Virus record (IMG/VR): IMGVR_UViG_3300024346_004842
Span: 1 to 45,028 of that record
Length of the DNA stretch: 45,028 nt
From: a virus
Direction: 5' to 3' (one strand)
A program made the position numbers and the translations under genes. This document shows, in pieces, positions 1 through 45,028 of the stretch (positions are counted from its first letter, which is position 1; each line of letters begins with the position of its first letter). The notes under the pieces are model-generated. The model was not told the origin of the DNA and ran no database searches. It was given only the letters and a program-made list of their open reading frames with translations.

Positions 1-164
1 ATGCAACAGGAGTTGTTGATCATCAATGGGGCATACCTAGACCAGAAAATATGCCAGCTGGCGTATATGAAGCAAGTTTATACAGTGAGTTTGATTGCGT
101 ATATTTGCTTTTTACAAAATCTAAAGTCCAGATGTTTGATGATATCGTACTCATCATAGAGTAA
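1..164 (+). CDS. 3' end of an unidentified protein (partial)
   Basis: An open frame runs from the left edge (first full codon at base 3) to a TAA at 162-164, giving about 53 C-terminal residues including DHQWGIPRPEN and a hydrophobic end. The competing frame starting at base 1 reads a less plausible cysteine- and leucine-rich peptide. No family is recognised. The stop overlaps the late-promoter-like motif of the next gene. Confidence 0.45.
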   Translation, partial: ATGVVDHQWGIPRPENMPAGVYEASLYSEFDCVYLLFTKSKVQMFDDIVLIIE

Positions 165-167
165 ATA
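160..167 (+). promoter_or_regulatory. Late-promoter-like motif AGTAAATA
   Basis: The octamer resembles the T4 late promoter TATAAATA and is followed by CTTAT and then the ATG at 173. By T4 geometry transcription would begin about at the ATG, so the mRNA would be leaderless. An almost identical arrangement occurs at 39326-39341. The match is weaker than at other sites because position 2 is G. Confidence 0.4.
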
Positions 168-172
168 CTTAT

Positions 173-757
173 ATGTATGTATTTGGTAATGGTGAAAGTC
201 GCACCTCTGTAAATATTGATAAACTAAACGGCACCAAATTTGGGTGTAATGCTATCATGCGAGACTACACAATGGATCATCTAGTTTGTGTTGATCGAAG
301 AATGGTCGATGAAGCAGTTAAATCAAAAGTAAACGAACACACACTTATATATACTAGAGACGATTGGATTGAAAGATACAAAGGTGTTGAAAGAGTTCGG
401 ACAGTTCCAAGTTTACCATATAATGGAATGACAAGACCAGACCAACCTTTTCAGTGGGGGAGTGGACCGTACGCACTTTTACTTGCTGCAATGAAAGCAA
501 AGGGACAAACAGTTAGTCTAATTGGTTTCGATTTATATAGCAATACAAAAAATGTTAATAATATGTACAAAGGAACGGCCAACTACGCTAAAGTAGAAAG
601 TCGTAATATTGATCCTAGATACTGGATACATCAAATAAGTATGGTATTCAAATGCTTTCCTAAAGTTAATTTTACCATTTATCAAACCCACAATTGGGAG
701 TTACCAAATAATTGGATTCAACCTAATATTTCACTTGACAACATAAACAAATTGTAA
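173..757 (+). CDS. Sialyltransferase/DUF115-fold protein (GT42-like)
   Basis: This 194-aa protein starts with YVFGNGESR near residues 2-10, then a strand-loop pattern with FGCNAIMRDY, and later SGPYALLLAAMKAKG followed by SLIGFDLY. This order (glycine-rich GNG, a CN/RDY segment, then SG-x-A-helix and a hydrophobic strand ending in D-x-Y) resembles the CstII/GT42 sialyltransferases and the related DUF115/MptE-like fold. The likely role is nucleotide-sugar or pterin-phosphate chemistry, but the substrate cannot be told. No Shine-Dalgarno sequence precedes the ATG; a late-like motif ends five bases upstream. Its 3' end carries the sigma70 promoter of the queD cluster. Fold similarity is inference. 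Confidence 0.5.
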   Translation: MYVFGNGESRTSVNIDKLNGTKFGCNAIMRDYTMDHLVCVDRRMVDEAVKSKVNEHTLIYTRDDWIERYKGVERVRTVPSLPYNGMTRPDQPFQWGSGPYALLLAAMKAKGQTVSLIGFDLYSNTKNVNNMYKGTANYAKVESRNIDPRYWIHQISMVFKCFPKVNFTIYQTHNWELPNNWIQPNISLDNINKL

Positions 758-763
758 TATAAT
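735..763 (+). promoter_or_regulatory. Sigma70 promoter TTGACA-17-TATAAT
   Basis: TTGACA at 735-740 and TATAAT at 758-763 are separated by exactly 17 bases, a perfect consensus match. It overlaps the end of the preceding gene and reads into the queD-glycosyltransferase-HAD-uvdE cluster. The spacer contains ACAA-A-TTGT. A late-type motif follows at 800-807, so the cluster may be transcribed early and late. Confidence 0.8.
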
Positions 764-799
764 AACTATTATACAGAGGACTTTAATACGTCGACCCTC

Positions 800-807
800 T
801 TTAAATA
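800..807 (+). promoter_or_regulatory. Late promoter motif TTTAAATA
   Basis: TTTAAATACTCC resembles the T4-type late element and leaves about a 22-base leader with an AGGAG ribosome site at 824-828 before the ATG at 836. It lies downstream of the sigma70 promoter. Confidence 0.45.
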
Positions 808-835
808 CTCCGCCGTTATTTTATAGGAGAATAAT

Positions 836-1315
836 ATGGCTTATTACAGCACTAAAACATACGGACACAACATCGGACTATCAGCGGTGTTCCGTCAACC
901 TAAGGCAATGCATTCACATTGTCATTTACTACACGGATACAGTTTACAATTTAAATTTACATTTGGATGTTCAGACCTAGATGAGAAAAACTGGGCTGTT
1001 GACTTTGGAGGATTGAAACCTTTGAAGGCATGGCTAGAAGATAGTTTTGATCACAAGACAGCAATTGATATTGCAGATCCAGAATTAGAAACTTTCAGAG
1101 CACTAGAAGAAAAAGGGTTAGCAGAAATTAGAACTTTTGACGGTGTTGGATGTGAGAAGTTTGCATATCACGCATGGAAGTTTGCTGATGAACTTATTAG
1201 AGAAATTAGCGATGGACGTTGTTGGTGTGAATCAGCTGAGTGTGCAGAGCATGGTGCTAACAGTGCAATCTATACACCATACTCAGTACAAAAGATGTCA
1301 CACGTAGATGGCTAA
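836..1315 (+). CDS. queD: QueD-like 6-carboxytetrahydropterin synthase family protein
   Basis: The 159-aa protein belongs to the 6-pyruvoyl/6-carboxytetrahydropterin synthase family, which converts dihydroneopterin triphosphate on the way to preQ0 and queuosine or deazaguanine DNA bases. The signature is SHCHLLHGYSL: Cys29 fits the catalytic Cys and His33 the first His of the usual HGH. The second His of HGH is Tyr35, and the upstream zinc His appears to be Phe19, so the metal site is altered; His11, His26, His28 and His30 are nearby alternatives. FDHKT near residue 70 fits the catalytic Asp-His, and EHGANSAIY lies near the C-terminus. It starts after a good AGGAG site and overlaps the next gene by 8 bases. 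It could have a diverged function. Confidence 0.8.
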   Translation: MAYYSTKTYGHNIGLSAVFRQPKAMHSHCHLLHGYSLQFKFTFGCSDLDEKNWAVDFGGLKPLKAWLEDSFDHKTAIDIADPELETFRALEEKGLAEIRTFDGVGCEKFAYHAWKFADELIREISDGRCWCESAECAEHGANSAIYTPYSVQKMSHVDG

Positions 1316-2120
1316 GACTTATATACCAGGAGAAACAAAGGAGCAACGTAAAGCCCGTAAAGCAATTGAAAAGGGTGTCGCTACTAAAGTTGTTACCCAA
1401 CAACCTAACACCGGCGACAGACGCTATATCCTTTGTTTAAAGCACGGTCAAAAGTACTCTGCAGATTATGTAAACAAGTTATACAATATGACACAGCGTC
1501 ATTGTACACTTGAACACGAATTTGTTTGTATTACTGAAGACCCTGCTTACCTACTTCCTGGGATACAAACTATACCACTACCCAAAGGACTAGACGGGTG
1601 GTGGAATAAGCCTTACATGTTTTCGAAAGACTTACCTATTAACGGTACAATACTTTACTTAGATTTAGATGTTGTAATATCTTCTAATATAGATAAGTTG
1701 TTTACTTACCAGCCCGATAATTGGTGTACTGTTAGAGATTATACTAGAGCAATGCGACCAAAGTGGCCTAAATATAATAGTTCCGTTGTAAGATTTAAAA
1801 CAGGACAACTTTCTCACGTATGGGAAGAGTTTGAAAAAAATCCTAAATCAATTATGAGACAGCATTTTGGAGATCAAGATTGGTTGTATGCATCAACTAG
1901 ACATCAACAGGCAATGTTATATCCAGATAGTTGGACTCAAAGTTGGAAGTGGGAAGTACGAAAGAGTAGAGACTGGGCGCCTGGTGGAAGACGAGGCGAT
2001 AGAACATTTAAAACTATTGAGAATGTAGTTCCTAGAGTTGAATGTTGTGTTGTTGTATTTCACGGAGACCCTAATCCAGAAACATGTTTTGACCCATGGG
2101 TGATAGAAAATTGGAAATAG
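1308..2120 (+). CDS. GT-A type glycosyltransferase
   Basis: The 270-aa protein has a basic N-terminal tail (about 35 residues), then a GT-A like core: RYILCLKHG strand, NKLYNMTQRHC, GWWNKPYMFS, and the metal-binding DxD motif in LYLDLDVVI near residue 120. FGDQDWLY further on is typical of the acceptor-side region of GT8-like enzymes. It probably transfers a sugar from a nucleotide sugar to a phage or host acceptor, possibly DNA or a surface glycan. It is translationally coupled to the queD-like gene (8-base overlap) and to the phosphomannomutase-like gene (25-base overlap). The acceptor is unknown. Confidence 0.75.
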   Translation: MAKTYIPGETKEQRKARKAIEKGVATKVVTQQPNTGDRRYILCLKHGQKYSADYVNKLYNMTQRHCTLEHEFVCITEDPAYLLPGIQTIPLPKGLDGWWNKPYMFSKDLPINGTILYLDLDVVISSNIDKLFTYQPDNWCTVRDYTRAMRPKWPKYNSSVVRFKTGQLSHVWEEFEKNPKSIMRQHFGDQDWLYASTRHQQAMLYPDSWTQSWKWEVRKSRDWAPGGRRGDRTFKTIENVVPRVECCVVVFHGDPNPETCFDPWVIENWK

Positions 2121-2824
2121 AAAAGCATTTTATATTTGATGTAGACGGAACACTAACACCAAGCCGCGGTGAAATAGATCACGATTTTGCTGTGTTCTTT
2201 TCAACCTTTTGTGCAGAAAATAATGTATATCTTGTTACTGGAAGTGACAGAGATAAGACAATAGAGCAAATTGGTGAAGAAATATATAGTTTGTGTAAAC
2301 GTGTTTACAACTGTAGCGGATGTGATGTTTGGGAAGGTAGCACTAATATTAGAGCATCGCATTGGATACTTCCTGAAGATGCACATGAATGGTTAAGTGT
2401 TAAACTTACAGAAAGTCCGTTTACAATACGTGCAGGCTTACACTTTGAACATCGTCCGGGTATGGTAAATTACAGTATAGTAGGCCGTAAAGCTAATTTA
2501 GAAGAACGTGCAAGGTATGTAGCATATGATACATTCGAAGACGAACGAAACAAAATAGCAAAGTCGTTTAACAAATTGTTTCCTGAACTAGAAGCTCGCC
2601 CAGGTGGCGAAACAGGCATTGATATTGCTCCTAAAGGTTATAACAAAAGTCAAATACTAGATGATTTTAAACATAATGATGAACTACACTTCTTTGGCGA
2701 TAGAATGGACAAAGCAGGAAATGACTATCCTTTGAGTAAAATGATCATTGACAACAAGTTAGGATCGTGCTATAATGTAAACAACTACAAAGGCACTTGG
2801 ACAATATTAAATGAACAACATTAA
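2096..2824 (+). CDS. Phosphomannomutase-like HAD hydrolase
   Basis: The 242-aa protein matches the eukaryotic-type phosphomannomutase (PMM) branch of the HAD superfamily. HAD motif I is FDVDGTLTPSR with Asp15 and Asp17; VTGSDRDKTIEQIG resembles the PMM segment after motif II; HRPGMVNYSIVGR matches the sugar-binding cap (R-N/P-G-M-x-N pattern); TGIDIAPKGYNKSQ and FFGDRMDKAGND give the late Lys and acidic motifs. PMM interconverts mannose-6-phosphate and mannose-1-phosphate, the precursor of GDP-mannose. Standing between a glycosyltransferase and UvdE in overlapping frames, it may supply sugar donor. A TTG at 2111 is an alternative start. Confidence 0.82.
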   Translation: MGDRKLEIEKHFIFDVDGTLTPSRGEIDHDFAVFFSTFCAENNVYLVTGSDRDKTIEQIGEEIYSLCKRVYNCSGCDVWEGSTNIRASHWILPEDAHEWLSVKLTESPFTIRAGLHFEHRPGMVNYSIVGRKANLEERARYVAYDTFEDERNKIAKSFNKLFPELEARPGGETGIDIAPKGYNKSQILDDFKHNDELHFFGDRMDKAGNDYPLSKMIIDNKLGSCYNVNNYKGTWTILNEQH

Positions 2825-3899
2825 CCGTATAGGCTTTGCATGTAAATACATGCACCCAGATCAAACACAAAAGAAAAAACTACTTGAAGAAATTCAACGA
2901 CCGCTAAATACTCGTAGCACAACAGTACAGTGGCTTAACAGGCAGACTCGTGATGTTGCTGAAGAACGCTTATGGGACATCATGGTCCATAACATTGCGT
3001 CATACAAAAGGTTAATTACATATGTGGGGAATCTTCCACCTGAACTTAGAATGGTCCGATTGGGTAGTGATGTACTTCCTGTTTATACCCAGCGGGATTG
3101 GTCTTATTATTGGCGTCTGCCTGATGTGGTTGCATACTGTGAGAAAGAATTCGCAAAAGTCGGCGACACGGCAAGAGCACTCGATGTTAGACTCTCGATG
3201 CACCCAGGCCAATTTACGGTCCTTGCTTCGGATAATCCGGAAATAGTAAATAGGAGTATAGAAGAATTTGAATATCACACCGATGTCATACGCTGGATGG
3301 GATACGGCAAGACCTTCCAAGACTTTAAATGCAATGTCCACATATCGGGTCGAGAAGGTCCTACCGGCATACGGAATGCAATCAAGCGACTCTCGCCAGA
3401 AGCGAGAAATGTACTTACGATCGAGAATGACGAAAACAAATGGGGACTCGAACACAGTCTCGAACTTGTTAACGACTGCGCACTCGTTCTCGATATACAC
3501 CATCACTGGTGCCGTGAAGGTGAATACATACAACCTACCGACGATAGATTTGCTCGCGTAATAGATAGCTGGCGTGGTGTTCGTCCTGCAATACATTATT
3601 CATACAGCCGCAACGAACATTTACCCGAAGGCTTTGCACATGACACTATGCCCGATATGCCAGCACTACTAGAGTCAGGCTACAAGAAAGCAAAACTTAG
3701 AGCACACAGCGACTACTATCCTAACCAAATTGTTAATGACTGGGCTTTGAGCTTTTTACCTTACACAGATATTATGTGTGAGAGCAAGTGCAAGAATCTT
3801 GCTAGTATTGACTTATATAAATACAAAGAGGAATTAAAACATTATGAGCTATTTGAACAAAATGTACGGGAACAAGGGCGCCAGCTCGAAACCCTCTGA
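2811..3899 (+). CDS. uvdE: UV damage endonuclease UvdE
   Basis: The 362-aa protein matches UvdE/UVDE, a TIM-barrel nuclease that nicks DNA 5' of cyclobutane dimers, 6-4 photoproducts and some abasic sites. Visible are RIGFACKYMHPD at the start, RLSMHPGQFTVLASD (metal His and Gln), NVHISGREG, VLTIENDENKWG (catalytic Glu and Asn), VLDIHHHWC and PAIHYSYSR, in family order. The length is normal for bacterial UvdE. Bases about 3040-3560 use CTC, TCG, CGA and CGG codons and are more GC-rich than either end of the gene, suggesting a transferred or recombined patch. It overlaps the HAD gene by 14 bases and the next gene by 56. It would repair sunlight damage in phage DNA. Confidence 0.93.
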   Translation: MNNINRIGFACKYMHPDQTQKKKLLEEIQRPLNTRSTTVQWLNRQTRDVAEERLWDIMVHNIASYKRLITYVGNLPPELRMVRLGSDVLPVYTQRDWSYYWRLPDVVAYCEKEFAKVGDTARALDVRLSMHPGQFTVLASDNPEIVNRSIEEFEYHTDVIRWMGYGKTFQDFKCNVHISGREGPTGIRNAIKRLSPEARNVLTIENDENKWGLEHSLELVNDCALVLDIHHHWCREGEYIQPTDDRFARVIDSWRGVRPAIHYSYSRNEHLPEGFAHDTMPDMPALLESGYKKAKLRAHSDYYPNQIVNDWALSFLPYTDIMCESKCKNLASIDLYKYKEELKHYELFEQNVREQGRQLETL

Positions 3900-4143
3900 A
3901 AAAGAGTCGACAAAAAATCCTAACCGCGTAGCGGGTGGACTTAAAGGTCAAGGTGTCGACCATTTCACTATGTTAGGTGAAGATGGCTCAGAATTACAAG
4001 TTCCGAGTCAACGTTATGTGTCTAGTTTGGAAGAGCAGATAAGAAAACAGCGAGCAGCTTTAACCGTTCTAGAACGTAAACTATCTCGCTGTGAAAAAAC
4101 TATTGAACAGCATACTAATGCTATTACAAAGTTTAGATCTTAG
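3844..4143 (+). CDS. Hypothetical coiled-coil protein
   Basis: The 99-aa product starts inside the 3' end of uvdE. Its N-terminal 40 residues are Lys/Ser/Gly-rich and likely disordered. Residues about 55-95 (SLEEQIRKQRAALTVLERKL and on) form a heptad-like amphipathic helix, so a coiled coil is likely. The 56-base overlap with uvdE is long, but the second half is free coding sequence with plausible codons. Its end overlaps the convergent minus-strand gene by 11 bases. Function is unknown. Confidence 0.6.
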   Translation: MSYLNKMYGNKGASSKPSEKESTKNPNRVAGGLKGQGVDHFTMLGEDGSELQVPSQRYVSSLEEQIRKQRAALTVLERKLSRCEKTIEQHTNAITKFRS

Positions 4144-4411
4144 AAGCTTTTAATACTTCTTTTACTAATTCTTCTTTTTTCTTTCTCTTGTCAATTTCTA
4201 CACCAAACTCTCTACCTTTAACTTCAAGTTGAGCTTTTGTTAGTTTTGCAAGATCTGCTTTCTTTATAGTTGCTTTTTTAGCAGGTGCTTTTTTTGCCGG
4301 CGCCTTGCTTTTTACAACTGTTTTTTTAGCTTTAGGTTCTGCCATCACAGTTTCAATAACTGCTGGTACTGTTCCGCTACTACTAAAAAGACTTTTAAGC
4401 CATTTCATCAT
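4133..4411 (-). CDS. Lys/Ala-rich protein with SAP/HeH-like C-terminus
   Basis: About 92 residues. After a short hydrophobic start (MMKWLKSLF) comes a histone-H1-like stretch of KKAPAKKA-type repeats, then ADLAKLTKAQLEVKGREFGVEI and KKKEELVKEVLKA, the pattern of a helix-extended-helix/SAP or Rho-N type domain that often binds nucleic acid. The start at 4411 is preferred over ATG 4423 because GGAG at 4418-4421 is six bases upstream. It is one of only three minus-strand genes and is fed by the divergent TATAAATA motif at 4445-4452. A DNA-binding or packaged basic protein is a reasonable guess. Confidence 0.65.
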   Translation of the reverse strand: MMKWLKSLFSSSGTVPAVIETVMAEPKAKKTVVKSKAPAKKAPAKKATIKKADLAKLTKAQLEVKGREFGVEIDKRKKKEELVKEVLKASKI

Positions 4412-4444
4412 AACCATCTCCATAATATATATTTGTGGTACATT

Positions 4445-4456
4445 TATTTATAAATA
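4445..4456. promoter_or_regulatory. Divergent overlapping late promoters (TATTTATAAATA)
   Basis: TATAAATA occurs perfectly on the + strand at 4449-4456 and again on the - strand at 4452-4445, sharing four bases. The + copy precedes the 59-aa gene at 4478; the - copy precedes the Lys-rich gene starting at 4411. One 12-bp element therefore may serve both directions. Confidence 0.65.
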
Positions 4457-4477
4457 CTAGTACAGGAGATACTAAAA

Positions 4478-4657
4478 ATGGCTAATAGAATGGTTGGAAC
4501 AAAAAGTTTAAAACTTGATCGTATTACAGGTTTACGTGCAGATGCACAAAATGGTGTTGGAGTAATGACCAAAGTGCCAGTTATTAAACCTGTAAAAATA
4601 AAAAATGAAGGCAGAGACAAAAACGTTTCTACGTTTAAAGGAGCAAAAACATCATGA
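4478..4657 (+). CDS. Small basic hypothetical protein
   Basis: A 59-aa protein (MANRMVGTKSLKLDR at the start, ending in KGAKTS) rich in Lys, Arg and Thr with no obvious hydrophobic segment. It sits 21 bases after a perfect TATAAATA late motif with a CAGGAGA ribosome site, which makes it likely to be expressed despite its size. It overlaps the next gene by the ATGA junction. Unknown function; possibly a minor virion protein. Confidence 0.6.
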   Translation: MANRMVGTKSLKLDRITGLRADAQNGVGVMTKVPVIKPVKIKNEGRDKNVSTFKGAKTS

Positions 4658-4821
4658 TTAGAGAATGGATTAAATCACGTTTAGAAGAACGTACATCTTG
4701 GGATGGAGCAATGCTTATTGGCGTTGGCGTTATTGTATTAATTGCAGGACCTTTTGCTAAGTTAGCGGCTTATGGCGCTATTGCATACGGTGCTTGGACT
4801 ATCTGGAAAAGAGAAGACTAA
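4654..4821 (+). CDS. Small membrane protein
   Basis: This 55-aa protein has a charged amphipathic N-terminus (MIREWIKSRLEERTSWDGA), then one or two hydrophobic segments (MLIGVGVIVLIAGPFAKLAA and a short AIAYGAWTIW helix) and a KRED tail. ATGA coupling to the gene before and TAATG coupling to the gene after place it in a three-gene late transcript from 4449. It could be a holin-like or virion membrane-associated protein, but nothing proves this. Confidence 0.6.
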   Translation: MIREWIKSRLEERTSWDGAMLIGVGVIVLIAGPFAKLAAYGAIAYGAWTIWKRED

Positions 4822-5081
4822 TGGCTACAGAAGATGTTGGAGCATATATCATTGAAATGAACGAATCCGTTAACGAACGTGCAACTAATGGAGTTGCAAA
4901 AAAGTTATGGAACGTTGCTATTACACATAAAGAAACAAATGAAACTATTGAGATAGATGATATTGTTAGTCCTTATGCAAGAGAAAGATGGTGTGCTACA
5001 GTGTTTAATAACGCTAAAGAGGGTCTTGATCATGATGACGGGCCTGATTGCTGTTATGTAACAGCCCGTTACAGATCATAA
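4821..5081 (+). CDS. Hypothetical protein, 86 aa
   Basis: Start chosen at ATG 4821, which overlaps the stop of the membrane protein gene (TAATG); an in-frame upstream ATG at 4794 would run through that gene. The product is acidic and soluble, with a helix-like N-terminus (VGAYIIEMNESVNERATNGVAKKLW) too ordinary to assign, an ITHKETNETIEIDDIVSPYARERW middle and a CC pair near the end. No family is recognised. Confidence 0.55.
   Translation: MATEDVGAYIIEMNESVNERATNGVAKKLWNVAITHKETNETIEIDDIVSPYARERWCATVFNNAKEGLDHDDGPDCCYVTARYRS
5038..5069. terminator. Candidate hairpin at convergent gene ends
   Basis: ACGGGC at 5038-5043 pairs with GCCCGT at 5064-5069, with an inner CTGTT/AACAG pair. It lies across the end of the 86-aa gene and just before the convergent zinc-finger gene end at 5076. 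There is no good T-run, so a terminator role is tentative. Confidence 0.25.
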
Positions 5082-5363
5082 TTTACTAATATCTAAACCA
5101 CTTGAAACGCTCATGTCCCAAACATGTTTGCGTTCGACTCCCTTTTTTTGTGCAAAAACTTTACTATCACAGTTCTTACATACGTGAAAGTAGTTATTTG
5201 TTAACCGCTTAGGATCCATACTTCCCCTTGGTCGTTCAAAATCTACATTACAGTTATCACACCGTAATACTACATGAGTAGACTCTCTGGTGTAAGAATG
5301 TTCTTTCCCGCATTTAGAATGCCTTACGTGCCGCTTCTTTTGTTTGTATTCTTTTATAAACAT
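5076..5363 (-). CDS. Zinc-ribbon protein
   Basis: The 95-aa minus-strand product has CDNC near residue 35 and CKNC near residue 62, a pair of CxxC knuckles that would bind one zinc, flanked by basic residues (KEYKQKKRHVRHSKCGKEH). A nucleic-acid-binding or HNH-related role is possible, but no HNH catalytic motif is seen. The convergent 86-aa gene overlaps its end by six bases. It lies divergent to the IscA-like gene; its own promoter is not clear. Confidence 0.6.
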   Translation of the reverse strand: MFIKEYKQKKRHVRHSKCGKEHSYTRESTHVVLRCDNCNVDFERPRGSMDPKRLTNNYFHVCKNCDSKVFAQKKGVERKHVWDMSVSSGLDISKL

Positions 5364-5396
5364 AACTATATTTACATTAAGATTATAAAAACTATC

Positions 5397-5404
5397 GATA
5401 AATA
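5397..5404 (+). promoter_or_regulatory. Late promoter motif GATAAATA
   Basis: GATAAATA precedes the IscA-like gene and the giant fibre gene. An AAGGAG ribosome site lies between it and the ATG at 5421. The same GATAAATA octamer recurs at 21024, 22442, 28478, 33850 and 39326. Confidence 0.65.
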
Positions 5405-5420
5405 ACAGTAAGGAGACGCA

Positions 5421-5804
5421 ATGATTTTACCTATTACACTCACAGAAAACGCAAAAAACAAAATTAACGAGCTTTGTGCTGCTAATACAGGGCATTTCGG
5501 AGTGCATTTAAGCCTTAAAGGCGGAGGATGTGCCGGTTTTGAATATGATTGGGGACTAATAGTAAAAGAAGACGTCAATCCAAATGATGAAATCATTAAT
5601 ACAAGTGCAGGAAATTTAGTTATAGATTCTATGGCACACATGTATTTGTTTGATTGCACAATAGATTATGAAACAGATGTATTTCAAACGCAATTTGTAA
5701 TTAATAACCCTAATGCACAGAGTGCATGTGGGTGCGGAATCAGCGTAAACTTCGACATGGACGCTGTCGAAAAAAATAACGAGAAAATAACGGAGCTCAC
5801 ATAA
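5421..5804 (+). CDS. iscA: A-type iron-sulfur carrier (IscA/HesB-like)
   Basis: The 127-aa protein has the A-type carrier fold signature: TLTENAKNKI at the start, GGGCAGFEY with Cys37, and SACGCGISV with Cys103 and Cys105. These three Cys are the cluster/iron ligands of IscA, SufA and ErpA. The length is slightly above the usual 107-120, with an acidic tail. A-type carriers receive Fe-S clusters from IscU-like scaffolds and pass them to target proteins. It is late-transcribed and ends one base before the giant fibre ATG, so the two are probably co-translated. That places it apart from iscS/iscU at 31.7-33.4 kb. It could have been recruited for assembly of an iron-containing virion part. Confidence 0.85.
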   Translation: MILPITLTENAKNKINELCAANTGHFGVHLSLKGGGCAGFEYDWGLIVKEDVNPNDEIINTSAGNLVIDSMAHMYLFDCTIDYETDVFQTQFVINNPNAQSACGCGISVNFDMDAVEKNNEKITELT

Positions 5805-5805
5805 A

Positions 5806-8800
5806 ATGGCACAAGGTAAACAAAACATTAATATCGGCGTTGAAGGTAATGACGGAACTGGCGATAGTATAAGAGAAGCGTTTAGAAAGGTAAATGATAA
5901 TTTTACCCAACTATATGCGGTATTTGGACAAGGTGGTTCAATATCATTTACTGAGTTTAGTGATACTCCAACACTAACTGAACTCCAAGACAATCCTAGT
6001 ACATTTTCAAGACCTACTTTACCAGTAGTTGACGTAGCTGCTGAAGGTAGTAAATTAGAATTTAGAAAATTAGTTAGTAATAGTTTTCTTGATGCTTCTA
6101 TTGACGATACAGTACAGTTTAGTTTAACCCAGGGTGGATACATTGTTGTAACAGCCGCAGGCGGGAAACTTGAAGAAGACGAAAAACCAAAAGTTAATTC
6201 AACTGGCGGTGGTATTAATGCTTCAGGAAACATTATTGCTGGTATGCCAACCAGTCTTAATGATATCGAATCTAAGTTATCCGTTCTTAATGCTGCACAC
6301 GATGGTGCAGGTTATACAACTGACAGTGTTGCAATATCAAAAGGCTTTGCAGATACAAACTACTTAAAATCAACAGGTGGCGGAACAGGCGCACAGATTA
6401 GAGTACGTACTGAAGATCAAATCTTTACAGAAGATTATTCGTTTACAATTAATAGTTTTACAGCAGGTGTTGCCAACATTACTGGCAGAACTATAGACGG
6501 AACTCTAGTTACAGTTCCAGCAGGACACGGACTTGATAGTGGTGCAAACGGATTACCGTTTAGATACGAAACTACAGGTACAAGTGCAACAGCAACACCG
6601 GCATCAAGTGCCGTTGCTCAACCGCTTAAAGACCTAAACCCAGTTTTTGTTAGAGTTGCAAGTGCTACATCATTAGAATTTTATGAAAATGCTGACGCGG
6701 CTAAAAATGCAACAGCAAATAGAAAGATTAGTTTCCAAGCAGGTACTGGGTCTGGAACACAAACTTTAGTTGATGCTGAATATCAACCAAGTATACTAGA
6801 CGGCAAGTTCCTTGCTAACGAAGCAATGCCAAGAGAGGCTGCACTTAGACGTCAAGGTGACCAAATGGATGGTACACTTTATCTTGACAAGCATCCTGGA
6901 GACTTAGCAAACATTACAACAGGCTTAGAAGATTTACAAGCCGCTACTAAATTTTATGTAGACAACACAAGTTATGCAAGTAACGTAAACTTGTTTGTTA
7001 GTTTACAAGGTGACGATAACCAAGTTAATACACCGGCAGGTAAAGAAGGTAGAGCATTAAGTTATGCTTATCGTACACTGAATGCTGCATTACAAAAAGC
7101 AGAAACAATTATTGAAACAAGTAAGCTAGAACCTGGTCCGTATATGCAGACTATCACTATTGATAATTCTGGTACACTTGTTCCTACTCATATACTAAGT
7201 GGAAATACAAACGACCTAGGGTTTAAAGTTCCTGCAACATATAACGGACAACAAACAGGAAACTTTAAAGCATTAATGGACAATAACAAAACATTTGTCC
7301 AAGAAGAAGTTATTGCATGGACTAATGCACAAATAGCGTTAGCAAATGCAGCTGTTACTTTAGATCCAAACGTACCAGCAGAAGCAGAGTTAATTAAATG
7401 GAAGAACTTTACGTATGACGAAGATATTTGTAAACGTGACGTAGGTTTAATTTATGAAAGTTTAAAACTAGATGTTATTAGTGGTACTAATGCTAACAAA
7501 CTTGCAAGACAAGCAGGACTAAGATATTACAGTAATGCTAGTGGTGCAATTGCTGTTGGTCCACAGAAAGCACAAACACTTGCATCAATTGCAAAAGTAG
7601 AAGAAGTTACTAGACAATATGTTTTGACAAACACACTATGGCAAGGTGGTGCTGGTAATCCAGGATTATATCAAACTGATGTACAACAGAACGTTGTGTC
7701 TCCAGGAACATCTGCTCCAGCTGATGCTATTTCAAGAGTAGGTGACTTGTTTGATATTATTGAGAATATTATTAATAACGGTCTTGACGGTGCTCCAACA
7801 CTACAAGAAGGTTCAGTTTATGTTATTGAAATAGATAACGGAAGTAACGGTAATGTATTCCAAGGACAAGCAACTAATACAGACTTAATTCCAGGCAAAG
7901 TTATTACAGGTTCTAAGTCAGGTGCTGTATCAAGAATTGTAAACTATTACAGAGGTGACGAATTAGGTGGTGCAGGAAACGACCAACTAGAACTTATACT
8001 TGAAGAGCCAGTAGAATTTATTGCTAGATCAGATCCAGGTGTTGCTACAGCAGATGATCCGACATACGAAGCAGGTGATATATTAGAATTTGGTAACAAA
8101 GTAAGCCAACAAAATATTACAGTATTCTTAGAAACAGGTATATTCTACGAAGATTATCCGCTACGTGTTCCAGCTAATGTATCTATTAAAGGTGACGAAT
8201 TTAGACGTACACACATTCGTCCAAAGAAGCGTGTATCACAATCTAAATGGGCTAACCAGTACTTCCACAGAGACAATTACTTTGATCAAATGACTTTACA
8301 CAACCATAGTGTAGAAATTGAAGGCGAAGTAACATTAACATTATCACAAGCAGTAACTGTTAATGTTGGTGATAAAATTACACAATCAGTAACAGCTGGT
8401 ACTGCAATTGGTTTTGTACAAGAAAAAGCAACAAACTCAACTAGCGTTGTTGTACAATACTTTGACGGATATGATCCGGTAACTAATAACGGTGTACCGC
8501 CTAGTGAAACTGGGAATGGATACGCTGATGTAACTCAATTTGATGCGGCAGTAAACAATAATATTTCAATTAACAATGCTGTAGCAACTGGTACATACTT
8601 AACAGCATTACCAGTACAATATGTTAGACCAACAAACTTTGGTTATCATTATGCTCTTGACCCAAGACGTCCTATTAATACACAAGCAGACACAGTTAAT
8701 AACCCAGGTGGTTATAAAAATGCTGTTGCTATTTTAGAAAAAAATAGAGATGCAATTGTACAAGACGTTTTATTATTCTTAGACGAACAATCAACATCAA

Positions 8801-11800
8801 ATCTAAATAACGGTGGCTTTGGAGACTTTACAGAAGTTGAACTAACACTAACTGGCAATGTAACATTTACTAGAGGTGACACAGTTACACAAGCAGGCTC
8901 CGGAGTAGTTGGTAAAGTAAAGAACGACAGTACAAATAATTCAGTTATTATTGTAGGACCAAACGGAATATTTGACACCAGTGGTGAATTATCTGTTGGT
9001 GGTGTAAGTAAAGGTGCAGATAGTGTACCGGCTTCTGTAGCAACAGCAGTAGCATTTACATACGGACCAAAGTGTGCAAGAGACTTAGGTCTTATTGTTG
9101 ATGCGTTGGCATTTGACTTAGAAAAAGGTCTTATTGATCAGTCACTTGAAATACAAGGAAAATATTATGCAGGTGCTGTAGAAGTAGGACAAGAAGTTAT
9201 AACATCAGCATCTATTTTAGAAATAGGTAACATTGCACAAGCATTACTTGGTGCGTCAGCTACACCAGTTGGAACTCCAAGTATTCCTAGTTCAAGACAA
9301 GCAGCATCAGCATGGGATATTACTGTAACAACATCACAACTTGCTGAAGCAGGAACAAGTACTATTGTATCAGGATTATTAAACATTATAGTATTTGCGT
9401 TTAATAGCGAATATAACCCACCTAAGCATAACAAAGATATGGATGTGTTCTTAATGAATGACGCAACTATCTTACGTAACATGACAGTACAAGGTCATGG
9501 TGGATTTATGTGTGTACTTGATCCAGATGGACAGATACTTACTAAGTCACCATACATACAAACAGGTTCAAGTTTTTCACAGTCAATAAACAAACAAGCA
9601 TTTAGAGGTGGTATGTTTGTTGATGGATTTATCAGTAACATGCCGTTAGAAATTGTTGACAATATTACAAGTGCAGGTGCAAACGCACCGTTTGAAATAT
9701 TTGTAAGAAGTAGAAGAGATTCTAAGCAGGTTAATGGTAACGGAGTAGGACTTGGATTATTAGCAAGACGTCCACAACTTCCAGCACCATTTTATGTAAA
9801 CGGTGTGAGATACCAAGTTAATGCTATTAGAAATTACGACCCGATTAACGGTACAGCAGAATTAATACTTGATAAGAATTCAAATCCAGACGATACAGAA
9901 CAACAAGAAGGTCAAGGTTGGATTGGCGGAGAAAACTATCCAATCGTACTTCAAACAGCTGGTAACAGATCTATGCTTGGTAATGACTTTACACAAGTTA
10001 ACGATTTAGGTTATGGACTATTGTGTACTAACAATGGTATATCAGAAATGGTTAGTATGTTTACATACTACTGTCATGCAGCTTACTATGCAAACAATGG
10101 TTCTGAAATTAGATCACTTAACGGATCTAACGCTTATGGTAACTTTGGACTAGTTGCTGCTGGCGGTGACCCTAACGAAGTTGCACAAACGGGTTCATTA
10201 GCATTTAATACTTCACAAACAGCTAAAGTATATGTTAACCCTAGTGCAAACGCAAACGCTAATGCATTACAAACATTTATATATGCATACGATACAGATT
10301 TTGCTCCTTTACCGGAAGGCGAAATTGATATTACATATAATGTAAAAAGAGAGATTGCTAGTATTTCAGCAGCAAATCCAGTTTTACTAAATGTTGCAAG
10401 TCATGGATTTGTTGAAGGACAACGAGTATTAGTATCTAGCAGTAATATTCCTACTACTGGCGGTGGCGCTAATCCAGGAATGGACGGAATACGATATGTT
10501 GGACCTAATCCTTCAACAGGAAGTATAACACTTTATACTGATGCGGCACTTACTACAACACTAAACGGTTCATCTTATAACACTGGTAACTTAGGTAACA
10601 ATGCTGTTATACAAGATGCAGGCGGCACGGCATCATCGCAGAGTAGATTTGAGATTGTATCAGTTACTGATGCACAGTCAGCAGATGGTATTCCGGGTGT
10701 TAACGAAGTAAAACTTACACTAAGTGGAACTATTACTAATGTTCCTTATAATTCTAGAGTAACTATTACAGCAGGTACTGGTCAAACAGCATCAGCTGCA
10801 TTAGGTAGATCAACTAGGCCAATTCAAGACGGAGTTGCTACTACTATACTTTATGTAACATTACCTGAAAATAGAAATCAGTTCGCATTAGGTGATACAA
10901 TTTATACAGATGGTACAACAACAAGTAGAACAATTACTGCTATTGAATCTAATTTAGATAAAGCAGGACGTAAAACTATTGTTGGTGTAACAAAAACAAA
11001 TCCAGTCGTACTTGAAACTATTGGACATAATTTTGTAGACGAAGATCCAATTACTATTGTTGACGGTTCAGGCATAACAGAATTAAACGGAACATATTAT
11101 GCTAAAGTTAGTACAACTACAGGTGGAACTAGTAACGATAAACGATACGTAGAACTGTATAGTGATTCAGCATTAACTACATCAGTAAACGGAACAGGTT
11201 GGGGCGGATCATACACTGCAAGATCAGGTAAGGTATTCTTAACTGAATTAGGTGGAAATCCATTAATAGGTGAAAACGGTACTGTTTGGAAACTATCATT
11301 CTCAAACCAAACTAATGATGAGTCAGTAAGTACTGGCGGGTTATCATCGCCGATAGATGCAGGTTCTTCAATTGGTGTTAGAGCAAGAGCTAAATTTATT
11401 TTAGACAATGTGCAGACGGTTCCAATTAGACCATCAACAGCAGTTGTGTTTGAAGAACAGCCTGAAAATACATATCGTTCTATTAACTTTGACGTTACGC
11501 CAATTACTACATTTGACGGAGCAGGTGCTGCAACATTGCCAGATGGACAAAACATACTTACATTTGATAGTAACTATGATTATATTAGGCAAAGAGTTGA
11601 ATACTCTAATTATAAAGCACAATTTAAACTAGTACTTGCTGGTGTAACAGCACAACCTATAGCAGATGGATCTGTTGTTAGACAAGGATCAGCATCTGGT
11701 ATAATAACTAATTCATATGGTGCAGGTGTTAATACTATATGGGTTAAAGAGTGGAACGGAACTGACTATAGTGTTGGTGGCGGAAATATCGAAGTTGATG

Positions 11801-14800
11801 CTGCAGGCAATGGTACATTTACTAGCATTGGCGGATTAGCAGGAAGCGGTGCTGTTAAATTAAGTTATCTTACAACTAACACAGTAAAAGAATCGTTTGG
11901 TGGTAATCCAGGTGATAGATATATTGCTATTCCAGGCTTAGGTACAGAATCTACAGTAAGACTCCAAAATGCAGATATGATATTTGCATGGAAAGATAGA
12001 ATACACAAAGTACTTGCTTATCATGACGGTGCAGGCACAGCAATTGGTTCTGTCGGTACTAGAGAAGCAGGAGAACCTAATTCACATGCAACAGGCTTTG
12101 CTTATTTAGAAATTGATCGCACTCCAGTATCAAACAAATATTACGATCCAGATACAGCAGCTCCTGCTACAGGTATTGCTGACACATTAAATGTTGGCAA
12201 CGAAGCTGATAATGTTAATCTTGCAATTGGTGTTCCGTCAGGCGAAGGTGCAGAAATTACTGTTAATATTTCACTATGTAGAGCAACAGGACACGACTTT
12301 AGTAATATTGGTACAGGTGGATTTAATACATCTAACTATCCAAATATTATCTTTGGTCAACCGGCATCAGATAAAACAGCAATTGTAACTAGTGACGCAA
12401 CAGCAACTAAAGCTCAAGTTTGGGAAAGAAACAAAGGGCGTGTGTTCTTTGCATCAACCGACGAAGATGGATTCTTCAGAGTAGGTAAATTCTTTACAGT
12501 TGACCAAGGTACAGGTACTATATCGTTTACAGCACAAATTAATATCTCAGGACTAGACGGACTTGGATTTAAAGACGGTGAAATTATTAGTAAGTTCACA
12601 AGTAGCTTTACACAGTCAACAGCAGAACTTAAAAATGTTCCTACAGAAGTTGCTGTAGTAGATTACATTAATAGACGTTTAGGGTTTGATGAATTTAACG
12701 TAGCAGATCCTGCACCACTTACAACAGTAATGAGTGCAACTAATCCGCAACTGACACCAGTAACAGTAGGTGGCGAAACTACACATACACTGAACATGAC
12801 AAACGGTAGAATCACTTTACTAAAACGTCCTGTTGCAGATACTGATGCAGCAACTAAAGAATATATTGATAACAGAATATTTGCAAATGACGAATTTGAA
12901 GATCTTCGTAACGTAAGTTTTTATCAAACAGATTATAATAATGCAAACGGTAACAGTGATTTAATTGTACTAACAGGTAAAAAGAAAATATATGTCAAAT
13001 ATGTTGCAGGAACTATGTTCTCAACAGATGATGTTATTTTTGGACAAGATACAAATAGTGCAGGACGCATTGTTGACATTAGTGATTCATTCCAATTTGA
13101 TAATGGTGAAAATAGCACAGATACAGCATCTGGACTAGAAGTTCAAGTTATAACTTATACCGTATTACCACTAACTATGGTTAACCTAAGTGCAACAGGA
13201 ACTGTTGCAGTAAGAGGACAACTATTAAGACAGCCATCAACTGGTGCACAAGGTTATGTACTACATCCACAAACAGTAGTTGGATCAGGAAAGACATCAG
13301 CTCAGCAGGTGATACTAAGAGAAGTAACAGGAACATTTAACAATACTGCAATAGAACTTGTTAATAACCCGGGTAGTAGTGAAACTGTTGTTGCAACAGC
13401 GGCAACAATAACTAGCGCAGCAACTATTCAAGATGGCGCAAGTGGTGATCCAATAGACTTCCAAGCTGAAACTATATCAAATGGTAGCGTATCAAGAAAT
13501 ACTACACAAGGTAGAGATGGACTTGCTGTATACCCAATGACTGAAGTTGCTAACGCAAGTGAAAGTTTAGTTGGTAATCCAGGTGATGCAACACGTAGTG
13601 ATATTAACATATCTGTAACTAGAGCAAATGCTGCTACAAGTGTTAACTTACAATACCAAGCAGAAAGTTTACTTAATGCAGACGTTAATACTAATGCTGA
13701 CATAGAACAACAAAAACTGTTAATGACTAAAGCACCTGTATTACAAGATAGTGATGCATTTGAAGACTTTAGTACTAACGGAAGAAGAACAAGTCAAGCA
13801 AACAAAGGTATTGCTGCATTTAGTGCAGATGTATTTGCAGAAGACCAAGTATTCATAATGTCAGGATCTGTAACAGCAAACGTAGGCGATATTATAACAC
13901 AAGGTAGTAACACAGGTTATATTGATAAAATTATTAACAGTACTACGCTCAAAGTTAGAACTAGCGATACATTTGTTACTGGAAGCGGAACTTGTTCTAT
14001 AACTCCAATAACAGTATTTAACTTGCCAGTAGGTGCTAACGCTGTACAACAAACTTCAAGCATAAAAGGCACACCAGTTGATTCAACAAGAACTATTACT
14101 ACAATAGAAAAAACTGGATTTGTTAATGTAAAAGATAGAGGTATAACATTTGATAAGATTCAAGACATACCTGAAAACACTGTAATTGGTAGAGGTGATA
14201 TTGGTGACCCTGCTTACAATGCAGATGGTGTACCGTATGCTGTTAGCTTCGATCAAATCATTGACTTAGGTGGTGCTATACAAGATAAAGATTTTGCAAA
14301 TAGTACAGTTACAGAAGTTGCAGGTTGGGTTATTCAAACTGAGGGACTTGTAAGTGTTGCAACAGGTGCAACAGTTAGTTCAGGTGGTGTTGATGCTGTC
14401 GTACAAGGCGCTGTTACAAGTGAAAACAAAGTAGTTGTTATTAATGCTACTAGTACTTTCCCTGGCACAGGAACACTTGCAGGTGTTACAGCTGACAGTC
14501 ATGCAAGTGCCGCAACTATTGTAAGTGCAACTCAGTTTTCAACAGCAGGCGAAGCACTAATTAAACTAGCAGATGGTGTTTATGGCACTACACAAATTAC
14601 AAAGGCTGGAGCAGGTAATCAATTAGTACGCACACTTGATTCAAATGATCAAAACGATCTAACATTTGTATCAGCAAATACTGAAGGATTCATTAATGTT
14701 AAAGGATTATTAATTGATAGTCGTAGAACATTAGATACACGTTCAGCAGGTGGTGATACATTCTTAGATGTTTACACACCAAACGAACGATTAGCAATGA

Positions 14801-17481
14801 GCATATCAGGTGAAACACCTGGTGCTACTGAAGTTGACGAAAGTATAATTGAAATTCCAACAGCCAGTGTTGACATTGGTGATGTTGGTGTAAGAGTTGT
14901 ACCTACAGGCAGTGGATTTAACGGCTTTGCTAGTTCATTTGCACAAAATGCAGGTGGAGATACTCCACTTACAACACAAAAACCGCATTTAGCAGTTGAT
15001 TGGATCTTTACAAACTTTATTCAAGACCCAGACAACTTAACATCAACTGGTTCAGGTATTGCACTAGGTGGCGTTTCGCCATACACAACAGCTGGTCAAA
15101 CAGCGATTGTTGCTAATGGATCAAATGCATTACTAGCAGATAGTACAGGTGTTGTATTAAGATCAGGAAACGTTGATGTACTAACAGCATTTTCAGGAAC
15201 AACTACAGTTAAGAACGCATTTGCTGTTGACGGAAGTACAACACTTGGCAGTGGTGATGATACATTAAGTATTGGCTCAACTATTATTACTGATATTGAC
15301 TTGCAAAGAACTAATGCAGACGCTGCAGGTTATACTTTAGACATTATTAAGAAAACTAGCAGTGTTGCAAACGCAGACGGTGTTGGTACTATTAACTTTA
15401 GAAGCAACGATAATGCAGGACCAATTGCTACTTTACATACATACGGTGCTATAAAATCAACAATAGCAGATATTGCAACTGCAAGTAAAGATGGTAAACT
15501 TGAATTCCAAGTACAAAGAAATAACACTCTTACTACAGCAATAGCAATTGACGATGAAGTTGATGTTACTGGCGTGTTAAATGTTAGTGGCGCACTAAAT
15601 GCAGATAGTACATTGAATGCAAACTTAACTACTGATGCAAGTAGCACATCTACAGGATCATTGATTGTAGATGGTGGTGCAGGTATTGCTAAGAAACTAT
15701 ACGTTGGAGGCAACTTTGACATAGGTGGTAAGTTTAATGTAACAGCAACTAGTGGTAACACAGATATTGATGGTACTCTTGTTGTTAACGATACAACTGA
15801 TGCATCAAGTTCAACAACAGGGTCAGTAATAATTGACGGTGGTGTTGGCATTGCTAAGAAATTGTATGTTGGAACTGATTTAGATGTTACAGGAAATACT
15901 GTAATTGACGGTAACTTAACTGTTAGTGGAAACTTTGACTTAGGTGATAATGTTGCTGCTGATACATTTACTATTGCAAGTACACTTGACACACCACATA
16001 TTAAAATTAGAAATACAGTAGAAAACAACGGTGTTGGTACTAATATAATTGAATTCTTCCATGACACAACTACACCAGCTGATGCAGACTACTTAGGTGC
16101 ATTACACTTTAAGATGGACAATGCATCTATTGCTACTGACGGTGGTGTTAATTCTGAACTGGTTGTTAGAGCTGTTGATGTAACTGGGGGTAGTGAAAAA
16201 TCTACGTTTGACTTCTTAACAGCTAATGGAACTAATGCATCTGAACTAAAATTCCAAATTGGTAGTGATGCAGTTATAACTCATGCAAGTATTTTACCTG
16301 ATGCAAATGAATCAGTGGACCTTGGTGCTTCTGGTCAAGCGTTTGGACAAGTACATGCAACAACATTTGTTGGTGCGTTGACAGGGAACGTAACAGGTAA
16401 CGTAAGTGGATCTGCTGGATCATCTACTGGTAACGCAGCTACAGCAACTAGTTTGACAGACGGTGCAGCTAATGAAGTACCATACCAAAGTGCTACAGGC
16501 ACAACTAGTTATGTAGGAGCAAACACAACAACAACACAAAAATTCCTAGCAATGACTGGTGATGCTACCAATGGAGCAGCTCCAGTATGGGACACAATTG
16601 ATGCAGGTACTATTGACAGTGGTACATTAGGTACTGATAGAATACCAAGTTTAAATGCAAGCAAAATTAATGCTGGTACACTTGGTACAGATAGAATACC
16701 AAGTTTAAATGCAAGCAAAATTAATGCTGGTACATTTGATAGTGCTAGATTACCTGACTTGACAGTTACCGACTTTGGTGACGCAGCTGTTCAAACAGGC
16801 GCTGAAGTTGCAGCAGATGGTTCAAATTTAGTTAGCAATGATACTTCATTCTTAACAGCAAGTGCTGTTAAAAACTTTGTTGAAGGTAAAGGATATGCTA
16901 CAGCAGGCGGCAGTGTAGGATCTGCAACAAACGCAACAAACGCAGCTAACTTTGCTGTATCTACAGTACCAGCTACTGGTACTTATAATGTTGTAATGGT
17001 TAGTGGCCAGTCTGGTAATTTAGATGCTAGAGTAGACAGCTCCGGACTTAGTTATAATATTGCTACTCAAGTGCTTAATACTACAGCATCGTCAGCAAAC
17101 TACGCTGACTTGGCAGAGAAATATGTAGGTGACGAAGCATACGAGCCAGGTACGGTTGTTGTATTTGGTGGTGATGAAGAAATTACTGCTTGTACAATAA
17201 AAGGTGACCGTAAGGTTGCAGGCGTTGTATCTACTAATCCAGCTTACTTAATGAACAATGAATTAGAAGGCGACACTGTTCTTCCATTAGCATTAACAGG
17301 GCGTGTGCCATGTAAAGTAATAGGTACTGTTGCAAAAGGCGACATGCTTGTAACTAGTGCAATACCAGGTTATGCTATTGTTAATAACGATCCTAGTTTA
17401 GGTACTGTTATTGGTAAAGCTGTAGGAACAAAAGACGACGACGGCAGAGGTGTTGTAGAAGTTGTTGTTGGACGCTTATAA
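5806..17481 (+). CDS. Giant tail-fibre/virion structural protein, 3891 aa
   Basis: The N-terminus (NDGTGDSIREAF, KVNDNFTQLY) is shared with the genes at 17510 and, more loosely, 21050, so it is likely a virion attachment helix. The first half is Thr/Ser/Asn/Gly-rich and contains pectin-lyase-like beta-helix sequence (VFLETGIFYEDYPLRVPANV; GFMCVLDPDGQILTKSPYI) and two copies of a helical CxRDxGLI module near residues 541 and 1090. The C-terminal quarter holds DGGxGIAKKLYVG repeats (about 3276-3356), an 18-residue tandem repeat (3606-3641) and a conserved end domain from about 3765 (YADLAEKYVGDEAYEPGTVV). It takes 26% of the window. The role is host recognition or baseplate/tail structure. Long antisense frames inside it are composition artefacts. 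Confidence 0.88.
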   Translation: MAQGKQNINIGVEGNDGTGDSIREAFRKVNDNFTQLYAVFGQGGSISFTEFSDTPTLTELQDNPSTFSRPTLPVVDVAAEGSKLEFRKLVSNSFLDASIDDTVQFSLTQGGYIVVTAAGGKLEEDEKPKVNSTGGGINASGNIIAGMPTSLNDIESKLSVLNAAHDGAGYTTDSVAISKGFADTNYLKSTGGGTGAQIRVRTEDQIFTEDYSFTINSFTAGVANITGRTIDGTLVTVPAGHGLDSGANGLPFRYETTGTSATATPASSAVAQPLKDLNPVFVRVASATSLEFYENADAAKNATANRKISFQAGTGSGTQTLVDAEYQPSILDGKFLANEAMPREAALRRQGDQMDGTLYLDKHPGDLANITTGLEDLQAATKFYVDNTSYASNVNLFVSLQGDDNQVNTPAGKEGRALSYAYRTLNAALQKAETIIETSKLEPGPYMQTITIDNSGTLVPTHILSGNTNDLGFKVPATYNGQQTGNFKALMDNNKTFVQEEVIAWTNAQIALANAAVTLDPNVPAEAELIKWKNFTYDEDICKRDVGLIYESLKLDVISGTNANKLARQAGLRYYSNASGAIAVGPQKAQTLASIAKVEEVTRQYVLTNTLWQGGAGNPGLYQTDVQQNVVSPGTSAPADAISRVGDLFDIIENIINNGLDGAPTLQEGSVYVIEIDNGSNGNVFQGQATNTDLIPGKVITGSKSGAVSRIVNYYRGDELGGAGNDQLELILEEPVEFIARSDPGVATADDPTYEAGDILEFGNKVSQQNITVFLETGIFYEDYPLRVPANVSIKGDEFRRTHIRPKKRVSQSKWANQYFHRDNYFDQMTLHNHSVEIEGEVTLTLSQAVTVNVGDKITQSVTAGTAIGFVQEKATNSTSVVVQYFDGYDPVTNNGVPPSETGNGYADVTQFDAAVNNNISINNAVATGTYLTALPVQYVRPTNFGYHYALDPRRPINTQADTVNNPGGYKNAVAILEKNRDAIVQDVLLFLDEQSTSNLNNGGFGDFTEVELTLTGNVTFTRGDTVTQAGSGVVGKVKNDSTNNSVIIVGPNGIFDTSGELSVGGVSKGADSVPASVATAVAFTYGPKCARDLGLIVDALAFDLEKGLIDQSLEIQGKYYAGAVEVGQEVITSASILEIGNIAQALLGASATPVGTPSIPSSRQAASAWDITVTTSQLAEAGTSTIVSGLLNIIVFAFNSEYNPPKHNKDMDVFLMNDATILRNMTVQGHGGFMCVLDPDGQILTKSPYIQTGSSFSQSINKQAFRGGMFVDGFISNMPLEIVDNITSAGANAPFEIFVRSRRDSKQVNGNGVGLGLLARRPQLPAPFYVNGVRYQVNAIRNYDPINGTAELILDKNSNPDDTEQQEGQGWIGGENYPIVLQTAGNRSMLGNDFTQVNDLGYGLLCTNNGISEMVSMFTYYCHAAYYANNGSEIRSLNGSNAYGNFGLVAAGGDPNEVAQTGSLAFNTSQTAKVYVNPSANANANALQTFIYAYDTDFAPLPEGEIDITYNVKREIASISAANPVLLNVASHGFVEGQRVLVSSSNIPTTGGGANPGMDGIRYVGPNPSTGSITLYTDAALTTTLNGSSYNTGNLGNNAVIQDAGGTASSQSRFEIVSVTDAQSADGIPGVNEVKLTLSGTITNVPYNSRVTITAGTGQTASAALGRSTRPIQDGVATTILYVTLPENRNQFALGDTIYTDGTTTSRTITAIESNLDKAGRKTIVGVTKTNPVVLETIGHNFVDEDPITIVDGSGITELNGTYYAKVSTTTGGTSNDKRYVELYSDSALTTSVNGTGWGGSYTARSGKVFLTELGGNPLIGENGTVWKLSFSNQTNDESVSTGGLSSPIDAGSSIGVRARAKFILDNVQTVPIRPSTAVVFEEQPENTYRSINFDVTPITTFDGAGAATLPDGQNILTFDSNYDYIRQRVEYSNYKAQFKLVLAGVTAQPIADGSVVRQGSASGIITNSYGAGVNTIWVKEWNGTDYSVGGGNIEVDAAGNGTFTSIGGLAGSGAVKLSYLTTNTVKESFGGNPGDRYIAIPGLGTESTVRLQNADMIFAWKDRIHKVLAYHDGAGTAIGSVGTREAGEPNSHATGFAYLEIDRTPVSNKYYDPDTAAPATGIADTLNVGNEADNVNLAIGVPSGEGAEITVNISLCRATGHDFSNIGTGGFNTSNYPNIIFGQPASDKTAIVTSDATATKAQVWERNKGRVFFASTDEDGFFRVGKFFTVDQGTGTISFTAQINISGLDGLGFKDGEIISKFTSSFTQSTAELKNVPTEVAVVDYINRRLGFDEFNVADPAPLTTVMSATNPQLTPVTVGGETTHTLNMTNGRITLLKRPVADTDAATKEYIDNRIFANDEFEDLRNVSFYQTDYNNANGNSDLIVLTGKKKIYVKYVAGTMFSTDDVIFGQDTNSAGRIVDISDSFQFDNGENSTDTASGLEVQVITYTVLPLTMVNLSATGTVAVRGQLLRQPSTGAQGYVLHPQTVVGSGKTSAQQVILREVTGTFNNTAIELVNNPGSSETVVATAATITSAATIQDGASGDPIDFQAETISNGSVSRNTTQGRDGLAVYPMTEVANASESLVGNPGDATRSDINISVTRANAATSVNLQYQAESLLNADVNTNADIEQQKLLMTKAPVLQDSDAFEDFSTNGRRTSQANKGIAAFSADVFAEDQVFIMSGSVTANVGDIITQGSNTGYIDKIINSTTLKVRTSDTFVTGSGTCSITPITVFNLPVGANAVQQTSSIKGTPVDSTRTITTIEKTGFVNVKDRGITFDKIQDIPENTVIGRGDIGDPAYNADGVPYAVSFDQIIDLGGAIQDKDFANSTVTEVAGWVIQTEGLVSVATGATVSSGGVDAVVQGAVTSENKVVVINATSTFPGTGTLAGVTADSHASAATIVSATQFSTAGEALIKLADGVYGTTQITKAGAGNQLVRTLDSNDQNDLTFVSANTEGFINVKGLLIDSRRTLDTRSAGGDTFLDVYTPNERLAMSISGETPGATEVDESIIEIPTASVDIGDVGVRVVPTGSGFNGFASSFAQNAGGDTPLTTQKPHLAVDWIFTNFIQDPDNLTSTGSGIALGGVSPYTTAGQTAIVANGSNALLADSTGVVLRSGNVDVLTAFSGTTTVKNAFAVDGSTTLGSGDDTLSIGSTIITDIDLQRTNADAAGYTLDIIKKTSSVANADGVGTINFRSNDNAGPIATLHTYGAIKSTIADIATASKDGKLEFQVQRNNTLTTAIAIDDEVDVTGVLNVSGALNADSTLNANLTTDASSTSTGSLIVDGGAGIAKKLYVGGNFDIGGKFNVTATSGNTDIDGTLVVNDTTDASSSTTGSVIIDGGVGIAKKLYVGTDLDVTGNTVIDGNLTVSGNFDLGDNVAADTFTIASTLDTPHIKIRNTVENNGVGTNIIEFFHDTTTPADADYLGALHFKMDNASIATDGGVNSELVVRAVDVTGGSEKSTFDFLTANGTNASELKFQIGSDAVITHASILPDANESVDLGASGQAFGQVHATTFVGALTGNVTGNVSGSAGSSTGNAATATSLTDGAANEVPYQSATGTTSYVGANTTTTQKFLAMTGDATNGAAPVWDTIDAGTIDSGTLGTDRIPSLNASKINAGTLGTDRIPSLNASKINAGTFDSARLPDLTVTDFGDAAVQTGAEVAADGSNLVSNDTSFLTASAVKNFVEGKGYATAGGSVGSATNATNAANFAVSTVPATGTYNVVMVSGQSGNLDARVDSSGLSYNIATQVLNTTASSANYADLAEKYVGDEAYEPGTVVVFGGDEEITACTIKGDRKVAGVVSTNPAYLMNNELEGDTVLPLALTGRVPCKVIGTVAKGDMLVTSAIPGYAIVNNDPSLGTVIGKAVGTKDDDGRGVVEVVVGRL
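15631..15873 (+). repeat. Two diverged direct repeats in the fibre gene
   Basis: 15631-15708 and 15796-15873 encode TDASSxxTGSxIxDGGxGIAKKLYVG, spaced 165 bases (55 codons) apart. Protein is more conserved than DNA, so the duplication is old. Such repeats are typical of trimeric fibre shafts. Confidence 0.8.
16621..16728 (+). repeat. 54-bp tandem repeat, two near-identical copies
   Basis: 16621-16674 and 16675-16728 differ at only a few bases and encode two copies of an 18-residue unit containing GTDRIPSLNASKINA. A shorter degenerate third copy follows. High DNA identity suggests recent duplication or ongoing slippage. Confidence 0.9.
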
Positions 17482-17487
17482 TAAATA
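17480..17487 (+). promoter_or_regulatory. Late promoter motif AATAAATA
   Basis: AATAAATAC overlaps the stop codon of the giant fibre gene and leaves a short leader with ACAGGAG before ATG 17510. Confidence 0.55.
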
Positions 17488-17509
17488 CATGTACACAGGA
17501 GTTTAATAA

Positions 17510-18244
17510 ATGGCATTAAAAACAATTAATTTAGGAAATGTTGCTAACGACGGAACAGGTGACGATTTAAGAGAAGCATTTGAAAAGGTTGTATTTAACT
17601 TTTCCGACTTAGATGCTAGAACTCCTGAAGCAACTACTGTAACAAATTTAGGAAGCGGAAGCGGATTATACTTTGATACAAACGTCAACGATTTAAGATT
17701 TAAATCACTAGTTGGCGGAACCAATGCTACACTAACATCTACAGACAATGAAATTACAATTGATGTTGATGCAGGTGTAACACAGTTTATTGTTGCAGGA
17801 GATACTGGTAGTCTAGTTGTAACTGAAAATACTACTGTTACAATACAGGGTGGAACTTTAATATCTACTACTAGAGACGGTAATAATATTAGAATCGATT
17901 CAAGTGCATTAGGAAGTCTTTCACAAGACCCTGCGCCACAATTAAGTGCCGCACTAAATGCAAATGGTCAAAATATTGGTAGTATACAAACACTATCAGC
18001 TGTTACTTTACAAGGTAACTTAACTGGTAACGTTACTGGTAATGTACATAATATTGATATTAGAGACTTAGATTACTATCGCCAGCCTAGTAACAGTTGG
18101 GATTTTGGATCTATTGGAGATGTAGCAGTAACAAATATTTACGATTTCTTATTTAAAACAGTAGACGTAGATTTTGGTGGCATTGCTGCAGCAAGACCTA
18201 ATATAACATTAGATGCCGGTTCAATTAATATACCAGCGTTCTAA
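17510..18244 (+). CDS. Virion structural protein sharing the fibre N-terminal motif
   Basis: A 244-aa Thr/Asn/Gly-rich protein. Residues 3-30 (KTINLGNVANDGTGDDLREA and following) repeat the start of the giant fibre, so the two probably attach to the same virion partner. The middle is beta-rich, with LTGNVTGNVHNIDIRDLDYY near 165-185, a motif also seen in the fibre (ALTGNVTGNVSGS). The C-terminal FGSIGDVAVTNIYDFLFK and DFGGIAAARPNITLDAGSI segments look conserved. It sits between the fibre and the Ig-like tail protein and has its own late motif and a good AGGAG site. Probably a short fibre or connector. Confidence 0.75.
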   Translation: MALKTINLGNVANDGTGDDLREAFEKVVFNFSDLDARTPEATTVTNLGSGSGLYFDTNVNDLRFKSLVGGTNATLTSTDNEITIDVDAGVTQFIVAGDTGSLVVTENTTVTIQGGTLISTTRDGNNIRIDSSALGSLSQDPAPQLSAALNANGQNIGSIQTLSAVTLQGNLTGNVTGNVHNIDIRDLDYYRQPSNSWDFGSIGDVAVTNIYDFLFKTVDVDFGGIAAARPNITLDAGSINIPAF

Positions 18245-18247
18245 ATA
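18240..18247 (+). promoter_or_regulatory. Possible late promoter TCTAAATA
   Basis: TCTAAATA spans the stop codon of the previous gene, 15 bases before ATG 18263, with AAGGAA as ribosome site. It is a weaker match and could be chance from the TAA stop. Confidence 0.3.
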
Positions 18248-18262
18248 AAGGAATAATCTTGG

Positions 18263-21019
18263 ATGGCGAATATCTGGACAGTACAAAATAATATAAGTTT
18301 AGGAACATACAACGAGTCAGTATCACTAAGTGGTGCTAGTGCAATTCAGATGGCTGTTCCGGTTGGGTCTACATTAAAATTAATTAGTGGAAATATACCT
18401 CCAGGACTACGAATAGACGGAACTACACTTAGAGGTACACCGTTAGAAGTTGCAAGAGAAACTGAGTTTAAATTTGTAATACGTGCAACACTTAATGACG
18501 AGATTGAAGACAGAACTTTTAAAATAACTATTGTAGGGGCAGATGAACCTATATGGGTTACACCAGAAGGCGACTTGGCTTTGGGCAACAACAATGCTGT
18601 ATATGTGCTAGACTCGAGTCCAATAAATTATCAATTACAAGCAACTGACAAAGATCTAGGTGCCGGACAAAAATTAGAATACTTTATAGCATCAGGGGAC
18701 GGACAACTACCTCCGGGTATTACATTGTCATCTACTGGGCTAATTAGTGGTGTTGTTGACCCTGTACTAGCATTAGATAAATTAGCTGCACAAGGTTACT
18801 ATGACGACAATGCTTACGGAACGTATGCATTTGACTTTGGTACAAGGCCAGCAAACGGATACGATAGTTATTTTTATGACGTTGATACATATGATCTAAG
18901 TGTGCCAACTAAATCGCCTAAGAAACTTAACAGAAATTATCAATTTAGAGTTAGTGTGTCAGACGGAGACACAGTATCTAAAAGACAATTTAGAATATAT
19001 GTAGTCGGTGATGATTTTTTAAGATCAGACAATACTATTTTACAAATCGGTGACGGTGTGTTTAGTGCAGACAATACACACGTTAGAACACCTATATGGT
19101 TAACACCTAGTGAACTTGGCTACCGTCGTGCTAATAACTATGTTACTTTATTTTTAGATATTGTTGATAAAGAAACACTATCTGGATTCGTAGGATTTAC
19201 ATTAGAAAATGTAAATGACGACGGCAGTCCTAGTATAATACCTCCAGGACTAGAGCTTGACAGTGCTACTGGTGAACTAGCAGGCGTTGTTCCGTATCAA
19301 CCGGCTGTAACAAAAGAATACAAATTTACTATAAATGCTGTACGTTATGCTGCTACTGGAACAACTACATTTGAAAATGTAGATATTCTTATATATGACA
19401 ATGCTTCTAAAGGCGATACTGTAATTAAGATTAGTAAAAATGATAGACTTTTAGATCTTTTAAATCAAACTATTACTATTAAAGGACAAACATATTTGAT
19501 AACACAAGTTAATAATGCTATATTAGCATTTGACACTATCACTATTAATAGACCTTTAGAAACATATACAAGAGCAGGTCTTGTGTTTACGGAAGAACTT
19601 ACTGATAGCACAACTAGTATACTTGAAGCAAATAAAAAGAAAACATTTACAGTAACATTATTAGGCGAAGTTGATTCAACTATTACATGGTTATCTGATA
19701 GTAAGTTAGGCATCATTGGAGCAAACTATACTAGTGTATTTGCTGTTAAGGCTAAAACATCTGTACCAAATGCTGTTATAAGATATACCTTAACTAGTGG
19801 TAGATTGCCGCCCGGACTTACACTTGCACTTGATGGTGAAATATTTGGTAAGGTAAGACAGTTTGGTGAAAACTATTATAGAGCTTTTTGGAAATCAGGA
19901 AGGGTATATAACGCCGGAGATGTTGTAAAGTATGATGGAAACTTGTATCTTGGAAATAGTACGCACACCGCAAGTGGATCTTTTAGTACCGATTTAACTA
20001 CTAAATGGGAACCTTACAAATTTGTTAAATCAGGATTGGCAACTTTTGATTCTGGTGAGTTAGTATTTGACGGAGATAGTACAACTGTTGATAAATCTTA
20101 TACATTTACAGTTAACGCACAAGACCAATTTGGATTTAGTGCAATAACAAAATCATTTACTATTAATGTTGACGATCCAAATGATTTTGTATACAGTAAT
20201 TTAATTGTACAACCAATGATGAAAGAATCACAAAAAGCACTCTTTAATAACTTTATTAGTGATCCTACTATCTTTACTCCAAGCGATATTTATAGACCAA
20301 GTGACATACAGTTTGGTATACAGAATCAAGTTAAAATGTTAGTGTACGCAGGAATTGAAACTAAGTTTATACAAGATTATGTTGCTGCTGCATCTAAAAA
20401 TCACAAACGTAAGAAATTTAAATTTGGTAGTATAAATTCAGCCATTGCAAAAGTTCCTGGAACAAATGATTCAGTATACGAAGTTGTATATGTAAATATT
20501 ATTGATCCAGCAGATACTAACAGAGGCGTTGTTAAAGAAAGTATAAAAATTAAAACTAGAAGTGCTCTTAGTATTAACCAAGCAAATTATGAAACAAAAG
20601 ATAATTCATCCGGAGTTATTGATGACAATAGTTATAGATTACGTGCTAAAACTAATCCGTTGGATATAAGCAGTGATGCTGTTAAAATTAGTGAAAATTT
20701 AGATAATAAACGATACATAAGTAACATAACAAATATGAGAAACCAACTTGCTAAAGTAGGTGTTTCAGATGGGAGCTTCTTACCATTATGGATGAGAACC
20801 CCGCAAGAGAACAGTATTGAAGAATTAGGGTATGTTACAGCAGTTCCGCTGTGTTATTGTAAGCCCGGTCAAAGTGCTGACATAATTATAAACATTAAAA
20901 ACAGTGGATTTAACTTTACTACGTTAGAGTTTGAAGTTGATAGATATGTAATCGATTCAACTAAAGGTAATAGTGAAGAACAATACATCCTATTCGCAAA
21001 CTACGAGTTTAATGTTTAA
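18263..21019 (+). CDS. Tail protein with Ig-like repeats and a CBM5/12-like module
   Basis: The 918-aa protein contains four IPPGL/LPPGL motifs (near residues 48, 152, 330 and 512), each followed by a GxIxG turn and FxF strand, the signature of putative Ig (He_PIG) domains in surface and phage proteins. Around residues 540-590, FWKSGRVYNAGDVVKYDGNL followed by aromatic and acidic residues resembles the carbohydrate-binding CBM5/12 (chitinase-type) fold. The C-terminal 250 residues are distinct and Ile/Asn/Lys-rich (DPTIFTPSDIYRPSDIQFG). It probably forms part of the tail fibre or baseplate and may bind host polysaccharide. Domain assignments are by motif only. Confidence 0.75.
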   Translation: MANIWTVQNNISLGTYNESVSLSGASAIQMAVPVGSTLKLISGNIPPGLRIDGTTLRGTPLEVARETEFKFVIRATLNDEIEDRTFKITIVGADEPIWVTPEGDLALGNNNAVYVLDSSPINYQLQATDKDLGAGQKLEYFIASGDGQLPPGITLSSTGLISGVVDPVLALDKLAAQGYYDDNAYGTYAFDFGTRPANGYDSYFYDVDTYDLSVPTKSPKKLNRNYQFRVSVSDGDTVSKRQFRIYVVGDDFLRSDNTILQIGDGVFSADNTHVRTPIWLTPSELGYRRANNYVTLFLDIVDKETLSGFVGFTLENVNDDGSPSIIPPGLELDSATGELAGVVPYQPAVTKEYKFTINAVRYAATGTTTFENVDILIYDNASKGDTVIKISKNDRLLDLLNQTITIKGQTYLITQVNNAILAFDTITINRPLETYTRAGLVFTEELTDSTTSILEANKKKTFTVTLLGEVDSTITWLSDSKLGIIGANYTSVFAVKAKTSVPNAVIRYTLTSGRLPPGLTLALDGEIFGKVRQFGENYYRAFWKSGRVYNAGDVVKYDGNLYLGNSTHTASGSFSTDLTTKWEPYKFVKSGLATFDSGELVFDGDSTTVDKSYTFTVNAQDQFGFSAITKSFTINVDDPNDFVYSNLIVQPMMKESQKALFNNFISDPTIFTPSDIYRPSDIQFGIQNQVKMLVYAGIETKFIQDYVAAASKNHKRKKFKFGSINSAIAKVPGTNDSVYEVVYVNIIDPADTNRGVVKESIKIKTRSALSINQANYETKDNSSGVIDDNSYRLRAKTNPLDISSDAVKISENLDNKRYISNITNMRNQLAKVGVSDGSFLPLWMRTPQENSIEELGYVTAVPLCYCKPGQSADIIINIKNSGFNFTTLEFEVDRYVIDSTKGNSEEQYILFANYEFNV

Positions 21020-21023
21020 TAAC

Positions 21024-21031
21024 GATAAATA
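21024..21031 (+). promoter_or_regulatory. Late promoter motif GATAAATA
   Basis: Clean GATAAATAG followed by TAGGAGA and ATG 21050, between the Ig-like tail gene and the next structural gene. Confidence 0.65.
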
Positions 21032-21049
21032 GTTGTAGGAGAACAAAAT

Positions 21050-21676
21050 ATGGCAAGTAATATAACCAACGCAAATATAGAAGATGACTTTCCGGTAGCA
21101 GGTCAGGATAACGATAGCCAAGGCTTTCGTGATAACTTTAGTGAAATTAAAACAGGCTTAGGTACAGCTGCTACTGAGATAACATCTTTACAGTCTACTA
21201 CAGCAAAGCTGAATGCAAACAATACTTTTTACGATAGTGAAAATGCTGTTCCAGTTGAGTTAATTAATCCAAGATTAAGAGAAATTACTAAAACATATCA
21301 TCAAACAGGATCACAAGGAAGTGCTCAACAAGTATCACCGTTTGATATTTCTTTCTCAGGAATTGAAGGCGGACATTATCACAAAGTTACAGTTGGTGCT
21401 GTTTCTCCAAGTGTTAGTGCAAATATGACAATAAATGTTAGTGGCTGGCCTGCATCAGGCGAGTATGCTGAAATGCGTTGTGAAATTTTTGCACAGTCCG
21501 GACATGCTATAACTGTTACTTTTGCTGCTGGACTTGGTAGTGTTTTAAAAACAGATGGTGCTGCTATATGGTCTTCATTTGTTGTTAATAGTGCAACTAA
21601 TCCACATATTATTGACTTCTGGACAACAGATGGTGGTAATACTGTTTATGCAAAATACTTAGGACAGTTTAGTTAA
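21050..21676 (+). CDS. Structural protein with fibre-type N-terminal anchor
   Basis: 208 aa. The N-terminus (AGQDNDSQGFRDNFSEIKTG) resembles the NDGTGDxxREAFxKVxxNF anchor of the two upstream structural genes. The C-terminal two thirds are beta-rich with FDISFSGIEGGHYHKVTV, VSPSVSANMTINVSGWP and FWTTDGGNTVYAKYLGQF, typical of a small jelly-roll-like tip domain. Late promoter and strong AGGAG site precede it. Likely a minor fibre or tail component. Confidence 0.7.
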   Translation: MASNITNANIEDDFPVAGQDNDSQGFRDNFSEIKTGLGTAATEITSLQSTTAKLNANNTFYDSENAVPVELINPRLREITKTYHQTGSQGSAQQVSPFDISFSGIEGGHYHKVTVGAVSPSVSANMTINVSGWPASGEYAEMRCEIFAQSGHAITVTFAAGLGSVLKTDGAAIWSSFVVNSATNPHIIDFWTTDGGNTVYAKYLGQFS

Positions 21677-21678
21677 AA

Positions 21679-21906
21679 ATGACACATCCTTTAACAAAGG
21701 TTAAAACACTAAAAGATAACGAGTTAGAAGAAAAAATTATTGACCTTAGCACTCGTTATTGGAAAACTTCAAACCCTGACATCCAAAGACAAATCATGCT
21801 AATTCTTGACGATTATAGACAAGAACTTGGCGCTCGCCGTGCGAAACAACAAGTTTCTGAACAAAATGGCGAAAATGATCTTGACAATTTAATTAATATC
21901 AGTTAA
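21679..21906 (+). CDS. Small helical hypothetical protein
   Basis: 75 aa, mostly charged helix (VKTLKDNELEEKIIDLSTRY, then MLILDDYRQELGARRAKQQV). It follows the structural gene by two bases without a clear ribosome site, so it is probably translated by coupling. The end of this gene carries the sigma70-like promoter for the DnaE-like gene. No family assigned. Confidence 0.65.
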   Translation: MTHPLTKVKTLKDNELEEKIIDLSTRYWKTSNPDIQRQIMLILDDYRQELGARRAKQQVSEQNGENDLDNLINIS

Positions 21907-21909
21907 ACT
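21881..21909 (+). promoter_or_regulatory. Probable sigma70 promoter TTGACA-17-TAAACT
   Basis: A perfect -35 (21881-21886) with a 17-base spacer and a 4/6 -10 (TAAACT, 21904-21909), placed immediately before the DnaE-like gene. It is weaker than the other five sigma70 sites. Confidence 0.45.
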
Positions 21910-21915
21910 GTATAC

Positions 21916-22446
21916 ATGCTTATGAAAACTGACGAACTCGGTATACCACGATTCTCTAATAGAGATTTAGTTAATATGATCTATTCAGGTCATGTAGACA
22001 AATGCCATGTGGTACTTTGTGAAGAACATGACGATGTAGACAAGTTTAATACGGCTATGGAAGAACAAGGGCTCGATAAACTACAAAAATATATTCCAAT
22101 AGATGTAGATCAAAAAACATTTGACGGTGTATGTCAAGGTGAATGGTTTATGCCTGATGAATACAAAGACCTTAATGTATATGAATATGTATTAGGTAAA
22201 GCAGAAACACCTTGTCCACAACACGTACAAGATCGTATATGGGAAGAAATGGAACAATACAAACAACGTGATATGCACAACTTATTACGTTATATGATAT
22301 ACCTAGTAGACTTTATGCGTGAACATAATATTGTTTGGGGCGTAGGTAGAGGTAGTTCTGTAGCAAGTTATGTGTTATACTTAATTGGAGTACATAAAGT
22401 AGACTCAATCCAATATGACCTGGATTGGCGAGAGTTCCTTAGATAA
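21916..22446 (+). CDS. Stand-alone fragment homologous to DNA polymerase III alpha (DnaE)
   Basis: 176 aa. Residues about 118-176 (NLLRYMIYLVDFMREHNIVW, GVGRGSSVASYVLYLIGVHK, then VDSIQYDLDWREFL) align by eye with the start of the DnaE palm, where host enzymes read YFLIVxDF, VGPGRGSAAGSLVAYLLGIT and DPLxYxLLFERFLNP. The protein stops before the catalytic Asp motif (PDxDxDF) and lacks PHP, thumb, fingers and clamp-binding parts. It therefore cannot polymerise. It may bind a replisome partner or nucleotide, or be a degenerate remnant, though the clean frame and promoter argue for function. The first codon could be ATG 21916 or 21922. Confidence 0.65.
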   Translation: MLMKTDELGIPRFSNRDLVNMIYSGHVDKCHVVLCEEHDDVDKFNTAMEEQGLDKLQKYIPIDVDQKTFDGVCQGEWFMPDEYKDLNVYEYVLGKAETPCPQHVQDRIWEEMEQYKQRDMHNLLRYMIYLVDFMREHNIVWGVGRGSSVASYVLYLIGVHKVDSIQYDLDWREFLR

Positions 22447-22449
22447 ATA
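22442..22449 (+). promoter_or_regulatory. Late promoter motif GATAAATA
   Basis: GATAAATAC overlaps the end of the DnaE-like gene and precedes ATG 22472 with TAGGAGA as ribosome site. Confidence 0.65.
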
Positions 22450-22471
22450 CGTATATAATAGGAGAATTATT

Positions 22472-22885
22472 ATGGCAATGAATAAAAACGTAAATAAAGT
22501 ATATAAGTCTATGCAAGGTAAAACAATAGACTTAGAACTTTTAAGACAAAAAAACGAAATGACTCCGGCAGTTGGTAATGCTAGAGTTAATGCACGTGGC
22601 GACGAATTAGGCCCAGGTGGCAAAATTATACGCAAAAAAGAAGACATACTTAGAGACTACTATGCAGATAATCCTGCAACTGTTCCAGACGAAAGTGTAG
22701 GGAAAATTGTTGCTGACGAACCTGTTGCTGTAGCACAAGAAAGTAAACCTAAAACAACTAGAGCTCAAAAGAAAGCAGCTAAAGTAGAGGAAGTTGTAAA
22801 CGAACCTACTAAAGCAGAACTTGCAGAGTTTGATGATGAATGGGTTGAAGACGATGACGGCAATTTTGTACAAAAAGGTGACTAA
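22472..22885 (+). CDS. Conserved phage protein with acidic tail, unknown function
   Basis: 137 aa from ATG 22472 (the frame is open upstream, but only this start has AGGAG at the right distance and lies behind the late motif). N-terminal half is basic (KNVNKVYKSMQGKTIDLELL, RARGD-type loop, GPGGKIIRKKEDILRDYYAD); the C-terminal half is Lys/Ala/Glu-rich and probably disordered, ending in DDEWVEDDDGNFVQKGD. The layout suits a small virion or scaffold-associated protein. It is TAATG-coupled to the GroES-like gene. Confidence 0.65.
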   Translation: MAMNKNVNKVYKSMQGKTIDLELLRQKNEMTPAVGNARVNARGDELGPGGKIIRKKEDILRDYYADNPATVPDESVGKIVADEPVAVAQESKPKTTRAQKKAAKVEEVVNEPTKAELAEFDDEWVEDDDGNFVQKGD

Positions 22886-23331
22886 TGTCAGAATATATTG
22901 ATTATGACCAATTAACACAAGGTCAAACTGGTGTCAAAATGACACACAAAGGAAAACCTAGAGCAATAGGCAACCGAGTGCTTGTTACTGATATGAACTT
23001 TGGTGAGCAAAAAACTCAAGGCGGTCTTATTATTGCAAGTGACGATGGTAAAACTAGAGGCATATACCCTCGCTGGGGTAAAGTGTATTCTAAAGGACCG
23101 TCAAATAAAGATGTTTATAATGTAGGACAATGGATTTTAATCGAACACGGTCGGTGGACTAGAAACTTTGAGTGCGATACAGGCGATGAAGTCCTCGTAC
23201 TTAGAATGGTCGAAGCTGAAAGTGTTTTAGGTTATGCAGACGAAAAACCAAATGACCTACGCTTAGGCAACGAATACAGTGACGGGCCAGATACTATTGA
23301 CCCACAATCGTTCATACCAGAAAAGGATTAA
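22885..23331 (+). CDS. groES: GroES-like co-chaperonin (gp31-type role)
   Basis: 148 aa. After a 25-residue extension, residues 26-110 follow the GroES beta-barrel: RAIGNRVLVTDMNFGEQKTQ (strand plus start of the mobile loop), GGLIIASDDGKTRG, WGKVYSKGP, YNVGQWILIEHGRWTRNF and GDEVLVLR. GroES caps GroEL; T4 gp31 replaces host GroES for capsid folding. The C-terminal 35 residues are an acidic extension absent from bacterial GroES. It is about 50 residues longer than host GroES (about 97). It lies with MazG and other middle genes and overlaps the stop of the gene before it. Confidence 0.8.
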   Translation: MSEYIDYDQLTQGQTGVKMTHKGKPRAIGNRVLVTDMNFGEQKTQGGLIIASDDGKTRGIYPRWGKVYSKGPSNKDVYNVGQWILIEHGRWTRNFECDTGDEVLVLRMVEAESVLGYADEKPNDLRLGNEYSDGPDTIDPQSFIPEKD

Positions 23332-23334
23332 TAC

Positions 23335-23631
23335 ATGAACTACGTAGAAAAGATTGCCGAATGGCATCATGATCGTAATTTAATTGACGGAAGTACTGAC
23401 AAAGATCAGTACATGAAGTTGATTCAAGAAGCAGGTGAACTAAGCGATAACATCTGTAAAGGCAAAGATATTCGTGACGATATTGGAGACATGATGGTAG
23501 TGTTAATTAACATTATGACCAGAAATGGACTTACAATGGAAGAGTGTCTTTCCGTAGCCTATAACGATATTAAAGATCGTAAAGGAATGATGGTAGACGG
23601 TGTTTTTATTAAGGAATCAGATCTAACTTAA
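23335..23631 (+). CDS. mazG: MazG-like nucleotide pyrophosphohydrolase
   Basis: 98 aa, all-alpha. Helix 2-3 carry the EExxE-type metal site: QEAGELSDN (Glu32, Glu35) and RDDIGDMMVVL (Asp49, Asp52). Family members hydrolyse NTP/dNTPs; in marine phages MazG is proposed to act on dNTPs or (p)ppGpp-linked metabolism. It starts after AAGGATT and ends before a sigma70 promoter. Length is right for the single-domain phage type. Confidence 0.82.
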   Translation: MNYVEKIAEWHHDRNLIDGSTDKDQYMKLIQEAGELSDNICKGKDIRDDIGDMMVVLINIMTRNGLTMEECLSVAYNDIKDRKGMMVDGVFIKESDLT

Positions 23632-23659
23632 CTTTCTTAAATAATTCTTCCAAAAGAAC

Positions 23660-23688
23660 TTGACTCTTTAGTGTTTATACAGTATAAT
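23660..23688 (+). promoter_or_regulatory. Sigma70 promoter TTGACT-17-TATAAT
   Basis: -35 at 23660-23665 and perfect -10 at 23683-23688, 17-base spacer. An inverted repeat TTAGTG (23668-23673) / CACTAA (23694-23699) brackets the -10 and may be an operator. The leader then holds AAGGAG before ATG 23711. Confidence 0.75.
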
Positions 23689-23710
23689 GTATGCACTAAG
23701 GAGTTTTTTT

Positions 23711-23872
23711 ATGAAGTTACCAACACAACTAACAGGACTAGGTACAATGGGATTAACCGGCATTGTATTAATGTATCTGGATATTACAGGTTCATTAATA
23801 GGATGGGCTTGGCCTATTTTATACATATTTTTAATCGTCGGCGGCATTGGCCAGGAGAATACTAAAAAATGA
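23711..23872 (+). CDS. Small two-helix membrane protein
   Basis: 53 aa from ATG 23711, chosen because AAGGAG (23698-23703) precedes it and the upstream in-frame ATG at 23687 lies within the promoter. Residues 8-45 contain two hydrophobic stretches (LGTMGLTGIVLMYLDI; LIGWAWPILYIFLIVGGI). First gene behind a strong early-type promoter and ATGA-coupled to dexA. Early tiny membrane proteins of phages often act on host membranes, but no function is known here. Confidence 0.65.
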   Translation: MKLPTQLTGLGTMGLTGIVLMYLDITGSLIGWAWPILYIFLIVGGIGQENTKK

Positions 23873-24405
23873 GCATTCACGCATCTATTGACCTCGAAAC
23901 AATCGATACAAAGCCAAGTGCTACTGTATTAAGTTTAGGTGGTGTTAAGTTTGATCCAAAATCAAATGACGAACCCCACTCAGAGTTTTATATTAAAATT
24001 TGCATTGAAGATCAAGATAAGTTAGGTCGTAGTGCAAGTGACGATACAATAGAGTGGTGGGGGAAACAAAATGCAGAAATACGTGACGAAGCATTTGACC
24101 AAACCGGTGCTGTTAGCGTAGATGAGGCTTTAAAGCAAATTAGTAAGTTTAGTGTTGGTGTTGATACGTTTTGGGGACAAGGATACGGTTTTGACTATAC
24201 CATTATGGAAGACATGTTCCGCCAAGGCGGAAGACCTATTCCGTGGAACTTCTGGCAAATACGGGATTCTAGAACACTTTTTAGCGTGTGTAAACAAGAT
24301 CCACGTAAAGCAATACAGAACGATTTACATAATGCATTAGCAGATGCGTACTATCAATCAAAGTCAATACAAGTTGCTTATAAAGAATTAAACATTGAGC
24401 GTTGA
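23869..24405 (+). CDS. dexA: DexA-like 3'-5' exonuclease
   Basis: 178 aa of the DEDD exonuclease fold. ExoI is SIDLETIDT (Asp8, Glu10) followed by SATVLSLGGVKFD; ExoII region GQGYGFDYTIMEDMFRQ; ExoIII HNALADAYYQS with His and Asp. This matches T4 DexA (exonuclease A). It degrades 3' ends of DNA and may help recycle host DNA or repair. It is ATGA-coupled to the membrane protein and ends just where the gp44 promoter begins. Confidence 0.85.
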   Translation: MSIHASIDLETIDTKPSATVLSLGGVKFDPKSNDEPHSEFYIKICIEDQDKLGRSASDDTIEWWGKQNAEIRDEAFDQTGAVSVDEALKQISKFSVGVDTFWGQGYGFDYTIMEDMFRQGGRPIPWNFWQIRDSRTLFSVCKQDPRKAIQNDLHNALADAYYQSKSIQVAYKELNIER

Positions 24406-24430
24406 CAAATCATATAAAAAATGTTAAAAT
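24402..24430 (+). promoter_or_regulatory. Sigma70 promoter TTGACA-17-TAAAAT
   Basis: Perfect -35 (24402-24407), 17-base spacer and TAAAAT -10 (24425-24430). It overlaps the last codons of dexA and drives the clamp-loader operon. Confidence 0.75.
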
Positions 24431-24454
24431 AATAGAAACAATACGGAGAAGAAC

Positions 24455-25369
24455 TTGAAAGAATTATGGGTAGAGAAGTATCGTCCTAAGACGGTAAGTG
24501 GTTATGTATTTCGCGACGAAGCACAACGTAACCAGGTAAATAATTGGATTAAAGAAAAAACTATTCCACATTTATTGTTTAGTGGTAATGCAGGTATTGG
24601 TAAGACAACACTTGCAAAATTATTGTTCAATGAACTTGAAATACAGGAATTAGATATTCTTGAAATAAACGCATCGCGAACAAACTCAGTAGATGATGTA
24701 CGTGATAAAATTGTAAACTTTGTACAGATGATCCCATTTGGGGACTTTAAGGTTGTATTACTAGATGAGGCAGATTACTTATCTCCAAACGCTCAAGCGG
24801 CGTTGCGTGGTGTTATGGAAGAGTATCATACTACTGCTCGTTTCATTCTTACTTGTAACTATCCAAATCGTGTTATTCCCGCTTTGCATAGTAGGTGTCA
24901 AGGTTTCCACATTGCTAAAATTGACCAAACTGAATTCACAGCTAGAGTTGCTGAAATACTTATTACCGAAGGTGTTACTCCTGATTTGGATACGCTCGAT
25001 ACCTATGTAAAAGCAACTTATCCAGACTTACGTAAATGTATTAACACAGTACAAATGAATGTGCAAGACAACAGTTTACTAAAACCTAACGAAGGTGATA
25101 CAGGTGAAGCTGATTGGAAACTTGACATGGTTGAATTATTTAAAGCAGGCAAGATTCAAGAAGCACGTAAATTGCTTTGTGGTGCTGTACGTCCTGAAGA
25201 GATGGAAGAAATTTATCGTTGGTTATATGATAACATTGAATTGTTTGGTGACGATGCACAACAGGATAGAGCTGTACTTGTTATTAAACAAGGACTAGTA
25301 GATCATACATTAGTAGCAGACCCGGAGATTAACTTAGCGGCAACGCTTATTAGATTAGCAGCTCTGTAA
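24455..25369 (+). CDS. 44: Sliding clamp loader large subunit (gp44-like)
   Basis: 304-aa AAA+ ATPase of the RFC small-subunit/T4 gp44 type. WVEKYRPKTVSGYVF at the start is the family box; Walker A GNAGIGKT at residues 44-51; Walker B VVLLDEADYLS near 100; sensor 1 FILTCNYPNRVI; SRC arginine-finger motif in LHSRCQGFHI. It loads the phage clamp (gp45) for DNA replication and late transcription. The start is TTG at 24455, six bases after a CGGAG site; the family box begins at residue 5, so no later start fits. It is TAATG-coupled to the oxygenase gene. The small subunit gp62 is not next to it, unlike T4. Confidence 0.92.
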   Translation: MKELWVEKYRPKTVSGYVFRDEAQRNQVNNWIKEKTIPHLLFSGNAGIGKTTLAKLLFNELEIQELDILEINASRTNSVDDVRDKIVNFVQMIPFGDFKVVLLDEADYLSPNAQAALRGVMEEYHTTARFILTCNYPNRVIPALHSRCQGFHIAKIDQTEFTARVAEILITEGVTPDLDTLDTYVKATYPDLRKCINTVQMNVQDNSLLKPNEGDTGEADWKLDMVELFKAGKIQEARKLLCGAVRPEEMEEIYRWLYDNIELFGDDAQQDRAVLVIKQGLVDHTLVADPEINLAATLIRLAAL

Positions 25370-25941
25370 TGCAGATACTTGATAATATATTTCCTACAAG
25401 GCTAGTAGATGAAATTGAAAGAGCAATGGCTCATGTTGATACTCCGTGGCAATATTCTGATCATACCTACGGTAGAGGAAAACAACTTAGAAAAGGCGAA
25501 GTTGAAGAACCTCAACTAGTACATGCCGCATTTTATGAAGGTGACGGAACATATCTTTGGCCGTTGCTAAATGTTCCTTTGTACTTTATTGAAAAGGAAC
25601 TTAGCCGAAAAATTATTAGTATACAGCGATGTAAAGTAAATACATTAATGTATACTCCACTATACGAAGATGGGTTGAATCATCCTGTACATGCAGATAG
25701 ACACGAGCCAGGTTGGCATTCTGTTATATATTATGTTACAGACGGTGATAATCCTACAGTGTTTACAGATGTAAAATATCCTAATTTAGAACACAAAGAA
25801 TCATCGTATAATATTGTTAACAAAGTAGAACCACGTAAAGGTCGAGTTGTTATATTTCCAAGTGAACTATATCATGCAAGTACACCGACACAACTAAAGA
25901 AACGTGTGGCTGCTAACTACGTTGTAAAATTTGAGGATTAA
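25369..25941 (+). CDS. 2-oxoglutarate/Fe(II) dioxygenase
   Basis: 190-aa double-stranded beta-helix oxygenase. Iron ligands are His108 and Asp110 ([12 protein letters not shown]) and His169 (ELYHAST); Arg179 after the distal His would bind 2-oxoglutarate. [15 protein letters not shown]-type strand order fits the prolyl 4-hydroxylase-like phage group common in T4-like marine phages. Substrate unknown: proteins, nucleobases or metabolites are all possible. It lies between the clamp loader and ferredoxin in a chain of TAATG junctions. Confidence 0.8.
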
Positions 25942-26291
25942 TGACTTATCTAGTTACAGAAGAATGTATTAATTGTAAACACATGACATGCGTCGAAGTA
26001 TGTCCTGTTGATTGTTTTTACGAAGGTGAAAACATGTTAGTAATTGACCCCAATGAATGTATTGATTGCGGTGTATGTGTTCCTGAATGTCCAGTAGATG
26101 CTATTATTGGCGATAATGAACCAGGATGGGATCCTAACAGAATAAAAGTACTAGAAATACATAATGAGAAATATGCTCAAAGGTGGCCCAACATTACTGA
26201 AGCAAGAACGCCGCCTGAAGATGCAGAAGAATGGGCAGGAGTAGAAAATAAGATGGATTTATTTAGTGAGGCACCTGGTGATGGAGACTAA
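25941..26291 (+). CDS. fdxA: Seven-iron ferredoxin (FdxA type)
   Basis: 116 aa. The first 60 residues match Fdx[21 protein letters not shown] with Cys9, Cys17, Cys21 and the extra Cys25 typical of the [3Fe-4S] site, then [17 protein letters not shown] with the CxxCxxCxxxCP set for [4Fe-4S]. The C-terminal 55 residues are the acidic extension seen in this type. It is a low-potential electron carrier that could serve Fe-S assembly or redox enzymes such as ThyX partners. FdxA is common in alphaproteobacteria. It sits in the same transcript as the 2OG oxygenase and ThyX. Confidence 0.9.
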
Positions 26292-26508
26292 ATTAATATC
26301 GCCGTGCATATCCGAATGTGATAACAATGGTGACTTTTGTCCTGCGTGTGGACGCACAATGGAAGAAAAGTTTGAATGGAAAGGTGGCGCAGATATAACT
26401 CGCCAAAAACAAATTTTGGAAAACAGTGCAAGCCGTTTACCAAGACAAGACTTTGAGTACTGGGAGGAAATGTATGAACTCAAAGTTGCTGAGAAAACAA
26501 GAGAATAA
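26281..26508 (+). CDS. DUF1289 family Cys-rich protein
   Basis: 75 aa from ATG 26281 (an in-frame GTG at 26266 overlaps the ferredoxin gene further). [20 protein letters not shown] followed by [10 protein letters not shown] is the DUF1289 pattern (SPCIxxC ... C-x-x-CGRT-x-x-E-x-x-W): four Cys likely binding metal. The family is widespread in proteobacteria and often next to redox genes; function unknown. The C-terminal 40 residues form a charged helix. It overlaps the ferredoxin stop by 11 bases. Confidence 0.75.
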
Positions 26509-26512
26509 TAAT

Positions 26513-26707
26513 ATGGCTACCCGAAACGATATTACTGGAGACAGTATACAATCAAAAAATAATTCTAAAAAATTTAGAGATAATTATGATGCAATCTTTA
26601 AGAAAAAAGATTTCAAACATAAGCAACAAGATATGACCGAACTTAACAGTGATGGGAATAGAGAACGTGGACGCTACGGCGAAGATTTAAAAAAGGAAGA
26701 TAAATGA
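26513..26707 (+). CDS. Small Lys/Asp-rich phage protein
   Basis: 64 aa from ATG 26513; earlier in-frame starts lie inside the DUF1289 gene. Strongly charged (NNSKKFRDNYDAIFKKKDFK; ERGRYGEDLKKEDK), no hydrophobic core, probably partly disordered. It joins the ThyX gene by an ATGA overlap. Function unknown. Confidence 0.6.
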   Translation: MATRNDITGDSIQSKNNSKKFRDNYDAIFKKKDFKHKQQDMTELNSDGNRERGRYGEDLKKEDK

Positions 26708-27387
26708 CATCCGTAAAATTAGTATCATACAGTAAAGCAACAGACGAGTTTGCATCACAAGGACTAACTGACCTACAAGAACTAATTGCATTTTGTGCCA
26801 AGGTATCAAATCCTGCCTCACAAATTAATACAGAAACAAGCGAACGTTTAATTAAATATCTAATTAAACATGCACATTGGTCACCATTGGAAATGGTCAA
26901 TGCTGTATTAGAAATTGAAACTACAAGAGATATTGCACACCAAGTTGTGCGCCATCGTAGTTTTGCTTTTCAAGAATTTAGTCAGCGTTATGCTAATCCA
27001 GAAGAAATGGGAGATCAGTTTGTTATACGTGAAGCAAGATTACAAGATACAAAAAATAGACAAAATAGTGTTGAACTTGATTTAGAAAATGCCGATCATG
27101 CCGCAATAGCTGATAGATGGGTACAAGAACAACAAGATGTAATATGGCGATCACAGCAAGCATATAACTGGGCAATTGAAGCAGGTATTGCAAAAGAACA
27201 AGCTCGTTGTGTACTACCTGAAGGATTAACTAAAACAAGGTTGTATATGAACGGTACAATCCGTAGTTGGGTACACTATATTGAGTTACGTGGTGCTAAT
27301 GGTACACAGAAAGAGCATATGGATATTGCACATGCTTGTGCAAAAGTTATTGCTGAAATATTTCCGTTGGCCGAAGATTTGTGTTAG
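26704..27387 (+). CDS. thyX: Flavin-dependent thymidylate synthase ThyX
   Basis: 227 aa. The ThyX signature RHRx7S is RHRSFAFQEFS at residues 83-93, followed by QRY. HWSPLEMVNAVLEIE gives the substrate Ser region, GIAKEQARCVLPEGL the FAD/dUMP Arg motif and WVHYIELRGANGTQKEH the C-terminal active-site stretch. It methylates dUMP to dTMP using methylene-THF and NADPH through FAD, supporting phage DNA synthesis independent of ThyA. Length is normal for phage ThyX. Confidence 0.95.
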   Translation: MTSVKLVSYSKATDEFASQGLTDLQELIAFCAKVSNPASQINTETSERLIKYLIKHAHWSPLEMVNAVLEIETTRDIAHQVVRHRSFAFQEFSQRYANPEEMGDQFVIREARLQDTKNRQNSVELDLENADHAAIADRWVQEQQDVIWRSQQAYNWAIEAGIAKEQARCVLPEGLTKTRLYMNGTIRSWVHYIELRGANGTQKEHMDIAHACAKVIAEIFPLAEDLC

Positions 27388-27620
27388 GACATAGTTACTA
27401 CGGTGACAAAGTACTATTTGGCCACGATCAGTTTAAATACGAAAAAAAATATGCTTGGTGGCCTACACGTAGTGGATCTAACAAACGTATATGGTTAAAG
27501 CCGTATTATATCCAGCATACTTACTATGACGATAATGGTAAGCCTCCTATTAAAGGATTAAGTTGGGAATACATTTATACTCTTAACGAATTTCTTATAT
27601 TGCAAATAAAGGGAGCGTAA
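27381..27620 (+). CDS. Hypothetical Tyr/Trp-rich protein
   Basis: 79 aa starting at GTG 27381, overlapping the end of thyX. The sequence is unusually aromatic (GHSYYGDKVLFGHDQF, KKYAWWPTRS, KPYYIQHTYYDDNG) and looks conserved rather than random. No family recognised. It ends within the bidirectional terminator hairpin. Confidence 0.6.
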   Translation: MLGHSYYGDKVLFGHDQFKYEKKYAWWPTRSGSNKRIWLKPYYIQHTYYDDNGKPPIKGLSWEYIYTLNEFLILQIKGA

Positions 27621-27627
27621 TGCTCCC
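27611..27627. terminator. Bidirectional terminator hairpin
   Basis: GGGAGC-GTAAT-GCTCCC forms a 6-bp GC-rich stem between the convergent ThyX operon and phoH. On the minus strand it is followed by TTTATTTG; on the plus strand by CTTACTTTG. The stop of the 79-aa gene lies in the loop. Confidence 0.7.
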
Positions 27628-27641
27628 CTTACTTTGTTTAG

Positions 27642-28367
27642 CTATTCATCTCCATATAGTTGTAGTATTTCTTTAACAGCATTATGTCTTTCAATGTCTC
27701 CTTGTTCGAAACGGACTATGTCCAAATGATTTGCCTTGGAGGCTTCTAGTAGTTTTACAAAGTCTAGTAAGCCGTTTTCTTTCGGTCTATCAGCCTGAGC
27801 TAAGTCGCCTGTGACTGCCATTCTAGATCCGTCTCCTAACCGTGTAAGTAACATTTTCATCTGATTTGGCGTAGCATTTTGCATTTCATCTGCCAGTATG
27901 TAAGAATTTTTAAATGTTCGTCCACGCATAAATGCTAATGGAGCAATCTCAATTATGCCTTCTTCGATCATGCCTTCAATTTCTTTTGCATTAAAGTATT
28001 CTCTCAGAACATCAAATATTGGTCTCGTCCATGGAGCCATTTTTTGTTCTAACGTGCCTGGTAAAAACCCTAAATCTTCGTCGACCGATACTGCTGGTCT
28101 TGTTACGATGATTTTATCAATAGCACCTTCTTTAAAAAGTTTAACCGCTACTTGCACAGCCAAAATGGTTTTGCCTGTTCCTGCTGGACCAATTCCGAAG
28201 ACTATGTCTTTCGTAGGATCTAACAGTCTTAACACGTAGGTTTCCTGGTTTAAGTTTCTTGGAAGTATGTTTACTGAAGTTTTCTTTTGATAAATGTTAA
28301 TGTCTACTACATTGTTACTGTAGTTGTTTACGCTTTGTCTCTGACGAGACTTTCTTTTTGCACCCAT
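27642..28367 (-). CDS. phoH: PhoH-like ATPase
   Basis: 241 aa with a 45-residue basic, Asn-rich N-terminus and a full PhoH P-loop domain: Walker A GPAGTGKT at 60-67, IIVTRPAVSVDEDLGFLPG, LAFMRGRTFKNSYILADEMQ-type Walker B (split here at ILADEMQN), TRLGDGSRMAVTGDLAQ. It is a predicted ATPase/RNA helicase-like protein widely used as a marine phage marker. It is the only large minus-strand gene. GGGAGG precedes its ATG. A weak ACTAAATA motif lies about 60 bases upstream at 28434-28427. Confidence 0.92.
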   Translation of the reverse strand: MGAKRKSRQRQSVNNYSNNVVDINIYQKKTSVNILPRNLNQETYVLRLLDPTKDIVFGIGPAGTGKTILAVQVAVKLFKEGAIDKIIVTRPAVSVDEDLGFLPGTLEQKMAPWTRPIFDVLREYFNAKEIEGMIEEGIIEIAPLAFMRGRTFKNSYILADEMQNATPNQMKMLLTRLGDGSRMAVTGDLAQADRPKENGLLDFVKLLEASKANHLDIVRFEQGDIERHNAVKEILQLYGDE

Positions 28368-28477
28368 TAAGTCCTCCCTATGGATTTATTAAGTAAGGTA
28401 ATGTACGGGACATTGCCCTACAAAAATATTTAGTCTTTTCCTACAAGGTAAAAATACATTGTTAACTGCTTTAAACC

Positions 28478-28485
28478 GATAAATA
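28478..28485 (+). promoter_or_regulatory. Late promoter motif GATAAATA
   Basis: GATAAATAAG between phoH (divergent) and ATG 28514, with AAGGATA as ribosome site. It would drive the two conserved unknowns and the lysis cassette. Confidence 0.65.
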
Positions 28486-28513
28486 AGTATACAAAGATAT
28501 CAAGGATACTAAC

Positions 28514-29038
28514 ATGCAAGACATAATGAACATTGTAAAGAACATTGATAGCATCTATAACAGTAACACTTCATTTAATATCCTAAAGGATTTTGAACGT
28601 GTTCTAGACGAATTAGATCTATACGTATACAAAAATTGGCAGGACGGCGAACTATGTGCTGGTCCTAAAGTAGATAGACATTGGGTAACATGTTCTTTTA
28701 TGTGGGATAAGCAAGATATGCCAGACCCAATGGGCGGCAAGCGTTTATTAGATTATGACTGTAAAGTGTCCTATAGTAAAGATTATCTCATTCAACCACG
28801 TAAAATTAAAGTACCAGATGATATTCGTCCTGGGACTAAAGTTAAAGGAAAACTAGATAGAAAAGATATTTGGGTAGTAGAAATACAGATGCCAAAGAAA
28901 CTTATAATGGATATTTACGGTGGTAGTTTTAGTACAAATGAATATCAAGAAGAACCAGCTGTAGCACCCGATATTGCATCACAACCGCAAACAGCAGACG
29001 AAGCTGTTCCAGCAGCTCCAGAAGGAGAGACAGTATAA
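28514..29038 (+). CDS. Conserved T4-like marine phage protein, unknown function
   Basis: 174 aa. Well-ordered first 140 residues (IKNIDS-type start, ILKDFERVLDELDLYVYKNW, GPKVDRHWVTCSFMWDKQ, DPMGGKRLLDYDCKVSYSKD, PRKIKVPDDIRPGTK) with alternating strands, then a Pro/Ala/Glu disordered tail. The pattern looks like a soluble alpha/beta virion or assembly protein. It is TAATG-coupled to the next gene. Confidence 0.65.
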   Translation: MQDIMNIVKNIDSIYNSNTSFNILKDFERVLDELDLYVYKNWQDGELCAGPKVDRHWVTCSFMWDKQDMPDPMGGKRLLDYDCKVSYSKDYLIQPRKIKVPDDIRPGTKVKGKLDRKDIWVVEIQMPKKLIMDIYGGSFSTNEYQEEPAVAPDIASQPQTADEAVPAAPEGETV

Positions 29039-29754
29039 TGGGATTACAAGCAGGCGATTTAAAAAATATGATGTATGACATCTTTGAAGTTGATTCATAT
29101 GCATCTAAAATGGGTGATGACAAAAATATTGTTACGCTAAGTTTCAGTGTAAAAGCAAAAGAAGCTGCAGATGACTTAATGAACTTTTTAGAAAAAGGAT
29201 ATTCATTTGTGTTAGATTCAGATGCAACACCCGGAGAACAAAGCGACGGTACTCATAAAGTGTTTGTTGAAATGGAAAGAAATAACGACATCCATGATAA
29301 CATTTTAGAAATTATTAGCGGTGTTAAAGAGTTAGCAGAGATTGATGATTTTAAATTCCGTTACTATAAAGGATTTAAATCAAAACCAGTAAGTGAAGAA
29401 GAACTAGTAGCAACTATACCTAACGATCCAGAAAACTATGGTCTAAGAGTAGACGAAACAAATTTAGACAACTATAAAAACTTCTTTAACAATAGCTTTG
29501 TTGAAAGTGTTGAGATGTTAGAAAATAAATTATCAATACGTAAAGCATTTGCAGACCCTATCCACTTTGAGTTTATCGACTTTGATGATAGAAACAAAGT
29601 GTACTCAACTATTGGCGGTACCTTAGATATAATGGAATCATATGCAGAAATGCTCTATTTGACCAAATACTTAGGTGACTACAACATAAGTAAGTATGGA
29701 GACAAACTTGTCTTTGAAAACAAAGATAAGGCTCTCGTTTTAAAAAGGATATAA
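29038..29754 (+). CDS. Conserved hypothetical protein, 238 aa
   Basis: Acidic soluble protein with alternating strands and helices (MMYDIFEVDSYASKMGDDKN, IVTLSFSVKAKEAADDLMNF, VFVEMERNNDIHDNILEIIS, FIDFDDRNKVYSTIGG, MESYAEMLYLTKYLGDYNIS). The first half resembles a ferredoxin-like beta-alpha-beta layout. No catalytic motif stands out. It lies between the 174-aa gene and the endolysin on one late transcript. Confidence 0.65.
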   Translation: MGLQAGDLKNMMYDIFEVDSYASKMGDDKNIVTLSFSVKAKEAADDLMNFLEKGYSFVLDSDATPGEQSDGTHKVFVEMERNNDIHDNILEIISGVKELAEIDDFKFRYYKGFKSKPVSEEELVATIPNDPENYGLRVDETNLDNYKNFFNNSFVESVEMLENKLSIRKAFADPIHFEFIDFDDRNKVYSTIGGTLDIMESYAEMLYLTKYLGDYNISKYGDKLVFENKDKALVLKRI

Positions 29755-29755
29755 C

Positions 29756-30643
29756 ATGAGTTTTGAACTACAAAAAGAACAGTTAGCACAGCTAATTCCA
29801 GGTAATAAAGATGTTGACTCTTGGCACACAGCACTAGTTGCTATTATGCCTAAGTACGATATAAACACTGCAAGACGTGCAGCACATTTTATAAGCCAAT
29901 GTGCCCATGAAAGTAATAACTTTCGTAGTTTATCTGAAAACTTAAATTATAGCGAAAAATCACTTAATGCTGTATTTGGTAGATACTTTGGAACAGGCGT
30001 TCATCCAGCAGGACATACAAGACGTAATGCTGCTGAGTACGCTCGTAATCCAGAAAAAATTGCAAACTATGTATACATGGACGAGTTTCGTAAATACAAA
30101 ATGGGCAATACAAATGACGGCGATGGTTGGTTATTTAGAGGACGTGGACTAAAGCAATTAACAGGACGTGAAAACTATACACGTTTTGGTAAAACAGTTG
30201 ACATGACAGCAGAACAAGCTGCTGAATATGTTGCAACACCAAAAGGTGCTGTTGAATCAGCATGTTGGTTCTGGGACGCAAACAAATTAAATTCAATTGC
30301 TGATACTGATGACGTTGTAAAAATGACTAAGAAGATTAATGGTGGTAACATTGGTCTTGAGTCTCGTCAACAACGCTATTCAAAAGCAATGGAAGTATTT
30401 GGTAGTCCAGTAAGTATTGTAGAAGATGCCGGCAATGATGACTTTGATGTAGATGACATTGGTGTACTACGTAAAGGCTGTCGTGGCGAAGGTGTTAAAA
30501 TGATGCAAGAAGCACTAGGTGTAGGAGCAGACGGAGTGTTTGGTCCTGGTACAGAACGTGCATTAAAAGAGTGGCAAGCAAGCAAAGGCCTTACAGTAGA
30601 TGGTATTGCTGGACCTGCAACACTCGGAGAACTTTTAGGGTAG
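29756..30643 (+). CDS. GH19-type endolysin with peptidoglycan-binding domain
   Basis: 295 aa. Residues 1-215 are a glycoside hydrolase 19/chitinase-like lysozyme: HFISQCAHESNNFRSLSENL with candidate catalytic Glu52, NYVYMDEFRKYKMGN, GDGWLFRGRGLKQLTGRENY and ACWFWDANKLN. Residues about 228-293 are a PG_binding_1 domain (LRKGCRGEGVKMMQEALGVG, ADGVFGPGTERALKEWQ, GLTVDGIAGPATL). There is no signal peptide, so release needs a holin. It cleaves murein glycan strands at lysis. It precedes the ACP-like gene and the spanins. Confidence 0.9.
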   Translation: MSFELQKEQLAQLIPGNKDVDSWHTALVAIMPKYDINTARRAAHFISQCAHESNNFRSLSENLNYSEKSLNAVFGRYFGTGVHPAGHTRRNAAEYARNPEKIANYVYMDEFRKYKMGNTNDGDGWLFRGRGLKQLTGRENYTRFGKTVDMTAEQAAEYVATPKGAVESACWFWDANKLNSIADTDDVVKMTKKINGGNIGLESRQQRYSKAMEVFGSPVSIVEDAGNDDFDVDDIGVLRKGCRGEGVKMMQEALGVGADGVFGPGTERALKEWQASKGLTVDGIAGPATLGELLG

Positions 30644-30649
30644 GAAACT

Positions 30650-30877
30650 ATGTGGAAAGAACAAGTTATGGAAGTACTGAAAGGTCATTTCGGTACTAAA
30701 AAAGAGATCACTGAATCAAGTCACTTCTTAGATGACTTAGATGGTGACGATTTTGATATTGTAGATGTTACTGTACAGGTATGCGAAAAGTTAGATATTA
30801 ATATACCTGAAGAAGAAACATTTGAACTAGAGACTGTGCAAGATTTATTAGACGCTGTGGAGAAACACGTTGTTTAG
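30650..30877 (+). CDS. Acyl-carrier-protein-like protein lacking the carrier Ser
   Basis: 75 aa, four-helix ACP layout: VMEVLKGHFG, SSHFLDDLDGDDFDIVDVTV, KLDINIPEEETFEL, TVQDLLDAVEKHV. In true ACP the motif is DSL; here it is Asp33-Asp34-Phe35 (codon GAT at 30749), so Ser36 is Asp and no phosphopantetheine can be attached. Acidic surface and helix II pattern are kept. It may act as a structural ACP mimic binding host ACP partners (fatty acid enzymes, SpoT, IscS). It lies between endolysin and i-spanin and about 0.8 kb before iscS. Confidence 0.75.
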   Translation: MWKEQVMEVLKGHFGTKKEITESSHFLDDLDGDDFDIVDVTVQVCEKLDINIPEEETFELETVQDLLDAVEKHVV

Positions 30878-31355
30878 TAGTTTGCGTATAGCATTAATAT
30901 TAGTAGTGTTGGCAAGTGCCGGCGGTGGTATTTTATATGTTAAGAAATTACAAAATGATCTTGACACAGCAAAAGGAAATATCATTAAACTTGAAGATGG
31001 TATTAACGAACAAAAGGCTGTAATTGCACAACAAGAAGCAGACTTTGAAGCCATTACTAGTATACGCAATGACCTTGAAGATGTAAATAGAATGTTAGAG
31101 ACAGCAAATAGAAACTTAAATGAAAAATTTAACAAACTAAATGCTTCCGGCGAAAGAAGAGACATTGGTGCATTGTCAACATCAAGACCAAAGTCAATAG
31201 AAAGAATATTAAATAAAGATGAAGTTAATGAAAGACGTTGTTTTGAAATTATACAAGGTGCTGAATTAACTGAAGAGGAACTAAATGCTACAAAGAAGTC
31301 AAAGATCAATACTGTTTGTCCTGAGCTTGCTAATCCTAACTACATTACTTACTAG
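30870..31355 (+). CDS. Rz: i-spanin (Rz-like)
   Basis: 161 aa starting at TTG 30870, overlapping the ACP-like gene by 8 bases. One N-terminal membrane helix (LRIALILVVLASAGGGILYV) is followed by a long periplasmic coiled coil (QNDLDTAKGNIIKLEDGINE to about residue 90) and a soluble end with ERRCFEIIQGAELTEEEL. This is the Rz inner-membrane spanin layout. Paired with the o-spanin it fuses inner and outer membranes in the last step of lysis of Gram-negative hosts. The end overlaps the next gene in another frame. Confidence 0.8.
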   Translation: MFSSLRIALILVVLASAGGGILYVKKLQNDLDTAKGNIIKLEDGINEQKAVIAQQEADFEAITSIRNDLEDVNRMLETANRNLNEKFNKLNASGERRDIGALSTSRPKSIERILNKDEVNERRCFEIIQGAELTEEELNATKKSKINTVCPELANPNYITY

Positions 31356-31671
31356 TTGTAGTACGATTCAGCCATTAGAAGTTTTTAAGACAGAAGTAGA
31401 AAGACGACCTCTTAACCTCCCATTACCTGCACCAGCGGAATTAGAACAAATTCGTTGGATAATAATTAATAGAGAAAATGCAGAAGAAGTATTTACAGAC
31501 TTAGAAAGCAAAAACATTGATCCTGTTATAATAGGATTAACAGACGAAGACTACGAAAACTTCAGAAAAAACTATGCACAAATACGTGCATACATGATCA
31601 AACAAAACAAAATCATCGACGCTTACAAAGAGTACTACGAAAGTGAGCAAGAGGTTGACAACGACGAATAG
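31285..31671 (+). CDS. Rz1: o-spanin lipoprotein (Rz1-like)
   Basis: 128 aa starting inside the i-spanin gene in a different frame (71-base overlap), the usual Rz/Rz1 arrangement. A signal peptide (SILFVLSLLILTTL) ends in a lipobox LTSC with Cys25, so the mature protein would be an outer-membrane lipoprotein. The mature part has Pro-rich LNLPLPAPAELEQ and a charged helical end. It is longer than lambda Rz1 (60 aa), as in some other myoviruses. Confidence 0.78.
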   Translation: MLQRSQRSILFVLSLLILTTLLTSCSTIQPLEVFKTEVERRPLNLPLPAPAELEQIRWIIINRENAEEVFTDLESKNIDPVIIGLTDEDYENFRKNYAQIRAYMIKQNKIIDAYKEYYESEQEVDNDE

Positions 31672-31683
31672 TTTTGTTATAAT
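31655..31683 (+). promoter_or_regulatory. Sigma70 promoter TTGACA-17-TATAAT (iscS)
   Basis: Perfect -35 (31655-31660) and -10 (31678-31683) with a 17-base spacer, overlapping the end of the o-spanin gene. It gives the iscS-iscU operon independent, host-polymerase-driven expression. The leader is about 13 bases with no strong ribosome site. Confidence 0.82.
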
Positions 31684-31703
31684 AGACTAATAACTGAAAA
31701 TTT

Positions 31704-32921
31704 ATGAAAAGAATATATTTAGATTACGCCTCAACTACTCCGTGTGATCCTAGTGTTGCAAACTTAATGGGAAAATTTCTTACCTTTGACGGTGAGTTTG
31801 GAAACCCTGCAAGTAGAAGTCACAGTTTTGGTTGGGAAGCTGATCAAGCAATTGACACAGCACGTCAACAAGTTGCAGACCTTATAGGTGCTGACCCAAG
31901 AGAAATTACTTTTACAAGTGGTGCTACCGAAGCAGATAACCTTGCTATCAAAGGCACAGCACAATTTTACGAAACAAATGGTAAACATATTGTTACAAGT
32001 AAAATAGAACACAAAGCAGTACTTGACCCTTGTAGAGAACTTGAACGTGATGGTTTTGAAATTACATATCTTGAACCTAACGAAGATGGTATAATCACAG
32101 CAGACATGATTGCTGAAGCAATTAGAGAAGATACAATACTGGTTAGCATTATGTATATCAACAATGAGCTTGGTACACTTAACGACATAGAAGGTATTGG
32201 TAAGTTATGCTTTGATAAGAAAATTGTATTTCATGTAGATGCTGCACAAGCTACAGGTAAAGTTAAAATCAATCTAGAAGAACTTCCTGTAAATTTAATG
32301 AGCTTGTCTGCACATAAAACTTATGGTCCTAAAGGTATAGGAGCATTATACATTCGACGTAAGCCACGTTCAAGAATAAGAGCGCAAATGCACGGTGGTG
32401 GACACGAAAGAGGCAATAGAAGCGGTACATTACCTACACATCAAATTGTAGGAATGGGCGAAGCATATAGAATTGCTAAAGAAAGATTTGAACAAGACAA
32501 AGCTCATGTAGATATGTTACATGATCGTTTGTTAGAAAGAGTCAACGAAGTTGATGAAGTATATTTAAACGGAAGTCTTAATCATAAAGTTAAAAACATT
32601 CTTAATGTTAGTTTTAACTTTATTGAAGGCGAAAGTTTGATTATGGCTTTAGAAAATGTTGCTGTTAGTAGTGGCAGTGCTTGTACAAGTGCAACACTAG
32701 AACCAAGTTATGTATTACGTGCATTAGGTAGAGCAGATGAACTAGCACACAGTAGTATACGATTTAGTTTTGGAAGACAAACTACAATTGAAGATATTGA
32801 TCAAACAGCAGACACATTATTAGATGTAGTTGAAAAACTACGACAACTATCACCACTATGGGACATGTACCAAGACGGCGTAGACATGGAAGCGTTTAAT
32901 TGGGACGAGTACATGCATTAA
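31704..32921 (+). CDS. iscS: Cysteine desulfurase IscS
   Basis: 405 aa, full length for group I IscS (E. coli 404). Landmarks: [12 protein letters not shown] start; [52 protein letters not shown] Lys205 in [38 protein letters not shown]; catalytic Cys327 in [28 protein letters not shown]. It takes sulfur from cysteine as a persulfide and gives it to IscU or thiolation enzymes. The C-terminus keeps the acidic IscU-docking tail. It is the first gene behind a consensus sigma70 promoter, with iscU nine bases downstream. Base composition matches the neighbours. Confidence 0.96.
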
Positions 32922-32930
32922 GGAATTATT

Positions 32931-33356
32931 ATGGCATATTCAGAAGAAGTAACAAAAAGATTTAAAGGTGTATTATCAAATCCAGAAGGGTTTAATGTAG
33001 GCAAGTTTGATCCAAAAGATCCTAAAGTAGCAACAGGTATGTCTGGTGCGCCAGCATGTGGTGACGTAATGCGTCTACAACTTAAACTAGATGAAGATGA
33101 CCGCATTGAAGATGTAGTTTTCAAAACATACGGTTGCGGTAGTGCTATAGCAAGTTCAACAATGTTTGTTGAAATGCTTAAAGGTAAAACTGTAGAGGAA
33201 GCAAGACAAATTAAAGATAAAGATATTGCAGAAGCATTAGACTTACCGCCAATCAAAATACACTGTTCTGTACTAGCAGAAGATTCAATCAAAAAAGCTA
33301 TTAACGACTGGGATAGCAAAAGAGAAAAAAGACAACACAACGGAGGACCCAAATAA
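32931..33356 (+). CDS. iscU: Iron-sulfur cluster scaffold IscU
   Basis: 141 aa. All IscU active residues are present: Cys43 and Asp45 in GAPACGDVMRLQL, Cys69 in TYGCGSAIASST, and His111-Cys112 in KIHCSVLAED. LPPIK at 105-109 corresponds to the LPPVK motif bound by HscA. It builds [2Fe-2S] clusters from sulfur delivered by IscS. The N-terminus replaces the usual VxDHYExPRNVG with a shorter VTKRFKGVLSNPEGFNVGKF. It has AAGGAATT as ribosome site and TAATG coupling to the next small gene. HscA and HscB are not in the window. Confidence 0.95.
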   Translation: MAYSEEVTKRFKGVLSNPEGFNVGKFDPKDPKVATGMSGAPACGDVMRLQLKLDEDDRIEDVVFKTYGCGSAIASSTMFVEMLKGKTVEEARQIKDKDIAEALDLPPIKIHCSVLAEDSIKKAINDWDSKREKRQHNGGPK

Positions 33357-33544
33357 TGCCAGAAAAATTTAGACCATCAGCAACTGTTAGAGATAAAGCA
33401 ACAGGCAAAAACAAATCAGAACATTTTTATTTAAAGTCTACTCCGAAGCAAGAACTGTTGGACTACTTAGAAAATAATAATGCAAGACCTAAAATAAAAG
33501 TTAAAGTAAAAAGAGAACTTGTACGCAGAGGTCATGCATGTTAG
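33356..33544 (+). CDS. Small conserved basic phage protein
   Basis: 62 aa (KFRPSATVRDKATGKNKSEH, then FYLKSTPKQELLDYLENNN and a basic KIKVKVKRELVRRG end). The sequence looks conserved in T4-like marine phages: a beta start and a helix. TAATG-coupled after iscU. Function unknown; being in the isc operon it might be nucleic-acid-binding or simply a passenger. Confidence 0.65.
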   Translation: MPEKFRPSATVRDKATGKNKSEHFYLKSTPKQELLDYLENNNARPKIKVKVKRELVRRGHAC

Positions 33545-33732
33545 AGATACTCGGTATTACATTTATCTTGTTTATAGCCTTAACTAGTTTTGTAGCATTG
33601 TTATATTGCTTGTTTGATTTACTATATAGCAAAACAGGCGGAACTAAAGGACTTGCAGAAGTACCTTTCACTAGTCCAATCAGCGGCAAAGTTCGCACAG
33701 CCAAAATATCACGCCAGGATCATATAGTATGA
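33538..33732 (+). CDS. Small membrane protein
   Basis: 64 aa with one N-terminal membrane helix (ILGITFILFIALTSFVALLY) and a cytoplasmic basic tail (SGKVRTAKISRQDHIV). It overlaps its neighbours by 7 and 4 bases, so it is the fourth gene of the iscS operon. No homology recognised. Confidence 0.6.
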   Translation: MLEILGITFILFIALTSFVALLYCLFDLLYSKTGGTKGLAEVPFTSPISGKVRTAKISRQDHIV

Positions 33733-33830
33733 TCAATTGGCTTAGTGATCTACTAGGCCGTTGGTTAGAACGTTCGTGGCAACGCAAAGCAAACAAGTTT
33801 CAAAAAAATTATCCCCGTTACCGAAAGTAA
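33729..33830 (+). CDS. 33-aa basic peptide gene
   Basis: ATGA-coupled to the membrane protein. The product is Trp- and Arg-rich (INWLSDLLGRWLERSWQRKA then KFQKNYPRYRK), an amphipathic cationic helix. It is the last gene before the weak terminator. Size makes it uncertain, but the tight coupling supports translation. Confidence 0.45.
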   Translation: MINWLSDLLGRWLERSWQRKANKFQKNYPRYRK

Positions 33831-33840
33831 CACCTTTTTT
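33817..33840 (+). terminator. Candidate rho-independent terminator
   Basis: GTTAC-CGAAA-GTAAC (33817-33831) is followed by ACC and six T residues. The stem is only 5 bp, so it is weak, but it lies exactly at the end of the isc operon and before the next promoters. Confidence 0.4.
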
Positions 33841-33849
33841 ATTCATTTA

Positions 33850-33857
33850 GATAAATA
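33850..33857 (+). promoter_or_regulatory. Late promoter motif GATAAATA
   Basis: GATAAATATGG lies four bases before the -35 box of the following sigma70 promoter, giving the small membrane-protein cluster both a late-type and an early-type start. Confidence 0.55.
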
Positions 33858-33860
33858 TGG

Positions 33861-33889
33861 TTGACTTACAAAGGGTTGTAAGTTATAAT
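33861..33889 (+). promoter_or_regulatory. Sigma70 promoter with palindromic spacer (possible operator)
   Basis: TTGACT (33861-33866), 17-base spacer, TATAAT (33884-33889). A perfect 8-bp inverted repeat ACTTACAA-AGGG-TTGTAAGT (33864-33883) fills the spacer and touches both boxes. It could be a repressor operator or a hairpin in transcripts entering from upstream. Transcription would start about 33896, eight bases before ATG 33904. Confidence 0.7.
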
Positions 33890-33903
33890 TATATTTTTAC
33901 AGC

Positions 33904-34011
33904 ATGAAACCTCCAAAGATAGACATAGAATCTTTTCGAGACGCACTCGAAGTGAGCGGTCTTACGATGATTTTTGCATTATCTTTGCTGGGAGTAAACA
34001 CACACATATAG
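33904..34011 (+). CDS. 35-aa peptide with hydrophobic end
   Basis: First possible gene behind the palindromic promoter. The product begins MKPPKIDIESFRDALEVSGL and ends in a short hydrophobic LTMIFALSLLGV stretch. No ribosome site; the leader is about 8 bases. Support is positional, since it fills the space and precedes three similar small genes. Confidence 0.4.
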   Translation: MKPPKIDIESFRDALEVSGLTMIFALSLLGVNTHI

Positions 34012-34025
34012 AAGAAGAAAGACAC

Positions 34026-34163
34026 ATGACACAGATGATTTTAAAATTGAAAGAAGACGAAAGGGTATGCAGAGTTTGCGACCTTATTCAAGGACTGTTC
34101 TTAGTAACATTTCCTATTGCATTACCGTTCTTTATAATGATGGCCTCAAGCAGGTACTATTAA
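34026..34163 (+). CDS. 45-aa membrane peptide
   Basis: Charged N-terminus with CRVC (residues 15-18), then one membrane helix (LFLVTFPIALPFFIMMA) and an SSRYY end. A GAAGAAGAAAG purine stretch precedes the ATG. One base separates it from the next gene. Function unknown. Confidence 0.5.
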   Translation: MTQMILKLKEDERVCRVCDLIQGLFLVTFPIALPFFIMMASSRYY

Positions 34164-34164
34164 A

Positions 34165-34341
34165 ATGAAGAACTATAGTAACGCAACACCCGAACAAGTA
34201 AAACAATGGCACGAAGAAGACTACTGGATGAAGATGGACTATAATCCGCTAGTTATGTTTGTTGTAATACCTACAATAATACAGGTAATGGCATTGGCAT
34301 TTATGTTTGGCGTAATGGCTATTAATGATTGGATTCTTTAG
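34165..34341 (+). CDS. 58-aa membrane protein
   Basis: A 28-residue charged N-terminus (TPEQVKQWHEEDYWMKMDYN) followed by a membrane helix (LVMFVVIPTIIQVMALAFMF). It follows the previous stop by one base and overlaps the next gene by 17 bases. Likely a small inner-membrane protein made with its neighbours. Function unknown. Confidence 0.55.
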   Translation: MKNYSNATPEQVKQWHEEDYWMKMDYNPLVMFVVIPTIIQVMALAFMFGVMAINDWIL

Positions 34342-34489
34342 AGCTGTACTTAAAACAGTAATCGGTGTAGGACGCATTGAAGACATTACTGTTACACCTC
34401 TTAACATAGTTTTATTCGCTTTTGGAGTACTAACAGTATTCTTAGGCACCATTACGGCATTGCTTTTACTAGCCAGTTTGTTCATATAA
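34325..34489 (+). CDS. 54-aa two-helix membrane protein
   Basis: An amphipathic start (GFFRAVLKTVIGVGRIEDIT) and a long hydrophobic segment (LNIVLFAFGVLTVFLGTITA and LLLLASLFI). It starts inside the previous gene. This is the fourth member of the small membrane-protein cluster and might form a pore or alter the host membrane. Confidence 0.55.
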   Translation: MIGFFRAVLKTVIGVGRIEDITVTPLNIVLFAFGVLTVFLGTITALLLLASLFI

Positions 34490-34492
34490 TAG

Positions 34493-34500
34493 CATAAATA
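34493..34500 (+). promoter_or_regulatory. Late promoter motif CATAAATA
   Basis: GCATAAATACTAG precedes ATG 34527. A short CTAG...CTAG repeat and a GAGGG ribosome site follow in the leader. Confidence 0.6.
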
Positions 34501-34526
34501 CTAGTAATTAAACTAGAGGGTATATT

Positions 34527-34808
34527 ATGTGGGAAATGATTGAACAAATGGCGAGCAATCGCTTATGGATTTATACAGCACTAGCAGGATCTGTATTCGG
34601 TGCAGGATTTTTGTTTTGGTTTAAAGATACAAAAATGGCATCATGGGCTGTAACAAAGTTTGATTCTATTTTAGAGTACCTAGCAGTACGTTGGGGATGG
34701 ACATGGTTACAAAATGATCCAAATGCTTGGCGTGTAAAATATCCAAAAATAACATCTAAAATAGATGAGCTTGAAAAGCGTATTAAACATCTCGAGGGGA
34801 AAAGATAA
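34527..34808 (+). CDS. Membrane-anchored protein with C-terminal helix
   Basis: 93 aa: a membrane helix at 12-32 (LWIYTALAGSVFGAGFLFWF), an aromatic segment (RWGWTWLQNDPNAWRVKYPK) and a charged coiled-coil end (ITSKIDELEKRIKHLEG). It is TAATG-coupled to the holin candidate. Possibly a holin partner (antiholin-like) or virion membrane-contact protein; this is inference from layout. Confidence 0.6.
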   Translation: MWEMIEQMASNRLWIYTALAGSVFGAGFLFWFKDTKMASWAVTKFDSILEYLAVRWGWTWLQNDPNAWRVKYPKITSKIDELEKRIKHLEGKR

Positions 34809-35101
34809 TGAGCGACGAAATTCAAACAAAAAAAGTTAATATTGAACTAGAAGTAGATACTAATACTGTAGACAGTTCTAAAAATAGATTCCAAGGATGG
34901 ATTGATATGGCAAAGGCTGTAGACGCCTGGAGAATTTTTCCACGTTTATTTTTAACAGTTTATATTATATTACTATACAAATGTGTAATTTGGTATATGA
35001 ACTTAGGTGCTCCTACAATGGAACAATCAGGATTAATTAGTATTGTTGTTGGTGCAGGCGCAGCATGGTTTGGTTTATACACCGGAACTAGCAAGAAGTA
35101 A
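34808..35101 (+). CDS. Putative holin (two membrane helices)
   Basis: 97 aa: 45 charged residues, then helix 1 (IFPRLFLTVYIILLYKCVIW) and helix 2 (GLISIVVGAGAAWFGLYTGT) with a short SKK tail. Two-helix topology, size and late transcription fit phage holins. The pattern also appears in T4-like marine phages next to lysis or chaperone genes. It is not adjacent to the endolysin (4 kb away), so another small membrane protein could be the true holin. Confidence 0.5.
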   Translation: MSDEIQTKKVNIELEVDTNTVDSSKNRFQGWIDMAKAVDAWRIFPRLFLTVYIILLYKCVIWYMNLGAPTMEQSGLISIVVGAGAAWFGLYTGTSKK

Positions 35102-35124
35102 CATAATAACAAATAAGTACTAGT

Positions 35125-35952
35125 ATGGACTATTATAACATACTAGGTGTTCCAAAAGGCGCTTCTGCCAAAGAACTTAAACAAGCATACAAAAAGAAAA
35201 GTATGCAACATCATCCCGACAGGGGTGGTGACGAAGAAGAGTTCAAAAAAATAAACGAAGCATACGCAACACTTAAAGATCCGCAAAAGAGAGCAGGGTA
35301 TGATAATCCTAGTCCTTTTGGCGGAGGTAGATCACAGGGGTTTGGCGGCGGTGGACATGCCGGATTTGAAAATATTAATGATGTTTTCAACAATATGTTT
35401 AATGGAGGATTTCAGCCTAGAGGAAATATGGATGTAACCTTAGGCATTAAGTTAACACTAGAAGAATCTTTTAAAGGTAAAAGTTTAATTGCTAATTATC
35501 AATTAAACACAGGCAAGCAAGAAACAGTTACTATTGAGGTTCCTAAAGGTGCAAAGGACGGAGATACAATTAGATATCAAGGTCTTGGCAATGAGTTTCC
35601 TGGAAGAGGCAGAGGGAATTTAAACTGTAGAGTACAAATACAACCGCATAGACTTTATAGACGCGACGGTGACAACTTGTATACTCTACACAAAGTAGAT
35701 GCACTAGGCATGATTACCGGATGTAAAACTATAGTACAAACAATAGACGGTCGTAAGTTAGAACTAAAGATACCTAAAGGCACACAGAATCAAACGACAT
35801 TTAATATTACAGATAACGGCATGCCTAATATAAACAGTGGCAGACGTGGAAACTTATATATAACTATAGAAGCTGAAATATTCCAAACAGACAGTAACGA
35901 ACTGTTAGAGTTAATTAGACAAATAAATGAGAAAAGAAATGAAATTAGTTAA
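35125..35952 (+). CDS. dnaJ: DnaJ/CbpA-like J-domain co-chaperone
   Basis: 275 aa. J-domain at 1-65 with HPD at 30-32 (MQHHPDRGG), a Gly/Phe-rich linker ([17 protein letters not shown]), then the two beta-sandwich C-terminal substrate domains ([42 protein letters not shown]). The Cys-rich zinc domain is absent, making it type B (CbpA-like). It recruits host DnaK. It is not HscB-like, so it is not a dedicated Fe-S chaperone by sequence. Weak start context: no ribosome site. It overlaps the deformylase gene by 26 bases. Confidence 0.9.
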
Positions 35953-36442
35953 AAGTCCGGACCCTTGGTTAGAAAAAGTAGTAAAAGAATTTGACTTCGA
36001 TGCATTAGATGCTAAATCTATTGCACAAGAAATGATTAATCTTATGACTGCCGAAGGTGGTATTGGACTTAGTGCAAACCAGGTTGCATTAGATGCACAA
36101 ATTTTAGTAATGAAACCTCATCTATTAGAAAACAAAGAACCGTTTGCTATGATTAATCCAGTTATTGAAAGTGTAACTATTAATATGGAAAACATGCCCG
36201 AAGGGTGTTTAAGTTTTCCAGGTTTAATATTATCGGTAAAACGTCCACGTGGAATTATAGTTAAATACCTTGACATAGATTCTAAAGAGTGTATAATAGA
36301 ACTATACGATTTAGATGCTAGATGTTTTTTACACGAATATGATCACTTACAAGGGATCGAGTTTATAGACAGAGTATCTAAGTTGAAATTAGATTTTGCA
36401 AAGAAAAAAATGAGAAAACAGAGGAAGAAACAATATGGTTGA
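35927..36442 (+). CDS. def: Peptide deformylase
   Basis: 171 aa with all three motifs: GIGLSANQ (45-52), EGCLS with metal Cys94, and HEYDH with His136, Glu137 and His140. It removes N-formyl groups from new proteins. Phage deformylases are known from marine phages and are thought to keep nascent chain processing going late in infection. The start may be ATG 35927 or 35939; the first gives more overlap with dnaJ. It overlaps clpA by 8 bases. The C-terminus is a basic tail. Confidence 0.93.
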
Positions 36443-38678
36443 ACCAAGTAAAGAGCTACAGTTAGTTTTTGATAAAGCAATTAGTGATGCTAAGTCGCTT
36501 CAGCACGAGTATGTTACACTAGAGCATATCATGTTTGCTATGCTTTGTTCAGAAAATTTCTATAATGCTGTTCAAGGATACGGTGCTGATCCGGATTTTG
36601 TAAAGGCTAATTTAGAACATTATCTTAAAGAAAAACTTAACGAAATTAAAACCGAAGAAACAAAATATAAGCCAAAGAAAACTTCGTCAGTAGAACGTGT
36701 TCTTAATAGAGCATTTACACAAGTACTGTTTAGTGGACGTCCAGAGATTACACTTCCCGATGTTATGCTAAGTCTACTTAGTGAAAAGAAATCTATGGCT
36801 ACATACTATCTTGAAGAAGTAGGAATTACTAAAGAAAAATTTGCTGAATATATTAATTCAGAATTTGAAGCAGAGTACGAAGATGAAGAAATGAGTGGAG
36901 CAGCACAAAAGGCTCTACGTGCATTTACTACAAATTTAAACGACGATGTTAGAAAAAATAAAGTTGATCCTGTTATAGGTAGAGCTGAAGAACTAGAATC
37001 ACTTGCGTTGGCACTTGGTCGTAGAAGTAAGAATAATGTACTAATGGTTGGTGATCCTGGTGTAGGTAAAACAGCAATTGCCGAAGGACTTGCATATAAC
37101 ATTGTTAATGATAATGTACCAGACTTCTTAAAAGAATTTAGTGTTTATAATCTTGACATTGGTTCTATGCTTGCTGGTTCAAAATACAGAGGTGACTTTG
37201 AAGAGCGATTTAAACTTGTACTAACAGGGTTGAAAAGCAAAGGTAAAACAATTATGTTTATCGACGAAGCTCATATGATGAGCGGTGCAGGTGCAGCAGG
37301 TAGCAATAGTGCTAATGATTTAGCAAACATGCTAAAGCCTGCTCTTGCTAAAGGTAACATTAAAGTTGTTGCATCAACTACTTGGGAAGAATATCGTAAG
37401 TACTTTGAAAAGGATCGTGCATTAATGCGTAGATTCCAACGTGTAACAATTGACGAACCTAGTAATGAAGTTACTAAAGATATTTTACGTGGTATTAAGA
37501 AATACTATGAGGACTATCATGCAACTACTATTACTGATGATGCAATCGAAGCGGCTGTAAAACTTAGTGTAAAATATCAATCAGATAAAAAATTACCTGA
37601 TAAAGCAATTGACTTACTTGATGTTGCTTGTTCAAGATTTAAATTATCTAATACACCCGAAGGCGAACGCACAGTTAGTCAAGAAGAAGTACAGTTTGAG
37701 CTTAGTAAGATGATTGGTCTTCCAGTTGATCAAGTTGCTGAGAGAGAATCAGGTAACTTAGGAAATCTAGATAAAAATATTAAGAAAGTTGTATACGGAC
37801 AAGACACTGCTGTTGATGAAGTTGTTGACAAGATACTTGTTAGCCAAGCAGGACTAAAACCGGAAGATAAGCCAGTAGGGTCATTTGTGTTTATGGGTCC
37901 AACTGGTACTGGTAAAACTGAAACAGCAAAAGCACTATCAAATGAATTAGGTGTAAAACTTGTTAGATTTGATATGAGTGAATATCAAGAAAAACATGCT
38001 GTAGCAAAATTAATTGGTTCACCTCCAGGATACGTAGGCCATGAAGAAAATGCAGGTCTACTAATTACAAAATTGCAAGAAAATCCTAACTGTGTATTAC
38101 TATTAGATGAAATAGAAAAAGCACATCCAGATGTATCGCAAATATTGTTACAGATTATGGATAACGGTAAAGTTACAGGGTCAAATGGTAAGGAAGCAGA
38201 TGCACGAAATAGTATCATTATTCTTACAACTAACTTAGGTGCTAAACAAGCAGAAAAGAATTCTATTGGATTCGGTGATGAACAAGAAGAAGTGTACGAA
38301 GATACCGAGTTGAAGAAGTTTTTTGCTCCAGAGTTTAGAAATAGACTTGACGGTGTAATTACGTTTAACAAACTTGGTAAGCCTGTGATGATGAAAATTG
38401 TTGGCAAGTTCCTTGTTGAACTTAAGAACATGGTAAAAGACAAGGGCGTTGTTATTAACATTACAGACGAAGCATTAGACTACTTAGTAGATAAAGGATT
38501 TGATCCTAAAATGGGGGCTAGACCATTACAACGTGTTATTGATAAAGAAATTAAAAGACCTTTATCACGAGAATTGTTATTTGGTAAACTTAAAAGCGGT
38601 GGAACTGTAACAATTGACATTGTAAAAGGTGAGGTCTCTCTAAACGTATTAGAGGAATCGACTGTTGAGAACCTATGA
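36435..38678 (+). CDS. clpA: ClpA-like AAA+ unfoldase
   Basis: 747 aa, close to E. coli ClpA (758). Clp N-domain (about 1-140, YVTLEHIMFAMLCSE), first AAA+ with Walker A GDPGVGKT at 206-213 and no ClpB-type middle coiled coil, second AAA+ with Walker A GPTGTGKT at 488-495, then RPLQRVIDKEIKRPLS in the D2 small domain. The ClpP-docking loop is kept as IGF at 611-613 (SIGFGDEQEE). It should unfold proteins for ClpP, but no ClpP gene is in the window, so host ClpP may be used. Coupled at both ends to deformylase and an unknown gene. Confidence 0.94.
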   Translation: MVEPSKELQLVFDKAISDAKSLQHEYVTLEHIMFAMLCSENFYNAVQGYGADPDFVKANLEHYLKEKLNEIKTEETKYKPKKTSSVERVLNRAFTQVLFSGRPEITLPDVMLSLLSEKKSMATYYLEEVGITKEKFAEYINSEFEAEYEDEEMSGAAQKALRAFTTNLNDDVRKNKVDPVIGRAEELESLALALGRRSKNNVLMVGDPGVGKTAIAEGLAYNIVNDNVPDFLKEFSVYNLDIGSMLAGSKYRGDFEERFKLVLTGLKSKGKTIMFIDEAHMMSGAGAAGSNSANDLANMLKPALAKGNIKVVASTTWEEYRKYFEKDRALMRRFQRVTIDEPSNEVTKDILRGIKKYYEDYHATTITDDAIEAAVKLSVKYQSDKKLPDKAIDLLDVACSRFKLSNTPEGERTVSQEEVQFELSKMIGLPVDQVAERESGNLGNLDKNIKKVVYGQDTAVDEVVDKILVSQAGLKPEDKPVGSFVFMGPTGTGKTETAKALSNELGVKLVRFDMSEYQEKHAVAKLIGSPPGYVGHEENAGLLITKLQENPNCVLLLDEIEKAHPDVSQILLQIMDNGKVTGSNGKEADARNSIIILTTNLGAKQAEKNSIGFGDEQEEVYEDTELKKFFAPEFRNRLDGVITFNKLGKPVMMKIVGKFLVELKNMVKDKGVVINITDEALDYLVDKGFDPKMGARPLQRVIDKEIKRPLSRELLFGKLKSGGTVTIDIVKGEVSLNVLEESTVENL

Positions 38679-39318
38679 CACAACTAAACTCTTTTACGAC
38701 CAATACGTTTACAAACTAGTATTCACAAACGGTTTATCAAGTATATTTCGTAATAAAAATCTAACCTATGCAAGGAAAATACTTGATAGGTTAGATAGTG
38801 CGGAACAAGCAGGAAAACCTCTTGCTGTACAAAGGATGCGTAGAGTAGAGCCGGTATCTGTAACTAACTTTGTTGATGCTAAGAAGTTAATTAGATTACT
38901 TTATAATTTTGAAGATTATACATTAAGGATTGAACTATCCAAAATGAGTATCTATGCTAATTCTAAAGAATGGCTTACAACAATTAAACATTCAGTAGAT
39001 CCAAACTGTGTGTTAGAGTTCTGGGAACCTAGTCCATTACAAATTGATAAACTAAAACCTAATGTTTTGATATCTGATTCGTATCCAGGATACGAATATA
39101 AAGTTACTATGGGCAAAAGCAAAGGTAGTCCAGAATTTGCCAAATTCGCACAAAATAATCCTAATCTAATAAAAGCAGGTCCTATTTTACTTGAATCCTG
39201 TGAACGTAAAAGCTATGTGGACGGATTTTACTTCTTTGTTAGAGACGAAAAAACTCTAGGCCTAATTAACTTATTTTTAAGTAATATTCGCCGAATTGAT
39301 AAAATTGTCGCTATGTAA
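38665..39318 (+). CDS. Hypothetical protein coupled to clpA
   Basis: 217 aa starting at TTG 38665 with GAGG ten bases upstream; overlaps clpA by 14 bases. The sequence is basic and Lys/Asn-rich (YKLVFTNGLSSIFRNKNLTY, VEPVSVTNFVDAKKLIRLLY, CVLEFWEPSPLQIDKLKPNV, SYVDGFYFFVRDEKTLGLIN). It has ordered strands and helices but no motif I can name. Being last in the dnaJ-def-clpA transcript it could be an adaptor or client, but this is only context. Confidence 0.6.
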   Translation: MRTYDTTKLFYDQYVYKLVFTNGLSSIFRNKNLTYARKILDRLDSAEQAGKPLAVQRMRRVEPVSVTNFVDAKKLIRLLYNFEDYTLRIELSKMSIYANSKEWLTTIKHSVDPNCVLEFWEPSPLQIDKLKPNVLISDSYPGYEYKVTMGKSKGSPEFAKFAQNNPNLIKAGPILLESCERKSYVDGFYFFVRDEKTLGLINLFLSNIRRIDKIVAM

Positions 39319-39325
39319 TGTTTTA

Positions 39326-39333
39326 GATAAATA
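39326..39333 (+). promoter_or_regulatory. Late promoter motif GATAAATA, leaderless layout
   Basis: GATAAATACTTAC is followed directly by ATG 39339. By T4 geometry transcription would begin about at the A of the ATG. No ribosome site exists between motif and start. Confidence 0.6.
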
Positions 39334-39338
39334 CTTAC

Positions 39339-39680
39339 ATGGCACAGAGCGAAACAATATTATCTAATCAATCACACCCTGGTGACAGTACAATAGAATC
39401 TCACACAGGTGAAAAGTTTAAAGGCGACGGTTATTATGGCCGTGCAGACGGCTTACATACAGTACAGTATAACATATCAGGATTTACAGGTATAGTGGCT
39501 ATACAAGGCACACTTGCAGTTAATCCGGTTGACGCAGACTGGTTTACAGTCTACACTGAAACACATTCACAAACAACTAAAGTAATTGCAACTAACTTTA
39601 CTGGCAATTATGTATGGGTTAGAGCTTACATTAGTGAATGGACTGACGGAACAGTTACTAGTATGTTGTTAAATCATTAA
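39339..39680 (+). CDS. Small beta-rich virion protein
   Basis: 113 aa, strands throughout (HTVQYNISGFTGIVAIQGTL, DWFTVYTETHSQTTKVIATN, VWVRAYISEWTDGTVTSML). The pattern resembles small decoration or neck-type beta-sandwich proteins of marine T4-like phages. It is the first gene of the late block at the right end and seems to be translated from a leaderless mRNA. Confidence 0.65.
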   Translation: MAQSETILSNQSHPGDSTIESHTGEKFKGDGYYGRADGLHTVQYNISGFTGIVAIQGTLAVNPVDADWFTVYTETHSQTTKVIATNFTGNYVWVRAYISEWTDGTVTSMLLNH

Positions 39681-39689
39681 GGAAGCATC

Positions 39690-40286
39690 ATGGAACATTT
39701 TATAAGAGTAGTAATGGAAAAACAAGATACACTAAGCGAAGGCTTAAATGAAAGTGTATTTCCAGGAAGTTATGTATTTGAATCAGATCAGGGTGCTACG
39801 ATATTTGAAATGCCGTTATCCGATGAACTTAACTCTGAACAAGCCGACGAATTTGCACAAAAATTAAGTGAATATGTTTTTAACCAAGGTTATAACGACT
39901 TTGATATAGAAATATCCACAAACGACGATTCAACTATAGACGAAGAAACATATGACGACGATGACGAATTTTATGAAGAATACGGCGTTATGTGGTACAA
40001 CGAAGATGATGACCCGATAGACGAAGCAGAATACCAAGGACGTAAAGTTAAATTAGGCAAGCCTATGCAAGGCGATGTTAAGAAGTTTAAAGTTTATGTT
40101 AAAGATCCTAAGACAGGTAACGTAAAGAAAGTTAACTTTGGACACGGCGGAAGTAGTGTCAAAGGTAAAGCAATGAAGATTAAAAAGAATAATCCAGCAC
40201 GTAGAAGAAGTTTCCGTGCTAGACATAATTGTGATAATCCAGGGCCGCGTACTAAAGCACGTTACTGGTCATGTAGGAAATGGTAG
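39690..40286 (+). CDS. Late protein with acidic middle and Cys/Arg C-terminal cassette
   Basis: 198 aa. N-terminus MEHFIRVVMEKQ is CTS-like but weakly so. Residues 70-112 are very acidic (DEETYDDDDEFYEEYG). From residue 115 comes a basic cassette: YQGRKVKLGKPMQGDVKKFK, VNFGHGG, NPARRRSFRARHNCDNPGPR, RYWSCRKW. This C-terminal cassette recurs in marine phage proteins and likely folds on its own around the Cys and aromatic residues. A role in the prohead or in DNA contact is inferred from charge and location. AAGGAAG precedes the ATG. Confidence 0.7.
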   Translation: MEHFIRVVMEKQDTLSEGLNESVFPGSYVFESDQGATIFEMPLSDELNSEQADEFAQKLSEYVFNQGYNDFDIEISTNDDSTIDEETYDDDDEFYEEYGVMWYNEDDDPIDEAEYQGRKVKLGKPMQGDVKKFKVYVKDPKTGNVKKVNFGHGGSSVKGKAMKIKKNNPARRRSFRARHNCDNPGPRTKARYWSCRKW

Positions 40287-40287
40287 T

Positions 40288-40641
40288 ATGAAGATATTTG
40301 AATTTACAGATAATGATGAGCCAAAATTAAATTTTGATAGTATAGAAGACTTATGTATTTTTATGCGTAATGACCCTATGTTTTATCGTAAACAATTTTT
40401 CCCATGTATGGCTAATATATCAGACAAAATTGACAGCGACGGAAAATGTGACCCTAATAAAGATATAGGCCCATGTGTTGATAATGCATGTAATGCTTAT
40501 TGCAATCAATATGATTTGCCACATGATCCTAAAACATTATTCCCAATAGAAGATAGACGATCTATAGTATCTAAAATATATTCTGAAGAAATGCCTAATA
40601 TTAAACAGGGAATGTATAAGGCAGAATCATCATGCTCTTAA
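40288..40641 (+). CDS. Cys-containing late protein, capsid-targeting-like start
   Basis: 117 aa from ATG 40288 (the frame is open upstream into the previous gene). It starts MKIFEFTDNDEP, then DLCIFMRNDPMFYRKQFFPC, CVDNACNAYCNQYDLP and DRRSIVSKIYSEEMPNIKQG. Five or more Cys in CxxxCNxYC spacing suggest a metal or disulfide site. The short MKIFEF start resembles the T4 internal-protein tag MKTYQEF. It overlaps the nucleotidyltransferase gene by 10 bases. Function unknown. Confidence 0.65.
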   Translation: MKIFEFTDNDEPKLNFDSIEDLCIFMRNDPMFYRKQFFPCMANISDKIDSDGKCDPNKDIGPCVDNACNAYCNQYDLPHDPKTLFPIEDRRSIVSKIYSEEMPNIKQGMYKAESSCS

Positions 40642-41231
40642 GAGAACTATTCGAAGCTCCAAAGAAAATAGCTGTAGCAGCATTTGGAAGAATGAATCCT
40701 CCAACTATTGGACACGAAAAACTTGTTAATAAAATTAAAAGTCAAAGTGGTGATCATTATATTTTCTTAAGCCAAACACAAAAACCAAAAGACAATCCAT
40801 TACCGTTTGATGTAAAATTAGACTTTGCCAAAAAGTTTTTTCCCGGTATTAATGTAGGGCATCCACAAGTACGTACTCCAATACAGATGTTACAACTACT
40901 AGAAAAACTAGGATATACAGATGTTGTTTATGTAGCAGGTTCAGATCGTGTAGAAAGTTTTGATAAACTGTTTAACGATTATAATGGTAAAGAATATAAC
41001 TTTGATAGTATTACAGTAATAAATGCGGGCGAACGTGATCCTGATGCAGAAGGTGCAGAAGGTATGAGTGCAAGTAAAATGAGAGCGGCAGCTGCTCAAG
41101 GAAACTTAGAAGCATTTACACAAGGAGTTCCAAGATCTGCTTTGGCTAAAGATATGTATGATGCTGTACGTGATGGTATGGGATTAGTAGACAAACAGCC
41201 TGTAGATGAATCTAAACGTGGTACAAAGTAA
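40632..41231 (+). CDS. Nucleotidyltransferase (NMNAT/cytidylyltransferase-like)
   Basis: 199 aa. After MLLRELFEAP, a Rossmann-type nucleotidyltransferase follows: VAAFGRMNPPTIGHEKLV with the TxGH motif (Thr25, His28), VVYVAGSDRVESFD, and GMSASKMRAAAAQG matching the ISSTxxR motif. Enzymes of this fold attach AMP or CMP to phosphorylated substrates (NMN, phosphopantetheine, glycerol-3-P). Substrate is not evident. Its LRELFE start is shared with the gene at 41456 and looks like a capsid-targeting tag with a gp21-type L-x-E cut site, so the enzyme may be packaged. It joins the next gene directly. Confidence 0.82.
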   Translation: MLLRELFEAPKKIAVAAFGRMNPPTIGHEKLVNKIKSQSGDHYIFLSQTQKPKDNPLPFDVKLDFAKKFFPGINVGHPQVRTPIQMLQLLEKLGYTDVVYVAGSDRVESFDKLFNDYNGKEYNFDSITVINAGERDPDAEGAEGMSASKMRAAAAQGNLEAFTQGVPRSALAKDMYDAVRDGMGLVDKQPVDESKRGTK

Positions 41232-41459
41232 ATGGATGATCTAGAGTATATAAAGAAGTTAGCCGGTGTTAACGAATTTAAAGGTTACACAGAATATACT
41301 CTTGAAAACATAAGCGATGCTGCAAATTCAAATGCAAAAAAAATGCGTGATAAAAATATTCGTCCTGGTGACAAAGAGTGGTTTGAATTATGGTTCAGTC
41401 AACCAAAAATGATGAATCAAAATATGCCAGGTGGATTTAGAGGACGCAAAAAGAAATGA
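41232..41459 (+). CDS. Small late phage protein
   Basis: 75 aa: MDDLEYIKKLAGV start, a helical middle (NISDAANSNAKKMRDKNIRP) and a conserved-looking GDKEWFELWFSQPKMM with a basic RGRKKK end. It starts on the base after the previous stop and shares the ATGA junction with the next gene. Possibly a scaffold or internal protein; unknown. Confidence 0.6.
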   Translation: MDDLEYIKKLAGVNEFKGYTEYTLENISDAANSNAKKMRDKNIRPGDKEWFELWFSQPKMMNQNMPGGFRGRKKK

Positions 41460-42898
41460 GAATTAGAGAACTTTTTGAAGATGGAAGAATTGTAAAAGGC
41501 GTTAACACTACTGTTGATGTAGGGCCTAACGAAATTACAAAACAAGCAGCTAAGTTTGGATTTAAAGTAGACAAAGACGGACGTCCACAAAACCATCCTA
41601 GCAAAGTAAAAGGTTCTAAAACTAATGTTGCATTTAACTTAGGTATAACTGAAAGTAAAAATTTTGCAGAAGCACTAGGTGAAATTGCTAGTTCTACCCA
41701 AATATACGTAGACATGGACGGAGTACTTGCAGACTTTTTTGGCGAATGGGCTAAACTAATGCAAGTTGATCATTTTACAGATATTGACAAGCAACATGAT
41801 ATTAACGATGCATTACAGAAAATACGAGACACTGACGACTTTTGGTTACGTTTACCTATATTACCAGAAGCAAAGAATTTACTTAATTTAATTAAAGAAG
41901 TTAAAGGCGAATATAGTATATGTACTAGTCCTTTAGCAGATGATCCTAATTCAGAAAAACATAAGCGTACTTGGGTAGAAAAGAATCTAGCATTTTTTCC
42001 GCCTAAAGAAGTATTTGTTACACATAATAAACCACAATTTGCTACAGCAAAGGACGGCACCCCTAATATATTAATTGATGACTATGGCGTTAATATTAAT
42101 GCTTGGGAAGCAGCTGGCGGCTATGGGTTTAAATACAAAGACCATAAGTTTGAACGTACAGCTAAAGATATTAAACAGCATATGCAAGAGCCAGTAGAAG
42201 AAGGCAAAATGTTAGCTAATCCTAAAAATACATTCCTTACAAAAGCAGACACAGCATACGACTTTATTAAGGTAGGCACAAACTTAGCAAACTTAAAAGA
42301 TGTTCCAGCAGGCGGAAATATGGACGAGCCAGACATAATGATTGCTCCATATGCAGGCGCTAAAGAAATGAAGTATCTTATGAAGCAACTTAATCGTATT
42401 GGTTACAAAACACAAGATGCACAAGGTTATCAAGATGCACACTATGACGATGAACCAACTGGTGGAGAAGCACCTCCACAAATGAAGGCACAAGGTCCAT
42501 TAGGTAAAATTAAAATATCTAAGTTACGTGGTGTACAAAAAGAAAGAACATACGAAAAATTAGCAAAGCAACTAGAACGTGTATTAGAAGGCGACTATGC
42601 TCCTCTACAGATTGACCGTAAAGGTAGAGTAATTAACGGACATCACAGACTAGATGCATTACGTTTAGTAGGTGAAGAGTATGCTCGTGTACATATGATC
42701 GATGATGTAGTAGAAAACATAAAAGAAAACTTTGCTGATGGTAAGAAAAAAGGCAAAAGCAGACCTGGTAGAGTAAAGAAGTCAGGTGCTAGTTGTAATG
42801 GGTCAGTAACTAGTTTAAGAGCAAAAGCAAAAAAGGCTAGTGGAGAACGTGCTAAAATGTACCACTGGTGTGCTAATATGAAAGGTGGCAAGAAGTAA
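41456..42898 (+). CDS. HAD nucleotidase / ParB-like fusion with Cys-rich tail
   Basis: 480 aa with four parts. Residues 1-9 (MRIRELFED) are CTS-like. About 83-250 is a HAD domain of the 5'(3')-deoxyribonucleotidase type: IYVDMDGVLADF (Asp86, Asp88), FWLRLPILPEAKNL, ICTSPLADDPNSE, NILIDDYGVNINAWEAAGG. About 355-425 is a ParB/sulfiredoxin-like domain (ISKLRGVQKERTYEKLAKQL, INGHHRLDALRLVG). From 433 a basic tail with GASCNGSVTSLRAKAKKASG and MYHWCANMKGG. It could dephosphorylate dNMPs and bind nucleotide or DNA inside the capsid. A rare fusion; each domain is read by motif. Confidence 0.8.
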   Translation: MRIRELFEDGRIVKGVNTTVDVGPNEITKQAAKFGFKVDKDGRPQNHPSKVKGSKTNVAFNLGITESKNFAEALGEIASSTQIYVDMDGVLADFFGEWAKLMQVDHFTDIDKQHDINDALQKIRDTDDFWLRLPILPEAKNLLNLIKEVKGEYSICTSPLADDPNSEKHKRTWVEKNLAFFPPKEVFVTHNKPQFATAKDGTPNILIDDYGVNINAWEAAGGYGFKYKDHKFERTAKDIKQHMQEPVEEGKMLANPKNTFLTKADTAYDFIKVGTNLANLKDVPAGGNMDEPDIMIAPYAGAKEMKYLMKQLNRIGYKTQDAQGYQDAHYDDEPTGGEAPPQMKAQGPLGKIKISKLRGVQKERTYEKLAKQLERVLEGDYAPLQIDRKGRVINGHHRLDALRLVGEEYARVHMIDDVVENIKENFADGKKKGKSRPGRVKKSGASCNGSVTSLRAKAKKASGERAKMYHWCANMKGGKK

Positions 42899-43098
42899 TG
42901 TTTAGCAGGCAATGTAAACTACACTTAGAAGCAAAGAACGAAACAGGACTACAACATATGAAAGGCGCACTTATAACTGCGGTTAAGTTACAGATGCTTG
43001 TACCAGCAATAATTGTACATAGTGTTGCGCCACGTTTTTTTACAAATACAACTACTAATGTTTTAGAAGATATTTTACATAAGCGTAAAGATGCATAA
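42898..43098 (+). CDS. DUF6356-like small membrane protein
   Basis: 66 aa: MFSRQCKLHLEAKNETGLQH, then a hydrophobic stretch (LQMLVPAIIVHSVAPRFF) and TNTTTNVLEDILHKRK. The H-x(n)-ETG-x-H-M/H-A-P-x-F-T pattern resembles DUF6356 of alphaproteobacteria. TAATG-coupled to the HAD/ParB fusion gene. Function unknown. Confidence 0.55.
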   Translation: MFSRQCKLHLEAKNETGLQHMKGALITAVKLQMLVPAIIVHSVAPRFFTNTTTNVLEDILHKRKDA

Positions 43099-43101
43099 AT
43101 A
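43094..43101 (+). promoter_or_regulatory. Late promoter motif CATAAATA
   Basis: GCATAAATACAT overlaps the end of the DUF6356-like gene; AAGGATT and ATG 43131 follow. Confidence 0.6.
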
Positions 43102-43130
43102 CATATAACAACGCTACCAAGGATTAACAA

Positions 43131-43859
43131 ATGAAAATTTATGAAATAACATCAATAAAGAACGAAGAACAACTTGACGAAATGTTACCGGCATTATTAT
43201 TACCCAGTATAATAGCAGGAGCAAGAATTGCTGGTCCTTGGTTAGTAAAGCAAGGTGCAAAGATAGTTGCACAAAGAGGCGCTGCAGCTTCAGTAGCTGG
43301 AACAGCAGCTAAAAAAGGTGCTGAGGTTGTTGCTAAAGGTGCTGGCAAAGTTGCTACTGGTACAGCTAACACACTTCTTAAACGTCCAATAGCAACTACT
43401 GCAATAGGCGGTGGCGCATATGTTGCTAAGAAAGCTGGTGACGGTATTGACGAACTAGTAAGAAAAGGCGGAGAAAATATTGACGCTATAAAAGATCAAG
43501 TATCTGCTGCATTAGGTGGTTCAGGATTTGCTAAAGTTGTAGCATTTGCATCTAAGTATGCAATTCCAGGGTTAGCTGCTGTTGCTATACTATACGGTGG
43601 TAAAAAGATTTGGGATTATGCTACTAAAGCCGGAGAAGAAGATCCAAAACTTGCAACAGAAAATGCTACAATGGGTGCTACAGCATCAGGTAACGTAGCA
43701 TCAGTTGCTAATCCAATAGCTGCAAACGCTAAGATAAAACGTGATAAAAATGGTGTTCCAGTAGCACCGCAAAAGAAAAATAAAGACGGAACCGCTATTA
43801 ATGCACTTGACATGAAAAATAATATCATGGGCGGGAAAGCAATTAAGAGGACACAATAA
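43131..43859 (+). CDS. Ala/Gly/Lys-rich late protein, possible internal head protein
   Basis: 242 aa. It starts MKIYEITSIKNEE, close to the T4 capsid-targeting tag MKTYQEF. The body is low-complexity Ala/Gly/Val/Lys with amphipathic and hydrophobic stretches (LLLPSIIAGARIAGPWLVKQ, AAASVAGTAAKKGAEVVAKG, YAIPGLAAVAILYGGKKIWD) and a polar tail. This composition fits a protein stored in the head and ejected with DNA, perhaps membrane-active. It has its own late motif and good AAGGA site. Confidence 0.65.
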   Translation: MKIYEITSIKNEEQLDEMLPALLLPSIIAGARIAGPWLVKQGAKIVAQRGAAASVAGTAAKKGAEVVAKGAGKVATGTANTLLKRPIATTAIGGGAYVAKKAGDGIDELVRKGGENIDAIKDQVSAALGGSGFAKVVAFASKYAIPGLAAVAILYGGKKIWDYATKAGEEDPKLATENATMGATASGNVASVANPIAANAKIKRDKNGVPVAPQKKNKDGTAINALDMKNNIMGGKAIKRTQ

Positions 43860-43860
43860 C

Positions 43861-44739
43861 ATGGCTAAGACAAATCCAAACCAAAAACCTAAAGGAGCAT
43901 TTGCTCAAGGGTTCGCAAAAGGTTATGACACGATGGGTAATATTTTGGACCCAGATTCATTACGTAAAGGATTAACTGCTTTAGGTAAAAAAATAACTAC
44001 TCCAGATGATGAAACTACTAAGATGAAAGTTACTGCTGCAGATAAAAGAATGAATACTGTTGCATACCAAAGATTAATGAAGGGCGATCCACGTTATGTA
44101 AATGCCATTAAAGAAGGCCTTGCTGATAAAGCAGACATGGCAGAACGTGACCATGAAGTACAAATGGCTCGTGCAGACTTATACAAGATTGCAAAGTATG
44201 CTATCGAACTACACGACATGATGAAAAAAGTTACAGAAGCAGAAGGTATTGAAGGTTGGCAACAGGCTAAGATTACTAAAGCAGCTGACTATATGAGTAG
44301 TGTATTCCATTCATTAGATTATGACTTACGCTTTAACGAAGTAACTGAAGCTAAGGACACACATTGTTCAGACAAGTGCTGTGGTGCCGACGTTAAAAGA
44401 GAAGATTGTGTATGCCCTGCAGACTGTGAACATTGTAACTGTAACAATTCTAAAGTTGCAGAAGGCAAAAGTCCGCATAAAAAAGGTACTAAGAAATACA
44501 AAGCACACATGGCTGCTATGCATGCCGAGAGTATAAAAGATCCTTACAAAAAAGGACTAATGGACAAACTACACGAAGCAAAACAAAGTGTTTGTAAAGA
44601 GTGCGGTAATCCAAGTTACACTACACTTGACGAAGAAAAGCAAAAAGGCGTTGACGGCAAAGTATGCTGGAAAGGCTACAAGCGTATGGGCACCAAGAAA
44701 AAAGGTGGCAAGACTGTAGATAACTGTGTGAAGATGTAA
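43861..44739 (+). CDS. Late protein with Cys clusters and KGVDGK...CWKGYK cassette
   Basis: 292 aa. Lys-rich N-terminus (NPNQKPKGAFAQGFAKGYDT), helical middle, a Cys-dense stretch near 172-200 (HCSDKCCGADVKREDCVCPA, CEHCNCNN), a Lys/His linker (SPHKKGTKKYKAHMAAMHAE), CKECGNPSYTT, and the end cassette from 262 (KGVDGKVCWKGYKRMGTKKK, DNCVKM). The Cys clusters could bind zinc or a metal cluster. The end cassette is one of several short Cys/Lys cassettes recurring in marine phage late proteins. One base separates it from the gene before. Function unknown. Confidence 0.7.
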   Translation: MAKTNPNQKPKGAFAQGFAKGYDTMGNILDPDSLRKGLTALGKKITTPDDETTKMKVTAADKRMNTVAYQRLMKGDPRYVNAIKEGLADKADMAERDHEVQMARADLYKIAKYAIELHDMMKKVTEAEGIEGWQQAKITKAADYMSSVFHSLDYDLRFNEVTEAKDTHCSDKCCGADVKREDCVCPADCEHCNCNNSKVAEGKSPHKKGTKKYKAHMAAMHAESIKDPYKKGLMDKLHEAKQSVCKECGNPSYTTLDEEKQKGVDGKVCWKGYKRMGTKKKGGKTVDNCVKM

Positions 44740-44741
44740 TT

Positions 44742-45028
44742 ATGGCAGACGACTTTTACAAAATGAGTTCAATGATGAAGGATCTATTTCCTTCAAATCC
44801 ACAAGCAGATAGAGAAGCATTAATGGGCATGGTTAATGGCGGTCAACCGCAAGAAAGTGTGCAAGTTAAGGAAAACTTCCTACAGGAAAGTGTAGATGTA
44901 CCGCAGGGTAGTTTACAAATGGATAAGAACTATAGTGTAAATGATTTTGCTGCCCTTGCAGGTGTTACTACAGCACAACCAAATCGTGTAGTAGAAACAA
45001 TAACAGACCAAGATTATCGACCAATACC
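44742..45028 (+). CDS. Late protein, 5' part only
   Basis: Open from ATG 44742 to the right edge (95 codons): MADDFYKMSSMMKDLFPSNP, ALMGMVNGGQPQESVQVKEN, FLQESVDVPQG, then NYSVNDFAALAGVTT. Polar, Gln/Asn/Ser-rich and likely helical. Probably a further head or scaffold gene of the same late transcript. No family recognised. Confidence 0.6.
   Translation, partial: MADDFYKMSSMMKDLFPSNPQADREALMGMVNGGQPQESVQVKENFLQESVDVPQGSLQMDKNYSVNDFAALAGVTTAQPNRVVETITDQDYRPI

Follow-up and report, generated by a model that had tools for sequence, protein, structure and literature searches.

We identified a late gene cassette, some of whose proteins begin with short peptides that are, very likely, capsid-targeting propeptides of the T4 internal protein type, carried by head cargo and cut by a gp21-type protease. 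The window, which is the whole stretch of DNA analysed, comprises 45,028 nt of the viral record IMGVR_UViG_3300024346_004842, from a marine relative of phage T4, and we interpret the locus as a modular capsid-cargo cassette. In the mechanism that we propose, late transcription would yield cargo with interchangeable bodies (a nucleotidyltransferase (NT), a HAD/ParB protein, DUF6267 proteins, Ala/Gly-rich proteins and others), and the peptide M-[K/R]-[I/L]-x-[E/D]-[L/I]-x-E would bring each body to the prohead core. During head maturation, the gp21-type protease would cut after [L/I]-x-E, and the trimmed protein would stay in the head beside the DNA, with which it would probably enter the next host. 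As far as sequences can establish it, the tag, its confinement to cassette families, an invariant Glu at P1, a capsid-arm copy, late-promoter-like sites and the gp21 and gp23 genes of relatives are all present. Targeting and cleavage in the window phage, for which neither virion proteomics nor N-terminal sequencing is available, are inferred, and ejection into the host with the DNA and action of the enzymes there are inferences only.

The cassette genes all lie on the plus strand. The first, at 39339..39680, encodes an untagged protein of 113 aa with a weak likeness to phrog_14467 (virion structural protein). It is followed by gene 39690 (39690..40286, 198 aa), which has a C-terminal phrog_7595 domain and starts MEHFIRVVMEKQ in the window, several of its relatives having the T4-tag-like starts MTKTFKDYLKEA or MKKFKEYLSES. 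Next come the tagged gene 40288 (40288..40641, 117 aa, MKIFEFTDN), which lacks L/I-X-E at position 8, the NT gene (40632..41231, 199 aa, MLLRELFEAP), and gene 41232 (41232..41459, 75 aa), a conserved, untagged cassette protein with the motif LAGVNEFKGYTEY. The modular HAD/ParB gene (41456..42898, 480 aa, MRIRELFEDG), the tagged gene 43131 (43131..43859, 242 aa, MKIYEITSIK) and gene 43861 (43861..44739, 292 aa), which encodes a Cys-rich segment, follow. Some relatives of 43861 are tagged (MRIKDINEGP), and four carry a copy of the gp23 arm. The sequence-only reading had treated the span 39690-43859 without naming 39690 and 41232, which it also holds, as tagged. Since no close to identical phages were found in INPHARED, comparison with isolates was made at the protein level.

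The four starts on which that reading was built (40288, 40632, 41456 and 43131) were confirmed, as was the presence of LFE in two of them, at positions 6-8 of 40632 and 41456 only. A loose tag pattern matched 4 of the 57 window proteins of at least 50 aa, against 0.2-0.4 expected. When the same tag was sought across relatives, as had been suggested, 12/52 cassette families from about 155 related marine contigs were at least 50% tagged, compared to 0/54 families outside the cassette (Fisher 9e-5, for a pattern picked after examples had been seen). The usual start of the tagged families is M-[K/R]-[I/L]-x-[E/D]-[L/I]. A strict pattern requiring Glu at position 8 gave only 0-2 matches per genome because both tag length and last residue vary, and family-level tests were used instead. 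Glu8 is absent from 40288 (MKIFEFTD), 43131 (MKIYEITS) and an NT subgroup (MRLREITSPNK); some tags may therefore remain uncut at position 8.

In T4, gp21 cuts at L/I-X-E and the tag is MKTYQEFIAE/A (PMC9026906), where the slash marks the cut position. Like T4 IPI, IPII and IPIII, the tagged cassette proteins combine a short MK start with a hydrophobic P3 and a Glu P1 of L/I-X-E, and place unrelated bodies behind similar starts without needing to adjoin head genes. The likeness to the T4 tag is nevertheless partial: the window tags are mostly 8 residues long as opposed to 10-19, the octapeptide falling two residues short of the T4 tag, and they share M-[K/R]...E-[L/I/F]...E with MKTYQEFIAE and MKTFKEF while lacking the KT[YF]xxF core. 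This type of core was found in the relatives of 39690 (MTKTFKDYLKEA) and in cyanophage NTs. Also unlike the T4 internal proteins, the tagged proteins here include enzymes and large modular proteins encoded in a gene cassette; not all members have the cut site, and one family carries a capsid-arm copy. LAG[IVL]xE was considered as a second general site and rejected, as it occurred mostly in family c1 only, at about one per genome against 0.2-0.3 by chance.

The NT tag, MLLRELFE (40632..40655), has a predicted cut after E8 (LFE/A). M1 and E8 are invariant in the alignment (29/29), with positions 2-7 and 9-13 variable, and among distinct starts E8 was present in 47/47 and position 6 (P3) was Leu in 40 and Ile in 7. 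In the predicted structure, residues 1-10 have a pLDDT of 58 and the folded domain begins at residue 13, so that the N-terminus is a short peptide before the fold, variable in front of a conserved body. The body is cytidylyltransferase-like (phrog_3041 1e-56, phrog_395 3e-41); its best Foldseek matches were PPAT/CoaD (E 4e-6) and NadM 2qjo (6e-5), while the match to Pfam PF01467 fell under the cutoff. With the essentially invariant motifs TIGH (25-28) and MSASK (145-149), the protein has the (H/T)xGH motif, the S/T-rich second motif and the HIGH-type nucleotidyltransferase fold required of a member of the cytidylyltransferase/NMNAT/PPAT superfamily. As to its role in the host, a top-up of NAD or CoA as infection starts is no more than a guess.

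The HAD/ParB tag, MRIRELFE (41456..41479, predicted cut LFE/D), is followed by a DGRIVKGVNTTVDVG segment, a HAD deoxyribonucleotidase (41693-42175), a shared module, a ParB-like domain (42497-42703) and a shared basic C-terminal module (42725-42895). The HAD domain matched PF06941 (5'-deoxyribonucleotidase; 9.6e-8, 32.5 bits against a cutoff of 24.8) and mitochondrial deoxyribonucleotidase 1z4i (Foldseek, E 1.5e-5). In an alignment restricted to single-frame relatives, its DxD and DD residues (D86, D88, D208 and D209) are invariant, and so is E8 of the tag. Among distinct HAD/c30 starts, Glu stands directly before the body in 52/52, mostly at position 8 and otherwise at positions 9-11, with P3 being Leu in 33, Ile in 15 and Phe in 4. 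The ParB-like domain (phrog_620 1.7e-5; ParB-N 5k5d 6.6e-4 by Foldseek; NGHHRLDALRL motif) is absent or degenerate in some relatives. Profile matches and hydrophobic stretches agree with the bodies originally proposed, namely a nucleotidyltransferase, a HAD nucleotidase/ParB-like fusion and an Ala/Gly-rich protein with membrane-like segments. The description of the cargo as a set of nucleotide-handling enzymes holds for two of the four genes and is too narrow, because many unrelated bodies occur in the cassette. PHROG and Pfam searches on the other tagged bodies recognised only DUF6267 and NT, the bodies of tagged families c153, c102, c103 and c108 were not recognised by either, and three tagged genes adjoining head genes in relatives G007 and G002 had no PHROG match.

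The body of 43131 is Ala/Gly-rich with hydrophobic stretches, followed by a copy of the gp23 N-arm and a conserved tail (INALDMKNNIMGGK). Later candidate cut sites in this protein are LDE at residues 15-17 and E177, which directly precedes the arm copy NATMGATASGNVASVA in a predicted internal protease site (43659..43709, plus strand, score 48). In relatives of 43131, the residue before the arm copy is Glu in 42/43, as counted in a fixed register with P1 left out of the scoring. The gp23 arm of relative G002 matches the 43131 family at 54, the next best match over 47,905 sequence windows reaching 27. The gp23 propeptide ends YLAE/SATAGATSAGNVATL, and a tagged cassette protein of 57 aa from the same phage has LIE/TASAGATSAGSVAAV; in such short family members the tag abuts the arm copy and its last Glu coincides with the gp23 propeptide cut position. 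Most members are 57-275 aa and the longest reach 446 aa. The 43131 protein is not a full-length major capsid protein, as only the arm segment is present and no PF07068 match was reported.

T4-type late-promoter-like sequences lie 13 nt upstream of 39339 (GATAAATA, 39326..39333, plus strand) and 37 nt upstream of 43131 (CATAAATA, 43094..43101, plus strand), and 10 of the 11 plus-strand ATAAATA sequences in the window sit 13-37 nt upstream of a plus-strand gene start. ATAAATA was found within 50 nt upstream of 46/54 relatives of 39339 (family c13) and upstream of 61/79 relatives of 43861 (family c0), compared to none of the clpA/B, dnaJ and DNA polymerase genes that flank the cassette. Prohead protease and gp23 genes are missing from the window, which is a fragment, and were seen in relatives only; G007 and G002, both bearing cassette genes, have genes for a head maturation protease (phrog_207 4e-57) and for gp23 (phrog_138 3e-100).

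Homologs of the NT have been detected by mass spectrometry in purified virions of S-SM1, S-SCSM1, S-CREM2, S-CBWM1 and S-SZBM1, in papers that give no sorting signal (PMC3037559, PMC9602691, PMC10665884). The cyanophage virion NT (T4-GC190; S-SCSM1 ORF91) has a homologous domain, roughly 35-47% identical to the window NT, and a CTS-like start, MKSFLQFLKE/A in S-SCSM1, which is T4-like; other isolates have MKSFSQFLTE/T, MKKFSAFLTE/A and MKLFNQFFKE/A. The window NT differs in being shorter and in its 8-residue tag, and the relationship between the phage groups is only distant. The virion kinase reported for S-CRM01 is likely the gene with the start MISFDQFLSE/K. Across the S-SCSM1 virion proteome, neither the T4-tag pattern (1/47 vs 1/234, p 0.3) nor the L/I-x-E site (4/47 vs 6/234, p 0.07) was significantly enriched, the former indicating that tags mark few virion proteins. 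Literature on capsid targeting with cyanophage or marine phages yielded only T4 reviews and unrelated papers.

The sequence-only reading had held that these proteins are packed into the head, cut after LFE and injected with the DNA. Head targeting with cleavage after LFE is supported along four separate lines: an invariant P1 Glu with Leu or Ile at P3 in otherwise variable starts, the mature gp23 N-arm copy that follows a Glu in 43131-family proteins, T4-type late promoters on the cassette and not on clpA/B, dnaJ and DNA polymerase, and the NT homologs in purified cyanophage virions. Injection remains an inference, and the simple cut site fails in two of the four genes. It is possible, albeit unlikely, that the tagged proteins do enter the prohead and are cut, yet serve there as core, scaffold or DNA-condensing parts, their enzyme folds being building blocks rather than effectors. 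T4 IPIII contributes to head morphogenesis (PMC9026906), several cassette proteins are small and basic without being enzymes, the basic C-terminal module that the NT shares with the HAD protein looks as if it binds DNA, and the copy of the gp23 arm hints at contact with the shell. However, the essentially invariant TIGH and MSASK motifs of the NT and the invariant Asp86/Asp88 and Asp208/Asp209 of the HAD domain would not be expected in pure building blocks, and the bodies differ from phage to phage, as effectors would.

Carry-over of highly expressed enzymes was named as a possibility by the authors of the virion analyses themselves, which leaves room for ordinary cytoplasmic enzymes whose shared starts reflect common 5' ends or the initiation of translation. 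Such tags could be spread by recombination between the starts of neighbouring genes, and several genes overlap the stop codon of the gene before. We consider this reading very improbable, since Glu8 is conserved at the amino acid level, encoded by both GAA and GAG in varied surroundings, a P1 Glu is found again ahead of the internal gp23-arm copy, a long way from any start codon, and the NT was detected in five cyanophages. An origin of the tag in translation initiation or gene overlap was likewise rejected, as overlap covers the first codons only and non-overlapping genes are tagged. Hardly credible at all is an address elsewhere (portal/baseplate, membrane or replication compartment) with the Glu as part of the address and not of a protease site. 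While the octapeptide is linked to the T4 tag by sequence similarity only, and some tagged proteins have hydrophobic segments, the tags of short 43131-family members end in Glu exactly at the gp23 propeptide cut position, P3 and P1 fit L/I-X-E, and the promoters are late.

T4-like phages rank among the most abundant marine viruses. Since 2010 an NT has been seen in their purified particles with no sorting signal described, and capsid targeting by the tag would explain why it recurs in those of cyanophages. A start of the form M-[K/R]-...-[L/I]-x-E or MK[ST]Fxx[FY]LxE gives a simple rule that predicts which 'metabolic' genes encode packaged cargo as opposed to genes expressed in the infected cell, and can be checked at once against existing proteomics data. 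A cassette with bodies swapped behind a fixed address label would be a natural counterpart of the T4 platform for protein delivery. The cassette proteins also resemble the polyvalent proteins of phages and conjugative elements, which are multi-domain, ParB-type and predicted to be packaged and injected (Iyer 2017, PMC5512222); they differ from these in their presumed delivery by a removable N-terminal tag and in the HAD nucleotidase/ParB fusion.

The capsid-arm copies point to an additional route into the head. Proteins of the 43131 family would undergo a second, gp23-like cut, exposing the copy of the mature capsid protein N-arm together with the real gp23 arms, so that the cargo or its tail could dock inside the shell like a capsid subunit. 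Tentatively, and with somewhat less than even confidence, we propose a second packaging device, in which proteins carry a mature capsid N-arm copy behind their own head-protease site, and which appears to have arisen with different arms in two phage groups. The same idea appears in both the 43131 family and S-SCSM1 ORF97/cyanophage gp190: ORF97, found in virions, carries a segment that nearly copies its own phage's mature gp23 N-arm, and the S-RIM2 gp190 homolog, annotated 'major head protein', is a small cyanophage protein with a gp23-like arm. The 43131 family copies a different arm sequence, that of the gp23 of its own group, and differs further in the tag or spacer ahead of the arm and in its C-terminal tail.

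The window is a linear, incomplete IMG/VR virus record of 45,028 bases that shows T4-type features; none of the INPHARED phages matched it closely. The four genes that the sequence-only reading had listed for their T4-like starts (40288, 40632, 41456 and 43131, named by start position) were present exactly as it gave them, starts included, in a plus-strand cassette located between the ClpA/B-like 36435 plus 38665 and, in relatives, a DNA polymerase gene. Gene 40632 encodes a nucleotidyltransferase (NT; phrog_3041, 1.2e-56), whose predicted model (pLDDT 85) matches PPAT/CoaD and, lower, NadM, and 41456 encodes a protein joining a HAD 5'-deoxyribonucleotidase (PF06941, 32.5 bits) to a ParB-like domain (phrog_620); its model shows a well-predicted HAD domain resembling mitochondrial deoxyribonucleotidase, a ParB-N-like domain and low-confidence linkers. 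Other tagged bodies comprise DUF6267 (4e-28) plus several uncharacterized proteins 250-680 aa long. When NT and HAD proteins were used for scans, capped at about 600 candidates each, at least 155 related loci were recovered, across which gene order was conserved (simple gene caller and clustering). Module exchange was evident: the related locus L041 encodes a long NT that shares with the HAD/ParB protein of the window a segment around NPKNTFLTKxDTAYDF and a basic C-terminal SRPGRVKKSGASCNGSV...MYHWCANM. Modules swapped between otherwise unrelated tagged proteins (41456-42898, L041:10001-11926 and L153:8120-10204) were the basic C-terminal SRPGRVKKSGASCNG...WCANM, the NPKNTFLTKSDTAYDF segment, the Cys-rich CSDKCCGADVKREDC and an Ala/Gly-rich hydrophobic stretch.

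The loose tag pattern, a short N-terminal start, occurs in 4 of 57 window proteins of at least 50 aa against 0.2-0.4 expected, and in relatives 12/52 cassette families were at least 50% tagged versus 0/54 outside. The corresponding Fisher value (9e-5) is a guide only, the pattern having been picked after looking and the sequences being related; the capsid-protein, promoter and isolate-virion tests do not depend on it. The T4 head protease gp21 cleaves after L/I-X-E (PMC9026906), and T4 IPII and IPIII begin MKTYQEFIAE/A (slash, cut position). In the NT alignment (n=29), M1 and E8 are invariant and residues 2-7 and 9-13 variable, with the conserved fold setting in at about residue 13 (alignment and model); of the distinct NT starts that have a letter at position 8, all 47 carry Glu there, and position 6 is L or I. 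Glu also stands directly ahead of the body in 52/52 distinct HAD/c30 starts, with L (33), I (15) or F (4) two residues earlier, mostly at position 8 and also at 9-11 (MKISELLNE/DGRIV, MKLFEFLKE/DGRIV, MRYKDIKLAE/DGRIV). Its position varies with tag length, and hence it follows the body boundary and not a fixed position, which is the behavior predicted for a protease P1 residue. Position-8 Glu is absent from 40288, 43131 and the NT subgroup MRLREITSPNK. A T4 tag with Asp at position 10 is blocked in processing and not in targeting (PMC9026906), so uncut tags are possible. Sinorhizobium jumbo phage Phosso (469 kb) encodes a 64-aa protein, MRYAEILKLLEDGKVVKGVNTTVDVG... (L204:7986-8180), consisting of tag and DGRIVKGVNTTVDVG segment alone and adjoining virion-like genes. 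Beside the head gene cluster of two long relatives (G007:C1:98357-101172 and G002:C1:130765-131592; L167, L168, L179) lie tagged proteins whose function is unknown (MNVHEIILE, MKLQEVTS, MKISDITNE).

These relatives, G007 and G002, encode a head maturation protease (phrog_207, 4e-57) and the major capsid protein gp23 (phrog_138, 3e-100). G002 gp23 reads ...RRYLAE/SATAGATSAGNVATLNRV, with a T4-type cut expected after LAE, and a 57-aa G002 cassette protein of the 43131 family reads MRLRELIE/TASAGATSAGSVAAVANP, a copy of the mature gp23 N-arm that scores 54 against 27 for the next best of 47,905 16-residue windows of the proteome; in the G007 proteome the best match was only 33. Across the whole family P1, which was left out of scoring, is Glu in 42/43 distinct arm copies, whether the copy abuts the tag or a long Cys-rich or Ala/Gly-rich insert; at P3 the usual residue is I, V, L, M or A. 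In short members, where the copy abuts the tag, the last Glu of the tag thus sits exactly at the gp23 propeptide cut position. In window protein 43131 the copy lies at 43659-43709 on the plus strand (E177/NATMGATASGNVASVA). Cyanophage S-SCSM1 ORF97 (record 93121-93306) likewise copies the gp23 arm of the phage that encodes it (score 83, against 33 for the next best of 66,499). Small proteins copying the arm of their own phage were thus seen in two phage groups, which differ in the arm sequence copied. An in-frame start upstream of ORF97 (record 93082-93120; L206) gives MDKTDRVIQLIRE/MIAVGAGG; the annotated start may therefore lie within the gene, and the arm copy may follow a cut site.

The T4 late promoter TATAAATA has ATAAATA as its core. 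This core occurs 11 times on the plus strand of the window, and ten of the sites (3816, 4449, 5397, 17480, 21024, 22442, 28478, 34493, 39326 and 43094) are followed 13-37 nt downstream by a called plus-strand gene start (binomial about 4e-14), those at 39326 and 43094 preceding 39339 and 43131. In relatives, the motif precedes 46/54 homologs of 39339 (c13), 61/79 of 43861 (c0) and 25/65 of 39690 (c6), and none of the ClpA/B, DnaJ, DNA polymerase and c10 genes, and the cassette thus looks late-expressed. Directly ahead of it, DnaJ-like, peptide deformylase-like and ClpA/B-like genes stand in a row (35125-38678), and in relatives these genes lack late promoters.

NT homologs are present in 529 phage records, most of them from cyanophages, and several have been found in purified virions: cytidylyltransferase T4-GC190 in S-SM1 (PMC3037559), NMNAT ORF91 in S-SCSM1 (PMC9602691) and ORF154 in S-CREM2, with further homologs in S-CBWM1 and S-SZBM1 (PMC10665884). 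S-SCSM1 ORF91 is 43% identical to the window NT and begins MKSFLQFLKE/AAES; P-SSM2 (MKSFSQFLTE), S-RIM2 (MKKFSAFLTE) and S-CRM01 (MKLFNQFFKE) NTs start similarly. Serine/threonine kinases were reported from S-CRM01 virions (PMC10665884), and the annotated S-CRM01 kinase, assumed to be the one reported, begins MISFDQFLSE. Moreover, six NT neighbors in S-SCSM1, including ORF97, are flagged as virion proteins despite their location among replication genes. The T4-derived start pattern exceeded expectation in S-CRM01 (8 against 1.8), P-SSM2 (6 against 1.5) and HTVC008M (4 against 1.4), and was found only twice in Methylophilales phage Melnitz (1.0 expected). Over the whole S-SCSM1 proteome it did not tell virion proteins apart from the others, since most of the former are tail parts, which need no tag. 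The authors of the cyanophage mass spectrometry studies caution that virion-detected enzymes might co-purify.

We consider it very probable that the cassette proteins are targeted to the head and cut by a gp21-type protease; they would be late-expressed cargo bearing removable capsid-targeting propeptides, trimmed by that protease. The main rival, a scaffold-only role of the tagged proteins, is not exclusive of this reading. Injection and action in the host are favored with less assurance than targeting and cutting; as guesses, at the start of infection the NT could supply synthesis of NAD or CoA, and dNMPs could be substrates of the HAD. The tag system itself is already familiar from T4; relatives may use it for other proteins, as a review of Black's work suggests (PMC9026906). 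The new elements are the system's use on a cassette of enzymes in marine phages, a conserved cut site and copies of the capsid arm; among the papers listed by our literature search, none described capsid-targeting tags for cyanophages or any other marine phage.

Elsewhere in the window, proteins resembling an A-type Fe-S carrier (5421-5804), a ferredoxin (25941-26291), an IscS-like cysteine desulfurase (31704-32921) and an IscU-like scaffold (32931-33356) read, from their sequences, like a putative Fe-S assembly set on a phage, and a single 3,891-aa open frame (5806-17481) looks like a giant tail or fiber protein.
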